This document shows, piece by piece, positions 1-64,000 of a DNA stretch of 64,000 nucleotides. Positions within the stretch are counted from its first letter, which is position 1, and each line of letters starts with the position of its first letter. The stretch covers positions 1-64,000 of the forward strand of contig CAIYDT010000056.1 in NCBI GenBank assembly GCA_903924985.1, given 5' to 3'. Under the pieces are notes generated by a model. The model saw nothing but the letters and a program-made list of their open reading frames with translations. It was not told the origin of the DNA and searched no databases. Made by a program: the position numbers and the translations under genes. The stretch comes from an uncultured Acetobacteraceae bacterium (lineage in GTDB: Bacteria; Pseudomonadota; Alphaproteobacteria; Acetobacterales; Acetobacteraceae).

Positions 1-229
1 CGTATCGTCATCGGCGGCGGGCATGGCAGATTCTGTCCGGGGCTGGAGAGTGGCGTCAGCACCCAATCTCTAAGCGATTCCAGATGGTTGTACCATGCCC
101 GTTTCTGAATCCCTGCTATGCGGTGAATAAGATGGGCTAAGATGTCCGGATGGGCCGGGCATCTGGGAAAGGTCGGTTGAAGACATAAGCGTGCTGGACG
201 AAATGAGTCTATGTAGCGCGGGGGCGGCG

Positions 230-2656
230 ATGGCATCATTTCAATACGTCTATTTCGTTTACAACGCGGCCCCTCCGGGCTCTGGGGTACCCCCGGGGAT
301 CTGGTCGTCCAATGGCGCGCCGAGCGGAATCCCGGACTCGGCGATCAAGCCGGTCGTCGCGGGCACCCCGACGGCGTTGGGATTTCTCCCGGGCTACAGC
401 ATGGCACGCCTGGGCAATGGCAATGTCGTATTCGGCGCCACGTCGAATGGATCGACATACCCCTTGGATGTCGTGCAGGGCATACAGCTCTGGGTGACCG
501 ACGGCACCGTCGCCGGAACGACGCAGATTTTCGCCCAGGCCGATACGTTGTTCAGCGCGGCCGGCGACACCAGCGCCTTCAACAGCTTCACGGCCTGGAA
601 CAACGTCGTGCTGTTCGAATACAATCTGGGCTTCGCCAACAGCAATATCCTGTATTCGACCGATGGAACGGTCGGTAACCAGATTACCAGCGGAACCATT
701 CAACTATCGCCGCAATATGTCGACGATTCCAGCATTGGCGTTGGCGACGGGGCAAGCACGGGTACGAGTTTCGTCTACAGTGTGCAGTCCAATCCCAGCC
801 TGGCGGGACTTTGGGCGACGAACGGCGGCTATGGCAGCGCGGCCATTATCAAGGCGGCGGTGACCGGTACCAATTCGGTGATTGGATTTCTGCCGACATA
901 CCAAATGGCGGCTTTGCCGAACGGGAAGGTGGTTTTCGGCGCCAGCAACAACGGCTCGACCAATCCCTTGGCGCTATTTTCCGGCGTTCAACTCTGGGTC
1001 ACCGACGGGACCGCCGCGGGCACGGTACAGATCGCGGCGGGTAACTTCCCGGACACCGCGTTCGGCACCCCTTCCGATCCCGCGGGACTGAGCAATTTTG
1101 TCACCGTGGGGTCGAAGGTCTTTTTTACCTCCAACGATGGGTTTGGGAACCTCGGGCTATGGTCGACCGACGGTACCACGGGCGGGACGCAGAACACCGG
1201 CATGTCCGTCGATGCCAACAGCCTGGGGTCCGGCCGGGCGGCCGGTACCGGCTCGAATCTGATCTTCGCCACCTCGACCGGAGTCTACAGCAGCGACGGA
1301 ACGTTCGCCGGCACGAGTCTGATCCTGTCGAACGTACTGCAAAGCAACATCGAGCCGGGGTTCGTTGCCGGCACGCAAATGGCCACCTTACCCAATGGCC
1401 TGGTCATGTTCGGCGCGACATCCTACTTTGCCGGGCCGAGCCTGTTGAACGTGGAGCTTTGGGTTACGAACGGGATTACGGTACAGAAAATTTACAGCAC
1501 CCTCCTCCCCGCCGGATGCAGCATCGACAATCTCGTCAGCGTCGCGAACGGGGTTCAGTTCGATCTATATCTGGGCGCTGCGGACACCAACCTGCTGTAT
1601 CTGACCGATGGCACGACCGGCGGAACGTTTCAGATCAATAGCCAATACGTCGACAACAACAGCGCCGGAGTCGGATTGGGCGCCTCGCCGATCTGCTTCC
1701 TGCCGGGCACGCGCATCGCGACGCCGAACGGCGAGGTGCAGATCCAGGATCTGGCCGTTGGGGATCCGGTCACGACCGTTTCGGGGGAGGCTCGGCCGGT
1801 ACGCTGGATCGGGCATGGGAAAGTGCTGGCAACGCGCGGCCACCGCTCGCCGGCCACGCCGGTGATCGTGCGCAAGGGGGCCTTGGCCGGCAATGTGCCG
1901 AACGCCGATTTGCGGGTGACCAAGGCGCATTCGTTCCTTGTCGACGGCGCGTTGATCCCGGCCGAATATCTGATCAACCACCGTACCATTCTGTGGGACG
2001 ACTGGACGCGGGAAGTCGAACTTTACCATGTCGAACTCGACACCCACGACGTGATTCTGGCGAACGGTGCTCCGGCCGAGACATACCGGGACGACGGCAA
2101 TCGTTGGCTGTTCCAGAATGCCAACGAAGGCTGGCACCTGCCGCCGCGGCCGCCTTGCCTGCCGGTCGTGACAGGCGGTCCCGTTGTGGACCGTGCCTGG
2201 GACCGGCTGTGTAAACGCGCTGAACCGCGCCCTTCGCCGCCGATGACCCAGGATCCAGCCTTGCATCTGATCGTGAATGGCCAGCGGATCGATCCCCTGC
2301 CAGCGTATGAGCGAACGACAATGTTCCGGATCCCGGAATGGCCGGCTTCGGTGCGCATTGTCTCCCGCTGCGCGGTTCCCGCGGAACTGGGATACGCCCG
2401 TGACCAGCGCTGCCTGGGCGTCGCCCTGCGACAGATTGTCCTACGGCAAGGGTCACGGTTCGCGACCCTGGACGCGGCGGATGCGAGATTCGTGGACGGT
2501 TTTCATGGCTTCGAGCCCGCTGGCGGCCTACGCTGGACCAACGGATACGCGACCTTGCCGCCCGGTTCGTTCCGGGCTTTCTCCGGGCCGGTGGATCTTT
2601 TCCTGACCCTCGCCGCGACGGCTCGCTATCCCGAGGACGAAGTCCGGGCGGCGTAG
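230..2656 (+). CDS. ELWxxDGT-type repeat protein with C-terminal Hint domain
   Basis: Large probably secreted or surface protein of about 808 residues. Residues 1 to about 480 are Gly/Thr/Asn-rich with at least eight short repeats of the LWVTDGT...GT type, arranged in three longer units that each begin GFLPxYxMAxLxNG or similar. From the Cys in the motif CFLPGTRIATPNGEVQIQDL (near residue 489) the sequence is a Hint_2-type domain (about 140 residues), the fold of inteins and hedgehog autoprocessing domains; a conserved His lies in TKAHSFLVDG. Known Hint domains of this bacterial type cleave or anchor large exported proteins; the role here is inferred. No classical signal peptide is visible. 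Start uncertain: ATG 230 follows a GGGGGCGG stretch, but an in-frame GTG at 191 adds 13 residues. Bases 1-190 hold no supported gene, although an ATG on the minus strand at 24 could start a gene leaving the window. Confidence 0.8.
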   Translation: MASFQYVYFVYNAAPPGSGVPPGIWSSNGAPSGIPDSAIKPVVAGTPTALGFLPGYSMARLGNGNVVFGATSNGSTYPLDVVQGIQLWVTDGTVAGTTQIFAQADTLFSAAGDTSAFNSFTAWNNVVLFEYNLGFANSNILYSTDGTVGNQITSGTIQLSPQYVDDSSIGVGDGASTGTSFVYSVQSNPSLAGLWATNGGYGSAAIIKAAVTGTNSVIGFLPTYQMAALPNGKVVFGASNNGSTNPLALFSGVQLWVTDGTAAGTVQIAAGNFPDTAFGTPSDPAGLSNFVTVGSKVFFTSNDGFGNLGLWSTDGTTGGTQNTGMSVDANSLGSGRAAGTGSNLIFATSTGVYSSDGTFAGTSLILSNVLQSNIEPGFVAGTQMATLPNGLVMFGATSYFAGPSLLNVELWVTNGITVQKIYSTLLPAGCSIDNLVSVANGVQFDLYLGAADTNLLYLTDGTTGGTFQINSQYVDNNSAGVGLGASPICFLPGTRIATPNGEVQIQDLAVGDPVTTVSGEARPVRWIGHGKVLATRGHRSPATPVIVRKGALAGNVPNADLRVTKAHSFLVDGALIPAEYLINHRTILWDDWTREVELYHVELDTHDVILANGAPAETYRDDGNRWLFQNANEGWHLPPRPPCLPVVTGGPVVDRAWDRLCKRAEPRPSPPMTQDPALHLIVNGQRIDPLPAYERTTMFRIPEWPASVRIVSRCAVPAELGYARDQRCLGVALRQIVLRQGSRFATLDAADARFVDGFHGFEPAGGLRWTNGYATLPPGSFRAFSGPVDLFLTLAATARYPEDEVRAA

Positions 2657-2713
2657 CGCGTATCCGTCCGGGAAAATCGCCATAAGGGGCCTCAAGCAAT
2701 ACGGCGGGCGGCC

Positions 2714-3133
2714 GTGCGGCTGCGCCTGCGCCTGGGCTGGGCGCCGCTGCACGAGGTGCCCCTGCCGAACGGCCGCCGCGCCGACATCCTGGCGCCGCGG
2801 CAGGACGGCGGGTTCGCCTGCATCGAGGTCAAGTCCGGCCCGCGCGATTTCCTCACCGACGCCAAATGGCACGAATACCGAGCCTACGCCGATGCCCTGT
2901 ATTTCGCGGTGGACCACGATTTTCCCGTAGAGATGCTGCCGGCGGAAACGGGCCTGATCGTCGCCGCGGGCCTGGAGGCAGACCTGCTGCGCGACGCACT
3001 GCCGTATCCCTTGGCCCCGGCTCGGCGTCAGGCTCTGCCGCGGCAATTCGCCACCCTGGCGGCGGGGCGGCTTGTGGCACTGGAGGACCCGGTGGGCCTG
3101 GCCGGCGTGCGATCGGCATTACGGGTCGAGTGA
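2714..3133 (+). CDS. MmcB-like DNA repair protein, probably with damaged 5' end
   Basis: Matches the MmcB family (PD-(D/E)XK nuclease-like, DNA damage-inducible in Caulobacter) by the motif EVPLPNGRRADIL, followed by IEVKSGPRDFLTDAKWHEY with the acidic and Lys residues of the nuclease fold, and FAVDHDFPVEMLP. Length 139 aa is close to the family. The first in-frame start is GTG at 2714, with no Shine-Dalgarno sequence. Codons between 2660 and 2713 stay open and encode residues (PQAIRRAAVRLR) that resemble the helix which normally precedes this motif, but contain no start codon. Either translation starts at 2714 and the helix is shortened, or the gene lost its start. The downstream part is intact. 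Confidence 0.7.
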   Translation: MRLRLRLGWAPLHEVPLPNGRRADILAPRQDGGFACIEVKSGPRDFLTDAKWHEYRAYADALYFAVDHDFPVEMLPAETGLIVAAGLEADLLRDALPYPLAPARRQALPRQFATLAAGRLVALEDPVGLAGVRSALRVE

Positions 3134-3193
3134 GCCGGCCGGTTCGTCTCAAAAACCTTGCCTCGGTGGTAGCGTCTGGCGTAAGAACGTAGC

Positions 3194-4315
3194 ATGAACC
3201 AAAATCATGCCGTGGCCTATCGCCGCCCCACCCGCGCTTCGGCGTTCCCCACCAAAACGCCTTCGATGATTGCCTGGCCGGTGGTGGCCGGCAGTCCGCA
3301 CGCCCATCCCATACCTGTGTCCGCTTTGCGCTGGTCGACCTGCCTGACCTCCGGTCCGATTTTGCCGCCGGCCGGGACGGTCCAGAAGGCGCCGCTGTTT
3401 CAGACGACCGCGACGCTGCTGGGCCGGTACGACCCGAGCCGGCATCCGGCGATCGTGGCAGGTGCGCAAACCCCTATACAACCTGAGCTTGCGCCGACAC
3501 AGGTTGGACCGACAGGGGTTGGGCCGCTGCGCAACGGGAACCCAAGGGGCAACCCGAACACCGCGCCGCGGTGCGGTGCGAAAACCCGAGCGGGATGTCC
3601 TTGCAAGAGCCCGGCGATGAAGAACGGGCGATGCAGGATGCATGGCGGTGCCAGCACCGGGCCGTCGGCGGAGGGTCGGGCACGCATCGCCGCGGCACGT
3701 ACCATCCACGGCGGGCGCGGCGCCGAGATGCGGGCCATCGGCAAGCAGGTTACCGCGGCAAGGCGACGCTGCCGCGTGACGATCGCCATGGCGCGGGCAC
3801 GGTTGAAGGTCGAGGATCTGGCACCGCTGATCCGGCAGGTTCGCGCCGAGAGCGGCCGGGTGGTGCCGAAGTCGGGACCGCCGCTTCCGCGCAAGGCCTC
3901 CCGGGCAGTGCGCGCCCAATGTTTCACGCTGCGGGCGCTGACGGCGATGGACTTCACCGTTGCCGAGGTCGCGGCGCTGTTGCGGCTCGTCGAGGGACCC
4001 GCGCAAACGTCCATGCAACGTGAGGCGATGCCGAAACCCAGTGCCAATCAGATGGCCGTGCAACCAAAACCAGCCGTTGAACCGGCATCCGCGCGCCTGG
4101 TCTGTCAAATACCCCGGCGTCCCATTCCCTGCCGGCGGCATGGCTTGCGAAATCGACCCATCCAAAGACATGGCGACTCAGGGGGCCATGCACCGTGGAG
4201 CGATGCCGAACCCATTGAATCGGTTCAACACGGTTGTTCCCAGGCCATGACGGGTGTAAGGCCGCATCTTCAACCTTCGTCAGCCAGATGGGGTGCCATT
4301 GTTCAACCGCCGTAA
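3194..4315 (+). CDS. HGGxSTG-motif protein (function unknown), boundaries doubtful
   Basis: The reliable core lies at about 3530-4060 and encodes RCGAKTRAGCPCKSPAMKNG followed by RCRMHGGASTGPSAEGRARI, the cysteine/His pattern of the HGGxSTG family seen in prophage- and plasmid-associated alphaproteobacterial proteins. A Cys3-His cluster suggests metal binding; no function is established. Residues before about 87 look unlike protein, and GTG 3455 would give a 286-residue product that begins just before the core. No good ribosome site precedes either start. After about 4080 the reading frame becomes Arg/Pro-rich and less natural, while another frame reads smoothly to a stop at 4250, so a frameshift is possible. 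The 3' end overlaps the bactofilin start by 23 nt. Confidence 0.45.
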   Translation: MNQNHAVAYRRPTRASAFPTKTPSMIAWPVVAGSPHAHPIPVSALRWSTCLTSGPILPPAGTVQKAPLFQTTATLLGRYDPSRHPAIVAGAQTPIQPELAPTQVGPTGVGPLRNGNPRGNPNTAPRCGAKTRAGCPCKSPAMKNGRCRMHGGASTGPSAEGRARIAAARTIHGGRGAEMRAIGKQVTAARRRCRVTIAMARARLKVEDLAPLIRQVRAESGRVVPKSGPPLPRKASRAVRAQCFTLRALTAMDFTVAEVAALLRLVEGPAQTSMQREAMPKPSANQMAVQPKPAVEPASARLVCQIPRRPIPCRRHGLRNRPIQRHGDSGGHAPWSDAEPIESVQHGCSQAMTGVRPHLQPSSARWGAIVQPP

Positions 4316-4964
4316 GCGTGACGAGACGCCGCCATTCCCGCCGAGCGGCCCGATGCCGGTCGGGATTGGAGAAAGCTCGATTGAGGCTGGTCCGGGCGCT
4401 GCCCCGACCGTTCCCGAATCCCAAGACGGGACTCGGGATAACGGCCTCGGAGTGCCTCCGTATCGCCCAGCCCCTCCCAAGGAAACGCCATTCATGTCTC
4501 GACCGCCTTTTCCTCAGCCTTCCGTCACGCCGCTGCCCGCCCCGGGCCCGGCGCCCCGCCCCGCCATGCCGCCCGCCCGCCCCGTGGCGCGCGATCCGGC
4601 CGACCGCCGCACCTTGGTGGTGGGCCGCGGCATCAGCGTGCAGGGCGTGATCCAGGACGCCGAACGCCTGGTCGTCGAGGGCTTGGTCGAGGCGACCCTG
4701 CTACAGGCCACCGAACTGTCCATCACCCATGGCGGCGTCTTCAAAGGCGCGGTCGAGGTTGAGGAAGCGGAAATCGGCGGCACCATTGACGGCACCGTGA
4801 CGGCGCGCAGCAGCCTGATCGTCCGCGCCACCGGCCGGGTTGTCGGGACCGCCCGTTGCCGCCGGCTACAGGTGGAAGACGGCGGCCAGATCACCGGCAC
4901 GATCGAGATGATCACCGACCAGCCGAAGCCGGATGCGCCCCGGCCGGTCGAAACGTCCGACTGA
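4293..4964 (+). CDS. bactofilin (polymer-forming cytoskeletal protein)
   Basis: Bactofilins polymerise without nucleotide into filaments that organise cell-wall synthesis or stalks at the membrane. The 223-residue protein has the usual plan: short basic start (MPLFNRRKRD), a long Pro-rich disordered linker to about residue 100, then a beta-helical DUF583 core of about 100 residues with the regular six-residue periodicity (GRGISVQGVIQDAERLVVEG, then ISHGG-like turns, GGTIDGTVTARSS) and a short disordered tail. GTG at 4293 is chosen because the Met-Pro-Leu-Phe-basic start is typical. An internal ATG at 4494 begins inside the linker and would remove the basic N-terminus. Stands alone; the next genes are convergent. 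Confidence 0.9.
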   Translation: MPLFNRRKRDETPPFPPSGPMPVGIGESSIEAGPGAAPTVPESQDGTRDNGLGVPPYRPAPPKETPFMSRPPFPQPSVTPLPAPGPAPRPAMPPARPVARDPADRRTLVVGRGISVQGVIQDAERLVVEGLVEATLLQATELSITHGGVFKGAVEVEEAEIGGTIDGTVTARSSLIVRATGRVVGTARCRRLQVEDGGQITGTIEMITDQPKPDAPRPVETSD

Positions 4965-5213
4965 TCAGTTCCTCGCGGCCTTGATCAACTTGTCGACCTC
5001 CAGCCGCAGTTCATCGACGGCGCCGGCGGACACGGGGTCGATGGCCTCGATCGCGGTCAGGATGGTCTGACAGGCTCCCCGGATGGCCGTCAGCAATGCG
5101 CCTTCCGTGCGGTCCAGCAGCGAGGCCCGCAGGTGTTCGGCATGCTGCCGGTGACCCCGCTGATGAAGTTCGTCCGCGACCTGTTGGGCGGCAGTTACGG
5201 GATCGTCCGGCAT
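4965..5213 (-). CDS. small helical protein, function unknown
   Basis: An 82-residue, probably all-helical soluble protein starting MPDDPVTAAQQVADEL and ending DELRLEVDKLIKAARN. ATG at 5213 is preceded by GGGAG at a good distance. I do not recognise the family. It lies 35 nt downstream of the malic enzyme gene on the same strand and may be cotranscribed; a short GC-rich hairpin (arms CCGGG/CCCGG at 5229-5244) lies in between. Its stop codon touches the convergent bactofilin stop. Confidence 0.6.
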   Translation of the reverse strand: MPDDPVTAAQQVADELHQRGHRQHAEHLRASLLDRTEGALLTAIRGACQTILTAIEAIDPVSAGAVDELRLEVDKLIKAARN

Positions 5214-5248
5214 CGCGATTCTCCCAGACCGGGGAGATTCCCGGCCCG

Positions 5249-7531
5249 CTATCTTACCACCGCCTGGTGCGCGGCCAAACACGCCATATCGACGATCTGG
5301 CTGACTGAGGCATCCATCGGCACGAGCTGTACCGGGTGTTCCATCCCGATCAACAGCGGCCCGATGGTGGTGCCGCCGCCCAGATGGTGCGCCAGACGCG
5401 TCGCGATGTGGGATGAGTGCAGGCCCGGCATTACCAGCACGTTGGCATCCCCGGTCAGGCGGCAGAACGGGTAGAGCGCGCGGATCGACGGCTCCAGCGC
5501 GACATCCGGGCTCATTTCCCCGTCGTATTCGAAATCCACCTTCCGGGAGTCCAGGATCGCCACCGCGTCGCGCATCGGAATGATCCGCTCGTTCGGCGGG
5601 TCGCCGAAGGTGGAGTGCGACAGCAGCGCCACCCGCGGCTCGTGCCCCAGGCTGCGGGCAGCCGCGGCGGCGCCGGTCGCGATGTCGGCCACCTCCTGGG
5701 CGTTGGGCCGGAAATGCACCTGCGAGTCGGCGATGAAGATAGTCTTGCCGCGCATGCCCAGCAACAGCGTCAGGCCGAAGGATTGCTTGCCGGGGGCGGT
5801 GCCGATGGCAAGCCCGATGCCCTCCAGACACACAGCGGCGGAGCGTGTCAGGCCGGTGACCATTGCATCGGCGTCGCCCAGCGCCACCATGCAGGCGGCG
5901 AAGACGTTGCGGTCCTGATTGACCAGCCGCTGGCAGTCGCGCCGCAGGAAGCCTTTCCGCTGCAACCGCTCATACAGGAAGTCGGTGTATTTCTGGTTGG
6001 TCCCGGATAGCCGGGCGTTGTGGATCTCGATGCCATCGATACCGTCCACGCCGAGCGCGGCAATGGTGGCCTGGACCCGGTCCTCGCGGCCGATGAGGAT
6101 TGGGCGGCCGTAGCCGGCATTGCGGTAGGCCAGCGCGGCTCGGACGGATTTCTCCTCCTCGCCTTCGGCGAACACCACCCGGCGGGGGTTGGCGCGAACG
6201 CTTTCCATGATCGCGTCCAGTGCCCCGGCGGTGGGATCGAGACGGCCCGACAGGTCGCGGGCATAGCGCCGCAGATCGGCGATCGGCTTGCGCGCGACGC
6301 CGGAGTCCATCGCGGCCTTCGCCACGGCGGGGGGCAGCCAGGAAATCAGGCGCGGGTCGAAGGCGTTCGGGATGATGTAGTCGGGCCCGAAATTGACCCG
6401 GCGGCCGGCACCGGAGGCATGCACCTCATCCGGCACGTCCTCCCGCGCGAGCTTGGCCAGCGCCTCGGCGGCGGCGATCTTCATGGGCTCGTTGATGGTC
6501 GACGCGCGCACGTCCAGCGCACCCCGGAAGATGTAGGGGAAGCCGAGGACGTTGTTCACCTGGTTGGGGTAGTCGCTGCGCCCGGTGGCGATGATCGCGT
6601 CGGGGCTGACGGCGCGGGCATCCTCCGGCGTGATTTCGGGGTCCGGGTTGGCCATGGCGAAAATGATGGGCCTGGGCGCCATGCGGCGCACCATGTCCTG
6701 CGTCAGCGCGCCCTTGGCGGACAGGCCGAAGAACACGTCCGCACCCTCCATGGCGTCGGTCAGAGTGCGGCATTTGGTCTGCGCCGCGTGGGCGGACTTC
6801 CATTGATTCATACCGTCGGTGCGGCCCTGGTAGATCACGCCCTTGGTGTCGCAGAGGATGACGTTGTCGTGCCGCATCCCCATGCCCTTGAGCAGTTCCA
6901 CGCAAGCGATGGCCGCCGCGCCGGCGCCGTTGACCACCATTTTGGTGTCCTTCAGCGCCCGCCCGGTCAGGTGGCAAGCGTTAATCAGCCCGGCGGCGGC
7001 AACGATGGCGGTGCCGTGCTGGTCGTCGTGGAAGACGGGGATATCCATCAGCTCCCGCAGCTTCTGCTCGATCACGAAGCATTCGGGGGCTTTGATGTCC
7101 TCCAGGTTGATGCCGCCGAAGCCCACCTGATAGCGCACCGCGTTGACGAACTGGTCCACGTCCTCGGTGCCGATTTCCATGTCGATGCCGTCGATGTCGG
7201 CGAAGCGCTTGAACAGGGCGATTTTGCCCTCCATCACCGGTTTCCCGGCGAGCGCGCCGATATTGCCCAGCCCCAGCACGGCGGTGCCATTGGAGATGAC
7301 CGCGACCATGTTGCCCATGGCCGTATAGTCGTAGGCCAGCGAGGGGTCTTTCTGGATCGCCAGACAGGGGATGGCGACGCCGGGGGAATACGCCAACGAC
7401 AGGTCGCGCGCGGTGACGATGGGCTTGCTGACCAGTGTCTCCAGCTTGCCTGGGCGGCCGCTGGAATGCAGGAGCAGCGCATCCTCGTCGGTGAAGGACG
7501 CGGTTCTCGTGTCGGCGTTGATGTCGGCCAT
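5249..7531 (-). CDS. maeB: NADP-dependent malic enzyme with C-terminal phosphotransacetylase-like domain
   Basis: Oxidative decarboxylation of malate to pyruvate with reduction of NADP, a cytosolic anaplerotic reaction. The 760 residues match the long MaeB form: malic N-domain with the tyrosine-containing motif [14 protein letters not shown], the Glu-Asp metal site in [10 protein letters not shown], a Rossmann NAD(P) domain ([12 protein letters not shown]), and from about residue 430 a phosphate acetyl/butyryltransferase-like domain ([39 protein letters not shown]). In known MaeB proteins the second domain is mostly regulatory (acetyl-CoA inhibition) and not catalytic. GGGAGG precedes ATG 7531. 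The choice of NADP over NAD follows the long-form family and was not read from specific residues. Confidence 0.93.
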
Positions 7532-7604
7532 TGCGGCCTCCCATTCGGCGTTTCTGGGTTGATGGCGCTTGCATCATGGCCGGGATAGAGGGACACGGGA
7601 AGCC

Positions 7605-7629
7605 GGGTCCGCGCGGGTCCGCGCGGGTC
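7605..7629. repeat. 10-bp tandem repeat GGGTCCGCGC x2.5
   Basis: Two and a half copies of GGGTCCGCGC in tandem in the leader of the malic enzyme gene, between its start and the dioxygenase relic. No function is evident; such repeats can vary in copy number by slippage. Confidence 0.6.
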
Positions 7630-7741
7630 TGGGGTGGGTCTGACGGTGACACCTCGGTCTGTCTCCGGCGATCCGCTCGCTAAGGACCGCTTGGCAATCA
7701 TCGAAGAGGTTCCATTTGTCCGAGGCTAAACGCTGTACTGA

Positions 7742-8098
7742 ATTCAGCCTGATTTGTTCGGCCTGACGCTGGGCGATACCGAGTTCGCCAGCGCGGCGGC
7801 GGCCTGGGGCTCCCTGCCGGACGCGCTGTGGCAATGGATCAATGGGCGGTAGTGCTTGTATGCGATGCGCGATGACTGCACGGCGATCGAGGGGGGGGAG
7901 CCGGAGGCGGAGGCTCTGATCGCCGCGTTGGCCGACCACATCGTCAAACCCGCCCACATCTATCGCCACAAATGGCGGGTGGGCGACCTGCTGCTGTGGG
8001 ATAATTGCACCGTGCAACACCGGGCGATCCAGGATTACGACATGCCTCAGAGGCGACTGATGCACCGCACCACGATGGGTGGCGCCGTGCCGGCCTGA
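7742..8098 (+). pseudogene. decayed TauD/TfdA-family dioxygenase
   Basis: Two pieces of an Fe(II)/2-oxoglutarate dioxygenase lie in one reading frame. Piece 1 (7742-7849) encodes LTLGDTEFASAAAAWGSLPD, the family segment GGDTEFADxxAAYDALP that follows the HxD metal motif. It ends at TAG 7850. Piece 2 (7856-8098) encodes the C-terminus: HIYRHKWRVGDLLLWDNCTV, QHRA with the distal metal His, and RRLMHRTTMGG with the 2-oxoglutarate-binding Arg. The N-terminal third with the first His and Asp and the region between the pieces are missing, so no enzyme can be made. The distal reading frame alone (80 residues from TTG 7856) might still be annotated as a protein. Confidence 0.8.
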
Positions 8099-8237
8099 TT
8101 CCAGTGGAAAATTGGCCTCGGTTCCTTGACTCCTGGGGGGCGGGGACTTAGAAGCGCGACCTTCCGCCGCTGCCCCGGTCCGTTTGGGGTGAGGCCACAC
8201 CCATACGACCCCATCGAACAGGCGACCTGAAAAGCCC

Positions 8238-8507
8238 ATGGCCAACACCGCATCCGCGCGCAAGCGCATCCGCCAGACCGCCACCCGCACCGAGCGGAAC
8301 ACGGCACGTAAGTCCCGCATGCGCACCTTCGTGAAGAAGGTCGAAACGGCGATCGCCAGCGGTGACAAGACCGCCGCGGCGGACGCCCTGCGCGCCGCGC
8401 AGCCGGAGATGCAGCGTGCCGCCGGGAAGGGTGTGACCCATCACAATACCGTGGCGCGCAAGCTGTCCCGGCTATCCGCACGCATTAAAGCGATCGCGAC
8501 CGTCTGA
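8238..8507 (+). CDS. rpsT: 30S ribosomal protein S20
   Basis: 89-residue Lys/Arg-rich helical protein that binds 16S rRNA early in 30S assembly. Begins [20 protein letters not shown] and contains [13 protein letters not shown] and [16 protein letters not shown], the diagnostic S20 segments, at the family's usual length. It stands 400 nt upstream of dnaA on the same strand, a gene order common in alphaproteobacteria. A short GC dyad without a T-run follows (8529-8546). Confidence 0.97.
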
Positions 8508-8528
8508 TTGTTTCGGCACCACGCTTGA

Positions 8529-8546
8529 CCGGGCCATTCGGCCCGG
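8529..8546 (+). terminator. GC-rich dyad after rpsT
   Basis: Perfect 7-bp arms CCGGGCC and GGCCCGG around an ATTC loop, 22 nt after the rpsT stop. No T-tract follows, so it may act as a transcript 3'-end stabiliser or weak terminator rather than a true intrinsic terminator. Confidence 0.4.
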
Positions 8547-8584
8547 GCATACTCCCCGCAGGTGCAGACAAGAACATCCAACTG

Positions 8585-8689
8585 ACAGTTCCTGTCTGGA
8601 ACTGTTGGGTTGCCTCCGATTTCCTGGTGGAAACGGATGCGACCTAATTATGGTCGCACATAAAGTGACGAACGCAATAAGATTGCGTT
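8585..8689 (+). promoter_or_regulatory. array of four dyads in the rpsT-dnaA gap
   Basis: Four consecutive inverted repeats: ACAGTTCC/GGAACTGT (8585-8605), TCCG-A-TTTCC/GGAAACGGA with one bulge (8615-8637), TGCGACC/GGTCGCA (8638-8658) and AACGCAAT/ATTGCGTT followed by TTTATT (8671-8693). The last has the form of an intrinsic terminator. From about 8644 to 8725 the DNA is much more AT-rich than its surroundings, and a GCATATGC palindrome follows at 8706. No TTATCCACA-type DnaA box was found here, so an origin is not supported; dnaA leader control or rpsT termination is likelier. The rest of the gap to the dnaA start shows no gene. Confidence 0.5.
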
Positions 8690-8907
8690 TTATTAAATAC
8701 TTAGAGCATATGCCAAAATTCCAGTTGCCGTTGACGCGCGTTTGACTTATTCCCGCGTCACCGGCTGAGGGAGCCGGGTCGCCAATCCAAGCGTCGTACG
8801 CGCTGTCGGGCACTCCGGCGGCGGCCTTGAATGCTGTCCGGCGAATGTCGGAGCCGGGGAATACAGGGAAGCCAAGATCAATCGCTGCAATTTTGGGAGG
8901 CGAGGAA

Positions 8908-10344
8908 ATGCCCACGACTGAAGGGGGAGAGATCGTGGACTCAACGCAGACCGCCGCCCAATGGGCGCGTATTCGCGGTCGCCTTCACAGCGAGGTTGGC
9001 GACGTCGAATATCGTACTTGGCTGCGACAAATGACCTTTGTCGGATTGGAAGGTGAAGAAGTTACCGTCCATCTGCCGACCCGCTTCCTCCGCGACTGGG
9101 TCAGTGCCCGTTATGGCTCGCGCCTCAATGCGCTTTGGCAATCCGAAAACCCGGCGATCCGCCGGGTCGATCTTCGGGTTGGCGGTGCCATGGCGCCGAT
9201 CGTTAGTGGCTCGGTCGTGTTGGCAGCCGAACTGGCCGCAGCCGAACCGGAGGCTCCACCGGCCGATCTCACAGCGCCCGAGGATAGGGCCGACGCGAAA
9301 ACCGATCTTGCCGCGGCACTCGACCCGCGCTTCACGTTCGACGGGTTCGTAGTTGGAAAGCCCAACGAGTTTGCCTATGCCTGCGCCCGCCGCGTGGCGG
9401 AACAGCCGTCGGCGCACGGGTTCAATCCGTTGTTTCTGTATGGCGGCGTGGGCCTCGGCAAAACGCATCTGATGCATGCCATTGCATGGGAACTGACGAA
9501 GCGGAATGAGACGGCTGGGCCGGTCCCGCTTGTCGTCACATATATGTCCGCCGAGAAGTTCATGTACCGCTTCATCGCGGCCATCCGGTCGCACTCCACA
9601 ATGGAATTCAAGGAGCAGTTGCGCAACGTCGATGTGCTAATGATCGACGATCTGCAATTCCTGATCGGCAAGGATAACACCCAGGAAGAATTCTTCCACA
9701 CGTTCAACTACCTGGTGGAAGCCGGTAAACAGATCGTCGTGTCTTCCGACAAATCGCCTTCGGACCTCGATCTGGAAGACCGCCTGAAAACGCGCCTGGG
9801 GTGCGGCATGGTCGCCGACCTGCACACCACCACATACGAGCTGCGGCTTTCAATCCTGGAAACCAAGGCCGCGCGCGCCGGCGTGCCGGTGCCGACCAAG
9901 GTCCTGGAGTACCTTGCCCACAAAATCACCTCGAACGTGAGGGAGCTGGAGGGCGCGCTGAACCGCCTGATCGCGCATGCCAATCTGTTCGGGCGCGCCG
10001 TCACGCTGGAAGCGACGCATGAGGTGCTGCACGACCTGTTAAAAGCGCACGACCGGCGGATTTCGATCGACGAAATCCAAAAGAAAGTCGCGGAGCATTA
10101 CGGCATTCGCCTGACGGATATGTCGTCTGCTCGTCGCGCCCGTCAGGTCGCGCGTCCAAGGCAGGTGGCGATGTATCTGGCGAAGCAACTGACCAGCCGC
10201 AGCCTGCCGGAAATCGGCAAACGGTTCGGCAACCGTGACCACACGACGGTCATGCACGCGGTGGCGCGGGTGAACGAGTTGATGGAACGCGACGGCACAT
10301 TCGCAGAAGACGTCGAGTTGTTGCGGCGTCTGCTGGAGTCGTAA
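8908..10344 (+). CDS. dnaA: chromosomal replication initiator protein DnaA
   Basis: ATP-dependent initiator that binds DnaA boxes and opens the origin. From ATG 8908 the product is 478 residues: domain I (QWARIRGRLHSEVGDVEYRT, about 18-95), a short Ala/Glu-rich linker, the AAA+ domain with Walker A GGVGLGKTH (179-187) and Walker B MIDD (245-248), and the domain IV signature DHTTVMHAV starting at residue 444. ATG 8908 is chosen because GGGAGGCGAGG lies just upstream; in-frame alternatives are TTG 8827, ATG 8845 and GTG 8935, the last also with a purine-rich leader. Its 5' region carries a dyad array that may control expression. Confidence 0.95.
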   Translation: MPTTEGGEIVDSTQTAAQWARIRGRLHSEVGDVEYRTWLRQMTFVGLEGEEVTVHLPTRFLRDWVSARYGSRLNALWQSENPAIRRVDLRVGGAMAPIVSGSVVLAAELAAAEPEAPPADLTAPEDRADAKTDLAAALDPRFTFDGFVVGKPNEFAYACARRVAEQPSAHGFNPLFLYGGVGLGKTHLMHAIAWELTKRNETAGPVPLVVTYMSAEKFMYRFIAAIRSHSTMEFKEQLRNVDVLMIDDLQFLIGKDNTQEEFFHTFNYLVEAGKQIVVSSDKSPSDLDLEDRLKTRLGCGMVADLHTTTYELRLSILETKAARAGVPVPTKVLEYLAHKITSNVRELEGALNRLIAHANLFGRAVTLEATHEVLHDLLKAHDRRISIDEIQKKVAEHYGIRLTDMSSARRARQVARPRQVAMYLAKQLTSRSLPEIGKRFGNRDHTTVMHAVARVNELMERDGTFAEDVELLRRLLES

Positions 10345-10464
10345 ATCCACACGCCGTATGCCATCCCCGCGTCAGAATGCCGCACAATCCGCAGTGTGCC
10401 GACTTTCGCGCCCGCGCAGAACGGGCCAGGAAGGGGTTAACTATCCGGGTCCATCGCTGACATC

Positions 10465-11217
10465 ATGAACACGCTCTCGCCCGCTCTCGAAACCCGAGAC
10501 CTGACCAAATCCTTCGCACAGCTGGCGGTGGATACCCTGAACCTGTGCGTCTATCCCGGCGAGTTCTACATCCTGCTTGGCGCCAATGGGGCCGGCAAAA
10601 CCACCACCCTGCGGATGATCGCCGGCCTGCTGCCCCCCGACAGCGGCGGCATCTCCGTTTTTGGCACCGACGCCCTGGCCGACCCGCTCGCGGCCAAGCG
10701 CCTCATGGCCTGGCTGTCGGATGAGCCGATGATCTACGACCAGCTTTCCCCGCTGGAGTATCTCGATTTCGTCGCCGGCCTTTGGGGTGTACCCCACGCT
10801 GCCGTGCGCGCCCAAGGCGTCGCCCTGCTCGACATGCTCGGCCTCGCGCCGAACGCGCGGGACCGGTGCGAGAGCTTATCGAAAGGCATGCGCCAGAAGG
10901 TCGCGCTTGCTGGCGCCCTGGTGCACGATCCCCGGCTGATCATTCTGGATGAGCCGCTGACCGGCCTCGACGCCGGCTCCGCCCGTATCGTGAAAGCGGT
11001 GCTGCGGGAACGGTTGGCCGGCGGCTGCGCAGTGATCATGACGACCCACATCCTGGATGTCGCCGAACGCATGGCCGACCGCATCGGCGTCATCGACCAA
11101 GGCCGCCTGATCGCGGAGGGCACGATGGCCGAGCTGCGGCAGCAGACGAATGCGGGCGACGCCAGCCTGGAGGACGTGTTCCTCAGTCTCATCGCCCCTC
11201 AAGTCCCCGAACCTTGA
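10465..11217 (+). CDS. ABC transporter ATP-binding protein (exporter type)
   Basis: 250-residue ABC ATPase with Walker A GANGAGKTT, signature LSKGMRQK, Walker B LIILDEP and the switch His in TTHILD. The CcmA/NatA-like pattern with DEPLTGLD fits ATPases of ABC-2 exporters. Its stop codon overlaps the start of the membrane partner by one base, so the two are cotranscribed and likely form one complex. Substrate unknown. Confidence 0.9.
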   Translation: MNTLSPALETRDLTKSFAQLAVDTLNLCVYPGEFYILLGANGAGKTTTLRMIAGLLPPDSGGISVFGTDALADPLAAKRLMAWLSDEPMIYDQLSPLEYLDFVAGLWGVPHAAVRAQGVALLDMLGLAPNARDRCESLSKGMRQKVALAGALVHDPRLIILDEPLTGLDAGSARIVKAVLRERLAGGCAVIMTTHILDVAERMADRIGVIDQGRLIAEGTMAELRQQTNAGDASLEDVFLSLIAPQVPEP

Positions 11218-12728
11218 TGCATCCAGCCGGCATCGCCTGGTTCGCGACGCATGAGGCGCGTCTGGCCTGGCGCGACTGGCGTCTGCTGAGCGGTCGCACC
11301 ACGGGTATGATCCTGGTCCTCCTTGGACTGACCGTGTTCCTGCATCTGATCGCCGCGCTGGTGGTGCATCCGTCGCCGGACCTGGCCGTGAACCCGAGCA
11401 AGCAAGCGTTGATCACGATTGCCGGCATGCTGGCGTTGTCTTGGTCACTGATGCTGTCGCAGGCGGTGGAGTCCGTCACGCGCGTCTTCTACACCCGCGG
11501 CGATTTGGAGCTGATCCTGTCTTCGCCGGTCGCGGCGTGGCGGCTGTTCGCGGTGCGCATCAGCGCGATGGCTGTCGCGATCGCGCTGATGTCGCTGGCC
11601 CTCGCCGCACCCTTTATTAATGTACTGGCCTGGCGCGGGGGGGGCCGCTGGCTGGCAGTTTATCTGGCGGTTATGGCCTTGGCGGTGATCGCGGTTGCAT
11701 TGGCGGTCGTACTGGTGGCGGCCATGTTCCGCACCATCGGGCCGAAGCGTACCCGCCTGATCGCGCAGATCGTGGCGGCCTTCATCGGCGCGATCTTCGC
11801 CATCAGTCTGCAGTTCGCCGCCATTCAATCCTTCGGCACGCCGGACCGGATGGCGTTCCTGCGGTCGGATTCGATGCTGGCGTTCGCCCCTGAGCCCGAC
11901 AGCCCTCTCTGGGGCATCGCCCACGCGGCAATGGGCTATCCCGGGCCGCTCGCCGCGCTGCTGGTCATTGCCATCTTGTGCCTGGGTTCGGTCATCGCGG
12001 TCTTCGCACCCCGCTTCGACCGGTTCGTGCTGGCCGCTGGCAGCGTCGCGCAAGGTCCCGCGATCCGGGGCGGATCTGGGCTCGGGGGTCGCGGTCTCTC
12101 CCCGTCGCGGGCTTTGCGCCGGAAGGAGTGGGCACTGCTCCGCCGCGACCCTTGGCTGGTGTCCCAGACGCTGGTGCAAATCCTCTATCTGCTGCCTGCC
12201 GCCTACCTGCTGTGGCGCAGTTTCAACACTGGCATCGACGCGATCACGCTGCTGGTACCGGTACTGGTCACCGCCTCCGGCCAGTTTTCCGGCGGCCTCG
12301 CTTGGTTGGCAATCTCGGGGGAGGATGCGCCCGACCTGATTGGCACCGCGCCCGTGCCGGTGTCGCTGATCCTGCTCGCCAAGTTCGAGGCGACGATCGG
12401 CGGCACGCTGATGGTTTTCTCCCCGTTTCTGCTGATTCTCCTGGGGCTTTCGCCGCGCGCGGGGATCGCCGCCGTCATCGGCATCATGCTCGCGGCGGTG
12501 TCCGCCACTGCCATCCAGTATTGGTATCGCCTGCAAGCCCACCGGGGCCGCATCCGTCGCCGACAGACCGCGTCCCGTTTCACCACCTACGCCGAGGCTT
12601 TGTCCTCCGTCAGTTGGGCCGCCACCGCTGCGCTGGCCGCCGCGGGAACCTGGCTGACCGTGATCCCCGCTGTTGCCGGCGCGCTGGTCGTCGTTATTGT
12701 CTGGCTGCTCGCACCAGCCCGGCGTTAA
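11217..12728 (+). CDS. ABC-2-like exporter membrane protein
   Basis: 503-residue integral membrane protein with about ten to twelve hydrophobic segments (for example residues 24-44, 66-86, 105-135 and several after 320) and no ATPase motifs. A cytoplasmic loop RALRRKEWALLRRDPWL in the middle is typical of the putative ABC exporter family paired with a NatA-like ATPase. ATG 11217 shares its A with the stop of the ATPase gene; TTG 11214 is an alternative. Substrate cannot be inferred. The transcript runs into a strongly structured gap. Confidence 0.85.
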   Translation: MHPAGIAWFATHEARLAWRDWRLLSGRTTGMILVLLGLTVFLHLIAALVVHPSPDLAVNPSKQALITIAGMLALSWSLMLSQAVESVTRVFYTRGDLELILSSPVAAWRLFAVRISAMAVAIALMSLALAAPFINVLAWRGGGRWLAVYLAVMALAVIAVALAVVLVAAMFRTIGPKRTRLIAQIVAAFIGAIFAISLQFAAIQSFGTPDRMAFLRSDSMLAFAPEPDSPLWGIAHAAMGYPGPLAALLVIAILCLGSVIAVFAPRFDRFVLAAGSVAQGPAIRGGSGLGGRGLSPSRALRRKEWALLRRDPWLVSQTLVQILYLLPAAYLLWRSFNTGIDAITLLVPVLVTASGQFSGGLAWLAISGEDAPDLIGTAPVPVSLILLAKFEATIGGTLMVFSPFLLILLGLSPRAGIAAVIGIMLAAVSATAIQYWYRLQAHRGRIRRRQTASRFTTYAEALSSVSWAATAALAAAGTWLTVIPAVAGALVVVIVWLLAPARR

Positions 12729-12729
12729 A

Positions 12730-12855
12730 CCGTGTTGCGTTCCACGGTTCGTCTGGAAGCTAATTGGGGGTGAAGCACAGACCCCCGCACGCACGCGGCG
12801 TAAGCGGGGGTCATCACGGAGGCTCAACCTCCGCACTCGAGCGATAAAGCCGAGT
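12730..12855 (+). ncRNA. candidate structured RNA with alternative hairpins
   Basis: In the 383-nt gap after the exporter operon a run of inverted repeats could fold as RNA. CCGTG/CACGG pairs at 12730-12747. GGGGGT (12766-12771) can pair with ACCCCC (12781-12786), but GACCCCCGC (12780-12788) pairs even better with GCGGGGGTC (12804-12812), so the two helices exclude each other. Then CGGAGG/CCTCCG at 12817-12833 and ACTCG/CGAGT at 12835-12855. There is no T-tract, so simple termination is unlikely. It matches no riboswitch or ncRNA family I know. It could be a leader switch for the CoA-transferase gene, an independent small RNA, or an exporter-transcript 3' structure. Strand is assumed. Confidence 0.4.
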
Positions 12856-12959
12856 ATAAGCTTGGACTTTGATATACGTTACCGATGCCAAGTCAATCGG
12901 CAACTACGAACAAACCAGGTGGCGTCATGTCTTTTTACACCCTCCTTTGTTGTTGAAAA

Positions 12960-12977
12960 CGGCGTTATTTAACGCCG
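12960..12977. promoter_or_regulatory. perfect 8-bp-arm palindrome upstream of the CoA-transferase
   Basis: CGGCGTTA and TAACGCCG separated by TT, 135 nt before the CoA-transferase start, in a locally AT-rich stretch. The symmetry and lack of a T-run suggest a protein-binding operator rather than a terminator. No regulator gene is adjacent. Confidence 0.4.
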
Positions 12978-13111
12978 AACGGTCCAACTTGTCAATCGGA
13001 ATCGTGCCTTTTGTCCTCCGTCCGCGATCAAAAAATTGCCGCCCACCCGGTTGCCCGATATCCAGATCGCGCGGCTTAATCGCCCGACGCAACGCGCTAC
13101 AGGAGTTTGCC

Positions 13112-14332
13112 ATGCCCCCACCCACCCACGGCCCCTTGGCTGGCGTGAAAGTCGTCGCCTGCTCCACCGCGCAGGCCGGCACCGTGCCCTATATGCTGAT
13201 GGCCGACCTCGGCGCCGAGGTCATAAAAATCGAGGTGCCTGACGGCGGCGATACTTCCCGTGGCAATAGCGTGCTGCCGGGCATGCCCAGCACCTATTTC
13301 GAAACCAACAACCGCGGCGTCAAAAGCATGACGCTGAATTTGAAAACGCCGGAGGGGCAGGAGATCCTGCGCAAACTGGTCGCCCAGGCCGACATCTTCG
13401 GCCAGAATTTCCGCCCGGGCGCGGCGGAAAAGAACGGCTTTGGGTATGAGGCCCTGCGCAAGGTGAACCCCAGGCTGGTCTATATGTCGATCTCCGGCTA
13501 CGGCCCGAACGGCCCGCACGCCGACCTGCCGGGTACGGACTCGATGGCGCAGGCGCTGGGAGGCATCGCCGAGGCCTACTCCAACCCCGGCCAGCCGCTG
13601 CGCACCGGGATCGTGTCGGTGGCCGATGAGACCTGCGCCATCCTGGCGTTCGGCGGCGCCCTGGCCGCGCTGACCCACGCCCGTACCACCGGAATCGGCC
13701 AAAAAGTCGATTGCTCTTTGCTGGGCGGCCAGATCCGTTTGATGGGCTGGACGCTGACCACCACGATGTGGCGCAACCGGGACCCGGTGACCGGCCAGGC
13801 CCGCATCACCGGCACCCCGGATCGGCCCGGCATGAGCGCGAGCTTCAACGACCGCAACGGCAAGCCGCTGGTGTTCCAGCTGAACGGCAACCGCGTGTGG
13901 AAGACCGCGATGACCGCGCTGGGATTCTTCCCGGCGCTGGAGGCGGCGGGTTACGCCAACCTTGGCGTGATTATTGGATCGGACGAAAAGCGGTCGGCGT
14001 TGTTGCGTATCCTCGACGGCCTGTTCGCCACCGGGCTCCGCGACGATTGGGTTGCTCGCTTGCGCGGCGCCGACATCGTGGCGGCGCCGATCAATACGCT
14101 GCTGGAGGCTTCGAACGATCCCGACGTGCTGGCGAACGGCTATGTGACCGAGGTCGAGTATCCGAAGCACGGCAAGCGGCTGAAGGTGCATGGCTCGCCG
14201 TGGCATTTCTCGGAAACCCCGGCGAAGATCGGGATCGCGCCGGAACTGGGGGCGCATAATGAGGAAATGCTTTCCGGGCTGGGCTATGGCGCGGCCGAGA
14301 TCGCGGATCTGCGGGCTCGGAAGGTGGTGTAG
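13112..14332 (+). CDS. CaiB/BaiF family CoA-transferase
   Basis: 406-residue class III CoA-transferase, moving CoA between carboxylic acids through an aspartyl anhydride intermediate. Visible family features: LMADLGAEVIKIEVPDGGD near the N-terminus, the NRGVKSMTLNLKTPEG segment, SISGYGPNGP, and the catalytic Asp172 in SVADETCAILAFGG. ATG 13112 follows AGGAG at 13101 and is preferred to longer readings because upstream codons look non-coding. Single gene; substrates unknown. Confidence 0.92.
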   Translation: MPPPTHGPLAGVKVVACSTAQAGTVPYMLMADLGAEVIKIEVPDGGDTSRGNSVLPGMPSTYFETNNRGVKSMTLNLKTPEGQEILRKLVAQADIFGQNFRPGAAEKNGFGYEALRKVNPRLVYMSISGYGPNGPHADLPGTDSMAQALGGIAEAYSNPGQPLRTGIVSVADETCAILAFGGALAALTHARTTGIGQKVDCSLLGGQIRLMGWTLTTTMWRNRDPVTGQARITGTPDRPGMSASFNDRNGKPLVFQLNGNRVWKTAMTALGFFPALEAAGYANLGVIIGSDEKRSALLRILDGLFATGLRDDWVARLRGADIVAAPINTLLEASNDPDVLANGYVTEVEYPKHGKRLKVHGSPWHFSETPAKIGIAPELGAHNEEMLSGLGYGAAEIADLRARKVV

Positions 14333-14679
14333 CGGGATACCGGTCGGTCGCTGTTCAACCCGCATTCACGGGGTCGGCACCTCTGCGAAGGTGGGCAGCG
14401 ACGGGCCATCGGCCAGCCATGGCACCGCATGGGAGCACCAGATCGCGAATTCCGGCCTGCGCGACGAATCGTCATTGAGTGTGGAGACCCGGAGTGTGGA
14501 GACCCGCGAACTGAACAGAAGTGGCGAAATTTCTCAGGGAACGACTCGAACGAGCGCAGTTTGTCCATACCCGCCAGTGGGGAAGCATTCTACCGCCATC
14601 GGTGCCGGTGTGCCACGCCACCGACAATCATTGCTCCCCCCGCTTGTCGCAGGCCCCTCGCCGCCCTAACTGACGGGCC
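14333..14679. other. intergenic stretch before grpE, no convincing gene
   Basis: 347 nt without a supported gene. It contains a 15-bp tandem duplication of GAGTGTGGAGACCCG (14477-14491 and 14492-14506). On the minus strand about 36 open codons encode RPEFAIWCSHAVPWLADG and end with a stop near 14368; they read like the C-terminal end of a decayed gene, but I cannot assign it. A promoter for grpE must lie here; CTTG at 14643 with CCCTAA at 14664 resembles a heat-shock promoter but would leave almost no leader. Confidence 0.4.
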
Positions 14680-15285
14680 ATGAGCACCGAGCACGAACAC
14701 AATCCCGAGCAACCGGCGACCGAGACTGGCCCGGATGCCGCCACCCCAGAAACCCCTCGAACCCCGGAACAGGTGATGCAGGCGGCCACCGCCCGCATCG
14801 CCGAGCTGGAAGCCGAACTGGCGGAGATGAAGGATCGCTGGATCCGGTCGGAGGCGGAGAACGCCAACGTCCGGGCCCGAGCGCGCCGCGACGCCGACGA
14901 CGCGCGACAGTACGCCGTGCAGAAGTTCGCCACCGACGTTGTGGAGGCGGCGGAGAACCTGAAGCGCGGCATCGACAGCCTGCCGCCCCCGTCCGACGAC
15001 CTGCCGGCGATCGTCGTCAAGGTCCGTGAGGGGCTGGAGGGCGTCGAACGCAGCTTCACCGGTATCCTCGAGCGCAACGGCATCAAAAAGGAGGACCCGG
15101 TCGGCAAGCCGTTCGATCCCAACCTGCATCAGGCGATGCAGGAGCAAGAGAGCGACGCCCATAAGCCAGGCACCGTCATGCAGGCCTGGACCGCATGCTG
15201 GACCCTGCACGGGCGGCTGCTGAAGCCCGCCATGGTGGTCGTCGCCAAGGCGCCGCCGGTCGAGATCGCCAGCAACGCCGCCTAA
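14680..15285 (+). CDS. grpE: nucleotide exchange factor GrpE
   Basis: 201-residue co-chaperone that releases ADP from DnaK. Layout is standard: acidic disordered start, long coiled coil from about residue 35 (ARIAELEAELAEMKDRWIRS, ENANVRARARRD), and C-terminal beta-wing with GKPFDPNLHQAM and the final VVVAKAP. It lies 132 nt upstream of dnaK in the same direction, forming a grpE-dnaK-dnaJ chaperone group; hrcA, often found here in other bacteria, is absent from the window. Confidence 0.96.
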   Translation: MSTEHEHNPEQPATETGPDAATPETPRTPEQVMQAATARIAELEAELAEMKDRWIRSEAENANVRARARRDADDARQYAVQKFATDVVEAAENLKRGIDSLPPPSDDLPAIVVKVREGLEGVERSFTGILERNGIKKEDPVGKPFDPNLHQAMQEQESDAHKPGTVMQAWTACWTLHGRLLKPAMVVVAKAPPVEIASNAA

Positions 15286-15417
15286 CCGCGGCAAAATGAC
15301 AAAAAAGCAACCCGGAACCCTTGCCCAGGGCCCCTTGCCCTCATACATCCCCCTTATTCACCCACAGGGGTGCGCGCGGTGCTTCGGGCCGCCCGCGCCC
15401 GCTAGAAGGAGTTTTCC

Positions 15418-17343
<1,926 letters not shown>

Positions 17344-17370
17344 GGTTTTCGGTCCGGTTTGGAAGACCGC

Positions 17371-17402
17371 TCGCGCCCGCGCTTCGATGAAGCCGGGCGC
17401 GA
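17371..17402 (+). promoter_or_regulatory. large stem-loop between dnaK and dnaJ
   Basis: Arms TCGCGCCCGCGCTTC and GAAGCCGGGCGCGA pair over 14 bp with a single bulged base and a GAT loop. It sits 27 nt after the dnaK stop and 36 nt before dnaJ, with no T-run. Stem-loops at this position in other bacteria act as RNA processing or stabilising sites that give more DnaK than DnaJ; that role is inferred. Confidence 0.55.
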
Positions 17403-17438
17403 CGCATTTACAGCTTCGTGTTTGGGGACCGGTCTAAC

Positions 17439-18569
17439 ATGGCCAAACAAGATTTCTACACCACGCTCGGCGTGGCCAAGGATGCCTCCGCGGACGACCT
17501 GAAAAAGGCGTACCGCAAGCTCGCCATGCAATACCACCCGGACCGTAATCCGGGGGACAAAGGCGCCGAGGCGAAATTCAAGGATCTGAGCGAAGCATAC
17601 GATGTCCTAAAGGACGACCAGAAGCGCGCTGCCTACGACCGTTTCGGCCACGCGGCGTTCGAGCAGGGCGGCGGCCAGCAAGCCGGTGGCTTCGATTTCA
17701 ATGCCGGCGGCGGGCTGGGCGATATCTTCGAGCAGATGTTCGGCCAGATGGCTGGCAATCGCGGGCGCCCGCGCCAAGGCAACGACATCCAGCAGGCGGT
17801 GGAAATCACCCTGGAAGAAGCCTTCGCTGGCACCAAGTCCACCCTGCGCGTACCCACTCGGGTGGCGTGCGAGGCGTGCTCGGGCAGCGGGTCCGCCGAC
17901 GCCAACAAGGAAGCCGCGACCTGCGTTACCTGCCGCGGTGCCGGCAAAGTCCGCGCGCAGCAGGGTTTCTTTACCATCGAACGCACCTGCCCCACCTGCA
18001 ACGGCCAGGGCAAGACCATCCGCAACCCCTGCCGCACCTGCCGGGGCGCGGGCACCGTGCAGCGCGAACGCAGCTTGCAGGTGTCGATTCCCGCCGGCGT
18101 GGACGACGGCACCCGCATCCGCCTGACCGGCGAAGGTGAGGCCGGCGGCCAGGGCATTCGCAATGGCGACCTGTACGTGCATGTCAGCGTCCGTCAGCAC
18201 GAGTTTTTCCAGCGGGAGGGCGCGCACATCCTGATGCGTGTGCCGCTGCGGATGACTCAAGCGGCCCTTGGCGGCGACGTGGAGGTGCCGGTGATCGACG
18301 GCACCAAAGCCAAGGTCAAAATCCCGCCCGGCACCCAGACCGGCCAGCAATTCCGCTTGCGCGGCAAAGGCTTCTCCGTCCTGCGCAACCCCGCGCGCGG
18401 CGACATGGTGATCGAGGTCACGGTGGAAACGCCGCAGTCCCTGAGCCCCAGGCAGCGGGAGCTGCTGGAGCAGTTCGACGCCGAAGGCCAGAAGAACACC
18501 AAAGGTAGCCCGGAGAATGAGGGCTTCTTCGCTCGGATGAAGGAGTTCTTCGACGGGGGGCGGGGGTAA
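17439..18569 (+). CDS. dnaJ: molecular chaperone DnaJ (Hsp40)
   Basis: 376-residue type I J-protein that delivers substrates to DnaK and stimulates its ATPase. J-domain with HPD in YHPDRNPGD, Gly/Phe-rich region (residues about 75-110), four zinc-binding CxxCxGxG repeats (CEACSGSG, CVTCRGAG, CPTCNGQG, CRTCRGAG) and the C-terminal substrate domain. ATG 17439 gives the canonical start MAKQDFYTTLGV; an earlier in-frame codon adds only non-family residues. Followed by an intrinsic terminator. Confidence 0.97.
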   Translation: MAKQDFYTTLGVAKDASADDLKKAYRKLAMQYHPDRNPGDKGAEAKFKDLSEAYDVLKDDQKRAAYDRFGHAAFEQGGGQQAGGFDFNAGGGLGDIFEQMFGQMAGNRGRPRQGNDIQQAVEITLEEAFAGTKSTLRVPTRVACEACSGSGSADANKEAATCVTCRGAGKVRAQQGFFTIERTCPTCNGQGKTIRNPCRTCRGAGTVQRERSLQVSIPAGVDDGTRIRLTGEGEAGGQGIRNGDLYVHVSVRQHEFFQREGAHILMRVPLRMTQAALGGDVEVPVIDGTKAKVKIPPGTQTGQQFRLRGKGFSVLRNPARGDMVIEVTVETPQSLSPRQRELLEQFDAEGQKNTKGSPENEGFFARMKEFFDGGRG

Positions 18570-18574
18570 GCACG

Positions 18575-18607
18575 GCGGAAGGCGCTTCGCTTTTCCGCTT
18601 TTTGTTT
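18575..18607 (+). terminator. intrinsic terminator after dnaJ
   Basis: Arms GCGGAA (18575-18580) and TTCCGC (18593-18598) enclose a further small complementary segment and are followed directly by TTTTTGTTT. It begins six bases after the dnaJ stop. Confidence 0.75.
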
Positions 18608-18898
18608 CAAGCCTTCTTGATGACCGGCGTCCGACTTCGCATCCCGGGCGTCCGACAACGCCTGGTCTGATAGCCCTTCCCCACGCCCGAGCGCTGTGTG
18701 GGCCGCGAGGCAGGGTGGACATGCATTCGCCGCCGCGGCCGCGATGGCGATACGCTCCCGTAACGCGGCTGGCAAAGCACCGTTGTTAAGCTGTGCGCTG
18801 AAGCCGAGGTAGCCCGCCAACACCAGCGGGGCGTGCCCCAGCATGCGCAGCATATTCGGCACATACCCCCGCTTCGCGGCGACGGAGGCGAATAGCAT
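18605..18898 (-). pseudogene. truncated AhpD/carboxymuconolactone decarboxylase-like gene
   Basis: From ATG 18898 the frame encodes the core of an AhpD-type alkylhydroperoxidase: NMLRMLGHAPLVLAGYLGFS, LPAALRERIAIAAAAANACP and the redox motif CPPCLAAHTALGRGEGLSD. After about residue 70 homology stops and the frame runs through the dnaJ terminator and antisense to dnaJ. The remaining third of the usual ~150-180 residues is missing, and the N-terminus is short as well. The CxxC and His would be intact, but the helical bundle would not. Confidence 0.65.
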
Positions 18899-18999
18899 CT
18901 TGACGTCCTCGGCAGCCCCTCAACCGCGAAAGCGTGGAACCGGGAGGAGCGGTCCCGGAGTGTCGCAAGCTCCTTCTGCTCGGGGGTGTTCTGCCAGGC

Positions 19000-19188
19000 G
19001 GCCCCTATGTCACCGCGTTTCCCAGTTCGCTGGTGCAGTTCAACGCCAGACGGTGGGATTTGAAAATTCTACCCATCAGCCTGAGAAAACCGTTGCAGGT
19101 TGCGATTGTGACACTAAAATACCGGACCCAAAGTGCCGCGGCCCACGCGTTCATCGAGCATGCGCGGGTGGCGACGAAAGCATTGCGG
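19000..19188 (+). pseudogene. C-terminal remnant of a LysR-type regulator
   Basis: 63 codons match the end of LysR effector-binding domains: SSLVQFNARRWDLKILPISL then VAIVTLKYRTQSAAAHAFIE, equivalent to the common VAIVTLKNRTLSPxAQLFIE. No helix-turn-helix part exists upstream; the preceding DNA (18899-18999) is unassignable and the divergent AhpD relic lies beyond. The frame stays open into the next gene but without homology. Together with the AhpD piece it suggests a deleted oxidative-stress or catabolic locus. Confidence 0.65.
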
Positions 19189-19282
19189 TGCGGCGGCCGT
19201 CATGCCACCCGCGCCAGTGGCGGGGCTGGCCGGTGCGCGCCCATCGGGATTATCTTGCCGGGAAACGTCCCAAGGAGTTCGC

Positions 19283-20236
19283 ATGTCCCTGCCCCTCGGC
19301 AATTTGCCCGATACACGGTACCCCGATCCGCGGATCGAACCGCTGGACAAACGCTTCGTCTACAAACAGGGCAACGCGGCGATCGAGCGTATCGCCACCG
19401 GCTTCCGCTGGGCCGAGGGGCCGGTTTGGTTCGGCGACCACGGCTGCCTGATTTTCAGCGATATCCCGAACAACCGCATGCTGCGCTGGCAGGAATCCGA
19501 CGGGCATTTGTCGGTGTTCCGCACGCCGTCGAACTACACCAACGGCAACGCCCGCGACCGCCAGGGACGGCTTATTTCCTGCGAGCATGACTCCCGCCGC
19601 GTCACCCGCACCGAACTCGATGGATCGGTGACCGTGCTGATCGACCGGTTTCAGGGCAAGAAGTTGAATGCTCCGAACGATGTGGTGGTGGCGAGCGACG
19701 GTGCGGTGTGGTTCACCGACCCTGGCTACGGCATCGACGGCCCCTATGAAGGCCATGTGGCGGAGGCCGAGTTGCCACGCAACGTCTATCGCCTGGACCC
19801 CACGACTGGCGCGGCGACCGTGGTCGCAGACGATTTCGTGCGCCCCAACGGCATCGGGTTTTCTCCCGATGAGACCAAACTCTACGTCGTGGACAGTGGT
19901 ATTTCGCACGGTGGGCCGGCCCATATCCGGGTTTTGGACGTGGATGGTGCGGTGCTGCGCAACGGCCGCGTGTTCGCCGACGATTTCCGGCCCGGCATGA
20001 CCGATGGGTTGCGCTGCGATGTCGACGGCAATGTCTGGTGCAGCATGGGGTGGGGCGACCCGACGGAAGACGGCGTGCGCTGCTACGCGCCGAGCGGCGA
20101 TTTGATCGGCAAAATCCATCTGCCCGAGGGCTGCGCCAACGTCTGTTTCGGTGGCAGGAAGAAAGACCGGCTGTTCATGTGCGCCAGCACCTCGGTCTAC
20201 GCGCTGTATGTGAATGGACGTGGCGCCGGGCTATAG
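19283..20236 (+). CDS. SMP-30/gluconolactonase-family protein
   Basis: 317-residue six-bladed beta-propeller, likely a Ca/Zn-dependent lactonase acting on sugar lactones. Family features: FRWAEGPVWF with the metal-binding Glu, LNAPNDVVVASDGAVWFTDP with the metal Asn, FSPDETKLYVVDSG, and DGLRCDVDGNVWCSMGWG with the metal Asp. AAGGAG precedes ATG 19283. Followed within 24 nt by a second, unrelated lactonase-fold gene, which suggests a sugar-acid oxidation pathway. Confidence 0.9.
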   Translation: MSLPLGNLPDTRYPDPRIEPLDKRFVYKQGNAAIERIATGFRWAEGPVWFGDHGCLIFSDIPNNRMLRWQESDGHLSVFRTPSNYTNGNARDRQGRLISCEHDSRRVTRTELDGSVTVLIDRFQGKKLNAPNDVVVASDGAVWFTDPGYGIDGPYEGHVAEAELPRNVYRLDPTTGAATVVADDFVRPNGIGFSPDETKLYVVDSGISHGGPAHIRVLDVDGAVLRNGRVFADDFRPGMTDGLRCDVDGNVWCSMGWGDPTEDGVRCYAPSGDLIGKIHLPEGCANVCFGGRKKDRLFMCASTSVYALYVNGRGAGL

Positions 20237-20260
20237 TTGGGAAAACCCGGAGGGATTTGC

Positions 20261-21319
20261 ATGTTCGCTTATGTCGGTGGCTACACCACGCCAGACCGCG
20301 ATGGTCGCGGCAATGGCATCAACGTCTATCGCATCGACGTGGGCAGCGGTGCCTGGACTCATTTGCAGAATATCGGTGGGCTGGAAAACCCCTCATTGTT
20401 TACGCTGAACCGTGCGGGAACGCGTCTTTGGTCGGTGCATGGCGGGCGTAATTTAATCAGTGCCTTCAGCATCGAGCGGTCGACCAGGCGTCTGACGCTG
20501 CTGAACCAGCAAGACTGCGGCGGCACCAATCCGGTGGATACGGCCCTGGATGCCACCGAACGGCATTTGGTTGTGGCCAATTATGGAACCGGCACCGTCG
20601 CGGTGATGCCGATCGCGGATGACGGGAAGGTGTTGCCGGTAAGCCAATCCTTCACGCTACAAGGCACACCCGGTCCCGATCCCGTGCATCAGACTCAGTC
20701 CCATCCTCACGCGGCGATTTTCGACCCCAGCGGCCGCTTCGTCGTGATACCGGACAAGGGTTTCGACCGCACCTTCTTCTTCCGCTTCGAGAACGGCCGC
20801 ATCGCACCCACCGCGCAGGGCTCCATTGCGTCGAAAATCGGTGCGGCGCCGCGGCACACGATATTCCACCAGACGCTACCGATCCTGTATGTGAACAACG
20901 AGCTGGATTCGACGGTGACGGCGTTCCATTGGAACAGCGACACCGGCCATGCGACCGAAGTGCAGGTCACGACGACGATTCCCGGCGGTCACGCGGGGCG
21001 AAATACCACGGCGGAGATCGCGATCTCGCATTGTGGGCGGTTTCTTTACGTGTCGAACCGGGGCCAGGACGCCATCGTTCTGTACAATATCGATCAGAGG
21101 ACGGGGCACCTGACGTATGTGGAAAATACCCCGACCGGCGGCACACGGCCTCGGTTCTTTACGCTGGATATAGGCGGGGGCCAGATATTCGCAGCCAACC
21201 AGGACAGCGACGATATCACCGTTTTCCGTATCGACCCGGACACCGGCCGTCTGACACAAACCGCGACGCGGATTAAAGTTGGGAGCCCGTCCGCGATCAG
21301 TTTGATTTCGGCCCCTTGA
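20261..21319 (+). CDS. lactonase family protein (seven-bladed propeller, YbhE/Pgl-like)
   Basis: 352-residue protein of the 6-phosphogluconolactonase-like propeller family: start MFAYVGGYTTPDRDGRG, then DTALDATERHLVVANYGTGT, SHPHAAIFDPSGRFVVIPDK and the late blade signature FLYVSNRGQDAIVLYNID. Members hydrolyse 6-phosphogluconolactone or other lactones; substrate not determinable here. GGAGGG precedes ATG 20261. Translationally close to the SMP-30 gene. Confidence 0.85.
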   Translation: MFAYVGGYTTPDRDGRGNGINVYRIDVGSGAWTHLQNIGGLENPSLFTLNRAGTRLWSVHGGRNLISAFSIERSTRRLTLLNQQDCGGTNPVDTALDATERHLVVANYGTGTVAVMPIADDGKVLPVSQSFTLQGTPGPDPVHQTQSHPHAAIFDPSGRFVVIPDKGFDRTFFFRFENGRIAPTAQGSIASKIGAAPRHTIFHQTLPILYVNNELDSTVTAFHWNSDTGHATEVQVTTTIPGGHAGRNTTAEIAISHCGRFLYVSNRGQDAIVLYNIDQRTGHLTYVENTPTGGTRPRFFTLDIGGGQIFAANQDSDDITVFRIDPDTGRLTQTATRIKVGSPSAISLISAP

Positions 21320-21382
21320 AATCACCGGTTGAATACGGCGATACTATGCGTCACCAGCCTCAGAGCAACCCAGGAAAACGTC

Positions 21383-22246
21383 ATGGCCAGAGCAGTATCG
21401 AAGAAGAAGGCCGCCGTGAAGAAAACCGCGGCGAAGAAAGCGGCGCCGGCGAAGGCCGCGGCCAAAAAAGCGGCCCCAAAAAAGGCTGCCGCCGCCAAGG
21501 CGCCCGCGAAACGTCCCGTCGGTCGTCCCCCGGGCAAAAAAGCCGCTGCCCCCGCGAAGCGCCCGTTCGGCCGTCCGCCCGCCCAAAAGGCCGTTGCCGC
21601 CAAGGCACCCGCGAAGCGTTCCGTCGGTCGTCCCCCGAGCAAGAAAGCTGCCGCTCCGGCGAAGCGCCCCGTGGGGCGTCAGCCTGGCAAGAAGGCCGCT
21701 GCCGCCAAGGTTGCCGCCAAGCGTCCAGTTGGGCGCCCGCCGAGCAAAAAAGCTGCCGCGAAACGGCCGGTCGGCCGCCCGCCCGGCAAAAAAGCCGCCG
21801 TCGCCAAGGCCGCGGCCCCTCGCGCTCGGGTTATCGCGCCGGCGCCGCGCCTGAAATCCGCTGCGCCCCAACAGACCTTCAACGTCAGCCATCTGAACGA
21901 GGCAGATTTCAAGGCCGACGGCCTGCGGCCCTACGCGCAGTATCGGGACCTTGGGATCGCCGCCGCCTCCGGCGGGCTGTGCCGGGCGCATGTTATCCGC
22001 CTGATCCCGCCCTGCACCGACGAAGTGCGCAAGCGGCATGTGCATGAAACCGAGCTCCAGCTGATCTACGTCCTGAAGGGCTGGATCAAGAATGAGTTCG
22101 AGGGGCATGGGGAGCAGATGATGTCCGCCGGCAGCTGCTGGCTGCAACCGCCGGGGATCGAGCACACAGTGCTGGATTACTCGGCGGATTGCGAGATGCT
22201 GGAAATTATCGTCCCGGCGGATTTCAAAACCACCGAAGTCGCGTAA
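21383..22246 (+). CDS. cupin protein with AT-hook/histone H1-like N-terminal tail
   Basis: 287 residues in two unlike halves. Residues 1 to about 150 are Lys/Ala/Pro only, with six spaced GRPP or GRQP cores (near 47, 63, 82, 98, 117, 131) flanked by KRPV and KK, the AT-hook type that inserts in the DNA minor groove. Residues about 165-287 form a single cupin barrel: HVHETELQLIYVLKGW with His229 and His231, and WLQPPGIEHTVLD with His271, a plausible metal site. The combination suggests a nucleoid-associated protein with a ligand- or redox-sensing domain; that is inference. ATG 21383 is chosen because the basic tail begins there. Ends before a strong hairpin. Confidence 0.8.
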   Translation: MARAVSKKKAAVKKTAAKKAAPAKAAAKKAAPKKAAAAKAPAKRPVGRPPGKKAAAPAKRPFGRPPAQKAVAAKAPAKRSVGRPPSKKAAAPAKRPVGRQPGKKAAAAKVAAKRPVGRPPSKKAAAKRPVGRPPGKKAAVAKAAAPRARVIAPAPRLKSAAPQQTFNVSHLNEADFKADGLRPYAQYRDLGIAAASGGLCRAHVIRLIPPCTDEVRKRHVHETELQLIYVLKGWIKNEFEGHGEQMMSAGSCWLQPPGIEHTVLDYSADCEMLEIIVPADFKTTEVA

Positions 22247-22256
22247 ACTAGCACGA

Positions 22257-22284
22257 CAGGCCCTCGGAACCAACCGAGGGCCTG
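22257..22284 (+). terminator. 11-bp hairpin between cupin and liv genes
   Basis: Perfect 11-bp arms CAGGCCCTCGG and CCGAGGGCCTG with an AACCAA loop, 10 nt after the cupin stop and 19 nt before the liv start. No T-run. Probably a transcription end or an mRNA-stabilising boundary. Confidence 0.5.
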
Positions 22285-22303
22285 ATCCTGGGAGGACACC
22301 ACC

Positions 22304-23506
22304 ATGACCGGATTCCCCGGCCTGAACCGCCGAACCTTGCTTGTCAGCGCGCTTGCTTCACCCGTGGTGCTGCGGCATGCCCTGGGCGACACACCCATCA
22401 AGATCGGCATGCCGGTGGCGCTGACCGGACCTGCTGGCGAAATCGGGGCGCAAATGCGTCGCGGCGCCGAGTTCTGGGCCAAGCACACCAATGCCAAGGG
22501 CGGGCTGCTGGGGCGGCCGATTCAGCTTGTCATTCAGGACACCGCCGGCGATCCGGCCACCTGCGTGCGCAAGGCGCAGGATGTGGTTGAGCGTGACGGC
22601 TGCCGGCTGCTGTTCGGCATGACCCTGTCGTCGGAAGCTTTGGCCGTGGTGCCGAAACTGGCCGAGTGGAACGCGGTGTTCATGTCGTCTGATAACGGCG
22701 ACGGGCGGCTGACCGGTTCATCGTTGGTGCCGAACTTCTTCCGAGCGAATACCTCCGGCCCGATGGGGACGCGGGCGGTGTCGCTGTATCTGCGGCAGGC
22801 GGCCTTCAAGGGGTTTTTCGCCATCGGGATGGACTATGCCTGGGGCCACAACAGCATCGGCGTGTTCAAGGACGAGGTACAGCGCGCCGGCAAGAATTTC
22901 GTGGGCGACGTCTACTCGCCGATCGGCACCAAGGATTTCTCCACTTACATCACCAAAATCCGCCAATCGGGTGCGGATGCTTGCTTTATCGTGATGCAGG
23001 GCGACGACAACGCGGCGTTCTTGTCGCAAGCTAAACAGTACCGCCTGTCCGACAAGGTGCAGCTGCTGACCGAAATCGTCGATCTCAACAGCATCGCCGC
23101 CACCGGGGAGGCTTCACTCGGTCTGGTCGGATCGTCCCGCTACAGCTTCACCTTCCCCGGCGCCGCGAATGCGGAATTCGTGGAGATGTGGAAGAAGGAA
23201 TACAACACCGTCCCCGACACGTTCGAGGGTGAGCAGTGGCAGGCGGGCCTGGTTCTGGCGGCCGGCATCGAAAAGGCGGGCAGCATCGACGCCAACAAGC
23301 TCCGCCCCGCGCTGGAGAATATCGAGATCGACAGCATCAAGGGCCACGTCAAAATTCGCGCCTGCGACCATCAGGGGGAGCAGCAGGGCTTCATGGTGAA
23401 AGTCGTGAAGAAGGCGGGGTTCGACAAGCCGATCCCGGAACTGATCGCGACCTTCCCGGCGGATCAGGTGACGCCGGCCTGTGGCAAGATGACGTACGAC
23501 AGCTGA
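22304..23506 (+). CDS. branched-chain amino-acid type ABC transporter substrate-binding protein
   Basis: 400-residue periplasmic binding protein of the LivJ/LivK (Peripla_BP_6) family that delivers a ligand to the permease encoded downstream. A twin-arginine-like signal (NRRTLLVSALASPVV) is followed by the mature motif IKIGMPVALTGPAGEIG; later FFAIGMDYAWGHNSIGVFKD is also typical. First gene of a five-gene operon (livK-H-M-G-F order). The ligand may be an amino acid, amide or aromatic acid; the sequence does not decide. Confidence 0.92.
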   Translation: MTGFPGLNRRTLLVSALASPVVLRHALGDTPIKIGMPVALTGPAGEIGAQMRRGAEFWAKHTNAKGGLLGRPIQLVIQDTAGDPATCVRKAQDVVERDGCRLLFGMTLSSEALAVVPKLAEWNAVFMSSDNGDGRLTGSSLVPNFFRANTSGPMGTRAVSLYLRQAAFKGFFAIGMDYAWGHNSIGVFKDEVQRAGKNFVGDVYSPIGTKDFSTYITKIRQSGADACFIVMQGDDNAAFLSQAKQYRLSDKVQLLTEIVDLNSIAATGEASLGLVGSSRYSFTFPGAANAEFVEMWKKEYNTVPDTFEGEQWQAGLVLAAGIEKAGSIDANKLRPALENIEIDSIKGHVKIRACDHQGEQQGFMVKVVKKAGFDKPIPELIATFPADQVTPACGKMTYDS

Positions 23507-23509
23507 CGG

Positions 23510-24379
23510 ATGGACCTCCTTCCTTTTCTGGTTACCCAATGCTTGAACGCATTGTCTCAGGCGGCGCTGCTATTCTTCTTGGGCTGCGGGCTAACGCTGA
23601 TTTTCGGCATTATGCGGATCGTCAACTTCGCTCATGGGGCCTTCTTCATGTTGGGGGCCTATGTCGGCTGGTCGGCGGTGCATCTGACAGGCAATTTTTG
23701 GCTCGCGCTGATCGCCGCCCCCATCCTGGTGGGCGGTTTTGGCGCGGCGTTCGAGCTGGGCATCCTCCGTCGGCTGTACGGGCGGGACGGGCACGCCTTT
23801 CTGATGGTCACGTTCGGCCTGACGCTGGTGATGGGGGAGGCGATCCGACTGCTCTGGGGCGTGGAAGCGCTGCAGGTGCAGATGCCGGCCTCCCTGTCCG
23901 ACATCGTCTTCATCCTCGATGAGCCGTTCCCGATCTATCGCCTTTTCCTCGCTGGGTCCGGGATCGTCGTTGCGCTGGTCATCTGGCAGTTCCTGGAACG
24001 AACCCGCCTGGGTTTGCTGATCCGCGCGACGTCGCAGAATGCGGAGATGGTGCACGCCCTGGGCACCGACGTGCGTCTGGTGCGGTCCGCTGTGTTCGGC
24101 ATCGGCTGCGGGCTGGCCGGCATCGGCGGGGTATTCGCCGCACCCATGGTCACCGCATCCCTCGGCATGGCGCCCAACGCGGTGATCGACACCTTCGTGA
24201 TCGTCATCATCGGCGGCATGGGTAGCTTCCTGGGCTCTATGATCGGGGCTCTGCTGGTGGCTTTCGTGCAGGTGTTCGGTAGCTACTATTTCCCCGATTT
24301 CGCCATGGCGTTCATGTACCTGATCATGCTGACCATCCTCGTCGTCCGGCCCGGCGGCCTTCTGGGCAAGGAGGCGTAA
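23510..24379 (+). CDS. branched-chain amino-acid type ABC permease (LivH family)
   Basis: 289-residue inner-membrane subunit with about eight helices. Start region LNALSQAALLFFLGCGLTLI FGIMRIVNFAHG is characteristic of LivH, as is GGMGSFLGSMIGALLVAF near the C-terminus. Begins four bases after the binding-protein stop and pairs with the LivM-type permease five bases further on. Confidence 0.93.
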   Translation: MDLLPFLVTQCLNALSQAALLFFLGCGLTLIFGIMRIVNFAHGAFFMLGAYVGWSAVHLTGNFWLALIAAPILVGGFGAAFELGILRRLYGRDGHAFLMVTFGLTLVMGEAIRLLWGVEALQVQMPASLSDIVFILDEPFPIYRLFLAGSGIVVALVIWQFLERTRLGLLIRATSQNAEMVHALGTDVRLVRSAVFGIGCGLAGIGGVFAAPMVTASLGMAPNAVIDTFVIVIIGGMGSFLGSMIGALLVAFVQVFGSYYFPDFAMAFMYLIMLTILVVRPGGLLGKEA

Positions 24380-24383
24380 CGGC

Positions 24384-25310
24384 ATGCGCATGATGATCGC
24401 CGTGGCGGTGCTGCTGGCACTGCTGCCCTTCGGCCTGCCGCCCTATGCCATGACTTTGCTGACCGAGGCGCTGATCATGGGCCTGTTCGCCATGAGCCTG
24501 GACCTCATGGTTGGCTACGCCCGCTTAATTTCATTCGGACACGCCGCGGCGTACGGCTTGGGAGCCTACACTTGCGGCAATATACTACTCCATACCGACA
24601 TCCCGCTGCCCTTCGCGGTGCTGATGGCGGGCGTGTTCAGTGGGTTCGTGGCCATCGGCGTGGCCTGGGTCTGCACCCAGGCAACCGGCGTATCGTTCTC
24701 CATGCTGACCCTGGCCTTCGCACAACTGCTGTACGCGGTGGCCTTTAAATGGACATCCGTTACGGGCGCCTCCGATGGGTTGGCCGGCATTCCGCGCCGC
24801 CCCGGGCCGTTCGGCACCACGTATTTCGGGACCAAAACCGGCTTCTACTACCTCACCATGGCCTGCCTGTTCGGCGGCTTCCTGTTCGCCCGCGCCTTGG
24901 TGCGCTCCCCCTTCGGGGCGGTGCTCAGGGGGATCCGGGAGAATGAGGCAAAGACCCTGTCGTTAGGCTACAACACGCGGCTTTATAAAATCGCCGTCGT
25001 CGCCGCCTCCTATATGCTCGGCGGGCTGGCCGGCGCGCTCTATGCCCCCTTCGCCGGCTTCGCCAACACCGAGTTGCTGTTCTGGCTGCTGTCCGGGCAG
25101 GTGCTGATCATGGTGATCGTGGGCGGCACCGGCACACTGGTCGGCCCGATCCTGGGCGCTGCGTTCTTCCTGTTGGTGCAACAACAATTGTCCACCTACA
25201 CCGACTCCTGGGCGCTGTTCTTCGGCGTGATCTTCATCCTGTTCGTGCTGTTCGCGCCGGAGGGGATTCTCGGCCTCGCGCGCCGCCGTCGTTCGGTGGG
25301 ATCTCACTGA
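24384..25310 (+). CDS. branched-chain amino-acid type ABC permease (LivM family)
   Basis: 308-residue inner-membrane subunit; family motifs SLDLMVGYARLISFGHAAAY, TGASDGLAGIPR, and GGTGTLVGPILGAAFFLLVQ. GGAGG precedes ATG 24384. Forms the channel with the LivH-like subunit. Its stop overlaps the next start by one base. Confidence 0.93.
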   Translation: MRMMIAVAVLLALLPFGLPPYAMTLLTEALIMGLFAMSLDLMVGYARLISFGHAAAYGLGAYTCGNILLHTDIPLPFAVLMAGVFSGFVAIGVAWVCTQATGVSFSMLTLAFAQLLYAVAFKWTSVTGASDGLAGIPRRPGPFGTTYFGTKTGFYYLTMACLFGGFLFARALVRSPFGAVLRGIRENEAKTLSLGYNTRLYKIAVVAASYMLGGLAGALYAPFAGFANTELLFWLLSGQVLIMVIVGGTGTLVGPILGAAFFLLVQQQLSTYTDSWALFFGVIFILFVLFAPEGILGLARRRRSVGSH

Positions 25311-26059
25311 TGGCCCTGCTGGAACTCCAAGACCTGACCAAGCGTTACGGTGGCATCCTGGCTGTCGATCAGGTCACCATGACGGTGGAAACGGGTGAGG
25401 TACGCGCCATCATCGGCCCCAATGGTGCCGGTAAAACCAGCTTGTTTCACCTGATCACCGGCGTGGTGAAACCCACCGAGGGTAACGTCATCTTCGACGG
25501 CCAGCACGTGACGACCATGCCGGCCTTCGGCCGTTGCCAGCTAGGCATGTCCCGCACCTTCCAGATCACCGCTTTGTTCCCGGAGATGTCCGCCCGGGAG
25601 AACACCAAACTGGCCGCGCAGGCCCGCGACAAGCAGCGCTGGCGCCCCCTGGGCGGCGGCGCCGTCTTCGCCGAAGCGGCCCGCCGCGGCGATGCGGCCC
25701 TGGAACGGCTGGGTCTGACGCACGTCGCCGAACGCCCCGCCGGCCTGTTGTCACACGGCGACCAGCGCCTGCTGGATGTCGCCATGGCCCTGGCGCAGCA
25801 GCCCCGGCTGTTGCTGATGGACGAACCCACCCAAGGCCTGTCGGTGGAAGAAACCGCCCAGGCGGTGGAGGTTCTGGGTGGGTTGTTCGCCAGCGGCGGC
25901 CTGACCGTATTGCTGGTGGAACACGATATGGAGGTCGTGTTCCGTCTCGCGCAGAAGATAACCGTGCTGCACCGCGGCGCGGTCATCGCTGACGGCGAGC
26001 CTGAAACGGTTAAAGCCGATCCCGCGGTGCAAAGCGCGTATCTCGGAGGGTACGCCTGA
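25310..26059 (+). CDS. branched-chain amino-acid type ABC ATPase (LivG family)
   Basis: 249-residue ATPase with Walker A GPNGAGKTS, Walker B LLLMDEP and the LivG-like LGMSRTFQITALFPEMSARE. The ABC signature is LLSHGDQ, an altered form (His instead of Gly after Ser) that still occurs in this subfamily. Start overlaps the permease stop; its own stop overlaps the LivF-like start, so the operon is translationally coupled. Confidence 0.93.
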   Translation: MALLELQDLTKRYGGILAVDQVTMTVETGEVRAIIGPNGAGKTSLFHLITGVVKPTEGNVIFDGQHVTTMPAFGRCQLGMSRTFQITALFPEMSARENTKLAAQARDKQRWRPLGGGAVFAEAARRGDAALERLGLTHVAERPAGLLSHGDQRLLDVAMALAQQPRLLLMDEPTQGLSVEETAQAVEVLGGLFASGGLTVLLVEHDMEVVFRLAQKITVLHRGAVIADGEPETVKADPAVQSAYLGGYA

Positions 26060-26754
26060 TGCTGACGATTGAGGGCCTCAATACCCATTACGGCGCCAGC
26101 CACGTCCTGCAAGGCGTCGATCTTGTCGTCCCGCCCGGCCGCATCTGCGCGTTGCTAGGGCGCAACGGCGTCGGCAAATCCACCACGCTGCGCAGCATCA
26201 TGGGGCTGGTCACACCGACAAGCGGGCGGGTGATGCTGGATGGGATCGATATCGCCGGCTGGCAGCCGCACCAGGTGGCCCGAGCAGGCGTCGCGTACGT
26301 GCCGGAGGGGCGGTTGATCTTTCCGGACTTAAGCGTGATCGAGAACATCAAGGTGGCCGAACGCACCCAAGCCAAGGCTTGGCCTATCCCCAAGCTGTTG
26401 GAGTTGTTCCCATCGTTGCGCGAACGCGCCCGCAACAAGGGCGCCCATCTGTCCGGCGGCGAACAGCAAATGCTGGCCATCGCGAGAGCGCTGGTGAGCG
26501 ACCCGAAAGTGCTTCTGCTGGATGAGCCGAGTCAGGGACTGGCGCCTTTGGTTGTACGCGAACTGGCGCGCGTGATTCAGGTCCTGTGCGAAACCGGCGT
26601 GACGATCCTCCTGGTCGAGCAGAACATGAAGCTCGCCGAGGCGGTCGCGAACGAACTGCACATCATGGTCAAAGGCCGCATGGTCTACGGCGCCTCCCCC
26701 GAAAAATTCCGCGCCGAAGAGGCGGAGATCAGGAGCCGGTATCTGACGGTGTGA
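26059..26754 (+). CDS. branched-chain amino-acid type ABC ATPase (LivF family)
   Basis: 231-residue second ATPase: Walker A GRNGVGKST, signature LSGGEQQ, Walker B LLLDEPSQGLAP, and the LivF hallmark GVAYVPEGRLIFPDLSVIEN. Last gene of the importer operon; ends 21 nt from the convergent GMC oxidoreductase stop. Confidence 0.93.
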   Translation: MLTIEGLNTHYGASHVLQGVDLVVPPGRICALLGRNGVGKSTTLRSIMGLVTPTSGRVMLDGIDIAGWQPHQVARAGVAYVPEGRLIFPDLSVIENIKVAERTQAKAWPIPKLLELFPSLRERARNKGAHLSGGEQQMLAIARALVSDPKVLLLDEPSQGLAPLVVRELARVIQVLCETGVTILLVEQNMKLAEAVANELHIMVKGRMVYGASPEKFRAEEAEIRSRYLTV

Positions 26755-26775
26755 CAGCGGCGTTCGGCACCCCCC

Positions 26776-28386
26776 CTAAGCCGCCGCCAGCGGTGGCCTC
26801 CCCCGGATCATATCCGAAGCCTTCTCCGCGATCATGATCGTCGGTGCATTCGTATTCCCCGAAGCCACCGTCGGCATGATCGAGGCATCGACCACCCGCA
26901 GCCCCTCCAGCCCATGCACCCGCAATTCCGCATCCACCACGGCCATTGCATCCGGCCCCATGCGGCAGGTGCTGGTCTGGTGGAACGTCGTGCCCCCGGT
27001 GCGGCGCGCGTAATCCAGCAGTTCGTCGTCGGACTGCACGGCGGGGCCGGGGAGATATTCGGACTCGATGAACTTCCGCAGGTGATCCGTTTCCAGGAAT
27101 CGCCGGCACCATTTCAGACTGTCGATAATCGTCCGCTGATCCAGCTCCGCCGACAAATAATTTGGAAACATCGACGGGGTGTCGCGGGGATCGGCGCTGC
27201 GCAGCTTCAGCTCCCCCCGGCTGTCCGGCCGCAATTGATACCCGATCAGCGTAAAGCCGGAGAAATCGTGCAGCCCCTTCGCCGGATTATCCGCGCTGAA
27301 CGGCGAAATGGTGAACTTCACATCCGGGGACGCGTATTCCGGCCGCGTTTTCGCGAATAGCGCTACCGGCCCAACGCCCATGGTCAACGGCCCACGGCGG
27401 CGGAAAATGTAATCCATCCCCACCGCCAGCTTGCGGAAGGAGCTCTGCATCGTGTCGTTCAGTGTGATCGCCTGGTTGCAGCGAAGCTTCACCGCTCCGG
27501 AATAATGGTCCTGCAACGACTGCCCGACGCCCGGCAAATCGTGCACGACATCGATACCATGCTCTTTCAGATGGTCCGCCGGCCCGACGCCGGACAACAG
27601 CAGAATATGCGGGGATCCGATGGCGCCGCCGCACAGGATCACCTCCTTGCGGGCGCGAATGAATTTCTTCACGCCGGCTTCCTCGAACGCGATACCCACG
27701 GCGCGCTTGCCCTCGAACACCACCCGTTCCGTCAAGGCGCGTGTGATCACCCGCAAATTGGGGCGGCTCATCGCGGGTTTCAGATATCCCACGGCGGTGG
27801 ACCAGCGCTTGCCATTTTTGGTGGTGGTCTGCTGGTAGCCGACGCCCTCCTGCACCTTGCCGTTGAAGTCGTCGTTGCGGGGGAAGCCCAACTCTACCGC
27901 CGCCTCGATGAAGGCGTCGCAAATCGGGTGGGTGTAGCGCACGTCCGACACCGCCAGCGGCCCGGCGCCGCCGTGCCAATCGTCGCCGCCGCGTTCCTGG
28001 CTTTCGGATCGTTTGAAATACGGCAGCACATCCCCCGAGGACCAGCCGGGATTGCCGAGTTGCCGCCAGTGGTCGAAATCCTCGTTCTGGCCGCGGATGT
28101 AAATCATGCCGTTGATCGACGACGACCCGCCCAGGACCTTCCCCCGGGGCCAGTACATCCGCCGTCCGCTCGTATCCGGCTCGGTTTCGAACATCCAGTT
28201 GACCTTGGGGTCGGCGAAGGTCTTGCCGAACCCCAGCGGTACATGGATCCAGAAATGGTTGTCGTTGCCGCCGGCCTCCAGCAGCGCCACCTTGGTCTTG
28301 GTATCCTCGGACAGGCGCGCCGCCATGACGCAGCCGGCCGACCCGGCCCCCACGACGACGTAATCGGCTTCCAGAGCTTCGGCCAC
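26776..28386 (-). CDS. GMC-family FAD oxidoreductase (choline/alcohol dehydrogenase-like)
   Basis: 536-residue flavoenzyme oxidising an alcohol. FAD-binding GxGxxG in [23 protein letters not shown] signature 1 in [20 protein letters not shown], signature 2 around [18 protein letters not shown], catalytic His in [13 protein letters not shown], and C-terminal [20 protein letters not shown]. Close to choline dehydrogenase-like dehydrogenases; substrate open. Divergent from the carbamoyltransferase gene with 105 nt between them, which must hold both promoters. Confidence 0.92.
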
Positions 28387-28491
28387 GGCGTTTCTTCCCC
28401 CATTCCCCTTGTCCCCGTAGTGTGCGCGGAGGTTGGGTCCGCCTCAAGAGGCGCATTGTGCGGCGCGACCGCTAAGGAGAAGACTACCCCC

Positions 28492-30642
28492 ATGCCCACG
28501 ACTTTCGGACGATACAGCCCGACCCATCGGCTTCTGGGCCAAGCCGCCCATGCGATCGGCTACCCGGTCCTGTCGGCCTACGCGGCACGCCGATCCTTTC
28601 TGACTCCATCGAGCGCCTATGCCCGGGAACGTTCGGCCGCCCTGACGGCGAAACTCCAACGCGGCGAAACCGCCTGGCTGCTGGGTATCGGCCCCGCTGG
28701 CCACAACAGCGGGGCCGCGCTGGTGGAGGTATCGGCCGAACGCGGCGTGAACCTGATTCGGAACAATGAGGAGGAGCGGTATACCGGGGTCAAGAACTGC
28801 ACCGACTACCCGCAGCACAGCCTGGACGCCCTGATGAGCACCGCGGCCGGACTGGGCATTCGCGCCCAGGACATTCATGCCTGCGTGGCCAGCTGGGATT
28901 ACGTCCAGCTCGCCGCGACCTTGCTGGGCAGCGTTTGCGCCGAACTGCCGGCCAGCCGGATCCTGCTGGACCCCGACCAGTTCGGGGCGATGAACATCAA
29001 GCACATCCGCCGAGCCACGCGGGCGCCGGCTCGCCTGGGTAAGCAGCTGGGGCTGCCTGGGCCGATGCCGATCGTCGGCATGCGGCATCACGGCAATCAC
29101 GCCTATTACTCCTACGCGGCGTCGCCTTTCGTGGGATCGCCGGACCCCGTGCTGATCACCGTCATCGACGGCATCGGCGACGATGGCGCCATTTCCGTCT
29201 ACCTCGCGCGCGCCGGCCGGCTGGCGCTGTTGTACCGAAATCGGGACATTTTCGATTCCCTGGGCGGCTTCTACAGCATGATCAGCTCCACCCAGGGCGG
29301 CTGGACGATCCTCAGCAGCGAGGGGCGCTATATGGGTGCCGTTGCCTGGGGCGACAGCGACCGGATGACCAATCCGTATTATCGCAAGCTGCGGGAGATT
29401 TTTCATTTCGCACCGGGTGGAGAAATCCGGCTGAATCGCGCCTTAGCCAATTGGCCGCGCCGCCTCCAGGCCGAACCCTACACACCGGCGTTGGCGGCAA
29501 TCCTCGGCCCGCCGATCCCGCTGGACAAAATGTGGAACCCGGACGCGGTGATGCGGGTGGACGCCACCGGCGAAACCACCAGCGCGACGGACCGGTTCGA
29601 CAAAGCCGCCGCGACCCAACTGGTGTTCGAGGACGCGCTGTTCCACATCGTCGACCACTACATCCGGGAAACCGGCAGCTCGAAGCTGGTGCTGACCGGC
29701 GGCACCGCGCTGAACGCGATCGCCAATATGCGGCTGATGGACCATTTCGGTACCGGCTATTACCGCCGCAACCTCGGCCGGCCGGACACCTGCCTGCATG
29801 TCTGGGTGCCGCCCATTCCCGGGGATCCCGGAGTCGCGGCAGGCGCGGCGTTCCAGTTCGCCATGCAAGCCGGCGCGAAGCCCGGCGCCCCCCAGCGGCA
29901 CGCCTTCTTTTGCGGCGACGCACCGACCGACAGCGAGATCGAGGCGGCCTTGCGAACCAGCCAGGATATCGGGTGGACGAAGCTCGGATCGGCCTCCGAC
30001 TCAATCGCCGATTTCGTTGCCTCGGTTATCGCTCGGGATGGCGTCCTCGGGTTGTTCCAGGGTGCGGCCGAGACCGGGCCCCGCGCGCTCGGCCACCGGT
30101 CCATCCTTGCCAACCCGTGCAATGCGAAGTCGCTGGAGACCATCAACCGGCTGGTGAAATTCCGCGAGCCGTTCCGGCCCCTGGCGCCGATGGCGACGTT
30201 GGAGGCGGCACAGCGCCTGTTTGTGTTGCAGGACGGGGCCTCGGACGACGACTACAACGCTTACAACTACATGGTGCTGACAGCGCGCCCCCGGCCGGAT
30301 ACGCGCCATGTCATCCCGGCCGTTGTTCACCTCGACAACACCAGCCGCATTCAGATCGTGCGCGCCGACGCCGATCCCTTCACCCATGCCTATTTGCGGG
30401 CGATGGGCCGGCGCGTCGGGGTGGAGGTGTCGGTCAACACCTCGCTCAACGTCGCCGACCCCGTTGTGCAAACACCGGAGCAGGCGCTGGAGGCGTTGCG
30501 GCGCACCAAGGCGATGGACGGCGTGGTGATGATTGGGGCCGAGGGTGGCGCCTTCCTCGCCTGGCACGCCGTTAGCACGTCACCCAAAGACGGCGGCCAG
30601 CGCCTGAATGCCTGGCTGGAGGAATGGAGGAAGCTGTCCTGA
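28492..30642 (+). CDS. NodU/CmcH-family carbamoyltransferase
   Basis: 716-residue enzyme of the family that transfers a carbamoyl group from carbamoyl phosphate to a hydroxyl through carbamoyl-AMP (NodU on Nod factors, CmcH on cephems, TobZ on tobramycin). Kae1-like domain: GIGPAGHNSGAALVEV, EEERYTGVKNCTDYPQHSLD and the metal-binding HHGNHAYYSY (His199, His200, His203). C-terminal domain: ETGPRALGHRSILANP and EVSVNTSLNVADP. The usual HDS near residue 71 is HNS here. AAGGAG precedes ATG 28492 by 12 nt, rather far. First gene of a four-gene overlapping string; it overlaps the kinase gene by 19 nt. The acceptor is unknown. Confidence 0.9.
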   Translation: MPTTFGRYSPTHRLLGQAAHAIGYPVLSAYAARRSFLTPSSAYARERSAALTAKLQRGETAWLLGIGPAGHNSGAALVEVSAERGVNLIRNNEEERYTGVKNCTDYPQHSLDALMSTAAGLGIRAQDIHACVASWDYVQLAATLLGSVCAELPASRILLDPDQFGAMNIKHIRRATRAPARLGKQLGLPGPMPIVGMRHHGNHAYYSYAASPFVGSPDPVLITVIDGIGDDGAISVYLARAGRLALLYRNRDIFDSLGGFYSMISSTQGGWTILSSEGRYMGAVAWGDSDRMTNPYYRKLREIFHFAPGGEIRLNRALANWPRRLQAEPYTPALAAILGPPIPLDKMWNPDAVMRVDATGETTSATDRFDKAAATQLVFEDALFHIVDHYIRETGSSKLVLTGGTALNAIANMRLMDHFGTGYYRRNLGRPDTCLHVWVPPIPGDPGVAAGAAFQFAMQAGAKPGAPQRHAFFCGDAPTDSEIEAALRTSQDIGWTKLGSASDSIADFVASVIARDGVLGLFQGAAETGPRALGHRSILANPCNAKSLETINRLVKFREPFRPLAPMATLEAAQRLFVLQDGASDDDYNAYNYMVLTARPRPDTRHVIPAVVHLDNTSRIQIVRADADPFTHAYLRAMGRRVGVEVSVNTSLNVADPVVQTPEQALEALRRTKAMDGVVMIGAEGGAFLAWHAVSTSPKDGGQRLNAWLEEWRKLS

Positions 30643-31643
30643 CGATCGAATTGCCCCCCGCCGACATTCTCGACGCGTTGCGGCGGATGCACTTAATCCC
30701 CCTTGTCATGGCGGGTGAACGCCTGACCGGCGGCGTGTCCTCCGACATCTGGCGTATTGATTCTCCAAGCGGCCCGATCTGCGTGAAACGGGCACTGGCC
30801 AAGCTGCGCGTCGCTGCCGACTGGCAGGCACCGGTGGAGCGCAATGTGTACGAGGCCCGCTGGATGCAGCGGGCCAACGCCGCCGTTCCCGGTGCGGCGC
30901 CGGCCCTGCTGGGTCAGGATGAGGAGGGCGGCGCCCTGGCCATGGCGTTCCTGCCGCCGGACAACCATCCTTTATGGAAGGCACAACTGCGCGACGGCCA
31001 CGCCGATCCCGCCTTCGCCGCCAAGGTCGCGACCACGCTGGTCCGCATCCACGCCGCCACCGCCGCTGATCCCAGCGTCGCCGCGGACTTTCCCACCGAC
31101 AACATTTTCTACGACATCCGGTTGGAGCCTTACCTGGTCGCTACCGCCCGAGCCCACCCCGATCTGGCGCCCCGGTTCAACGCGTTGGTGGCAACGACCC
31201 AGGCCAACAAGCGCGCGTTGGTGCACGGCGATGTCAGCCCGAAGAACATCTTGTGCGGCCCGGACGGTCCGGTATTCCTGGACGCGGAATGCGCCTGGTG
31301 GGGTGATCCGGCCTTCGATCTGGCCTTTTGCCTGAATCATTTACTTCTCAAGTGCCTCTGGACTCCCACGGCACAGGATGGGTTCCTCGCCTGCTTCGAC
31401 GCCATGGTTGCCGCGTACCGCGCCGGCATCGCGTGGGAACCCGCAGCCGACCTCGAACGGCGCGCGGCGCATCTGCTGCCCGGCCTGTTCCTCGCCAGGG
31501 TGGATGGAAAATCCCCCGTCGAATACATAACCGCCGAACCGGACAAGGACCGGGTGCGCCGCGTGGCGCGCGCGCTGCTGTCCGACCCGCCCGACCGGCT
31601 TGACCCCATCCGGCAAGCCTGGACCCAGGAGTTGCGTGCATGA
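30624..31643 (+). CDS. APH/ChoK-like phosphotransferase
   Basis: 339-residue small-molecule kinase with the aminoglycoside phosphotransferase fold. ATP Lys55 in ICVKRALAKL, catalytic loop HGDVSPKNIL (201-210, Asp203) and the Mg-binding Asp220 in FLDAECAWWGDPAFDLAF. The AEC after the Mg Asp differs from the common DFD. Resistance is not implied: these kinases also act on choline, homoserine, methylthioribose and sugars. Its position between carbamoyltransferase and enolase-like genes, with overlaps of 19 and 4 nt, suggests it phosphorylates a hydroxyacid or sugar acid intermediate. Confidence 0.85.
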   Translation: MEEAVLTIELPPADILDALRRMHLIPLVMAGERLTGGVSSDIWRIDSPSGPICVKRALAKLRVAADWQAPVERNVYEARWMQRANAAVPGAAPALLGQDEEGGALAMAFLPPDNHPLWKAQLRDGHADPAFAAKVATTLVRIHAATAADPSVAADFPTDNIFYDIRLEPYLVATARAHPDLAPRFNALVATTQANKRALVHGDVSPKNILCGPDGPVFLDAECAWWGDPAFDLAFCLNHLLLKCLWTPTAQDGFLACFDAMVAAYRAGIAWEPAADLERRAAHLLPGLFLARVDGKSPVEYITAEPDKDRVRRVARALLSDPPDRLDPIRQAWTQELRA

Positions 31644-32926
31644 CCGACACCAAAATCGCCTTCGTGCACGGCCGCCGCGTCTGGGACAGCCGCGGCCGCC
31701 CCACCGTTGAGGCCGATGTCATGCTGGAATGCGGCGCCGTCGGACGGGCGATCGCGCCCGCCGGCGCTTCCACTGGGTCGGGGGAGGCGGTGGACCTTCG
31801 CGACGGCGGCCCGACGTTCGGCGGCTACGACGTTCGGCGCGCGGTCGCCAACGTGAACGGAGAAATCGCCCGTGCCGTTACTGGGTTGGATGCGGCGGAT
31901 CAGGCGGGGTTGGACCGGGTGCTGATCGAACTGGATGGCACGCCGAATAAGTCGAGGCTCGGCGCCAACGCCGTGCTGTCGGTGTCGATGGCCGCGCTGC
32001 ACGCCGCCGCGCACGAGTCAGGCCAGCCGCTGTTCCGCTACATCGGTGGCGCCGATGCATTCCTGATCCCGCTGCCGCAAATCCAGATCTTTGGGGGTGG
32101 CGCGCATGCCGGGCGGCGCGTCGACATCCAGGATTTCATGATCATGTGCCCCGCCGCCGCCAATTTCGCGGAAGCCCTGGACTGGACGGCCGAGGTCTAT
32201 CGCCACGCCGGCCTGCTGATGAAGGAAACCGGCACCCTGCAAGGCGTTGCCGATGAGGGCGGCTGGTGGCCCGCCTTCACCACCAACGAGCAGGCGCTGG
32301 ACACGCTGGTGCGTGCTATCGAGCGCGCCGGATTCCGCCCCGGCGAGCAGGTGGGGATCGCCCTCGACATCGCGGCATCCGAATTCGGCAGTGGAGGAAA
32401 ATACAAGCTGGCGCTGGAGGACCGGGAACTCGACACCGAAGCGATGGTGAAGATGCTGACCGGCTGGGTCTCCCGTTACCCGGTCTTATCCATTGAGGAC
32501 CCCCTGGCCGAGGACGATACGGAAGGATTCCGCGCCTTCACCGCCGCTGTTGGTAAAAAGGTGCAGATTGTGGGTGACGACTTCCTGGTCAGCGAGGCGT
32601 CCCGTGTCCGCGAGGCCGCGCGTGTCGGCGCCGCCAACACCGTGCTGCTGAAACCAAACCAGCGCGGCACCATTACCGAAACGCTGGACGCCTGGAACGC
32701 CGCCAAGGAGTGCGGGTATTCGGCAATTGTTTCCGCCCGTTCCGGCGAGACGGAGGATACCACGATCGTGCACCTCGCAGTGGGATGGGGTGCCGGGCAG
32801 TTGAAAGTTGGAAGTTTCGCCCGCAGCGAGCGCATGGCGAAGTGGAACGAAACCTTGCGGGTGGAGGAAGCCCTCGGCGGGAAGGCGCGTTACGCGGGCG
32901 GTTCGGTGCTGGGGCGTTCGAAGTGA
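31640..32926 (+). CDS. enolase paralogue with substituted active-site residues
   Basis: 428 residues, aligned end to end with enolase (2-phosphoglycerate to PEP). Metal ligands Asp243, Glu286 and Asp313 and catalytic Lys338 (LLKPNQ), Glu206 (VADEGG) and Lys389 are kept. Four normally invariant positions differ: Ser of the mobile loop SGAST is Ala41; GGEHA is GGAHA (155); the Glu of IQEFM is Asp165; and the His of SHRSGE is Ala366. It is therefore unlikely to be the housekeeping enolase and probably handles a modified 2-phospho-hydroxyacid. Enolase homologues in phosphinothricin synthesis (CPEP synthase) are a precedent for recruitment. ATG overlaps the kinase stop (ATGA). Confidence 0.85.
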   Translation: MTDTKIAFVHGRRVWDSRGRPTVEADVMLECGAVGRAIAPAGASTGSGEAVDLRDGGPTFGGYDVRRAVANVNGEIARAVTGLDAADQAGLDRVLIELDGTPNKSRLGANAVLSVSMAALHAAAHESGQPLFRYIGGADAFLIPLPQIQIFGGGAHAGRRVDIQDFMIMCPAAANFAEALDWTAEVYRHAGLLMKETGTLQGVADEGGWWPAFTTNEQALDTLVRAIERAGFRPGEQVGIALDIAASEFGSGGKYKLALEDRELDTEAMVKMLTGWVSRYPVLSIEDPLAEDDTEGFRAFTAAVGKKVQIVGDDFLVSEASRVREAARVGAANTVLLKPNQRGTITETLDAWNAAKECGYSAIVSARSGETEDTTIVHLAVGWGAGQLKVGSFARSERMAKWNETLRVEEALGGKARYAGGSVLGRSK

Positions 32927-33858
32927 CCAACGTCGTCTTCCACAACAGCGCCGGCCCCGATCTCGCGGCGCGCCTGAAAGCTGTTCCGGATCTGGCCATT
33001 GCCGTCTGCCCCGAAGCCGACGATGCGCTGCTGATGCGCCTGCTGCCGGACTGCGAGGTTCTCTGGCACGTCCTGAAACCCTGCACCGCCGCCATGATCG
33101 CCGCCGCACCGCGCCTGAAACTGATCCAGAAAATCGGGGTCGGGGTGAACACCATCGATCTGGACGCGGCGAAAACCCGCGGCATTCCCGTCTGCAACCT
33201 CCCCGGCACCAACTCCCGTGCCGTCGCCGAGCTGGCGCTGACGCTGATGCTGGCAACGATCCGCCGTATTCCGCGATTCGATGCCGGCTTGCGACAAGGC
33301 GTATGGAGCGATCCCGCACTGCAGGACGGCATTGGGGAGCTGGGCGGCCGTACCGTGGGTTTGGTCGGATACGGATCGATTCCCCGCCTTCTGGCACCGG
33401 TACTGAAGGCGCTCGGCTGTCGCATCGTCTACACCGCGCGTAACCCCGCCCCAGACGCGCTCGGCGACTACCGCTCGCTCGACGCGCTGCTGGCGGAGTC
33501 CGACATTGTCAGTCTGCACGTGCCGCTGACCGATGCGACCGACCGTATCATCGATGCGGCGGCGTTGGCGCGCATGAAACCGGGCGCCATTCTGATCAAT
33601 ACGGCCCGCGGCGGGCTCGTCGACCAACCCGCGCTGGTGCACGCTTTGCGGTCCGAGCATCTCGCGGGTGCCGGGCTCGACGTTTTCGCCGACGAGCCGC
33701 CTGATTTCGCCGATCCTTTATTCGTGCTTCCCAACGTCGTTGCCACCCCGCATATCGCGTGGCTTACCACCGGCACGTTCGACCGGAGTTTCGCCATCGC
33801 GGCGGAAAACTGCCGGCGGGTACTCGCGAATGAGGCATTGTTGCACCGAGTTGTTTAA
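32923..33858 (+). CDS. D-2-hydroxyacid dehydrogenase
   Basis: 311-residue NAD(P)-dependent reductase/oxidase of 2-oxo/2-hydroxy acids. Catalytic Arg229 (INTARGG), Glu258 (DVFADEPP) and His277 (ATPHIAW) are all present. The dinucleotide loop reads GYGSIP (149-154), with Pro where the third Gly normally sits. GTG 32923 overlaps the enolase-like stop (GTGA), so the gene is coupled to it. In context it may make or consume the hydroxyacid used by the kinase and enolase-like enzyme, for example hydroxypyruvate/glycerate-like compounds; this is inference. Confidence 0.88.
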   Translation: MTNVVFHNSAGPDLAARLKAVPDLAIAVCPEADDALLMRLLPDCEVLWHVLKPCTAAMIAAAPRLKLIQKIGVGVNTIDLDAAKTRGIPVCNLPGTNSRAVAELALTLMLATIRRIPRFDAGLRQGVWSDPALQDGIGELGGRTVGLVGYGSIPRLLAPVLKALGCRIVYTARNPAPDALGDYRSLDALLAESDIVSLHVPLTDATDRIIDAAALARMKPGAILINTARGGLVDQPALVHALRSEHLAGAGLDVFADEPPDFADPLFVLPNVVATPHIAWLTTGTFDRSFAIAAENCRRVLANEALLHRVV

Positions 33859-33893
33859 CGGTTGACCGCCGCCATGAAAATCCTTTCAACAAA

Positions 33894-34104
33894 ATGGGGA
33901 CGTCATCGGGTCATTGCGTACAAACCTGGCCGGAAGGCACTCGTTACGTCGGTGACTGGGTCAACGGCCAGCGGCTTCGGACGGCTGCGTGCCCAGGACG
34001 GCCAGACTTATGAGTGTTACTGGTCTAATGGCTGCTATCGCGATGGCGATCGCATAGCATGGTTTGGGCCGGCGGGCGCGGGCGGCCTCGAAACCTGCCC
34101 CTGA
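33894..34104 (+). pseudogene. frameshifted MORN-repeat gene relic
   Basis: From ATG 33894 one frame encodes a MORN repeat (TWPEGTRYVGDWVNGQR, 33924-33974) and then drifts to a stop. The next MORN repeat (RAQDGQTYECYWSNG, about 33988-34032) is in another frame, which runs to the stop at 34102-34104. A small deletion near 33970-33985 would explain this. Read only in the second frame, from ATG 33874, there is an 76-residue open frame that could be misannotated as a hypothetical protein. MORN repeats bind lipids or proteins; this copy is probably non-functional. Confidence 0.6.
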
Positions 34105-34110
34105 ATCGCG

Positions 34111-34174
34111 CGATACAAACGATACAAATCTCCCCGCTCACGACATCGTGACGATACAAATATCCCGTATCGTC
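34111..34174. promoter_or_regulatory. iterated CGATACAAA repeats with dyad upstream of the AfsA-like gene
   Basis: Three copies of CGATACAAA at 34111-34119, 34120-34128 and 34152-34160, plus a perfect dyad GACGATAC/GTATCGTC with a 9-nt spacer at 34150-34174. The spacing and symmetry look like binding sites of a dimeric regulator. It ends 28 nt before the start of the second gene string, where an operator would repress or recruit polymerase. No regulator gene is adjacent. Confidence 0.55.
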
Positions 34175-34202
34175 CCGACATCGACAGGTAGGGAGACCGC
34201 CG

Positions 34203-34706
34203 ATGAACGCGATGGCCGATGCGAAGAACATCTCCACGGGTCTGGCGCATGTGGACCATGAGAGCGACCTGCTGGTGCATGCCGTGAAGCGGGTGCTGCG
34301 GCCGAATTCCTACCTCTCCACCTTCTCGGTTCCTCCCAACCATCCAAGTGTTACTGAAGACAAGGTGCCGGGTTCGGCGTTTCAGGAAGCGGGTCAGCAA
34401 CTGGTGCGGGCGGTCAGCCATCTGTTTCAAGGCGTGCCGACAGACCATGGTATCGCCATTCACGAATCCCACGTGGCGTTCCGAGCCCACGCGAAGACTG
34501 GCGTGCCAGTCGAGGCGATGGTGCATCTGGAGATCGATCGCGACAATCCCCGGCATTTCCCGCGGCAATGGGTCTCGACCATCGATTTCTGGCAGGAAGG
34601 CGTCCGCGTCGCCGAGGCGCACTTCCAGTTCGTGACCTTGCCGCGTTCCGTGGGCAATCCCATGATGTCCCGGCATCATGGGCACCCCTCCGCCGCCGTC
34701 GCCTGA
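34203..34706 (+). CDS. AfsA-like hotdog-fold protein
   Basis: 167 residues resembling the A-factor biosynthesis hotdog domain: EDKVPGSAFQEAGQQLVRAV corresponds to the DHVPGMxLxEAARQ helix of AfsA, followed by a strand-rich second half (EAMVHLEIDRDN; WVSTIDFWQEGVRVAEAHF). AfsA joins a beta-ketoacyl chain with dihydroxyacetone phosphate to start butyrolactone signals. AfsA itself carries two such domains; this protein has one. GGGAG precedes ATG 34203. The next gene starts inside its last codons. Assignment rests on one motif and on pattern; a thioesterase/dehydratase-type hotdog is an alternative. Confidence 0.55.
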   Translation: MNAMADAKNISTGLAHVDHESDLLVHAVKRVLRPNSYLSTFSVPPNHPSVTEDKVPGSAFQEAGQQLVRAVSHLFQGVPTDHGIAIHESHVAFRAHAKTGVPVEAMVHLEIDRDNPRHFPRQWVSTIDFWQEGVRVAEAHFQFVTLPRSVGNPMMSRHHGHPSAAVA

Positions 34707-35667
34707 ACCACCTGTCCTTCGCCTGCTGGCAGACGACCTGACCGGGGCGCTGGACAGCGCCGCGCGGTTCGTGCCGCTGGTCGGGCCCGTACCCGTGGTG
34801 TGGTCGGGCGACATCCCAGTCGGCACGGTTGCGGTGGACAGTGGGACCCGCGATCTGCCGCCGGACGATGCCGCCGCGGCGATGCAACGGCTGTCCGGGG
34901 CGCTGCATGGCGGCAACATCGCCTTCAAGAAAATCGACAGCCTCCTGCGCGGTCACGTGGCGCTGGAACTCGATGCCTGCCGCGCCGGCTTCGAGCATTG
35001 CATCGTCGCGCCGGCCTTCCCATTCCAGGGCCGGATCACCCGCGGCGGGCGGCAACTGGTGCGCGCCGGCGACGGGTGGCGCGATACCGGCGTCGATTTG
35101 CCATTGCGGGACGCGGAAACCGACGCCGATCTGGCCGCCATTGTCGCGGAGGTGCGTTTGGGCAGCGTGCTGTGGGTCGGGACTGGCGGCTTGGCCGGCG
35201 CGCTGACGGGGCGGCGCCCCGTGCCGGGCCCAGTGCTGTCCGGTCCGGTTTTGGCGCTGATCGGATCCGATCATCCCATAACGCTAGGCCAGCTCGCCAC
35301 CGCCGGGTCACTGCACCATCGGCTGCACCATCGTCTGCCTGGGCCGTTGCCGTCGTTGCCCGCCGCCGTCTCGGTAGAGCTGCCGCCGGCCACCACACGC
35401 GACGCCGCAACCCAGAAGATCGCCGCCGCATTCGCCGCGTTGCTGGCGGAACTACCACGTCCAGGCACCATCTTCGTCACCGGCGGCGCCACACTCCGCT
35501 CCCTCTGCGACGCGCTCGGCGTCGCTGGCCTGACCGTCGATGGGGAGGTGGAACCGGGCGTCCCGACCTCGATCGTGCGCGGCGGCGCCTGGGACGGTCA
35601 GCGCATCGTGTCCAAATCGGGCGCGTTCGGCGACACGGGGCTGTTGGCGCGCCTGCTGCGCCTGTAG
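34678..35667 (+). CDS. four-carbon acid sugar kinase family protein (DUF1537)
   Basis: 329-residue kinase of the DUF1537 family (OtnK/DtnK/DenD group), known to phosphorylate D-threonate, D-erythronate or related four-carbon acids with ATP. N-terminal LRLLADDLTGALDSAARF with the substrate Asp-Asp, IAFKKIDSLLRGHVALELDA with the KxDS/LRG motif, and C-terminal ATP domain with FVTGGATLRSLCDALG and SKSGAFGD. Shorter than the common 420 residues. Overlaps the AfsA-like gene by 29 nt; a PdxA2-type dehydrogenase, the next step of this pathway, is encoded three genes on. Confidence 0.88.
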   Translation: MGTPPPPSPEPPVLRLLADDLTGALDSAARFVPLVGPVPVVWSGDIPVGTVAVDSGTRDLPPDDAAAAMQRLSGALHGGNIAFKKIDSLLRGHVALELDACRAGFEHCIVAPAFPFQGRITRGGRQLVRAGDGWRDTGVDLPLRDAETDADLAAIVAEVRLGSVLWVGTGGLAGALTGRRPVPGPVLSGPVLALIGSDHPITLGQLATAGSLHHRLHHRLPGPLPSLPAAVSVELPPATTRDAATQKIAAAFAALLAELPRPGTIFVTGGATLRSLCDALGVAGLTVDGEVEPGVPTSIVRGGAWDGQRIVSKSGAFGDTGLLARLLRL

Positions 35668-35677
35668 ACTTCGCGTC

Positions 35678-36400
35678 ATGTCATCCACCGCGTCCGAACA
35701 CCGCCGCCCCAGCATGCACCTCACCGCGGCGGAGGGCTTGGCGATGATCATGCCGACCCCCCGGATCCCAATGGCGGAACTGCTTGCGGCAGCGCCCAGA
35801 GGCGACGGGCACGCGGTATTGGTGCTGCCGGGGCTAGGGCACGGCGACCCTTACACGGCGACGGTCCGAACCTTCCTCATCGACATCGGTTATGACGTGC
35901 ATGGCTGGGAGCTCGGCGTCAATTTCGGTCCCACCGATCAGCTGATCGTCGCGGCGACCGACCGGCTGGTGACCCTGTCCAACCGCTACGGCCCCATCAG
36001 TGTCGTTGGGTTCAGCATGGGCGGCCTGTTCGCCCGGCTGCTTGCCGGGCGCATGCCGGAACGGGTGCGGCGGGTTGTTACCGTGTGTAGCCCGATCCAT
36101 GAACCCGCCCGCAGCTTTTGGCTACCGATGGGGCCGGTCGTCGGGCTTTGGGGCGGCGGCGACCTGGATCGTATGGCCGAGGAAATCCGCCATGAATTGC
36201 CGGTCCCATGCACCGCCGTCTACAGCCGTGAAGATGGCCTGGTGAACTGGTCCGCCTGCGTGGACTCATCGGACACCGCCGAATCCATCGAAATCGGCGG
36301 TCCGCACGTGCTGATCGCGAGCAATCCCGAGGTCCTGACCATCCTCGGCAAAACCCTGGCGCGCGCCGCCACATCCAACGGAGACCAACCATGCGACTAG
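35678..36400 (+). CDS. alpha/beta hydrolase
   Basis: 240-residue serine hydrolase with the nucleophile elbow GFSMGG, an oxyanion-side LVLPGLGHGDPYTATVRTFL strand-turn, a plausible acid in the SREDGLV segment and a final GGPHVLIASNP with the catalytic His. Lacks a signal peptide. Substrate unknown; could open a lactone or an ester in the four-carbon acid pathway. Begins 10 nt after the kinase stop and overlaps the LLM gene by 10 nt. Confidence 0.8.
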   Translation: MSSTASEHRRPSMHLTAAEGLAMIMPTPRIPMAELLAAAPRGDGHAVLVLPGLGHGDPYTATVRTFLIDIGYDVHGWELGVNFGPTDQLIVAATDRLVTLSNRYGPISVVGFSMGGLFARLLAGRMPERVRRVVTVCSPIHEPARSFWLPMGPVVGLWGGGDLDRMAEEIRHELPVPCTAVYSREDGLVNWSACVDSSDTAESIEIGGPHVLIASNPEVLTILGKTLARAATSNGDQPCD

Positions 36401-37290
36401 GCGTCATGTTGCCGCTGCACGACATCGGCGGTGACCCCGATACGATGGGCAATTTTGTCGCCAGGACCGAAGTGCAGGGCTACACCAACCTGGGCCTCGC
36501 CGATCATGTGCTGGGGGTGAACGCCGCCAGCCGGCCGGATTGGGGGGACCGCAACACCTCCGCCGATCTGTTTCACGACCCCTTCGTGTGCTTCGCCTAT
36601 TTGGCCGGCATCGCCCGCAAGACCACCGAGTTCTCCACTCAGGTGCTGATCCTGGCGCAGCGGCAGGCGGTGCTGGTGGCCAAGCAGGCGGCCAGTCTGG
36701 ACGTGCTGTGCGGCGGGCGCTTCCGCCTCGGCGTCGGCGTCGGCTGGAACCCGGTGGAGTTCACCGGCCTGAACGAGAATTTCTCCAATCGCGGCCGCCG
36801 CTCCGCCGAACAGGTCGAGGTGATGCAGAAGCTTTGGGCGAACGAACACGTCACCTTCGAGGGCCGCTGGCACAAGATCGAGGACGCCGGCATCAACCCC
36901 CGCCCGAAATCCGGCCGCGTCCCCGTCTGGTTCGGAGGCCACGTGCCGCAGACGCTGGATCGCATCGCCACGCTGGGCGACGGCTGGATCATGAACGCCT
37001 ACCCGCCCGGCGACGCCGCCTTGGCCGAGTTCGCGAAGCTGCGGGACCTCGCCAGGCAGGCCGGGCGCGCACCGGACGCCATCGGCATCGAGGTCTGGAC
37101 CTCCGCCGGCGCCGGCACCCCGGCCGAGTGGAAGGAAGAGGCGAAGTTCTGGAAGGCGGCGGGGGCAACGCACTTGACCCTGACCAATACCTTCCAGCGC
37201 CGCCACCATCGCCGCATCGCCGGCAAGACGGTCGAAGCCCACCTCGCGGCGCAACAAGCGTACGCCGACGCGGTGGCGAGCGTGCTGTGA
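36391..37290 (+). CDS. LLM-class flavin/F420-dependent oxidoreductase
   Basis: 299-residue luciferase-like TIM barrel of the TIGR03619 type. Visible: MRLGVMLPLHDIGG, STQVLILAQRQAVLVAKQAASLDVLCGGRFRLGVGVGWN, and PVWFGGHVPQTLDRIATLGDGW. Uses FMN or F420; substrate unknown. ATG 36391 lies within the end of the hydrolase gene. Its stop overlaps the GTG of the PdxA2 gene, so all five genes of the string are coupled. Confidence 0.88.
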   Translation: MRLGVMLPLHDIGGDPDTMGNFVARTEVQGYTNLGLADHVLGVNAASRPDWGDRNTSADLFHDPFVCFAYLAGIARKTTEFSTQVLILAQRQAVLVAKQAASLDVLCGGRFRLGVGVGWNPVEFTGLNENFSNRGRRSAEQVEVMQKLWANEHVTFEGRWHKIEDAGINPRPKSGRVPVWFGGHVPQTLDRIATLGDGWIMNAYPPGDAALAEFAKLRDLARQAGRAPDAIGIEVWTSAGAGTPAEWKEEAKFWKAAGATHLTLTNTFQRRHHRRIAGKTVEAHLAAQQAYADAVASVL

Positions 37291-38327
37291 CGGGTTCCCC
37301 TTGCCTCGGCATCACCATGGGCGACCCCGCCGGGGTCGGGCCGGAGATCATCGTCAAAGCCGCCCGCCGCCTGAAACCCCGCCTCGACGCGGGGGAGCTG
37401 CGGCTGTTGGTGATCGGGCACCGCTCCGCCCTCCATGCCGCGCGGGACGTACTGAAGGAAACGCTGGTGTTCCCCGACGTTGACGGGGAATCCGACCTTC
37501 CATCCCTGGCAATGCACGCCGCGACCGAAGAACGCAGCCCCATCCGCTTCGGCCATGTCGATCCCGAGTGCGGCCGCTTCGCCTACATGGCCATGGAGCG
37601 CGCCGTCACCCTGGCGCAGCAGGGCCGCATCGACGGCATCGTAACCGCGCCCCTGAACAAGGAAGCGCTGAACCTCGCCGGCTACAAATACGCCGGGCAT
37701 ACCGACATGCTGGCCGATCTGACCCACACCAAAAGCAGCTACATGCTGCTGGCGCATGGCGATATGCGGGTCACCCATGTCACCACGCATGTCGCGCTGG
37801 AGGATGTGCCCAAACTGCTGACGCCGGATCGCCTCCGCCGCACCATCGACATCACCCACCAGGCGATGCTGGACCTCGGGATCGAAAAACCCCGCATTGC
37901 CATCGCCGCCCTGAATCCCCACGCCGGGGAGGGCGGGCTGTTCGGCCGCCAGGATATCGAGGTCAGCGCCCCCGTGATCGCACAATGCCGAGCGGAGGGG
38001 ATGGACATCCGGGGGCCTGTGCCGGGGGATACGGTGTTCGTGAAGCTCCGCGCCCGCCAATACGACGCCGTGGTGGCGATGTATCACGACCAGGGTCACA
38101 TCCCGGTGAAGCTGTTGGGCTTCCACGTCGATCCCATCACCGGCGTGTGGCAGGCGCTTTCGGGGGTGAATATCACGCTCGGCCTGCCGGTGATCCGCAC
38201 CTCGGTCGATCACGGCACCGCCTTCGACATTGCGGGGACCGGTATCGCCAATGAAGACAGCCTGATCGAGGCCATTGACTACGCCCTGCGTCTTGCCGCG
38301 GTAAAACGGGCACGCGCGGCGATTTGA
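37287..38327 (+). CDS. PdxA/PdxA2-family 4-hydroxythreonine-4-phosphate dehydrogenase-like protein
   Basis: 346-residue NAD-dependent decarboxylating dehydrogenase. GITMGDPAGVGPEIIVKA at the start, metal His in YAGHTDMLADL, DALED-type THVALEDVPKLL, and RTSVDHGTAFDIAGTG at the end. PdxA acts in pyridoxal phosphate synthesis; PdxA2 oxidises 4-phospho-threonate/erythronate to DHAP and CO2. The neighbouring DUF1537 kinase favours PdxA2. GTG 37287 overlaps the upstream stop. A vitamin B6 role cannot be excluded without seeing whether another pdxA exists. Confidence 0.88.
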   Translation: MTGSPCLGITMGDPAGVGPEIIVKAARRLKPRLDAGELRLLVIGHRSALHAARDVLKETLVFPDVDGESDLPSLAMHAATEERSPIRFGHVDPECGRFAYMAMERAVTLAQQGRIDGIVTAPLNKEALNLAGYKYAGHTDMLADLTHTKSSYMLLAHGDMRVTHVTTHVALEDVPKLLTPDRLRRTIDITHQAMLDLGIEKPRIAIAALNPHAGEGGLFGRQDIEVSAPVIAQCRAEGMDIRGPVPGDTVFVKLRARQYDAVVAMYHDQGHIPVKLLGFHVDPITGVWQALSGVNITLGLPVIRTSVDHGTAFDIAGTGIANEDSLIEAIDYALRLAAVKRARAAI

Positions 38328-38339
38328 GCCGCCCCGGCA

Positions 38340-38353
38340 TTGATCCAAATCAA
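38340..38353. promoter_or_regulatory. FNR/FixK-type box with class II promoter geometry
   Basis: TTGATCCAAATCAA is a perfect match to the TTGAT-N4-ATCAA consensus of FNR/Anr/FixK regulators. A -10-like TAGAAT lies at 38377-38382; a start near 38389 would put the box centre at about -42, the classical activating position. It precedes the CBS protein gene by 50 nt and predicts induction under oxygen limitation. Confidence 0.75.
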
Positions 38354-38402
38354 TGTGGGTCCCGTTACGGCTGCCATAGAATCTCAATAATTGGAGGTTC
38401 AA

Positions 38403-38825
38403 ATGTCCTACCGCGATATGGCTGAGATTATTCGCAACCAGATTCCGCTGGCGGTGCGGCCGGACACCACCATTCAGGAAACCTGCAAGCGTATGTACGC
38501 GCGCAAGGTGGGGGCCGCGCTGGTCACCAACGACAAGGGCATTCTGGTGGGCATCTTTACCGGCCGCGACGCCGTGCGGGTACTGTCCCGCGGCCGCGAT
38601 CCCGGCGCCACGCTGGTCAAGCACGCGATGACCAAGTCGCCCGAGACCATTCCGCCGAAATCGCACGCTATCGAAGCGTTGCGCCTGATGCGCGACGGTG
38701 GCTTCCGGCATTTGCCGGTCGTGGAGAACGGTACCGTGCTGGGCATCGTCTCCCGCGGCGACTTCCGGGGGCTGGAACACGACCGGCTGGACCACGAAAC
38801 CGGCATTTGGGAAAGGATTGGCTAA
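38403..38825 (+). CDS. CBS-domain pair protein
   Basis: 140 residues consisting almost only of two CBS domains (about 12-70 and 75-130; VRPDTTIQETCKRMYARKVG and IPPKSHAIEALRLMRDGGFR), which bind adenine nucleotides. GGAGG precedes ATG 38403. Stand-alone CBS proteins often respond to low oxygen (for example HRP1), and the FNR-type box upstream supports that here. No partner enzyme is adjacent. Confidence 0.9.
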   Translation: MSYRDMAEIIRNQIPLAVRPDTTIQETCKRMYARKVGAALVTNDKGILVGIFTGRDAVRVLSRGRDPGATLVKHAMTKSPETIPPKSHAIEALRLMRDGGFRHLPVVENGTVLGIVSRGDFRGLEHDRLDHETGIWERIG

Positions 38826-38870
38826 CCGCGACTTGCGGGTGGGTGCCTTCCCCGGGTAAGGAGTCGGCCC

Positions 38871-39452
38871 ATGCAAAAGCACTCGATCCATAGGCACACG
38901 ACCCGCGCTCTGCTTCTGGCCGGCAGCGCCCTCCTGCTCGCCGGTTGCGAAACCGGCGGCTTGGCTCGCACGTTCGGTCTGACCCGCGATGCGCCGGATG
39001 AATTCATGGTGACCACGCGGGCGCCTTTGTCCTTGCCGCCCGATTATAACCTGCGCCCGCCGCGCCCCGGCGCACCCCGCCCGCAGGAACAGTCGGAACA
39101 GCAGCAGGCGGAAGAAATCCTGGTGCCGCAAACCGCGCTGGCCGGGCCAAATACCGGTGCTCCCAGCCCGGGTCAGCTCGCGTTGCTGCAGCAGAGCGGT
39201 CCCAGCGCCCCGGCCGACATCCGCCGCCGCGTCGATCAGGACGCCAGGATGGACAAGGCCGACGACGGGTTCATCGACAAGCTGTTGTACTGGCGTAAGC
39301 CAAACGGCAAGGAAGCCGTCGTCGACCCGAACGCCGAGGCCCAACGCGTCAAGGCGAACGCCGCCCTCGGACAATCCCAGGATAACGGCACCACGCCGAT
39401 CATTCAGGAAAAACGTAAGGGCTGGTTCCAGAGTCTGTTCTCCTGGTTTTGA
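38871..39452 (+). CDS. DUF3035-type lipoprotein
   Basis: 193-residue protein with a lipoprotein signal peptide (LLLAGSALLLAGCETGG, lipobox LAGC). After Cys it has the DUF3035 features RDAPDEFMVTTRAPLSLPPD YNLRPPRPG, a Gln-rich disordered middle and a short C-terminal WFQSLFSWF segment. Likely anchored in the outer membrane; function unknown. The same family is found next to lipoprotein signal peptidase in other alphaproteobacteria. Confidence 0.8.
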   Translation: MQKHSIHRHTTRALLLAGSALLLAGCETGGLARTFGLTRDAPDEFMVTTRAPLSLPPDYNLRPPRPGAPRPQEQSEQQQAEEILVPQTALAGPNTGAPSPGQLALLQQSGPSAPADIRRRVDQDARMDKADDGFIDKLLYWRKPNGKEAVVDPNAEAQRVKANAALGQSQDNGTTPIIQEKRKGWFQSLFSWF

Positions 39453-39472
39453 TCGGGGCTGACGCAGCCGCG

Positions 39473-40660
39473 ATGGAGCGGACACCGCATTTCGTTCAAA
39501 CCGCCGGCCGGCCGGTCTTCACCGGCCAGGGCACCGGCGAACTGACCTGCCGGTGCGGCCAGTCGGTGCTGGTGCGTGGCTACGATCCACGGAACTTCCT
39601 GGCGGTGGATTTTCAGTGCGCCAGCTGTGGCGCGATCACCACCACGCCGGGGCTCTCGGCGCTGAACAGCCCGCCCGCTGCTGTCGTCCCTCTGGAACGC
39701 ACCGCCGATGCCCCGCCGGAGGGCGCGTCTATCCCGCCCGGAAGGGTGCTCGCCGGGCGGGAGGAACTCGACCGCCTTATGCATATCTACCAGCCGCGTG
39801 GTCCGGAGTCGGAGTACGTGACGGTGACGGACGAATGGTTGGAGTCCCTCGGGGCTGACTATGACCGGCTGACCGGTGGGTTGCTCGCGACGCATCTGGA
39901 CGTGGTTGCGTCGGCAGAAGCGGAAAAGCCGCTGTCGGGTCTGGCGAAACACCGCCTGGCATGGGCCCTGCACACGCTGCGCGCCGGCATCCGCGACCCG
40001 GACTGGTCCTGCACGAGGTCGAGCGACGCCTCGGTCGCGACGACGATGGCGGGCGCTTTCCGCTATTTTACCGATTGCTGGTCGCACCACCCGCTGTTCC
40101 CGGAAATGGCGGCGGCGGCGGCCGATACCGGCTTCTCCCTGCACGGCATGGCATTGTTCGCCACCGCCAAGGCGCTGTCGGACTCCGGCAACCGGATCGC
40201 CTTTCTGCCACCGCGGGATGGATCCGGACGGGTGCGGGACTTCGCCATCGCGATGGGGCCCGCGGATCGGCTCACCTGCGTCGTCGACGTGTTCGACGGG
40301 TACGAATGGCCAACCGGCCGTACGAAATGGGAGTTTCTGGAACTGCGTGCGGCCGTGCTGGAGCGGCTGTTGGCGTCGAAGGCCCGCATCAACCAGAAGC
40401 GGCCCGGCATGATTGTGCTGTCCCCTGGCGCGATGTGGGAAACCATGGAGCAGCCACTGGTCGACGCGATTATCACCGCCTTCCATTCGCACGGGCGCCG
40501 TTACCGCCATGTCTCGGCGCTCAGCGTGATCCTGGCGAAGATCAAAGAGACCGACGAACGGAATACCGCGCGGTTCGGCTATACGTTCTTGCCGTTCGCC
40601 AATCCCCGCCACACCGCCGTGACGGTCCACGTGGCGGACATCGGTGGCGTTACCGTCTAG
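39473..40660 (+). CDS. uncharacterised protein with N-terminal zinc-ribbon-like motif
   Basis: 395-residue protein of no family I recognise. Residues 17-50 hold a likely zinc ribbon: LTCRCGQSVLV and, 21 residues on, FQCASCGAITTTPG. The rest is mixed alpha/beta with two notable segments, a helical stretch around RAGIRDPDW and a Rossmann-like central part (MIVLSPGAMWETMEQPLVDA). No membrane segment. ATG 39473 is preferred to TTG 39449, which overlaps the previous gene. Its 3' end overlaps the convergent next gene by 11 nt. Confidence 0.65.
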   Translation: MERTPHFVQTAGRPVFTGQGTGELTCRCGQSVLVRGYDPRNFLAVDFQCASCGAITTTPGLSALNSPPAAVVPLERTADAPPEGASIPPGRVLAGREELDRLMHIYQPRGPESEYVTVTDEWLESLGADYDRLTGGLLATHLDVVASAEAEKPLSGLAKHRLAWALHTLRAGIRDPDWSCTRSSDASVATTMAGAFRYFTDCWSHHPLFPEMAAAAADTGFSLHGMALFATAKALSDSGNRIAFLPPRDGSGRVRDFAIAMGPADRLTCVVDVFDGYEWPTGRTKWEFLELRAAVLERLLASKARINQKRPGMIVLSPGAMWETMEQPLVDAIITAFHSHGRRYRHVSALSVILAKIKETDERNTARFGYTFLPFANPRHTAVTVHVADIGGVTV

Positions 40661-41465
40661 AAGCGGGAGAAACCGGGGCGCTTCGGATCGCCTGGGCCGC
40701 GATATGGGCCGGCAAAGCCGGGATGTCGCCATTCCCTCCAGCGCCGGGTAGCATCAGGACCTCCGCCATCGGGCGCTTTGTCGCCGAACGGGGCAGACGA
40801 TCGCGGAACAGATGCCGCCCTTCCTCGGTCAGCGCCGCTTCGTTCACGAACCGTAAATCCAGCACGGCAACCATTGGTCTATCGGGGGAGGCGTCGGCAC
40901 TGGCGGTATGCAGCGCCAGACGAGCCTCGGCGAAGCGGTGATCCGGCCCGGCCTGACGTGCGATGCGGTGCGCCAGCGCGGCCGTCCGCATCGATATCAC
41001 ACTGCCATCCGGCTCCGGATAGAAGCTTGCGTCTTGGATGCCGCGGGACACACGGCGGAGGACGCGGCACAAAGACGGGTTGCGGGTGCGTGCCAAGATC
41101 GCGAGCGGGCGCTCTTCCCATGTTTCGAGGCGCAGGATGAGATAAGCGAGCATGCGCTTCAGCAGCGCCTCGTCGCGCTGAACGGGCCCGCCGCTCAAGG
41201 CCTCAATGACCAAAAACGGCGTCTTTCCCGCCGTCTGGTTTTGCACCAGCAAGGCGCCGACATATTTGCCGCTGCGATTGTCGCGCACCACCAGCACGCG
41301 GTCGAAGCTATTGAAGCCCTGCATGTCTAACCAGACCCGCTGGCGCGACGGGACTCCGGCATCCCGCAGATCGGCCAATATCTGGCTTTGGTCGAGTTCG
41401 CCGATCTGCCGTGCGCCCCCCACATCGTCCAATTTCAGGCCCATCCCCACAAGTGTGCGGTTCAT
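40650..41465 (-). CDS. uncharacterised protein
   Basis: 271-residue soluble protein, family not recognised. The centre (FDRVLVVRDNRSGKYVGALL; LIRLETWEERPLAILARTRN; RVLRRVSRG) has the strand-helix pattern of a GNAT-like acyltransferase, with a divergent motif A, but this is weak. The C-terminal third is helical and basic. It lies convergent to the zinc-ribbon protein and downstream of the cold-shock gene, from which it is separated by a terminator. Confidence 0.5.
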   Translation of the reverse strand: MNRTLVGMGLKLDDVGGARQIGELDQSQILADLRDAGVPSRQRVWLDMQGFNSFDRVLVVRDNRSGKYVGALLVQNQTAGKTPFLVIEALSGGPVQRDEALLKRMLAYLILRLETWEERPLAILARTRNPSLCRVLRRVSRGIQDASFYPEPDGSVISMRTAALAHRIARQAGPDHRFAEARLALHTASADASPDRPMVAVLDLRFVNEAALTEEGRHLFRDRLPRSATKRPMAEVLMLPGAGGNGDIPALPAHIAAQAIRSAPVSPASRR

Positions 41466-41582
41466 GATCTCTGTCCCCCGACCGATTGCCCTTATTGCGG
41501 GGGAAGCTAGCGAGGGATGCAGCGCGACGGTGTGACGGAGTTCACATATTGGCGAGAATATTTTTCAGCACGATTGGCACAC

Positions 41583-41624
41583 AAAAAAACCCGGCCGCAC
41601 CCCGTTCGGAGGTGGGACCGGGTT
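41583..41624 (-). terminator. intrinsic terminator of the cold-shock gene
   Basis: On the minus strand the arms AACCCGG (41624-41618) and CCGGGTT (41594-41588) enclose a further pairing region and are followed by a seven-base T-run. It lies 28 nt after the cold-shock stop. Confidence 0.85.
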
Positions 41625-41652
41625 CTTTGTCAGAACCGCGAGGAGGCGGTGT

Positions 41653-42345
41653 TCAGTCGACCCGGATCGAAGCCGCTTCTGGGCCCTTGGCGCCCTGCAC
41701 GACATCCATCCAAATGGTCTGGCCTTCGTTGAGCTGCATGACATTGGCGCGCTGCAGGGCGGAGGCATGGACGAACACGTCCTTGCCGCCTTCCAGCGGA
41801 GCGACGAAGCCGAAGCCCTTCGTGGCATTGTACCACTTCACGGTGCCCTGCATTTCGACCGAGGGGCCGGTGGGTGCGCCGCGACGCGGTGCACCAGCGC
41901 CCATGCTGCCACCCATACCACCGCCATAGCCGCCGCCCGCCGGGCGGGGAGCGCCCATGCCGGCGCCGCGACCTGCCGACGGGGTCGCGGTGCTCTCGTC
42001 GACCGAGAGAACCTCCGACACCTGACGGCCTTTCTGGCCTTGGCCGATACGGACCCGCAGCGATGCCCCGGGGCTGACGGCATTGTGGCCGGCCTGATTC
42101 AGGGTGTTGGCATGCAGGAAGGCGTCGCCGGAGCCGTCCGACAGCGCGACGAAGCCGAACCCCTTTTCAGGGTTGAACCACTTCACGGTCGCGTCGTGCT
42201 CCGGCCCGAAGCCGGCCGAGGACGGCCAGGAAGGGGCGGCGGCGCTGCTGGGGCGAGCCATGTCGCCCGGGGGGGCCCGGTCGAACGAAAAATCATCGTC
42301 GAAGCCGCGCCGCCGAGGGGGGCGTCCACGGCCGCGGTTGTTCAT
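41653..42345 (-). CDS. two-domain cold-shock protein
   Basis: 230-residue single-strand nucleic acid-binding protein with two cold-shock domains: first near residues 47-105 (ATVKWFNPEKGFGFVALSDG, DAFLHANTL), second near 165-230 (GTVKWYNATKGFGFVAPLEG, DVFVHASAL). RNP1 (KGFGFV) and RNP2 (FVH/FLH) are intact in both. A Gly/Ala/Met-rich linker joins them, and the start MNNRGRGRPPRRRGFDDD is basic then acidic. It likely unwinds mRNA at low temperature. The 302-nt upstream gap forms several hairpins. Confidence 0.92.
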   Translation of the reverse strand: MNNRGRGRPPRRRGFDDDFSFDRAPPGDMARPSSAAAPSWPSSAGFGPEHDATVKWFNPEKGFGFVALSDGSGDAFLHANTLNQAGHNAVSPGASLRVRIGQGQKGRQVSEVLSVDESTATPSAGRGAGMGAPRPAGGGYGGGMGGSMGAGAPRRGAPTGPSVEMQGTVKWYNATKGFGFVAPLEGGKDVFVHASALQRANVMQLNEGQTIWMDVVQGAKGPEAASIRVD

Positions 42346-42394
42346 ATTCAAGAGAAGGTCGTCCTCATGCCATACGCGTTGTTCATGGCGACCA

Positions 42395-42501
42395 GCGCCC
42401 TTATCGGGCGCCAATCGCCGGTTGGTAGTCTGTCCGATACGCGGACGGGCACAGGATAACCACATTCCGTTCCCGATGCACGCCATTCGTCGGGTCGAAT
42501 G
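42395..42501 (-). promoter_or_regulatory. structured 5' leader of the cold-shock gene
   Basis: Three perfect stem-loops lie in the leader: GCGCCC/GGGCGC (42395-42411), GTCCG/CGGAC (42432-42446) and CATTCG/CGAATG (42484-42501). Upstream on the minus strand an AT-rich GTATAG (42520-42515) is a possible -10 element. Long foldable leaders are a known feature of cold-shock mRNAs, where structure controls translation by temperature. The rest of the gap up to 42647 shows no gene. Confidence 0.5.
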
Positions 42502-42647
42502 ACGTTTTTTAACCCTATACGGGATTGTGGCGCTTGCATCCCGGGTTGATCCGCGCCAGACGCATGGCTTACCCGCGCGATTCGCGGCTGGATGTCAATT
42601 TCATCGGGTGGCGCATCGCTATGCGGAAAATGTCGCATTTTTTGTCG

Positions 42648-43214
42648 TTACCGGCGTTGCTGGGTTGTGGACAGCGGTGGCACCAGCCCGACTGGCACCT
42701 CGAACTCCGCCGCGTTCAGCATCAGCGCGATCATCGCATAGTACCCAATCAACCCCGTCAGCTCCACCGCCCCCGCCGTGCCGAACAGCGCCTGCACCTG
42801 CCGGTAGGTGGCGTCGGAGGCGAAATGCCGCGCCAACAGTTCCATCCCGTAGTCATGGATCGCCTGCTCGTCGGCCGCCGCGAACACCGATCCGCCGGCG
42901 CGTAGCGTTTCGATGGACGCATCCGACAGGCCGGCCTTGCGCGCCTCACCCTCATGCGACGCCCATTCGAACTGGCAGTCCCAATAGCGCCCGGTCAGCA
43001 GAATGGTGAACTCCCTCAACCGTGGTTCAAAGGAGGAATTGAACCGCAGCACGAGGCCGAGCGCTGACATGGCCTCGGCGAGGGCAGGGCGGTGCATGGC
43101 GACCGCCAAGGGGCCAACCGGGGCGGACTTTCGTTGTCCGCCGATCATGGCGTCGTACACCCGGCGCTGTTCGGCGGTCATGTCGGCTTCGGCGACAAGC
43201 GGGATGCGTGGCAT
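42648..43214 (-). CDS. carboxymuconolactone decarboxylase/AhpD-like family protein
   Basis: 188-residue helical protein of the CMD family. Typical: RVYDAMIGGQRKSAPVGPLA, a long helix REFTILLTGRYWDCQFEWAS with Cys and a downstream His, and ELTGLIGYYAMIALMLNAAE. Only one Cys of the AhpD CxxC pair remains (WDCQFEW), so peroxidase activity is doubtful; decarboxylase or unknown chemistry is likelier. ATG 43214 follows AAGGAA at a better distance than ATG 43220. Confidence 0.85.
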   Translation of the reverse strand: MPRIPLVAEADMTAEQRRVYDAMIGGQRKSAPVGPLAVAMHRPALAEAMSALGLVLRFNSSFEPRLREFTILLTGRYWDCQFEWASHEGEARKAGLSDASIETLRAGGSVFAAADEQAIHDYGMELLARHFASDATYRQVQALFGTAGAVELTGLIGYYAMIALMLNAAEFEVPVGLVPPLSTTQQRR

Positions 43215-43649
43215 GGGCATTTCCTTTGTGTGTTTGGCACAGGCTAACCGCCCGGGAAGCGGGCGCCAACCGGGTGGGGCGCCGGGCACACGAAGTGGAT
43301 CGGACAATGATATAAGTGATATGTTGCCTTTCCTGTTTTGGATCGAATTTTGTATACTTTCGGCGAATTGCACCACATAAGCCGTCTTCAATATAAGTCG
43401 GTAGTAGGAACAATATTGGCCCTGAATAATTATAATCAACTGATCCATTCGCCGAATATAGGCCGCCGGCACGGGGACTCTGGCGAGGCCGGGCACGCGG
43501 CTCCGATTGGCCAAAGTGAGCGGGTACGGCGACAGCCCGGCTGCGTTCAAGAATGCGCTATCCGGCTCAGCAGGCGGTGTTTGGTGCTTGACCGGGGCCG
43601 CCGGTACCCCAATATCAGGCCGGTTTAAGCCTCTCAGGACACCTTTTTC
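43215..43649. other. 435-nt gap with AT-rich core
   Basis: Divergent gap between the CMD gene and a small helical protein. From about 43300 to 43460 base composition is far more AT-rich than in the neighbouring genes. It contains TATACT and TATAAT hexamers (43353-43358, 43431-43436) and inverted copies CGGCGAAT (43361-43368) and ATTCGCCG (43447-43454), 78 nt apart. Both strands have short open frames that match nothing I know. It probably holds promoters for both genes, possibly with acquired DNA. Confidence 0.4.
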
Positions 43650-44075
43650 ATGCCTAAGACCTTCCTGGACGACGAGTCTGCTTTTACGACAGAACTTCTG
43701 CGAACCACCGCTCGGGCCGCCAACCTGCCGGATATCGAGACGGCGCGAGCCCTTTTGGCAGCGTACGAGCCGCGCGACGCGATGGAAGCGATGCAGGCCG
43801 CGCAACTCGTCGCCGAACAAGCCGCTCTGATCGAGATCGCCCGCAGCGCCACCGAACCCGGCCTGTCGGTCGACGAGCTCCTGCGCCGCACCGACGCCGT
43901 CATTCGCCTGGACAAGAAAATCCGCTCGGCGCAGCGCAAGCTGGGGCGTAAACACACCGACGCTGGGTCAATAATCGCCGCGGCGCCCGCGATGGCCCCC
44001 CTTGGGGCACCTGTGGTGCCGCTCGACGAACGCCTGAAGGCCCATTTCGTCGACGGCGGCACCTCCGTGCATTAA
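43650..44075 (+). CDS. small helical protein, function unknown
   Basis: 141-residue protein, acidic-basic mixed and almost entirely helical (TTARAANLPDIETARALLAA; VDELLRRTDAVIRLDKKIRS), ending in a Pro/Ala-rich tail. AGGACAC lies 15 nt before ATG 43650. The family is not recognised; plasmid- or phage-associated small helical proteins look similar. It precedes lysK by 51 nt but without obvious functional link. Confidence 0.55.
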   Translation: MPKTFLDDESAFTTELLRTTARAANLPDIETARALLAAYEPRDAMEAMQAAQLVAEQAALIEIARSATEPGLSVDELLRRTDAVIRLDKKIRSAQRKLGRKHTDAGSIIAAAPAMAPLGAPVVPLDERLKAHFVDGGTSVH

Positions 44076-44126
44076 ACGGGCCAATGCCCGATTGACCGGC
44101 GCCCCGGCGCTCCATAGCTTCCGGAC

Positions 44127-45701
44127 ATGCCTGAAACGCTTCCCAACATGACGACGATCCCGAAAGCCTGGCCCTTCGAGGAGGCGGCAAAGGTCGCCAA
44201 ACGCCTGGCCGCGTCGGGCCGGGATCACGCGCTGTTCGAAACCGGCTACGGCCCCTCCGGCCTGCCGCATATCGGCACTTTCGGAGAGGTCGCTCGGACC
44301 TCATGGGTACGCCGAGCGTTTACGGAACTCACCGGCCTGCCGTCGAAGCTGCTGGCGTTCAGCGACGACATGGATGGGCTGCGCAAGGTGCCGGACAATG
44401 TGCCGAACAAGGACATGCTGGGTCAGTATTTGGGGAAGCCGCTGACCCGCATCCCCGATCCGTTCGGCACCCACGACAGCTTCGGGGCGCACAACAACGC
44501 GCGCTTGCGGGCGTTCCTGGACAGCTTCGGCTTCGAGTACGAGTTCGCGTCCTCGACCGACTACTACGCGTCCGGCCGGTTCGACGCCGCCGCCCGGCGG
44601 ATGCTGGAGTGTCACGCGGAAGTGCTGACGGTGATCCTGCCGACCCTCGGTTCGGACAGACGAGCGACGTATTCGCCGTTCCTGCCGGTGCATCCGAAAA
44701 CGGGCGTGGTGATGCAGGTTCCCATGGAGGAGCTGAACCCACAGGCCGGCACCGTGGTTTGGCGCGATCCCGATACGGGTGAAGGTTTCGAGACGCCCGT
44801 CACCGGCGGGCATTGCAAGATGCAGTGGAAGGCCGACTGGGCGATGCGCTGGTACGCCCTGTCCGTCGACTACGAGATGTCCGGCAAGGACCTGATCGAC
44901 AGCGTGCGCCTGTCCGGCCGCATCTGCCGCATTCTGGGTTCGCCGCCGCCGGAGGGGTTCACCTACGAACTCTTCCTCGACGCCGACGGGCAGAAGATCA
45001 GCAAGTCCAAGGGCAACGGCCTGTCGGTGGAGGATTGGCTGCGCTACGCGCCCCCGGAATCCTTACAGCAGTTCATGTACAACCAGCCGCAACGCGCCAA
45101 GCGGCTGTATTTCGACGTGATCCCGCGCGCGGTCGATGAGTACATCGCCAATATCGACAAAATGCCGGCGCAGGAGCCGGCGGCGCAGATGACCAACCCC
45201 GCCTGGCACATCCATGGCGGGCGCCTGCCCAATCATGCCGGCAGCCCGATTTCCTTCGCGATGCTGCTGAACCTCGCCAGCGTGGTGAACGCGCATGAGC
45301 CGGACATTCTCTGGGGCTTCATCCGCCGCTACGCCCCCGACGCGACCCCGGAGACGGAGCCTTTGCTGGCGCGTCTGGTGGACCACGCGGTGGCGTACTA
45401 CCAGGACTTCGTCCGGCCGGAGAAAACCTATCGTGACCCCATTCCGGAGGAGCGCGCCGCCATCCAGGACCTCGGTCGAACCCTGGCGGCCCTGCCGGCG
45501 GACGCCAACGCCGAAACCATCCAGAACGCGGTGTTCGAGGTCGGCAAGCGGCACCCGTTCCCCGAGCTGCGGGTGTGGTTCTCGGCGCTGTATCAGGTGC
45601 TGCTGGGCCAAAAGGAAGGTCCGCGCTTCGGCGGGTTCGTGGCGCTGTATGGCATCGAGGAAACGATTGGGCTGATCGACGCGGCGCTGGCGCGCGCATG
45701 A
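44127..45701 (+). CDS. lysK: lysyl-tRNA synthetase, class I
   Basis: 524-residue class I LysRS that charges tRNA-Lys. HIGH-type motif HIGT in [18 protein letters not shown] (residues 48-51) and KMSKS-type KISKSKGNG. Class I LysRS is the archaeal kind and is found in many alphaproteobacteria in place of the class II form. Its stop overlaps the ATG of the MprF-like gene (ATGA), coupling Lys-tRNA production to a lysyl-lipid-type membrane protein. Confidence 0.95.
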
Positions 45702-47731
45702 AGGGTTGGCTTCGCCATCTGCCGGCCTGCCTGGGCGTCGCGCTGCTATTGGGCGCCATCTATGTGGTGCAGCAAGAGTTCCGCCACCTGAAGCTGAAGG
45801 ATATCGGGGTGGCGATGCGTGCCATTCCGGTCGCCGCGCTGGCATTTTCCTTCGTCTGGACCATCCTGTCCTACTTCATCCTCACCTTCTACGACCGGCT
45901 CGGCACCATCTACGCCGGGCACAAGGTCAGCTACGGGCGGGTCGCTTTCGCCTCGTTCTGCGCCTACTCGCTGTCGCATAATCTGGGGTTCGCTGCCGTC
46001 TCGGGCGCCGCCGTTCGTTACCGGCTATACGCGCATTGGGGGCTGACGCCGCTGCAAATCGGCAAGACGGTCGCGTTCTGCAGCCTGACCTTCGCGCTGG
46101 GCGGTTTGGTGCTGGGCGGCTTCATCCTGTTCATGGAGCCGCATTCGATCCCGTTCTTCGGGCAGCATCTGCCGGTGCCGGCGCTATACGGGATCGGCGT
46201 GCTGCTGTGGGCGTTCGTGATCGGCTACGTCACGCTCTCCCGCGTCGTCGGCCCGTTCCGGGTGCTGGGGCACGATATCGCGCTGCCGGGCTGGCGCATG
46301 GCAATGCTGCAGGTGGTGCTGGCGACGGTGGATGTAGCGACCACCGCCACCATTTTCTATGCGCTGCTGCCCCAGGCGCCCGGGCTGACATGGCTGATCT
46401 TTCTGGGCGTGTATGTGTCGTCCTACACCGCCGGCCTGGCCGCCAATTTGCCGGGAGGCATCGGGGTGTTCGACACCGCCATGTTGTTCGGGCTGTCCCC
46501 CTATTTGGACGCCCCGCAGATCGTCGGCGCGATCGTCATCTTCCGGCTGTTCTACTACATCATCCCGCTATTCCTGGCCGGCGCGCTGTTTGCCGGCAAT
46601 GAGATCGTGCTGCGTGGCGGCGGATTGCTGCGGCACGTCGCGCGCCTGTCCGGTCCGCAGGCGATCGGCCGTTGGAGCGAGCCCGATTTCGCCGTCACCG
46701 CCGCCACCGGCGCGGTGGGGCTATGCGGCACGGTGCTGCTGTTCCTGGGCGTGCTGGCGCCCGTGCCAGTCGCGGATTTTGCCTGGCTGGACGCCGACTA
46801 CGTGGAAATCGTGGTGCGCGCCGGCGCCTTTATCCCCTCGCTGATCGGGGCGGGGCTGGTGGTGATGGCCATCGGGCTGTCGCACCGGGTGAACCTCGCC
46901 TGGGGGCTGGCCACGCTGCTGCTGATCGCGGGTGCCGCGTTCACCGCCACGCAGGACGACCTGTTGTGGGTGTCGGCCGTGCTGATCCTGACGGTGATGC
47001 TGGTGGCGCCGTTCAGAGCACATTTCTACCGCCATGCCAGCCTTCTCAGCGGGCCCTTGGAGCCGTCCAGTGCGGTGTCGCTGTTCGTGCTGGCGTTCAG
47101 CCTGATCGGATTGGCCACCACAAGGCCGCACATGCGGGCGATCACCAACGACGCGTGGTGGGCGATCGCCCTGTCGCCCGCGGTGCCGCATTCCGTGCGC
47201 TTCACCGTTGCCACGGCGGTCATCCTGGCGCTGTTCGCGATCTGGTGGCTGGTGCGGCCCGGCCGGGTGCGGTTCCTGCCCTGGGACGACGCGACCCGCC
47301 GTCGGCTGATCGCAGTCGGTGGGGCAGCCGGCTACAATGCCGCGGTCGTGCCCGCCGATGGTGTCGTGATGGGCGAGGCGCAGCGCGCCGCCATCCCCTT
47401 CCGTCGCGTCGGACCGGTGCTGCTGGGGCTGGGCGACCCGGTTGGGCAGGAAGCGGATCGCGTGTCGGCGATATGGCGCCTGCGCGATTTGGCCCGTCAG
47501 GAAGGCCTGGACCCCGCATTCTGGCGTACCGGGTCCGACCTGCTGAAGGTCTACGGCGATATCGGCCTGACCGCGCTGCCGCTGACGGCCGACGGGAGCC
47601 CGATGCTGGCCTTCGAGGAACCCTTGGACGAAGACCCATCCCGGATGTTTCTGGTGTGCATGGCGGAGCGGGATCTGACGGCGCTGCTGCCGCTGCTCCC
47701 ACGCCTCGTGGAGTTCAAAGCTGTTACCTGA
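45698..47731 (+). CDS. MprF-like membrane protein with incomplete lysyl-transferase domain
   Basis: 677 residues. The first ~510 are a flippase-type region with about fourteen membrane segments, of the lysylphosphatidylglycerol synthase N-terminal family ([38 protein letters not shown]). After them, residues about 545-620 match the first part of the cytoplasmic DUF2156 transferase domain ([30 protein letters not shown]). The second GNAT-like half that binds Lys-tRNA in MprF is missing; the last 50 residues are unlike it. Full MprF is 840-870 residues. It may therefore only flip lipids or transfer by another mechanism. Coupled to lysK by a 4-nt overlap. Confidence 0.85.
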
Positions 47732-47801
47732 ACTGGCCGCGCTGGTCGCTGCCGTTGCCGCTGGGTTCGCGGCGTTTCTGATTACGCGGCAAGCGCGTGC
47801 C

Positions 47802-49031
47802 ATGGAGCATTTGCGTCTGCTGGCGGAGCAATCGTTGGCCGGTGCCAGGGGTGAAGCCGAGACAACCCGAGCGACGGTACGAGCGGTCGAAGCGGAGAAT
47901 ATAAGGCGGCTGACCGAGTTGCGCGGCGGCTTCGACATGGCGACGGAACAACTCCGCACCGTGCTGTCGCGCGAGCAAGGGGAGCTGAGGCTGGCTCTGG
48001 CGGAAAGCGAGCGCAAATCCAGCGAGCAAATCGGCGTTCAGTTCGAAACCACCCGCACCATGGTGGAAGCCAAGCTCAAGGAAATCCGGGAGGGCAACGA
48101 AGCCAAGCTGGCGGAAATCCAGAAGACCGTGAACGAGCAACTGCACGAAGCGGTCGAAAAACAGATGAAGACCAGCTTCGAGCGGGTGATCGACCAGTTT
48201 ACCGCCGTGCAGAAGGCCATGGGCGACGTGCAGGCGGTGACGGCGCAGATCGGCGACATCAAGCGGTTGTTCGGCAACGTGAAGACCCGCGGCGGCTGGG
48301 GGGAGGCGCAGGTGCGCGCCATGCTCGACGACGTGCTGCCGGAGGGCACCTACCACACCAACCACAAGATACGGTCGGACTCCGACGACATGGTGGAGTT
48401 CGCCGTGATCATGCCGATGCGCGGCGAGAAAGAACACCGCCCGCTGCTGCCGATCGACGCCAAATTTCCGGTCGAGGATTACGAGCGATTACTGGCGGCC
48501 TCCGACGCGGGCGACGCGGAAGGCGAACGCGCCGCCAGCCGCGGGTTGGATCGGCGTATCCGCGATGAGGCCAGGAAGATCCACACGAAGTATATTTACC
48601 CGCCCGTTACGGTGGAATTCGCGATTTTGTATCTGCCCACGGATTCCTTGTACGCGGAGGTCGCGCGCATTCCTGGGTTGATCGACGATGTCGGGCGCGA
48701 TTTCAAAGTGCTGGTGATGGGGCCAAGCTTGTTCCCGGCGCTGTTAAAGACGGTGCATTTGGGATTTTTGACGCTGGCGCTGGAGCAGAAGGCGGATCTG
48801 ATCCGCGATTTGCTGGGCGCGACGCGGACGGAAATGCTGAAAATGGATAGCGTCCTGGAACGGTTGTCCAAGAACGCCGGCACCATGTCCAAAACGATCG
48901 ACGACGCTCGGCGGCGGACCCGAGCGGTGAGCCGGAAACTGCGCGGGGTGGAGGAGCTGGACGCGGTGGCGGCGGACCGGCTGTTGGAGTTGGAGGCTCT
49001 GGATGCCGTCGATGAGGAGGGGGAGGCGTAG
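47802..49031 (+). CDS. rmuC: DNA recombination protein RmuC
   Basis: RmuC limits inversions and has a nuclease-like domain. From ATG 47802: 409 residues with a long coiled coil (about 10-125), then NVKTRGGWGEAQVRAMLDDV, MPMRGEKEHRPLLPIDAKFP with the catalytic-core Asp-x-Lys, and IYPPVTVEFAILYLPTDSLY. RmuC normally begins with a membrane helix. The codons upstream of 47802 encode exactly such a helix (LAALVAAVAAGFAAFLITRQ), but the frame offers no ATG, GTG or TTG back to its stop at 47676. CTG 47721, 7 nt after TGGAG, is the likely true start, giving 436 residues. Confidence 0.88.
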   Translation: MEHLRLLAEQSLAGARGEAETTRATVRAVEAENIRRLTELRGGFDMATEQLRTVLSREQGELRLALAESERKSSEQIGVQFETTRTMVEAKLKEIREGNEAKLAEIQKTVNEQLHEAVEKQMKTSFERVIDQFTAVQKAMGDVQAVTAQIGDIKRLFGNVKTRGGWGEAQVRAMLDDVLPEGTYHTNHKIRSDSDDMVEFAVIMPMRGEKEHRPLLPIDAKFPVEDYERLLAASDAGDAEGERAASRGLDRRIRDEARKIHTKYIYPPVTVEFAILYLPTDSLYAEVARIPGLIDDVGRDFKVLVMGPSLFPALLKTVHLGFLTLALEQKADLIRDLLGATRTEMLKMDSVLERLSKNAGTMSKTIDDARRRTRAVSRKLRGVEELDAVAADRLLELEALDAVDEEGEA

Positions 49032-49067
49032 AGACCCGATCGGCTTCGAGCTTGCGGTTGCCAATCA

Positions 49068-49086
49068 ATGCGCATAGCGTGCGCAT
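49068..49086. promoter_or_regulatory. operator-like dyad before ccdA
   Basis: ATGCGCA and TGCGCAT form a perfect 7-bp dyad with a 5-nt spacer, ending 13 nt before the ccdA start codon. CcdA-CcdB complexes repress their own promoters at such sites in known systems; here it overlaps the ribosome-binding region. Confidence 0.5.
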
Positions 49087-49099
49087 GGAGGCCTTAGCC

Positions 49100-49345
49100 A
49101 TGAATCGTATGCCACGGGGCACCAGGCGGCCGGTTAACCTGACCCTGAGCGAGGACGTCGTGCGGGAAGCGCGCCTTCTCACGCGCAACCTCTCCGACAC
49201 TGTCGAAACGCTGCTGTCGGAGTATGTTGCCGCGGAGCGAGCCAACCGTGCCGACCGGGAGCGGCGGATCGAGAATACGATCAACATGGCGAATGCCCAC
49301 TACGTAGAACTCGGCATCGTCGGTGCCGAGTACTCTCCAGTTTAA
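49100..49345 (+). CDS. ccdA: type II antitoxin CcdA family
   Basis: 81-residue antitoxin: ribbon-helix-helix N-terminus (RRPVNLTLSEDVVREARLLT) that binds the operator, and a disordered C-terminal half that wraps CcdB (ERRIENTINMANAHYVELGI). GGAGG lies 8 nt upstream of ATG 49100, which is preferred over ATG 49085. Stop and ccdB start overlap by one base. Confidence 0.88.
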   Translation: MNRMPRGTRRPVNLTLSEDVVREARLLTRNLSDTVETLLSEYVAAERANRADRERRIENTINMANAHYVELGIVGAEYSPV

Positions 49346-49659
49346 TGGAACAGTTCAGCGTTCACCGCACCCTGGGCAGGCGCCGGCAGGCGGCGCCCTT
49401 TCTGGTGATTGTTCAATCCGAGCGGCTTGCCGGATTGGCGACCCGCGTCGTCATTCCGCTTATCCCCGGCTATGCAGGCGAGTTCGATGCCGATCTGGCG
49501 CCGGTCTTGGAAATCGAGGGTCTTCCCCTCCGTTTGGCCCCCTGGCAAATCTTCACCATTCCGGTTGGCGCCCTCGGCCCGGCCGTGGGATCGCTGGCCA
49601 CCGATACCGATAGCGCTATGATTATCCGGGCAATCGACGCGCTGATTAGCCAAGATTAG
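49345..49659 (+). CDS. ccdB: type II toxin CcdB family
   Basis: 104-residue toxin of the CcdB fold (MEQFSVHR start, FLVIVQSERLAGLATRVVIP, final helix IIRAIDALIS). CcdB poisons DNA gyrase; chromosomal copies can be weak. The C-terminal residues that contact gyrase in plasmid F CcdB (Trp-Gly-Ile) are not obvious: the end is DALISQD, so activity may be reduced. Coupled to ccdA. Confidence 0.88.
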   Translation: MEQFSVHRTLGRRRQAAPFLVIVQSERLAGLATRVVIPLIPGYAGEFDADLAPVLEIEGLPLRLAPWQIFTIPVGALGPAVGSLATDTDSAMIIRAIDALISQD

Positions 49660-49758
49660 CGCTGACTGGCCCGTCCGCCGGGATTTGCCATCCCGCCACG
49701 CCCCGCTACATTGCCCGGGACAGCGCGGGCCCTCCTGCCCGCCGGAGGGAACCAAAAG

Positions 49759-50922
49759 ATGATTACGCAATTCGACAGCTCCTACGTCGGTCACGTCGAC
49801 ATGGAAAACGTCGGCTACGCCGGCACGCCTATCAACGACCGCTTCTATGCCAACGACGTGCTTCTCACCGGCCTGAGCAAAGCCGAAGCGCAAGCCCGCC
49901 TCATGGACAAGCTTGGCTACGGCGCCCTGTGGATGGCCGAGCACCACTTCCAGCCGGAGGGGACGGAGACGCTGCCGAACATCATCCTGCTGGCGATGCA
50001 CCTGGTGCACTGCACCGAACGGCTGAAGATCGGCACCGGCTTCAACATCGTCCCGATGTGGCACCCGCTGCGCCTGGCCGAGGACTACGCGGTGGCCGAT
50101 TTCCTGTCGAAGGGGCGCATCATCTTCGGTGTCGGCCGCGGCTACCACACACGCGAGGTCGAGACCTTCGGCTCCCCCTTGATGGATCAGGCCGCCAACC
50201 GCGAGTTGTTCGAAGAAGGCGTCGAGATCATCTTCAAAGCGTTCAACAACGAGCGCTTCTCCCACAAGGGCAAGAACTTCACGATCCCGCCCGAGGTGCC
50301 GTATCGCGGCTATACCCTGAAGGAATTGACCCTGGTGCCGCGGCCGCGACACCTGCCGGTGGAATGCTGGCAGCCGATCCAGGGCGGATCGATGCGCGCG
50401 CTGGAATTCATGGCCAAGCATGGCATCCAGGGCATGGTCGGCGGCGGCTCGGCCGAGGGCGGCATCGTCGACAAGCTGGTCGCCGACTGGATCGCCGCGC
50501 ACAAGAAGGTCAAAGGGATGGACATTATCCCTGGCGAACGTCTGGCGATCGGCTTCCAGTTCCACATCGCGAAAAGCAAGGAAGACGGCATTCGCGAGGC
50601 GCACAAATACTACGAAGAGAACATGAAAATGTTCGGCGAACTGCGCCTGGCCCGTTCGTTGAGCGACGAGCAGGTCGTAGCGATGCGCGATCCCAAGACG
50701 GCAGTGCATGCCAAGCTGCCGACGCTGGACGACGCGGTGCGCAATGGCGGGTTCCTGACCGGCTCCCCGGCGGAAATCATCGACCAGCTCAAGGCGTTGG
50801 AAAAGCGCCTGCCGGGCCTGAAGCGCATCACCGTCAATCAGCCGCTCAGCCTGCCGGGGGCAATGGCCCTGGAGCAGTTGGAGTGGTTCGCGAAAGACGT
50901 GATGCCGGCGTTCAAGGGGTAA
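49759..50922 (+). CDS. LLM-class flavin-dependent oxidoreductase
   Basis: 387-residue bacterial luciferase-like monooxygenase: LGYGALWMAEHHFQPEGTE, LKIGTGFNIVPMWHPLRLAE and SKGRIIFGVGRGYHTREVET are the FMN/F420 barrel motifs. GGAGGG precedes ATG 49759. Begins a string of four catabolic genes whose second and third members are enolase-superfamily dehydratases; its substrate is unknown. Confidence 0.88.
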   Translation: MITQFDSSYVGHVDMENVGYAGTPINDRFYANDVLLTGLSKAEAQARLMDKLGYGALWMAEHHFQPEGTETLPNIILLAMHLVHCTERLKIGTGFNIVPMWHPLRLAEDYAVADFLSKGRIIFGVGRGYHTREVETFGSPLMDQAANRELFEEGVEIIFKAFNNERFSHKGKNFTIPPEVPYRGYTLKELTLVPRPRHLPVECWQPIQGGSMRALEFMAKHGIQGMVGGGSAEGGIVDKLVADWIAAHKKVKGMDIIPGERLAIGFQFHIAKSKEDGIREAHKYYEENMKMFGELRLARSLSDEQVVAMRDPKTAVHAKLPTLDDAVRNGGFLTGSPAEIIDQLKALEKRLPGLKRITVNQPLSLPGAMALEQLEWFAKDVMPAFKG

Positions 50923-50928
50923 TCACCC

Positions 50929-52020
50929 ATGAAGATCGCATCCATCGAGGTCAGCGTCCTCCGGGTCGCGTTGGACAACCCGTATACCGCGGCGGGGCGG
51001 GCGGTGGATGCGAACTGGCATGTGATGGCCGAGGTCACGACCACCGACGGTGTGCGTGGCTTCGGCTACATCGTGGCATTGCGGGAAATGTTCGTGCGGG
51101 CGGTTGCCTCGGCCACGCACGAACTCGGACGTTTGGTCGTCGGCATGAATGTGCTGGAAGCCGAGGCCGCATGGCAGCGCATGGTCAAAGCCGGGGACTG
51201 GATCGGACCGGGCGGGTTGTTGAACTACGCGATCTGCCCGATCGACATCGCCATCTGGGACGCTGCCGGGAAGACATTGGGCCAGCCGGTGTCCCGCCTT
51301 TTGGGCGGTGCCCGCGATCGTCTGCCGGCCTATGCCAGCGACGGCTTCTGGTATTCGCTGTCGCTTGAAGAATTGGCGGCCTCCGCCCGCAAGGCGTACG
51401 GTCAGGGATTCCGAGCGATGAAACTGCGCGTGGGCAACGAGAAAAACCCGGCGGGGGAAGTCGCTCGGGTTCAGGCAGTCCGTGACGCCGTAGGGCCGGA
51501 TGTTTCGATCATGGTGGACGCCACGGAAATCTGGACGTTGGACAAAGCCATGCGTACCGGACGGGCGTTGCAGGAGGCTGGGATTTCCTGGCTGGAAGAC
51601 CCGATCGTGCACACCGACAACGACGGTATGGGACGTATCACCGCCGCGCTGGATACTTTGGTCGCGACGGGTGAGCATCTTTACGACATCGACGCCTATC
51701 GCCGGTTGCTGGAAGCCAGGGGTTGTGGGATCGCGCTGATCGACCTCGGGCGGATCGGGGGCGTGACACCCTGGCGGCATGTCGCGTCGTTGGCGCATGG
51801 GTTCGGCGCGCTGGTGGGCGGTCACGTGCTGCCGGAAATCCATATCCATTTGCTCACCGCCGTCCCGAATGCCCGGATCGTCGAGTACGTCCCGAGGTCG
51901 GCCAGGCTGCTGAAGGCGATGCCGGCGATGGATGGGGCCGACATGGTGGTGCCGGCGGGAGCCGGTTTCGGATTGGAGCTGGATCGGGACGCGGTTCGGC
52001 AATTTACCGTCACCAATTGA
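50929..52020 (+). CDS. mandelate racemase/muconate lactonizing-type enzyme (1)
   Basis: 363-residue enolase-superfamily enzyme that abstracts an alpha-proton from a carboxylate. KxR base in AMKLRVGN (Lys165, Arg167), metal ligands Asp197, Glu223 and Glu249, and on the other face Asp272 with His299 in GGHVLPEIH. This Lys/His pattern is that of the mandelate racemase and sugar-acid dehydratase groups. Follows the LLM gene by 6 nt. Confidence 0.88.
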   Translation: MKIASIEVSVLRVALDNPYTAAGRAVDANWHVMAEVTTTDGVRGFGYIVALREMFVRAVASATHELGRLVVGMNVLEAEAAWQRMVKAGDWIGPGGLLNYAICPIDIAIWDAAGKTLGQPVSRLLGGARDRLPAYASDGFWYSLSLEELAASARKAYGQGFRAMKLRVGNEKNPAGEVARVQAVRDAVGPDVSIMVDATEIWTLDKAMRTGRALQEAGISWLEDPIVHTDNDGMGRITAALDTLVATGEHLYDIDAYRRLLEARGCGIALIDLGRIGGVTPWRHVASLAHGFGALVGGHVLPEIHIHLLTAVPNARIVEYVPRSARLLKAMPAMDGADMVVPAGAGFGLELDRDAVRQFTVTN

Positions 52021-52030
52021 GGGTTTCCCC

Positions 52031-53206
52031 ATGAAAATCGTCGATATCCGTACCATTCAGTTGACCTGGAACGCGACGAATCCGTGCATGAGCGCGGGGA
52101 CCGTCAGTTCCTCCCGCAGTGCGCTGATCGTGGAGATCGAAACGGATACCGGTCTGATCGGCATCGGCGAGGCCGGCGCGGCCGGCGGCCCGCTGATCAG
52201 CACTGCCACGGTCATCGAGCACGAGCTGAAACCGCTGCTGATGGGCCGGGACCCGCTGATGATCGAGCGGCACTGGCAGACCATGTTCTCGCGGACTCGC
52301 CAGCACGGCCGGAAGGGTATCGTGATGCACGCGATGTCCGGGTTGGATATCGCGCTGTGGGACATCGCGGGCAAAGCAGCCGGGCTTCCGCTGTATAAAT
52401 TGTTTGGTGCGTACTCTGACAAAGTCGAGGTCTACGCCAGCGGCGGCTTCTACCAGCAGGGCAAGGGGTTGGCGGAACTCCAGGCGGAGACAGAAAGCTA
52501 CGTCGCACGCGGCTTTCGCGCGATGAAAATGAAAATCGGCCGCTACGATTTTACCGGCACCAATTTCCGGCAATTGCTGAACCAACCCGACCTCTGCATG
52601 GTCACCCCGGCCGAGGACCTTCAACGCGTCGCCACCGTTCGCGAGGCACTCGGGCCCAACCGTCGTCTGATGGTCGATGCCAATTGCGTCTGGAGCCCCG
52701 AGACCGCGATTAAGATCGGCCGCCAGCTGGAACAATACGACGTGTTCTGGATCGAGGAACCCGTCGCGACCGACGATATCGAAGGCAGCGCCGAAGTCGC
52801 GGCGGCATTGCCAGCCGCCATCGCCGGCTACGAAACGGAAATCGGGCTGTACGGCTACCGGGAGCTGATTACCCGCAAGGCGATCGATATCGGCCAGCCG
52901 GATCTGGTCTGGTCCGGCGGCTTCACCGAATGCCGCCGCATCGCCGCCTTCGCCCACGCGCATAACATGATGCTGTCGCCGCACTGCTTCTCCAGCGCGC
53001 TGCTGTTCATTTCCGCGTTGCACTTCGCGGCATCCATTCCGAACGCGCTGATGATCGAGTGGGATCAGACGCCGCACGCCCTTCGCACCGAACTGCTGAA
53101 CGAACCCTTCGATTACGACGGCGTCGGGTTCATGCGGTTGCCCACCGCGCCCGGCCTGGGTGTGACATTGAACCGCGATACCATCGAGCGGTACAGGGTG
53201 GGCTGA
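52031..53206 (+). CDS. mandelate racemase/muconate lactonizing-type enzyme (2)
   Basis: 391-residue enolase-superfamily enzyme, different from its neighbour: KxK in AMKMKIGRYD (Lys166, Lys168), metal ligands Asp216, Glu242 and Glu268, and His318 in MLSPHCFSSA. It carries a 20-residue insert after KxK (TGTNFRQLLNQPDLCMV). GGGTTTC precedes ATG 52031 rather than a strong ribosome site. Likely a sugar- or hydroxy-acid dehydratase. Tightly packed between the first enzyme and CocE. Confidence 0.88.
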   Translation: MKIVDIRTIQLTWNATNPCMSAGTVSSSRSALIVEIETDTGLIGIGEAGAAGGPLISTATVIEHELKPLLMGRDPLMIERHWQTMFSRTRQHGRKGIVMHAMSGLDIALWDIAGKAAGLPLYKLFGAYSDKVEVYASGGFYQQGKGLAELQAETESYVARGFRAMKMKIGRYDFTGTNFRQLLNQPDLCMVTPAEDLQRVATVREALGPNRRLMVDANCVWSPETAIKIGRQLEQYDVFWIEEPVATDDIEGSAEVAAALPAAIAGYETEIGLYGYRELITRKAIDIGQPDLVWSGGFTECRRIAAFAHAHNMMLSPHCFSSALLFISALHFAASIPNALMIEWDQTPHALRTELLNEPFDYDGVGFMRLPTAPGLGVTLNRDTIERYRVG

Positions 53207-53212
53207 TATGCC

Positions 53213-55075
53213 ATGAATGTCGCCCGTCCCGCGCGCTCCCCGATCACCAACGGCGTCGCTACGCTGCACGATATCATCGTGACAATGCGCGACGGCGCGC
53301 GCCTCGCGACCGATGTGTACCTGCCGGCCAAGGACGGCGCTCTGCTGCCCGGGCCTTTCCCCGTGGTGCTGGAGCGCACGCCGTACCTGAAAACCCGCAA
53401 CCAGACCAACACGCCGGACGGCGCCTTCTGGGCCAGCCGGGGCTACGCCTTCGTCACGCAAGATTGCCGCGGCCGGCATAAATCCGACGGCGTCTTCATC
53501 TCCTACCCGGTGGAGGGCGACGATGGCGTCGACACCATGGGCTGGATCATGAAACAGCCCTGGTGCAACGGCAAAGTCGCCGTCACGGGATCGAGCTATT
53601 ATGCCTCCACCGCGCAGGCGATCCTGTGCCGCAATCCGCCGGGGCTGGCCGCCGCCGTGATCCGCGTCGGTGCCGGCGATTATCATGAGGACGGCGCCTG
53701 GTCGGGCGGCGCCTTCCAGATGACGCACAACGTCAATTACGCGCTCGGTTTGGCGGCTTTGGGCAAAGAATCACTGGCTAATTCCGCCGTGCAGAAGGCC
53801 TTCGAAAAAGCCCTGGAAACCAAGGAAGCATTCAAGTTGATGCAGCGTTCCCCGCTGGGAGCAGGCCAGTCGGTGATGGCACTGGCGCCGACCTATGACG
53901 GTTGGTACCAGGAATGGCAGAACCACGAACTCTACGACGAATACTGGAAACAGGACGGCTACCGGTTCGACTACCGCAATGCGCCCGACGTGCCTATTCT
54001 GTTGATCGGCACCTGGTACGACGAATTCCTCGGCGGCATGCTGGACGCCTACACGGGCTACGCCGAGGGCAAAACCGCGCCCGTGCAAATGGTGATGGGC
54101 GGCGGGTTCCACTCCTCGGTCTACACGATGGCCACCGTCGCGGGGGACGTGGATTTCGGTCCGAACCTGCCGATGGATGTGCCTGGCATGATCCTGCAAT
54201 GGTTCGACCAATACGTGAAAGGCGCCGATCGAGGTCCGCGGAACAGCCGTTTGTTTCACGCCTTCCGCATCGAATGCGGCAATGGCGAGAAAACCAAATC
54301 CGGCAACCTACAAGCCGCTGGCTCCTGGCAGGTTTTTTCCCAATGGCCCCCCGCCGATGCCACTGCGCAGAAATTCCACCTGTCCCCGGATTACGTCCTG
54401 ACGCTGAAGGCTCCGGCGAAGGGTGCGCTTAGCTACGATCACGACCCGGCTAACCCTGTTCCGACGATCGGCGGCAATGTCAGCTCCGGCCTGCAAATCG
54501 TGCGTGCCGGTCCCGCCGATCAGCGCGGCGACCTGACGCTGCTGCAATGCAACGATACGCATCCGCTTGCAGAACGGCCGGACGTACTCAGCTTCTCCAC
54601 GCCGCCGCTAACCAAGGACACCGAAGTCTCCGGTCCGGTGACCGTAACGCTGTATGTGTCATCCTCCGCCGTCGATACCGACTTCACTGCCAAGCTGGTG
54701 GACCATTACCCGCCCAGCCCCGATTACCCCGATGGCTACGCCATGAATATCGCCGACGGCATCGTACGTGCCCGCCTGCGCCATTTCTCGCAGCAAGGCC
54801 CTGGCTACCGCAGGCTGTATGCCCAACGGGAGGAGCCTCTGATGCCCGGCGAAATCGTGGAGGTCACCATCGACCTCTGGTCTACCAGCGTGTTGTTCAA
54901 GGCGGGCCATCGCATCCGTCTGGATATCGCCAGCAGCAATTTTCCGCGTTTCGACGTGAACCCCAACACCGGCGAGAAATTCGCCGAACGCCGATTGCCG
55001 CCGATAACGGCGCGCAATACCATCCATATGGGGCCCGATCATCCGTCTCATATTTCTCTCCCGATCCGGGGCTGA
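53213..55075 (+). CDS. CocE/NonD-family hydrolase
   Basis: 620-residue alpha/beta hydrolase of the X-Pro dipeptidyl-peptidase/cocaine esterase group: VTMRDGARLATDVYLPA, TQDCRGRHKSDGVF, nucleophile in VTGSSYYASTAQ, and C-terminal jelly-roll (VSGPVTVTLYVSSSAVDTDF TAKLVD, GHRIRLDIASSNFPRFDVNP). No signal peptide, so intracellular. Possible role: hydrolysis of an ester or acyl amide upstream of the dehydratases. Confidence 0.9.
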   Translation: MNVARPARSPITNGVATLHDIIVTMRDGARLATDVYLPAKDGALLPGPFPVVLERTPYLKTRNQTNTPDGAFWASRGYAFVTQDCRGRHKSDGVFISYPVEGDDGVDTMGWIMKQPWCNGKVAVTGSSYYASTAQAILCRNPPGLAAAVIRVGAGDYHEDGAWSGGAFQMTHNVNYALGLAALGKESLANSAVQKAFEKALETKEAFKLMQRSPLGAGQSVMALAPTYDGWYQEWQNHELYDEYWKQDGYRFDYRNAPDVPILLIGTWYDEFLGGMLDAYTGYAEGKTAPVQMVMGGGFHSSVYTMATVAGDVDFGPNLPMDVPGMILQWFDQYVKGADRGPRNSRLFHAFRIECGNGEKTKSGNLQAAGSWQVFSQWPPADATAQKFHLSPDYVLTLKAPAKGALSYDHDPANPVPTIGGNVSSGLQIVRAGPADQRGDLTLLQCNDTHPLAERPDVLSFSTPPLTKDTEVSGPVTVTLYVSSSAVDTDFTAKLVDHYPPSPDYPDGYAMNIADGIVRARLRHFSQQGPGYRRLYAQREEPLMPGEIVEVTIDLWSTSVLFKAGHRIRLDIASSNFPRFDVNPNTGEKFAERRLPPITARNTIHMGPDHPSHISLPIRG

Positions 55076-55079
55076 ACGC

Positions 55080-55679
55080 GTGCGGGTAGGAATCGTTTCG
55101 GATATCCATTCCAATGTCGAGGGCCTGCAACTGGCGTTGGATGCGATGGGCGACGTCGATGAATTATTGTGTCTCGGGGACTCGATCTTCGAGTACAAGT
55201 TCTCCAACGAGGTCGTCGCGCTCTTAAGGCAGCGCGAGGCACACGTGATTCAGGGCAACCACGAGGAAGTGTTCCTGTCGGAAGCCGGCCGCCGAGCGCG
55301 CGAGCGGCCTGGCATCGACCCCGAGCTGCTGCAATGGCTCGCGGAGCAGCCGCATCGCCGTACCGTGGAATTCGGCGGACACAAAATCCTGATGGTCCAC
55401 TCCACCCCGTGGGAGCCGCGCGGCACCTATGTTTATCCACACAGCGCGAACCTGGAACGTTTCGCTGAGGTGGACGCCGATTTCGTGCTGTACGGTCACA
55501 CCCACGCGCAGGTTGTGCGCCGCATCGGCCGCGTCACGATCGTCAATCCCGGGTCGGCTGGCGATGCCCGCGATTCCAACAATGGACGGCAACTCAGTTG
55601 CGCGGTGCTGGAAACAGAAACGGGGGAAGTCGCCGTCACCGACTATCCCGATCCGCGCTACGCGCCCCGGCCGCTATAG
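55080..55679 (+). CDS. metallophosphoesterase (YfcE/MJ0936 type)
   Basis: 199-residue calcineurin-like phosphodiesterase with all five motifs: SDIHSN, LGDSIFE (GD), QGNHEE, HSTPW and YGHTHAQVV. Substrate unknown; relatives hydrolyse cyclic or bis-p-nitrophenyl phosphates. GTG 55080 is the only start in register with the DIH motif. Its last codons overlap the end of the convergent UDG gene by 6 nt. Confidence 0.88.
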   Translation: MRVGIVSDIHSNVEGLQLALDAMGDVDELLCLGDSIFEYKFSNEVVALLRQREAHVIQGNHEEVFLSEAGRRARERPGIDPELLQWLAEQPHRRTVEFGGHKILMVHSTPWEPRGTYVYPHSANLERFAEVDADFVLYGHTHAQVVRRIGRVTIVNPGSAGDARDSNNGRQLSCAVLETETGEVAVTDYPDPRYAPRPL

Positions 55680-56309
55680 CCCCAGCCGCTCTACCAACGC
55701 TGCCACCACCGCCTCGAACATCGGCGTCGTCAGCCGCCTGGTGTTCGTGTTCAGACGGGACACATGGTAGCTGTCGGCCAGCAAAAACCCGTCCGGCAGC
55801 TCATGCAGCACGCCGTGCTGGAATGGCACATGGCTCGCTCGCAGCCCGCGCGCGCGCAGCACCGCCTTGTGCGACACCCCACCTAGCGCCAGCACGCCAC
55901 GTACCCCCGGCATCGCGGCCAGTTCGGCGGTCAGGAACGGGTTGCATGCGGTGATTTCGGCCGGGGTCGGCAGGTTGCCCGGTGGCACGCAGCGCACCGC
56001 ATTGGTGACGCGGGTATTTCGCAAGCGCATCCCGTCGGCGGCGTTCGCTCCATAGGACCCTGTCGCCAACCCAAACTTCACCAACGTTTGGTACAGCAGC
56101 ACACCCGCGAAGTCGCCGGTAAACGGCCGGCCGGTGCGGTTCGCCCCGCGCACGCCCGGTGCCAGGCCCACGACCAACAGGGGAGAATCCAACGCCCCGA
56201 AGCTGGGAACCGGCGCGTTGAACCAGTCGGGGTTTGCCGCCCGGTTCGCCTGCCTGTACGCCACCAGCCGCGGGCACAGGGCGCAATCCCGCCCCGGCGC
56301 GTCAGGCAC
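55674..56309 (-). CDS. uracil-DNA glycosylase, family 5 (UDGb)
   Basis: 211-residue glycosylase removing uracil or other deaminated bases from DNA. Four cysteines for an iron-sulphur cluster (Cys9, Cys12, Cys107, Cys122). Motif A reads GLAPGVRGANRTGRPFTGD, the UDGb form lacking the catalytic Asp of other UDGs. C-terminal motif is DSYHVSRLNTNTRRL. GTG 56309 overlaps the stop of the NYN gene, so the pair is cotranscribed. Confidence 0.88.
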   Translation of the reverse strand: MPDAPGRDCALCPRLVAYRQANRAANPDWFNAPVPSFGALDSPLLVVGLAPGVRGANRTGRPFTGDFAGVLLYQTLVKFGLATGSYGANAADGMRLRNTRVTNAVRCVPPGNLPTPAEITACNPFLTAELAAMPGVRGVLALGGVSHKAVLRARGLRASHVPFQHGVLHELPDGFLLADSYHVSRLNTNTRRLTTPMFEAVVAALVERLGL

Positions 56310-56926
56310 TATGCTTGGTCCAGCGGATCGACGTACGGATCGGCCGGTGTACTCCGCGCCGCCGTCACCGGACGGGTACGCGGTTCGGTCTGGCGGCGGG
56401 TGAACTCGGGGGCGATCTCCGACAGTTCGACGAACTGATCGGCCTGCCGGCGCAACTCGTCGGCCACCATCGGCGGGCTGGTGCGGATGGACGACACGAC
56501 GGACACCCGCACACCCTTGCGCTGCACCGCCTCCACCAGCCGGCGAAAGTCGGAATCGCCGCTGAACAGCACCACATGATCCAGCTTGTCCGCCAGTTCC
56601 AGCATGTCCACCGCGATTTCGATGTCCATGTTGCCCTTGACCCGGCGGCGGCCTGTGGCGTCGGTGAATTCCTTGGCCGGCTTGGTGACCAGGCTGTAGC
56701 CGTTATAGGCCAGCCAGTCGGTCAACGGCTTCAACGGCGAGTATTCCTCGGTCTCCAGCACGGCCGAGTAGTAATAGGCTCTGATGATATTCGACCGCTT
56801 GCGGAAATACTCCAACAGGTTGCGGTAATCCACGTCGAACCCGAGGTTGCGCGACGCAGAATACAGATTGGCCCCATCGATGAAGAGCGCCACGCGCTCA
56901 TTGGGCAGGAAATGCATGATGGCCAC
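56309..56926 (-). CDS. NYN-domain (LabA/DUF88-like) protein
   Basis: 205-residue PIN-like ribonuclease-fold protein: acidic motifs VALFIDGANLYSASRN (Asp17), KGNMDIEIAVDMLELAD and VLFSGDSDFRRLVEAVQ. Members are RNA nucleases or RNA-turnover partners. A C-terminal Arg/Pro tail follows residue 175. An earlier ATG or Met4 could also start it. Upstream is the divergent folK, 68 nt away. Confidence 0.88.
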   Translation of the reverse strand: MAIMHFLPNERVALFIDGANLYSASRNLGFDVDYRNLLEYFRKRSNIIRAYYYSAVLETEEYSPLKPLTDWLAYNGYSLVTKPAKEFTDATGRRRVKGNMDIEIAVDMLELADKLDHVVLFSGDSDFRRLVEAVQRKGVRVSVVSSIRTSPPMVADELRRQADQFVELSEIAPEFTRRQTEPRTRPVTAARSTPADPYVDPLDQA

Positions 56927-56994
56927 CTTCTGGAAATGGGAGCAAGAACACCGCCGATATAGCAGGTCTCCATTGCGGCCGGAAAGACAGGATT

Positions 56995-57501
56995 ATGGGC
57001 ATGACATTGGTGGCGATCGGCGCGAACCTTCCGGGTCCCGACGGCGTCGCGGCCCTGGAAACCTGCCGGCGCGCGGTCGCGGCACTGGATGCGCTGCCGG
57101 GGCTCACGCTGAAGGGTTTGTCACGATGGTACGAGACGGAGCCGATCCCTCCCTCCGGCCAGCCGCCCTATATCAACGGCGTGGCGCTGCTGACCGGCGA
57201 AATTGACCCAGCCGCGTTATTGACCGCGTTGCAGGCGATCGAGACCCAATTCGGCCGGGTGCGGGGGGAACCGAACGCCCCGCGCACGCTGGACCTCGAT
57301 ATCGTGGCAATCGACGATCTGGTACGAGCAGCGCCCGACCCGGTCCTGCCGCATCCGCGTGCGCATCTGCGGGCGTTCGTGTTGGCGCCATTGGCCGATG
57401 TGGCTCCAGGTTGGGTGCACCCGGCCCTCGGGAAGACCGCGGCCGCGTTGCTGGCCGGCCTGCCGCCACAGGGGATACGAGTCAGGTCCGCCCCGGGCTG
57501 A
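56995..57501 (+). CDS. folK: 2-amino-4-hydroxy-6-hydroxymethyldihydropteridine diphosphokinase
   Basis: 168-residue HPPK, which transfers pyrophosphate from ATP to hydroxymethyldihydropterin in folate synthesis. Motifs ALDALPGLTLKGLSRWYETE, GRVRGEPNAPRTLDLDIVAI with the Mg-binding Asp pair, and LPHPRAHLRAFVLAPLADV. Not next to other folate genes. ATG 57001 is an alternative start. Overlaps the convergent TMEM43-like gene by 20 nt. Confidence 0.93.
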   Translation: MGMTLVAIGANLPGPDGVAALETCRRAVAALDALPGLTLKGLSRWYETEPIPPSGQPPYINGVALLTGEIDPAALLTALQAIETQFGRVRGEPNAPRTLDLDIVAIDDLVRAAPDPVLPHPRAHLRAFVLAPLADVAPGWVHPALGKTAAALLAGLPPQGIRVRSAPG

Positions 57502-58663
57502 ACCCGGCCACCCGGCGCCTGGGGCCGATCCGGCCGAGGAGGAACAGCCCGGCGACCGCGGCGGCGAGCAACAGGATACCGATCAGAGGCCGGTGCACGA
57601 TCCAGGCGAGGGCGATGGTCACCAGCGTGATCGGTACCGACAGCGTCAGCGCCGCCAGGAACGCGCCCGCGCCGACGATCGACTCCAGGAAGGGCAGCAC
57701 CGCGAACAGCATCGTCAACGGCATCGTCATGCAGACGAGTCCGATCAGCACGCCCAGGAATCCCACGCCGCGTAGAATCCAGGTGAGTGTGCTCTCCGCC
57801 TTTTTTTCGTCCTTGAACAACGCCTCCGCGCTCACGGCCCCCGGTTCGGCCAGGGCGATGGTATAGCCGTTGCTGTCGCGATAGGCCGTGAGCATGCCCC
57901 CAACCGATGCCGCGGCAACCGAGACCGTTTGCGCCGCGATGCTCCCGAACGTCACCCGCAGATCGCCGATCGCCGGCTGGGCCGGGTCCCGGCCGCGATA
58001 AAATCCGTCGCCGGACACCTGATAGCCGGACGGCGACGCTGAAAGCGCGGGCAGTGGTGCGAAGGTCGCCAGTCTGCTCAGCACGGGCGCGTCCACTTTG
58101 TAGCCCCCCAATCGTACATCGCCGGCGTCGATAACCTGGGACCGTACCGCCATTTGCGGATTCCGGTGATCGCCTTGGCCATGGAAATGCGATGAGTCGA
58201 CCGGGTGGTCCAGCCATGCCTTCCGGTAGCTGTAGGTCGTCGTGGTGGTCTTCGAACCGCCGACATTCTGTTGGGATTCGGTTTTGGACTCCTCCTCCCA
58301 TTGATACATCTCCACGGTGCGGGACAGCCGCAACAGGCCGTTGCCAGTCACCCCGAAGACCGGATCGCGCGCGGGTGTGCCGGGCTGCATCGTGCCGGTC
58401 AGGTGCACCAGCCTGCCGTCGCCTTTCGGATCGACCCCAGCGGCGCTGACCTCCACGATCGACTGCGCGCCACGATCCAGTGCTCTGATCGCGTCTACCG
58501 CCCGCCCTTCGTTCCAATACAGCAGCACGATCGCCGCCGGGATGAGGACCAGGCCGATCAGCGCGGCGATCAGGCTGCCGCCAAGGCGCGAGCCCAAGCC
58601 TACCGTTGAGGTTTCGCTGAAGCTGTCCCCACGGGGGATGTCGTCGCCGAAATTGTCGGACAT
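57482..58663 (-). CDS. TMEM43-like membrane protein
   Basis: 393-residue protein of the TMEM43/LUMA family: N-terminal membrane helix (LIAALIGLVLIPAAIVLLYW NEGRAV), a large soluble loop with DPVFGVTGNGLLRLSRTVEM, YQWEEESKTE and QVSGDGFYRGRDPAQP, then three or four C-terminal membrane segments. Function unknown in bacteria. AGGAGG precedes ATG 58663, preferred to ATG 58693. Confidence 0.85.
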   Translation of the reverse strand: MSDNFGDDIPRGDSFSETSTVGLGSRLGGSLIAALIGLVLIPAAIVLLYWNEGRAVDAIRALDRGAQSIVEVSAAGVDPKGDGRLVHLTGTMQPGTPARDPVFGVTGNGLLRLSRTVEMYQWEEESKTESQQNVGGSKTTTTTYSYRKAWLDHPVDSSHFHGQGDHRNPQMAVRSQVIDAGDVRLGGYKVDAPVLSRLATFAPLPALSASPSGYQVSGDGFYRGRDPAQPAIGDLRVTFGSIAAQTVSVAAASVGGMLTAYRDSNGYTIALAEPGAVSAEALFKDEKKAESTLTWILRGVGFLGVLIGLVCMTMPLTMLFAVLPFLESIVGAGAFLAALTLSVPITLVTIALAWIVHRPLIGILLLAAAVAGLFLLGRIGPRRRVAGFSPGRT

Positions 58664-58848
58664 CGGGCGTTTCCTCCTCAGAACCGGGTTCATGTCGCGG
58701 TAGCGCCGAATGCGCCCTTTGTCACTTCAATCGTTGGTGTTGGAGACAGGTTAACGCCGCGGGCCGACAAACCCGCTCAACGTCCCCCTTGCGTCGCAGC
58801 GCAGCATGACTTACCTTGTTCGTTCACCCATTATCGGAGATTGAGCGC

Positions 58849-59256
58849 ATGGCGCGCGTCACCGTCGAAGACTGTGTCCAAAAAGTTCCCAACCGCTTCG
58901 AGCTCGTGTTGCTCGCGGCGCAGCGTGCGCGCAACCTCAGCCGCGGCGAGGAACTCACCATCGATCGCGACGACGACAAGAACCCGGTTGTCGCCCTGCG
59001 TGAAATCGCCGAGGAAACCATCGAGTTGCCGAGGCTCGAGCAGGATCTGATCCGCTCGCTGTCGCGTGCGCCCGAACCGGAACCGGCGGACGAGGAAGTG
59101 CTCGACCTCATCCCCACCGATCAGAACATCTTCGGCCTGCAGGATGTCTCGGCCGAGGAAGAAAGCGCGGTACTCGCGGCCGAGGCCGAGGAGATGTCGT
59201 CCGAAGACCTGGAAGCGGCCATCGGGGCAGAACTCGGCGGCCGCGGCTTCCGCTAA
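58849..59256 (+). CDS. rpoZ: DNA-directed RNA polymerase omega subunit
   Basis: 135-residue small RNA polymerase subunit with the start [20 protein letters not shown], then [20 protein letters not shown] and [11 protein letters not shown]. An acidic C-terminal extension ([11 protein letters not shown]... to the end) is common in alphaproteobacteria. It helps beta-prime assembly and in other bacteria mediates the response to ppGpp; the (p)ppGpp enzyme gene follows directly. Confidence 0.95.
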
Positions 59257-59274
59257 GCCCGGGGGCCCAACGGC

Positions 59275-61557
59275 ATGACTCAACGGGGGATCGGTCGCGG
59301 GATGCCGCTCGCCGCCCCCGATGGTGCGGCTCCCGCCTCTGCCCAACCAGACGCCAAACCCCGCCCCGGCATCATCCGTCAGTTCGAACTGACGGAGAAA
59401 GTCCATGCCTACGATCCCAAAGCGGATACCGGGCTGATCGACGCAGCCTACGTGCTGGCCATGCAGGCGCACGGCAATCAGCGCCGCGACAATGGCGACC
59501 CCTACATCACCCATCCGATCGCCGTCGCCGACATTCTGGCGGGCTACCGGCTCGACACCGCCTCCATCGTCACCGGCCTGCTGCACGACACGATCGAGGA
59601 CACGACGGTCAAGCTGCCGGACATCGAGGCCCGCTTCGGCAAGCAGATCGCCGGGCTGGTGGACGGCGTCACCAAGCTGACCCGGCTGGAGTTGCAATCG
59701 GACCGCACCAAGCAGGCGGAGAATTTCCGCAAGCTGGTGCTGGCCATGAGCCGCGACATCCGCGTCCTGCTGGTCAAGCTCGCCGACCGGCTGCACAACA
59801 TGCGCACCCTGCATTTCGTGCAAAAGCCCGAACGGCGGCAGCGCATCGCGCGCGAGACGATGGAAATCTACGCGCCTCTGGCCGAACGCATCGGCATGGA
59901 CGCGGTGAAGACCGAACTGCAAACCCTGGCCTTCGCGGAGCTGGAGCCGGAAGCTTACGCCACCATTCAGGCGCGCCTGAACTTCCTGCGCGGCCAGGGC
60001 GCGGACGTGATCGACGAAGTGCGCGCCGAACTCGCCCGCATCTGCCGGGAGGCGGGGGTGAAAGTGATCGAGGTCACCGGCCGCGAGAAGTCGCCCTATT
60101 CGATTTGGGAGAAAATGCAGCGCCGCAACGTGGCATTCGAGCAGCTGTCCGACCTCATGGCGTTCCGCGTGGTCGTCGAGACCAAGGGCGACTGCTACGC
60201 CGCCCTCGGAGCGGTGCACTCCGCCTATCAGATGATTGTCGGACGCTTTAAGGACTACATCTCCACCCCGAAATCCAACGGCTACCAGTCGCTGCACACC
60301 GGAGTGACGCTGCGCGAGCCGCGCAACCAGAAGATCGAGATCCAGATCCGCACGCCGGACATGAACGACATCGCCGAAAACGGCGTGGCGTCGCACTGGC
60401 TGTATAAGACCCACGACGCCAAGATCGACGGAAACGAGACAAAGCAGTTCCGCTGGGTACAGGACCTGCTGGAAATCCTGGAAGACTCCGCCGCCCCGGA
60501 TGAGTTCCTGGAAAACACCAAGCTGGAACTCTACGGCGACCAGGTGTTCTGCTTCACCCCGAAGGGGCAGCTGATCCCGCTGCCGCGTGGCGCGACCCCG
60601 GTCGATTTCGCCTACGCGGTGCACAGCCAGGTGGGCGATACCTGCGTCGGCGCCAAGATCAACGGCCGCCTGCTGCCGTTGCGCCACCAGTGGCAGACTG
60701 GCGACCCGGTCGAGATCATGACCGCCCGCGGCGGCACCCCGTCGCCGCAGTGGGAGCGGTTTTGCGTCACCGGCAAGGCGCGTGCCCGCATCCGCCGCTT
60801 CATCCACCAGGAGCAGCGGGAACAGAGCCGTGACGCCGGCAAGGCGGAGCTGACCAAGGCATTCCGCCAGGCCGGCGTGGACGGGTCGGAAAAGGCGCTC
60901 GAGCCGCATTTGAAGACGCTGAAGATCGGGACGCTGGACGACCTGTATATCGCGGTCGGCAACGGCAACCTGGGCGCCCGCGACATCGTTCACGCGGCCT
61001 ATCCCGAACTGCGCCAGACCGCCCGCTCGCAGCGCATGGTGCCGGCGCTGCTGCCCCGCACCGCCCGCGGGGCCAAACCCGACCACGGCATGCCGGTCAC
61101 CGGCTTGGTGCCCGGCATGGCCTATAGCTTCGCCGGCTGCTGCCACCCGGTCCCTGGCGACGAGATCGTCGGCATCGTCGCCACCGGCAAGGGCGTGACC
61201 ATCCATGGGCGGGAGTGCCAGACATTGGCCGTCTTCGCCGCGACCCCCGAACGCTTCATCGATGTGGACTGGAACTATGAGGTGCTGCACAAGGCCGGCA
61301 CCTCCGGCAAGACCCCGGCCCACACCGCCCGCATCAGCATCGTGACGGGCAACGACCCAGGGGCCCTGGCGGTGTTGACCAATGCCATCGCCAAGCAGGA
61401 CGGCGCCATTGCTAATTTGAAGATCGTCAGCCGGCAGCAGGATTTTATGGAAACACTCGTGGACGTGGACGTGCGCGACATCGCGCATCTCGCGAAGGTC
61501 CTGGCCGGCCTGCGGGGCGCCACCGGAATCCAGAGCGTCGAGCGGGCCAAGGGCTGA
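59275..61557 (+). CDS. bifunctional (p)ppGpp synthetase/hydrolase (RelA/SpoT)
   Basis: 760-residue long RSH protein. HD hydrolase with [10 protein letters not shown] and LLHDTIEDT (His-Asp); synthetase with [24 protein letters not shown] domain from [20 protein letters not shown]; a Cys/His region [16 protein letters not shown]; and C-terminal ACT domain ([20 protein letters not shown]). Both activities are expected, as in other alphaproteobacterial Rel. Follows rpoZ by 18 nt and overlaps acpS by one base. Confidence 0.95.
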
Positions 61558-61970
61558 TGATCCTGGGCCTCGGCTCCGATCTTTGCGACATTCGCCGCAT
61601 CGAAAAGGCCATCGAACGGCATGGCGAGCGGTTTCTGGATCGTATTTTTACCGCGGAAGAACGGGCCGAAGCGGGGCGCCGGGCCGCTAAAAACCAGCCG
61701 TCCACCTATGCGAAGCGGTTCGCCGCCAAAGAGGCGGCTTCCAAAGCCTTGAGCACCGGCTTCGCGGGCGGCGTGTTCTTTTCCGACCTGGGGGTGGTGA
61801 ACCTGCCCGGCGGCAAACCGACGCTGGTTCTGACCGGCGGATCGGCTGACCGGCTGAAGGCGATCACCCCGGCCGGCATGACCGCCCAGGTGGATCTGAC
61901 GATGACCGACGAATATCCCTACGCCTTCGCGCAGGTCATCATCTCGGCCGTGCCGGAGAAAACGCCATGA
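61557..61970 (+). CDS. acpS: holo-[acyl-carrier-protein] synthase
   Basis: 137-residue enzyme that attaches 4'-phosphopantetheine from CoA to [23 protein letters not shown] with the Mg Asp, [10 protein letters not shown], and [17 protein letters not shown] with the second metal Glu. ATG overlaps the rel stop; its stop overlaps the next gene by four bases (ATGA). Confidence 0.95.
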
Positions 61971-62728
61971 ACACCGTCACCATCGAACAAACCGGCCCGG
62001 TTAAAACCATCTGGATGAACCGCCCGGAAAAGCGCAACGCGCTGGACAGCGACATGCTGCACCGGATGACGGACGCGTTGCGTGCGCCGGCCGCCGCCGC
62101 CGACCGTGTGGTCGTGATCCGCGGCCGGGGCCCGGCGTTCTGCTCCGGCCTGGACATGAAACAGCGGCGTGAGTCCATCGGCACCGGCGGTGCCAGCGGC
62201 ATCGAGGTCATGCTGCGCGCCATCGAACTGTGCCCGCTGCCGGTTGTCGCCGTCGTGCAGGGCGACGCTATCGCCGGCGGCAATGAGCTGGCGCTGCATT
62301 GCGATCTGGTCATTGCCAGCGACAACGCCCGCTTCGGGATGTCGCTGGCCCAGGTCGGCCTCGCCCCGAACTGGTTCCTGGCCAAAAAACTGATGGAAAT
62401 TCTCGGCCCAGTGACAACCCGGGAGATGCTCCTGCTCGGCGATCCCCTGCCCGCCACAAGGCTGCACGCACTCGGTCTGATCGCCCGGTGCGTGGCGGCG
62501 GAGCAGTTGGAGGCCGAGGCAGCCCGCGTCGTCGAACGTTTGGCCGCCAACGCGCCACTGTCGCTGAAAGCGATGAAGGCAACCACGGTGCGCCAGTTGG
62601 AAATCCGCGATGGCATTCCGCACGCCGACGTCGACGCGCTGGTGGAAACCGCGCTCAAGAGCCAGGACGCCCGGGAAGGCATGCTGGCTCGGCTGGAAAA
62701 GCGGCGGGCGCGGTTTCACGGGCAGTAG
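61967..62728 (+). CDS. enoyl-CoA hydratase/isomerase family protein
   Basis: 253-residue crotonase-fold protein: [20 protein letters not shown], oxyanion loop [13 protein letters not shown], second loop [20 protein letters not shown]. The Glu of the common GGGCELA loop is present as NEL, and a second catalytic Glu is not evident where hydratases have it (VGLAPNWF), so an isomerase or other crotonase activity is possible. It occupies the place between acpS and lepB where pdxJ neighbours often lie in other alphaproteobacteria. Confidence 0.88.
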
Positions 62729-62838
62729 CCTCGGCACGCCGTGCTTGACACAGGACACGCCAGCGCGCTTGAACCCCGCTCAATCCTCACCGGTCCCAGC
62801 GCTTCGCGCGCGGGCCGCGACAGAAAGCCCCATATCGT

Positions 62839-63648
62839 ATGGCGACCAGCAAGGCCGCGGCCAAACGCAAGCAAGGCGTATGGGCCGAAAACATCAAAAC
62901 CATCGTTTACGCCGTGCTGATCGCGGTCGGCGTGCGGACGGTGCTGTTCGAGCCGTTCAACATCCCGTCCGGCAGCATGATCCCAACCTTGCTCGTGGGC
63001 GACTACCTGTTCGTGTCGAAATACAGCTACGGGTATTCCAAGTATTCCATGCCCTTCTCCCCGCCTTTGTTCCACGGGCGGATTTTTGGCTCGCTGCCGC
63101 ATCGTGGCGACGTGGCGGTGTTCAAGTTCCCGCGCGACAACTCCACCGATTACATCAAGCGCATCGTGGGCCTGCCGGGCGACCATCTGCAGGTGAAGCA
63201 GGGCGTGCTTTACATCAATGGGGAGGCTGCCCCCCGAGCACCGGAGGGGACTTTCATCGCGAGGGATCAGGGCATTCGCACGGAGCTGCGCCGGTACCAG
63301 GAGACGCTGCCAGGCGGCGTGAAGCATGACATTTTGAAGGCTACCGACGGGGTGGAGAATGCGCGCCGCCCGGGCTTCGATCCCACGAGGGAATTCGACC
63401 CCAACAACACGCCCGAATACGTGGTGCCGGCCGATCATGTCTTCGCGATGGGCGATAACCGCGACATGTCGTCCGATAGCCGCTTCATGAACAGCTCCGG
63501 CGTCGGGTTCGTGCCGGTGGAGAACCTGGTCGGCCGGGCGGAAATCCTGTTCTTTTCCATCGAAAGCGACCCCAACGACGCATGGTGGGCGTTCTGGGAG
63601 TGGCCGTTCAAGATCCGCTGGTCCCGCCTGCTGAAACCCATCCATTGA
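62839..63648 (+). CDS. lepB: signal peptidase I
   Basis: 269-residue inner-membrane serine protease that cleaves signal peptides. One membrane helix (TIVYAVLIAVGVRTVLFEPF), catalytic Ser46 in PSGSMIPT and Lys107 in YIKRIVGLPGD, plus GDNRDMSSDSRF in box E. ATG 62839 fits the family; 110 nt of gap upstream contain CTTGACA (62744-62750), a possible -35 element. Its stop overlaps the rnc start. Confidence 0.95.
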   Translation: MATSKAAAKRKQGVWAENIKTIVYAVLIAVGVRTVLFEPFNIPSGSMIPTLLVGDYLFVSKYSYGYSKYSMPFSPPLFHGRIFGSLPHRGDVAVFKFPRDNSTDYIKRIVGLPGDHLQVKQGVLYINGEAAPRAPEGTFIARDQGIRTELRRYQETLPGGVKHDILKATDGVENARRPGFDPTREFDPNNTPEYVVPADHVFAMGDNRDMSSDSRFMNSSGVGFVPVENLVGRAEILFFSIESDPNDAWWAFWEWPFKIRWSRLLKPIH

Positions 63649-64000
63649 ACGCGACGATCGAAAGTATCCTCGGGCACAAATTCACCCGTGCTGACCTGCC
63701 GCGGGAGGCGATGACTCACCGTTCGGCGTCCTCCGGCAAGGGATCGCACGGGTCGAACGAGCGGCTGGAATTCATTGGTGACCGGGTGCTGGGTCTGATC
63801 ATGGCCGAGTGGCTGGCCGAACGCTTCCCGCGGGAACAAGAGGGCGATCTGGGCCGCCGGCTGGCGCACTTGGTGTCGCAACCGGTTTTGGCAACGGTGG
63901 CCGAAGAAATCGGGTTGGCGAGTGTCCTTTCGGTATCGTCCGGGGAGGCCAAAGCCGGCGTCAAGCAGCGCGCTACCGTGCTGGCCGACGCGCTGGAGGC
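63645..64000 (+). CDS. rnc: ribonuclease III (5' part, runs off the window)
   Basis: The first 118 codons of RNase III, a double-strand RNA endonuclease. Start TTG 63645 overlaps the lepB stop (TTGA). Family signature ERLEFIGDRVLGLIMAEWL with metal-binding Glu and Asp, then LGRRLAHLVSQPVLATVAEE. The C-terminal part, including the dsRNA-binding domain, lies beyond the window. Confidence 0.93.
   Translation, partial: MNATIESILGHKFTRADLPREAMTHRSASSGKGSHGSNERLEFIGDRVLGLIMAEWLAERFPREQEGDLGRRLAHLVSQPVLATVAEEIGLASVLSVSSGEAKAGVKQRATVLADALE

Follow-up and report, generated by a model that had tools for sequence, protein, structure and literature searches.

In the serine cycle, hydroxypyruvate is converted to glycerate, glycerate to 2-phosphoglycerate and the latter to phosphoenolpyruvate (PEP). 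The locus described here encodes a dehydrogenase, a kinase and an enolase of the same reaction types, accompanied by a PEP carboxylase in Rhizobium; however, its kinase belongs to another family, the active site of its enolase is changed, and a MOFRL glycerate kinase is still present. Acid-sugar dehydratases of the mandelate racemase type are not known to require a kinase. They are similar in that a proton is abstracted beside a carboxylate before an elimination, as in the SAR202 paralogues treated in excerpts of PMC6946804, but they are not true enolases, whereas the enzyme studied here is a paralogue of true enolase and has a kinase partner. In comparison with enolase itself (TIGR01060), the paralogue keeps the length, the Mg ligands, the Lys345/Glu211 pair and Arg374/Ser375/Lys396, and differs by the replacements Glu168 to Asp and His373 to Ala, a Trp after DEGG(W/F/Y), an Arg in loop 2 and an APH-fold kinase as a partner.

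Two further systems resemble parts of the window, by which the whole analysed stretch of 64,000 nucleotides is meant. The catabolism of four-carbon acid sugars by DUF1537 and PdxA2 proteins was described by Zhang et al. 2016, as cited in a passage of PMC10971088. DUF1537 and PdxA-type genes are also found in one string of the window, but its DUF1537 protein is devoid of the middle of the family, and the string is linked to a kinase-enolase-dehydrogenase module. The NodU/TobZ/GdmN carbamoyltransferases share both Carbam_trans domains with a window protein, which nevertheless scored far under the NodU equivalog cut-off and whose relatives have no string-1 neighbours. Open-access literature searches returned no report of the kinase and altered-enolase pair. 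In the excerpts of PMC4902934, "enolase" denoted a step of glycolysis and "aminoglycoside phosphotransferase" a selection marker.

Nine open frames with codon bias were found in two same-strand strings separated by 344 bases, the genes inside each string overlapping or lying at most 10 bases apart. String 1 consisted of a NodU/TobZ-type O-carbamoyltransferase (28492..30642, +; Carbam_trans_N/C), an APH-fold small-molecule kinase (30624..31643, +; PF01636, 56.1 bits), the enolase paralogue (31640..32926, +; TIGR01060) and a D-2-hydroxyacid dehydrogenase (32923..33858, +; PF02826/PF00389, GTG start). String 2 consisted of an AfsA-like hotdog protein (34203..34706, +; PF03756, 36.1 bits), a short DUF1537 kinase-like protein of 329 aa (34678..35667, +; partial SBD_N and NBD_C), an alpha/beta hydrolase (35678..36400, +; PF00561, 34 bits), an LLM-class flavin/F420 oxidoreductase (36391..37290, +) and a PdxA2-type dehydrogenase (37287..38327, +; TIGR00557 above cut-off, GTG start). 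Eight of the nine stops were picked by a GC-position caller, which missed PdxA2, and all nine by a codon-usage caller, six of the genes being in its training set. The arrangement given in a preliminary description of this DNA was thus borne out, and the family names assigned there were backed by Pfam and NCBIfam matches. No Rfam match was obtained in a scan of 26000-40000, and a tRNA scan of the whole window found no tRNA genes.

At all 43 Acetobacteraceae loci, selected through the kinase, the APH kinase gene had the enolase paralogue as its immediate neighbour on one strand; the family has 25 more kinase-positive genomes outside this count. In a set of 29 loci from across the class, selected through an enolase identity of at least 55% (the hits G456, G553 and G660 were outside the set), the two genes stood side by side in 26, were on one strand with one gene between them at L203, and the kinase was absent from two. 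The kinase lay within the stretch at 46 of 50 tabulated paralogue loci, all of which showed Asp and Ala; the remaining four genomes carried it elsewhere, one copy having an in-frame stop. Every paralogue-bearing genome checked for an APH kinase had one. Seven housekeeping enolases of 48-52% identity retained Glu and His, and their stretches contained no kinase. L159 was 52% identical, like the housekeeping L218, yet had Asp, Ala and the kinase; G528 and G654, also hits of 51-53% identity, were outside the compared set. The paralogue was found at at least 55% identity in 32 of the 384 sampled genomes of the class, the window's own excluded, and Rhizobium, Azospirillum and Cupriavidus plasmids carried it as well; six plasmid records were without gene annotation in the stretch compared. 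It was concluded that the conserved unit is the kinase with the enolase paralogue and not a four-gene carbamoyl pathway, that the other string genes come and go, and that the module is spread across many alpha- and betaproteobacteria.

The window paralogue scored 503.7 bits against the TIGR01060 (phosphopyruvate hydratase) cut-off of 300 and was 48% identical to the housekeeping enolase of its own genome; where annotated publicly, the subfamily bears the name phosphopyruvate hydratase. Yeast Glu168 was replaced by Asp in 71 of 71 aligned paralogue rows, and His373 by Ala in all 68 rows with a residue there. Both were kept in the six housekeeping enolases of the same alignment, a reference set from which H_L221 was left out. 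L193 and L215, which had no gene call for the paralogue and so stood outside the 71 rows, were among the 50 tabulated loci with Asp and Ala. We take Glu168 and His373 to be catalytic residues of enolase on the C3 leaving-group side. The paralogue therefore had the HMM match and the ligands of enolase (EC 4.2.1.11) and was without its active-site Glu168/His373. The Mg ligands, Lys345, Glu211, Arg374, Ser375 and Lys396 were invariant (68-71 rows), the Trp after DEGG(W/F/Y) was present in 69 of 71 paralogues, and a new Arg at position 160, in loop 2, in 68 of 71; a paralogue tree took in 37 of the 71. A simple spare enolase was rejected because of the two uniform replacements and the tracking of kinase presence by Asp/Ala. 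An enolase-like step as proposed previously, but by an altered enzyme, is supported by residue evidence beyond the earlier data. Enolase has been treated as functionally uniform; a subfamily in which two catalytic residues are replaced and one kinase is the constant partner implies a missing reaction, which is directly testable with two purified proteins.

In the kinase, HGDxSPKN and D220/E222 were intact in all 62 rows with a residue there. R229, E258 and H277 of the dehydrogenase were conserved as well, and its gene was found at at least 60% identity at 31 of the 43 family loci. It was absent from the other 12, some of them on early-ending contigs, and, at at least 53% identity, from 19 of the 29 class-wide loci.

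On Rhizobium plasmids, a run of PEP carboxylase, dehydrogenase and kinase was observed beside the enolase cluster, although the dehydrogenase there was only 38-40% identical to that of the window. Four Rhizobium records had the PEP carboxylase next to the kinase, as did Pararhizobium A13, where it was cut by the stretch end; the PEP carboxylase of N324 shows the motifs usual for such enzymes. Acetobacteraceae loci gave distant PEP carboxylase matches only (26-27%), far upstream, at L005 and L120. Lactonase, FAA hydrolase, SDR and TRAP or sugar transporter genes adjoined the module in several taxa, while FAA hydrolase queries had no matches in the 43 family loci. Unrelated neighbours (SspB, DEAD helicase, glycosyltransferases, UbiD, transposase, integrase) were scanned too. 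When 138 neighbours were tallied by Pfam, no family occurred more than seven times; the tally understates recurring families, as the 289 candidates comprised one per recurring family, of which 149 were picked and 138 scanned.

It was proposed that the core of the module is the APH kinase and a neofunctionalised enolase, which together make an enol phosphate from a 2-hydroxy acid; we regard this reading as evenly poised. The kinase would transfer phosphate onto the 2-OH of a D-2-hydroxy acid, the likeliest substrate being a 2,3-dihydroxy (aldonic) acid that is larger than glycerate or otherwise altered at C3. The enolase would abstract the proton at C2 and eliminate the group at C3, resulting in PEP or a C3-substituted PEP, and the dehydrogenase, where present, would interconvert the 2-oxo and 2-hydroxy acids and feed or drain the module. 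PEP as the product would fit the PEP carboxylase in one run with the kinase on the Rhizobium plasmids, and catabolism of sugars or hydroxy acids would fit the lactonase, FAA hydrolase, SDR and transporter neighbours. In some Acetobacteraceae, the short DUF1537 protein and PdxA2 may add a four-carbon acid-sugar branch. A more specific version is put forward tentatively, as possible rather than probable. The module would be a widespread undescribed route, in which the dedicated kinase phosphorylates sugar-derived 2,3-dihydroxy acids at their 2-OH, the enolase dehydrates the phosphorylated acid and the ATP phosphate is conserved in PEP or its analogue; at loci with linked FAA hydrolase and SDR genes, oxidation at C4 and hydrolysis would set free PEP itself.

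A plain glycerate route, as in the serine cycle, appears unlikely. Hydroxypyruvate would be reduced to D-glycerate, the APH protein would be an unrecognised glycerate 2-kinase, and a spare enolase would form PEP. These three steps make a compact path, the relatives closest to the dehydrogenase were phosphoglycerate dehydrogenases and glycerate/glyoxylate reductases, and the PEP carboxylase of the Rhizobium clusters agrees with the product. However, the two catalytic residues of the enolase are uniformly replaced, and the window genome already encodes a housekeeping enolase and a MOFRL glycerate kinase. The latter occurred in 61 of the 67 family genomes with the APH kinase and in 166 of the 232 without it, and the APH kinase as a substitute for the MOFRL glycerate 2-kinase was therefore rejected.

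It is quite unlikely that the two strings lie side by side but belong to no common pathway, the kinase and the enolase acting on unrelated substrates. The wider neighbourhood is indeed variable, and in a few genomes the two genes were separated or on different contigs; against this stand their constant pairing over alpha- and betaproteobacteria and the active-site change. Still less likely is a variant in which a 3-substituted lactate, such as 3-sulfolactate, is phosphorylated at the 2-position by the kinase and then loses its C3 substituent, in place of water, in the enolase step, giving PEP. Phosphosulfolactate is a known metabolite, the presumed position of both altered residues on the C3 side would agree with this variant, the new Arg160 could bind an anion, and PEP carboxylase would consume the PEP. 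However, sulfite oxidation or export genes were not among the 25 commonest of 167 neighbour families, and the lactonase, FAA hydrolase and sugar transporters do not agree with it.

The four-gene pathway of the preliminary description, with NodU carbamoylating the acid and a carbamate in an intermediate or product, is most improbable. The window and L005 do have all four string-1 genes in a single overlapping string, purifying selection acts on NodU (dN/dS 0.076 against L005), and each of the four Acetobacteraceae genomes in which this NodU was found also has the kinase. However, NodU was absent from 42 of the 43 family module loci, and APH, enolase and dehydrogenase neighbours were lacking at all 80 other NodU loci, some of which are short contigs. 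The expectation that the string-1 families co-occur outside close relatives held for the kinase and enolase, and often for the dehydrogenase, but failed for NodU, which adjoined the module at one of the 43 loci; as a pathway member it was rejected because, among the loci examined, the linkage was absent outside the window and L005. The gene was called in 79 of the 80 loci, where LivK-like (5) and GMC-like (1) labels were also recorded. In G300 and G094 the module was present and NodU was on another contig. The protein of 716 aa contained both carbamoyltransferase domains (PF02543, 58.5 bits; PF16861, 158.6 bits), had GdmN and TobZ as PDB relatives (7vzu, 3ven) and scored 94.6 bits against the NodU equivalog cut-off of 1000.

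Upstream, a GMC oxidoreductase (26776..28386, -; Pfam GMC_oxred_N/C) diverges from the module. It was the divergent upstream neighbour at 16 of the 43 Acetobacteraceae loci, NodU lying between at L005. The intergenic block GGCGTTTCTTCCCC ... GTAGTGTGCGCGG ... GCCTCAAGAGGC (28387..28452, no strand) is, judged from the sequence, a probable shared promoter/operator that probably begins with the ribosome-binding site of the GMC gene. In a comparison by eye, the block could be made out between the GMC and kinase genes in L120, L090 and L121 and between the GMC and NodU genes in L005 and the window. The codon at 30639-30641, the kinase start in relatives, overlaps the NodU stop. NodU is an insertion that separates the promoter-like block from the kinase and lies outside the conserved module; it would be an add-on that overlaps the kinase gene at the start codon, shares its promoter region and is dispensable for the core chemistry. 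The newest gene of the operon should not be read into the chemistry of the operon.

The joining of the two strings, proposed previously, has some basis, since DUF1537 and PdxA2 genes recur beside the module in a minority of Acetobacteraceae (9 and 8 of the 43 family loci, respectively), but it does not extend to the AfsA-like, hydrolase and LLM genes, which, like NodU, joined the module in the window and L005 only, among the loci examined. The AfsA-like protein and the alpha/beta hydrolase are lineage-specific. The former has one hotdog domain in 167 aa, reached 31.3 bits against the ScbA/BarX equivalog level of 200, and its gene had a dN/dS of 0.42; the LLM protein scored 226.9 bits with TIGR03619 (cut-off 166.9). 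The DUF1537 protein matched SBD_N at 3-128 of 230 and NBD_C at 86-166 of 168, skipping SBD_N 129-230 and NBD_C 1-85, and so falls short of a complete DUF1537 kinase (SBD_N and NBD_C). Its counterparts beside the module had 316-356 aa by the gene calls of this analysis, and a 431-aa open frame with a full SBD_N was found elsewhere in the window genome (G000:C124; the housekeeping enolase is G000:C46). The neighbouring PdxA2 is a PdxA-family dehydrogenase (PF04166, 351 bits) that scored 294.9 bits with the D-threonate 4-phosphate dehydrogenase model PRK03371, under the cut-off of 583; two other PdxA-like genes were present in the window genome.

In Azospirillum brasilense Sp7, genes for a PEP-mutase-family protein, an Fe-ADH and a PhyH protein lie near the module and suggested a phosphonate link. 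The first protein reads IEDG and is without EDK...NS, which we take to be the motif expected of PEP mutase. The link was dropped on this ground and because these neighbours scarcely recur: one weak match each was obtained for the PEP-mutase-family protein (L192) and Fe-ADH (L211) and none for PhyH, in a set that did not include L244, the second Azospirillum record. PLP and other families that are unused in the favoured reading, the kinase-enolase core, also recurred in the Acetobacteraceae loci, namely D-serine-dehydratase-like (13), SelA-like (12), MlrC (11) and HpcH/HpaI (8) proteins.

Gene calling on the window confirmed nine same-strand genes at 28492-38327, and profile matches bore out the families assigned to them in the preliminary description. 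It had further been proposed that the first four, encoding a NodU-type carbamoyltransferase, an APH kinase, an enolase paralogue and a D-2-hydroxyacid dehydrogenase (28492-33858), act in one pathway, to be checked by their co-occurrence in other genomes. The kinase was used as a query on 299 Acetobacteraceae genomes and was found at E 1e-30 or better in 67. Linkage was examined in 43 loci, namely 40 kinase-positive places together with L005, L090 and L091, the last from G094, one of the 67 kinase-positive genomes; 25 kinase-positive genomes lay outside this sample. The enolase paralogue was located ~1 kb downstream of the kinase on the same strand in 43/43 loci, and the pair is referred to here as the module. 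The dehydrogenase (identity of at least 60%) accompanied it in 31 loci, a divergent upstream GMC oxidoreductase gene (26776..28386, minus strand, in the window) in 16, DUF1537 in nine, PdxA2 in eight, and the NodU, AfsA-like, hydrolase and in-string LLM genes in one (L005), all these counts being lower bounds, as several contigs stopped early. The co-occurrence held for the kinase, the enolase and often the dehydrogenase, but not for NodU.

The reverse search with the enolase paralogue against 385 genomes of the class (E 1e-132 or better) matched 40 genomes: the window's own, 32 at 55-72% identity and seven at 51-53%. Of 29 loci sampled from the 32, 26 had kinase and enolase as same-strand neighbours. 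In L203 one gene separated the two on the same strand, and in L192 and L206 the kinase lay outside the stretch examined, on another contig of the same genome. When the search was widened to 398 genomes of the phylum, nine matched, including the window's, and one of these was from outside the class. Plasmid records with the paralogue included those of Rhizobium, Paracoccus, Roseibium, Azospirillum, Cupriavidus and Caballeronia.

The window paralogue scored 200 bits above the cut-off for phosphopyruvate hydratase, and its relatives are publicly annotated as eno. A separate housekeeping enolase, 48% identical to it, was present in the same genome. In an alignment of 71 paralogues with six housekeeping enolases, Glu168 (yeast numbering) was replaced by Asp in 71/71 paralogues and His373 by Ala in 68/68, the remaining three rows being gapped there. 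Next to the DEGG(W/F/Y) motif, 69 of 71 paralogues had a Trp after it, and 68 of 71 had an Arg in loop 2; His159, Glu211, the Mg ligands, Lys345, Arg374, Ser375 and Lys396 were retained. Glu168 and His373 lie beside the C3 hydroxyl of 2-phosphoglycerate, and His373 has reportedly been studied by mutagenesis. The best two PDB chains had Glu and His at the altered positions.

A tree was built from 37 paralogues together with the six housekeeping enolases, and these six made up one side of a 100/100 branch. The paralogue of L159, a long-branch row of unsure placement, was as distant from the window protein as the housekeeping enolase L218 (52% identity). It nevertheless had the Asp, the Ala and the kinase, which makes it a useful control, although it lacked the Trp and Arg. 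The altered residues were recorded in 50/50 paralogue loci and the kinase within the stretch in 46/50; six Rhizobium-type and Cupriavidus loci had the kinase 6.5-8 kb off on the opposite strand. The exceptions were L192, L206, L238 and L239, the last two examined with 1.5 kb flanks only. Their genomes all contained the kinase (4/4, 53-61% identity), two within ~9 kb on the same contig as the paralogue; one copy had an in-frame stop.

The kinase should be active, since HGDxSPKN and the later Asp/Glu were intact in 62/62 rows; a structure search found no close solved relative. The dehydrogenase retained an Arg/Glu/His triad, and its closest matches were phosphoglycerate dehydrogenases and glycerate/glyoxylate reductases. 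It is proposed here that the kinase would phosphorylate the 2-O of a D-2-hydroxy acid, from which the enolase paralogue would yield an enol phosphate by elimination. The substrate would differ from glycerate at C3; on a further reading, the phosphate of ATP would finish in PEP. The gene linkage and the altered active site are established by the comparisons above, and all that concerns the substrate is inferred. A glycerate route for the module was less likely, because a MOFRL glycerate kinase occurred in 61/67 kinase-positive and 166/232 kinase-negative family genomes. No description of an APH kinase paired with an enolase was found in a literature search confined mostly to open-access papers. 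Passages of PMC4902934 mention both in an unrelated context. The kinase-enolase pair deserves attention, and its proposed function is testable.

The neighbours of the module point to sugar or hydroxy acids, and to no single compound. In Rhizobium indicum, N324, Pop5 and CIAT894, one run of PEP carboxylase, dehydrogenase and kinase was convergent with an ABC transporter-cupin-enolase-VOC-ADH cluster. The N324 carboxylase had the motifs usual for this enzyme. The match in Pararhizobium A13 (64%) was interrupted at the stretch end, and those in L005 and L120 were distant (26-27%) and far upstream. Genes for an FAA hydrolase and SDRs come after the kinase and enolase in Roseibium and Paracoccus seriniphilus, with sugar ABC and tripartite transporters alongside; Sinorhizobium chiapasense had a lactonase in addition. 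FAA hydrolase queries had matches in 14 non-family loci and in 0/43 family loci. A Pfam tally of 138 neighbours, with each recurring family represented by one member, gave MFS 7 and FAA hydrolase, TauD and ABC permease 4 each; these neighbours share little. Recurrent neighbours within Acetobacteraceae were D-serine-dehydratase-like (13 loci), SelA-like (12), MlrC (11) and HpcH/HpaI (8) genes, which the kinase-then-enolase reading does not account for. The D-serine-dehydratase/D-threonine-aldolase-type PLP genes of the 13 Acetobacteraceae loci include those of L148, L132, L140 and L146; in L211 such a gene lies directly downstream of the dehydrogenase.

A single pathway with a carbamoylated intermediate or product, as first suggested, found no support. 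NodU was present at E 1e-60 in 2/299 family genomes, and its copies in L005 and L006 were 87% and 79% identical to the window's. Relatives among the matches listed (at least 80) were mostly from Bradyrhizobium and kin, with some from Planctomycetes, Actinobacteria and others, and among these matches the module adjoined NodU in L005 only. Gene calls in 80 other NodU loci (L006-L084 and L085 of G094), some of them short, revealed no APH, enolase, dehydrogenase, AfsA, DUF1537 or PdxA2 nearby. In G300 and G094, NodU and the module were on separate contigs. By eye, a block from the GMC-to-kinase gap of L120, L090 and L121 recurs in the window and L005, where it precedes NodU; in both, the codon matching the relatives' kinase start is overlapped by the stop of NodU (GTGA in L005, CTGA in the window). 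NodU therefore appears to have been inserted behind an older, putative promoter. In L120 (8788-9000) a 38-aa frame separates the promoter-like block from the kinase; it ends in the same GTGA overlap as NodU of L005 and by eye does not resemble NodU. By simple counting, with synonymous sites close to saturation, dN/dS was 0.076 for NodU, 0.05-0.12 for the core and 0.07-0.08 for LLM and PdxA2, so NodU is maintained like these genes; AfsA (0.42) and DUF1537 (0.31) evolved faster.

The draft genome holding the window totals 5.59 Mb over 285 contigs, with completeness of 98.7% and contamination of 7.5%; a contaminant origin of 28492-38327 is unlikely, because a genus-mate (G235) has the kinase and enolase (87% and 96% identical) and the same divergent GMC gene.

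Upstream, at 19133-26754 on the same strand, the window encodes an SMP-30 lactonase, a seven-bladed lactonase, a cupin and a branched-chain-type ABC transporter; the enolase clusters of Rhizobium likewise include cupin and ABC transporter genes, but no LivK match was found in the searched stretches of L005 or L120. Minus-strand frames 39404-40732 and 40650-41465 overlap plus-strand frame 39449-40660, none with a Pfam match. A CBS-domain protein is encoded 3' of PdxA2 (38403-38825), as after PdxA2 in L123 and after the dehydrogenase in L124. The DUF1537 proteins adjoining the module were all short (316-356 aa in our gene calls), and the window copy (34678-35667) is without the central part of the family; such proteins may therefore form a distinct subfamily.
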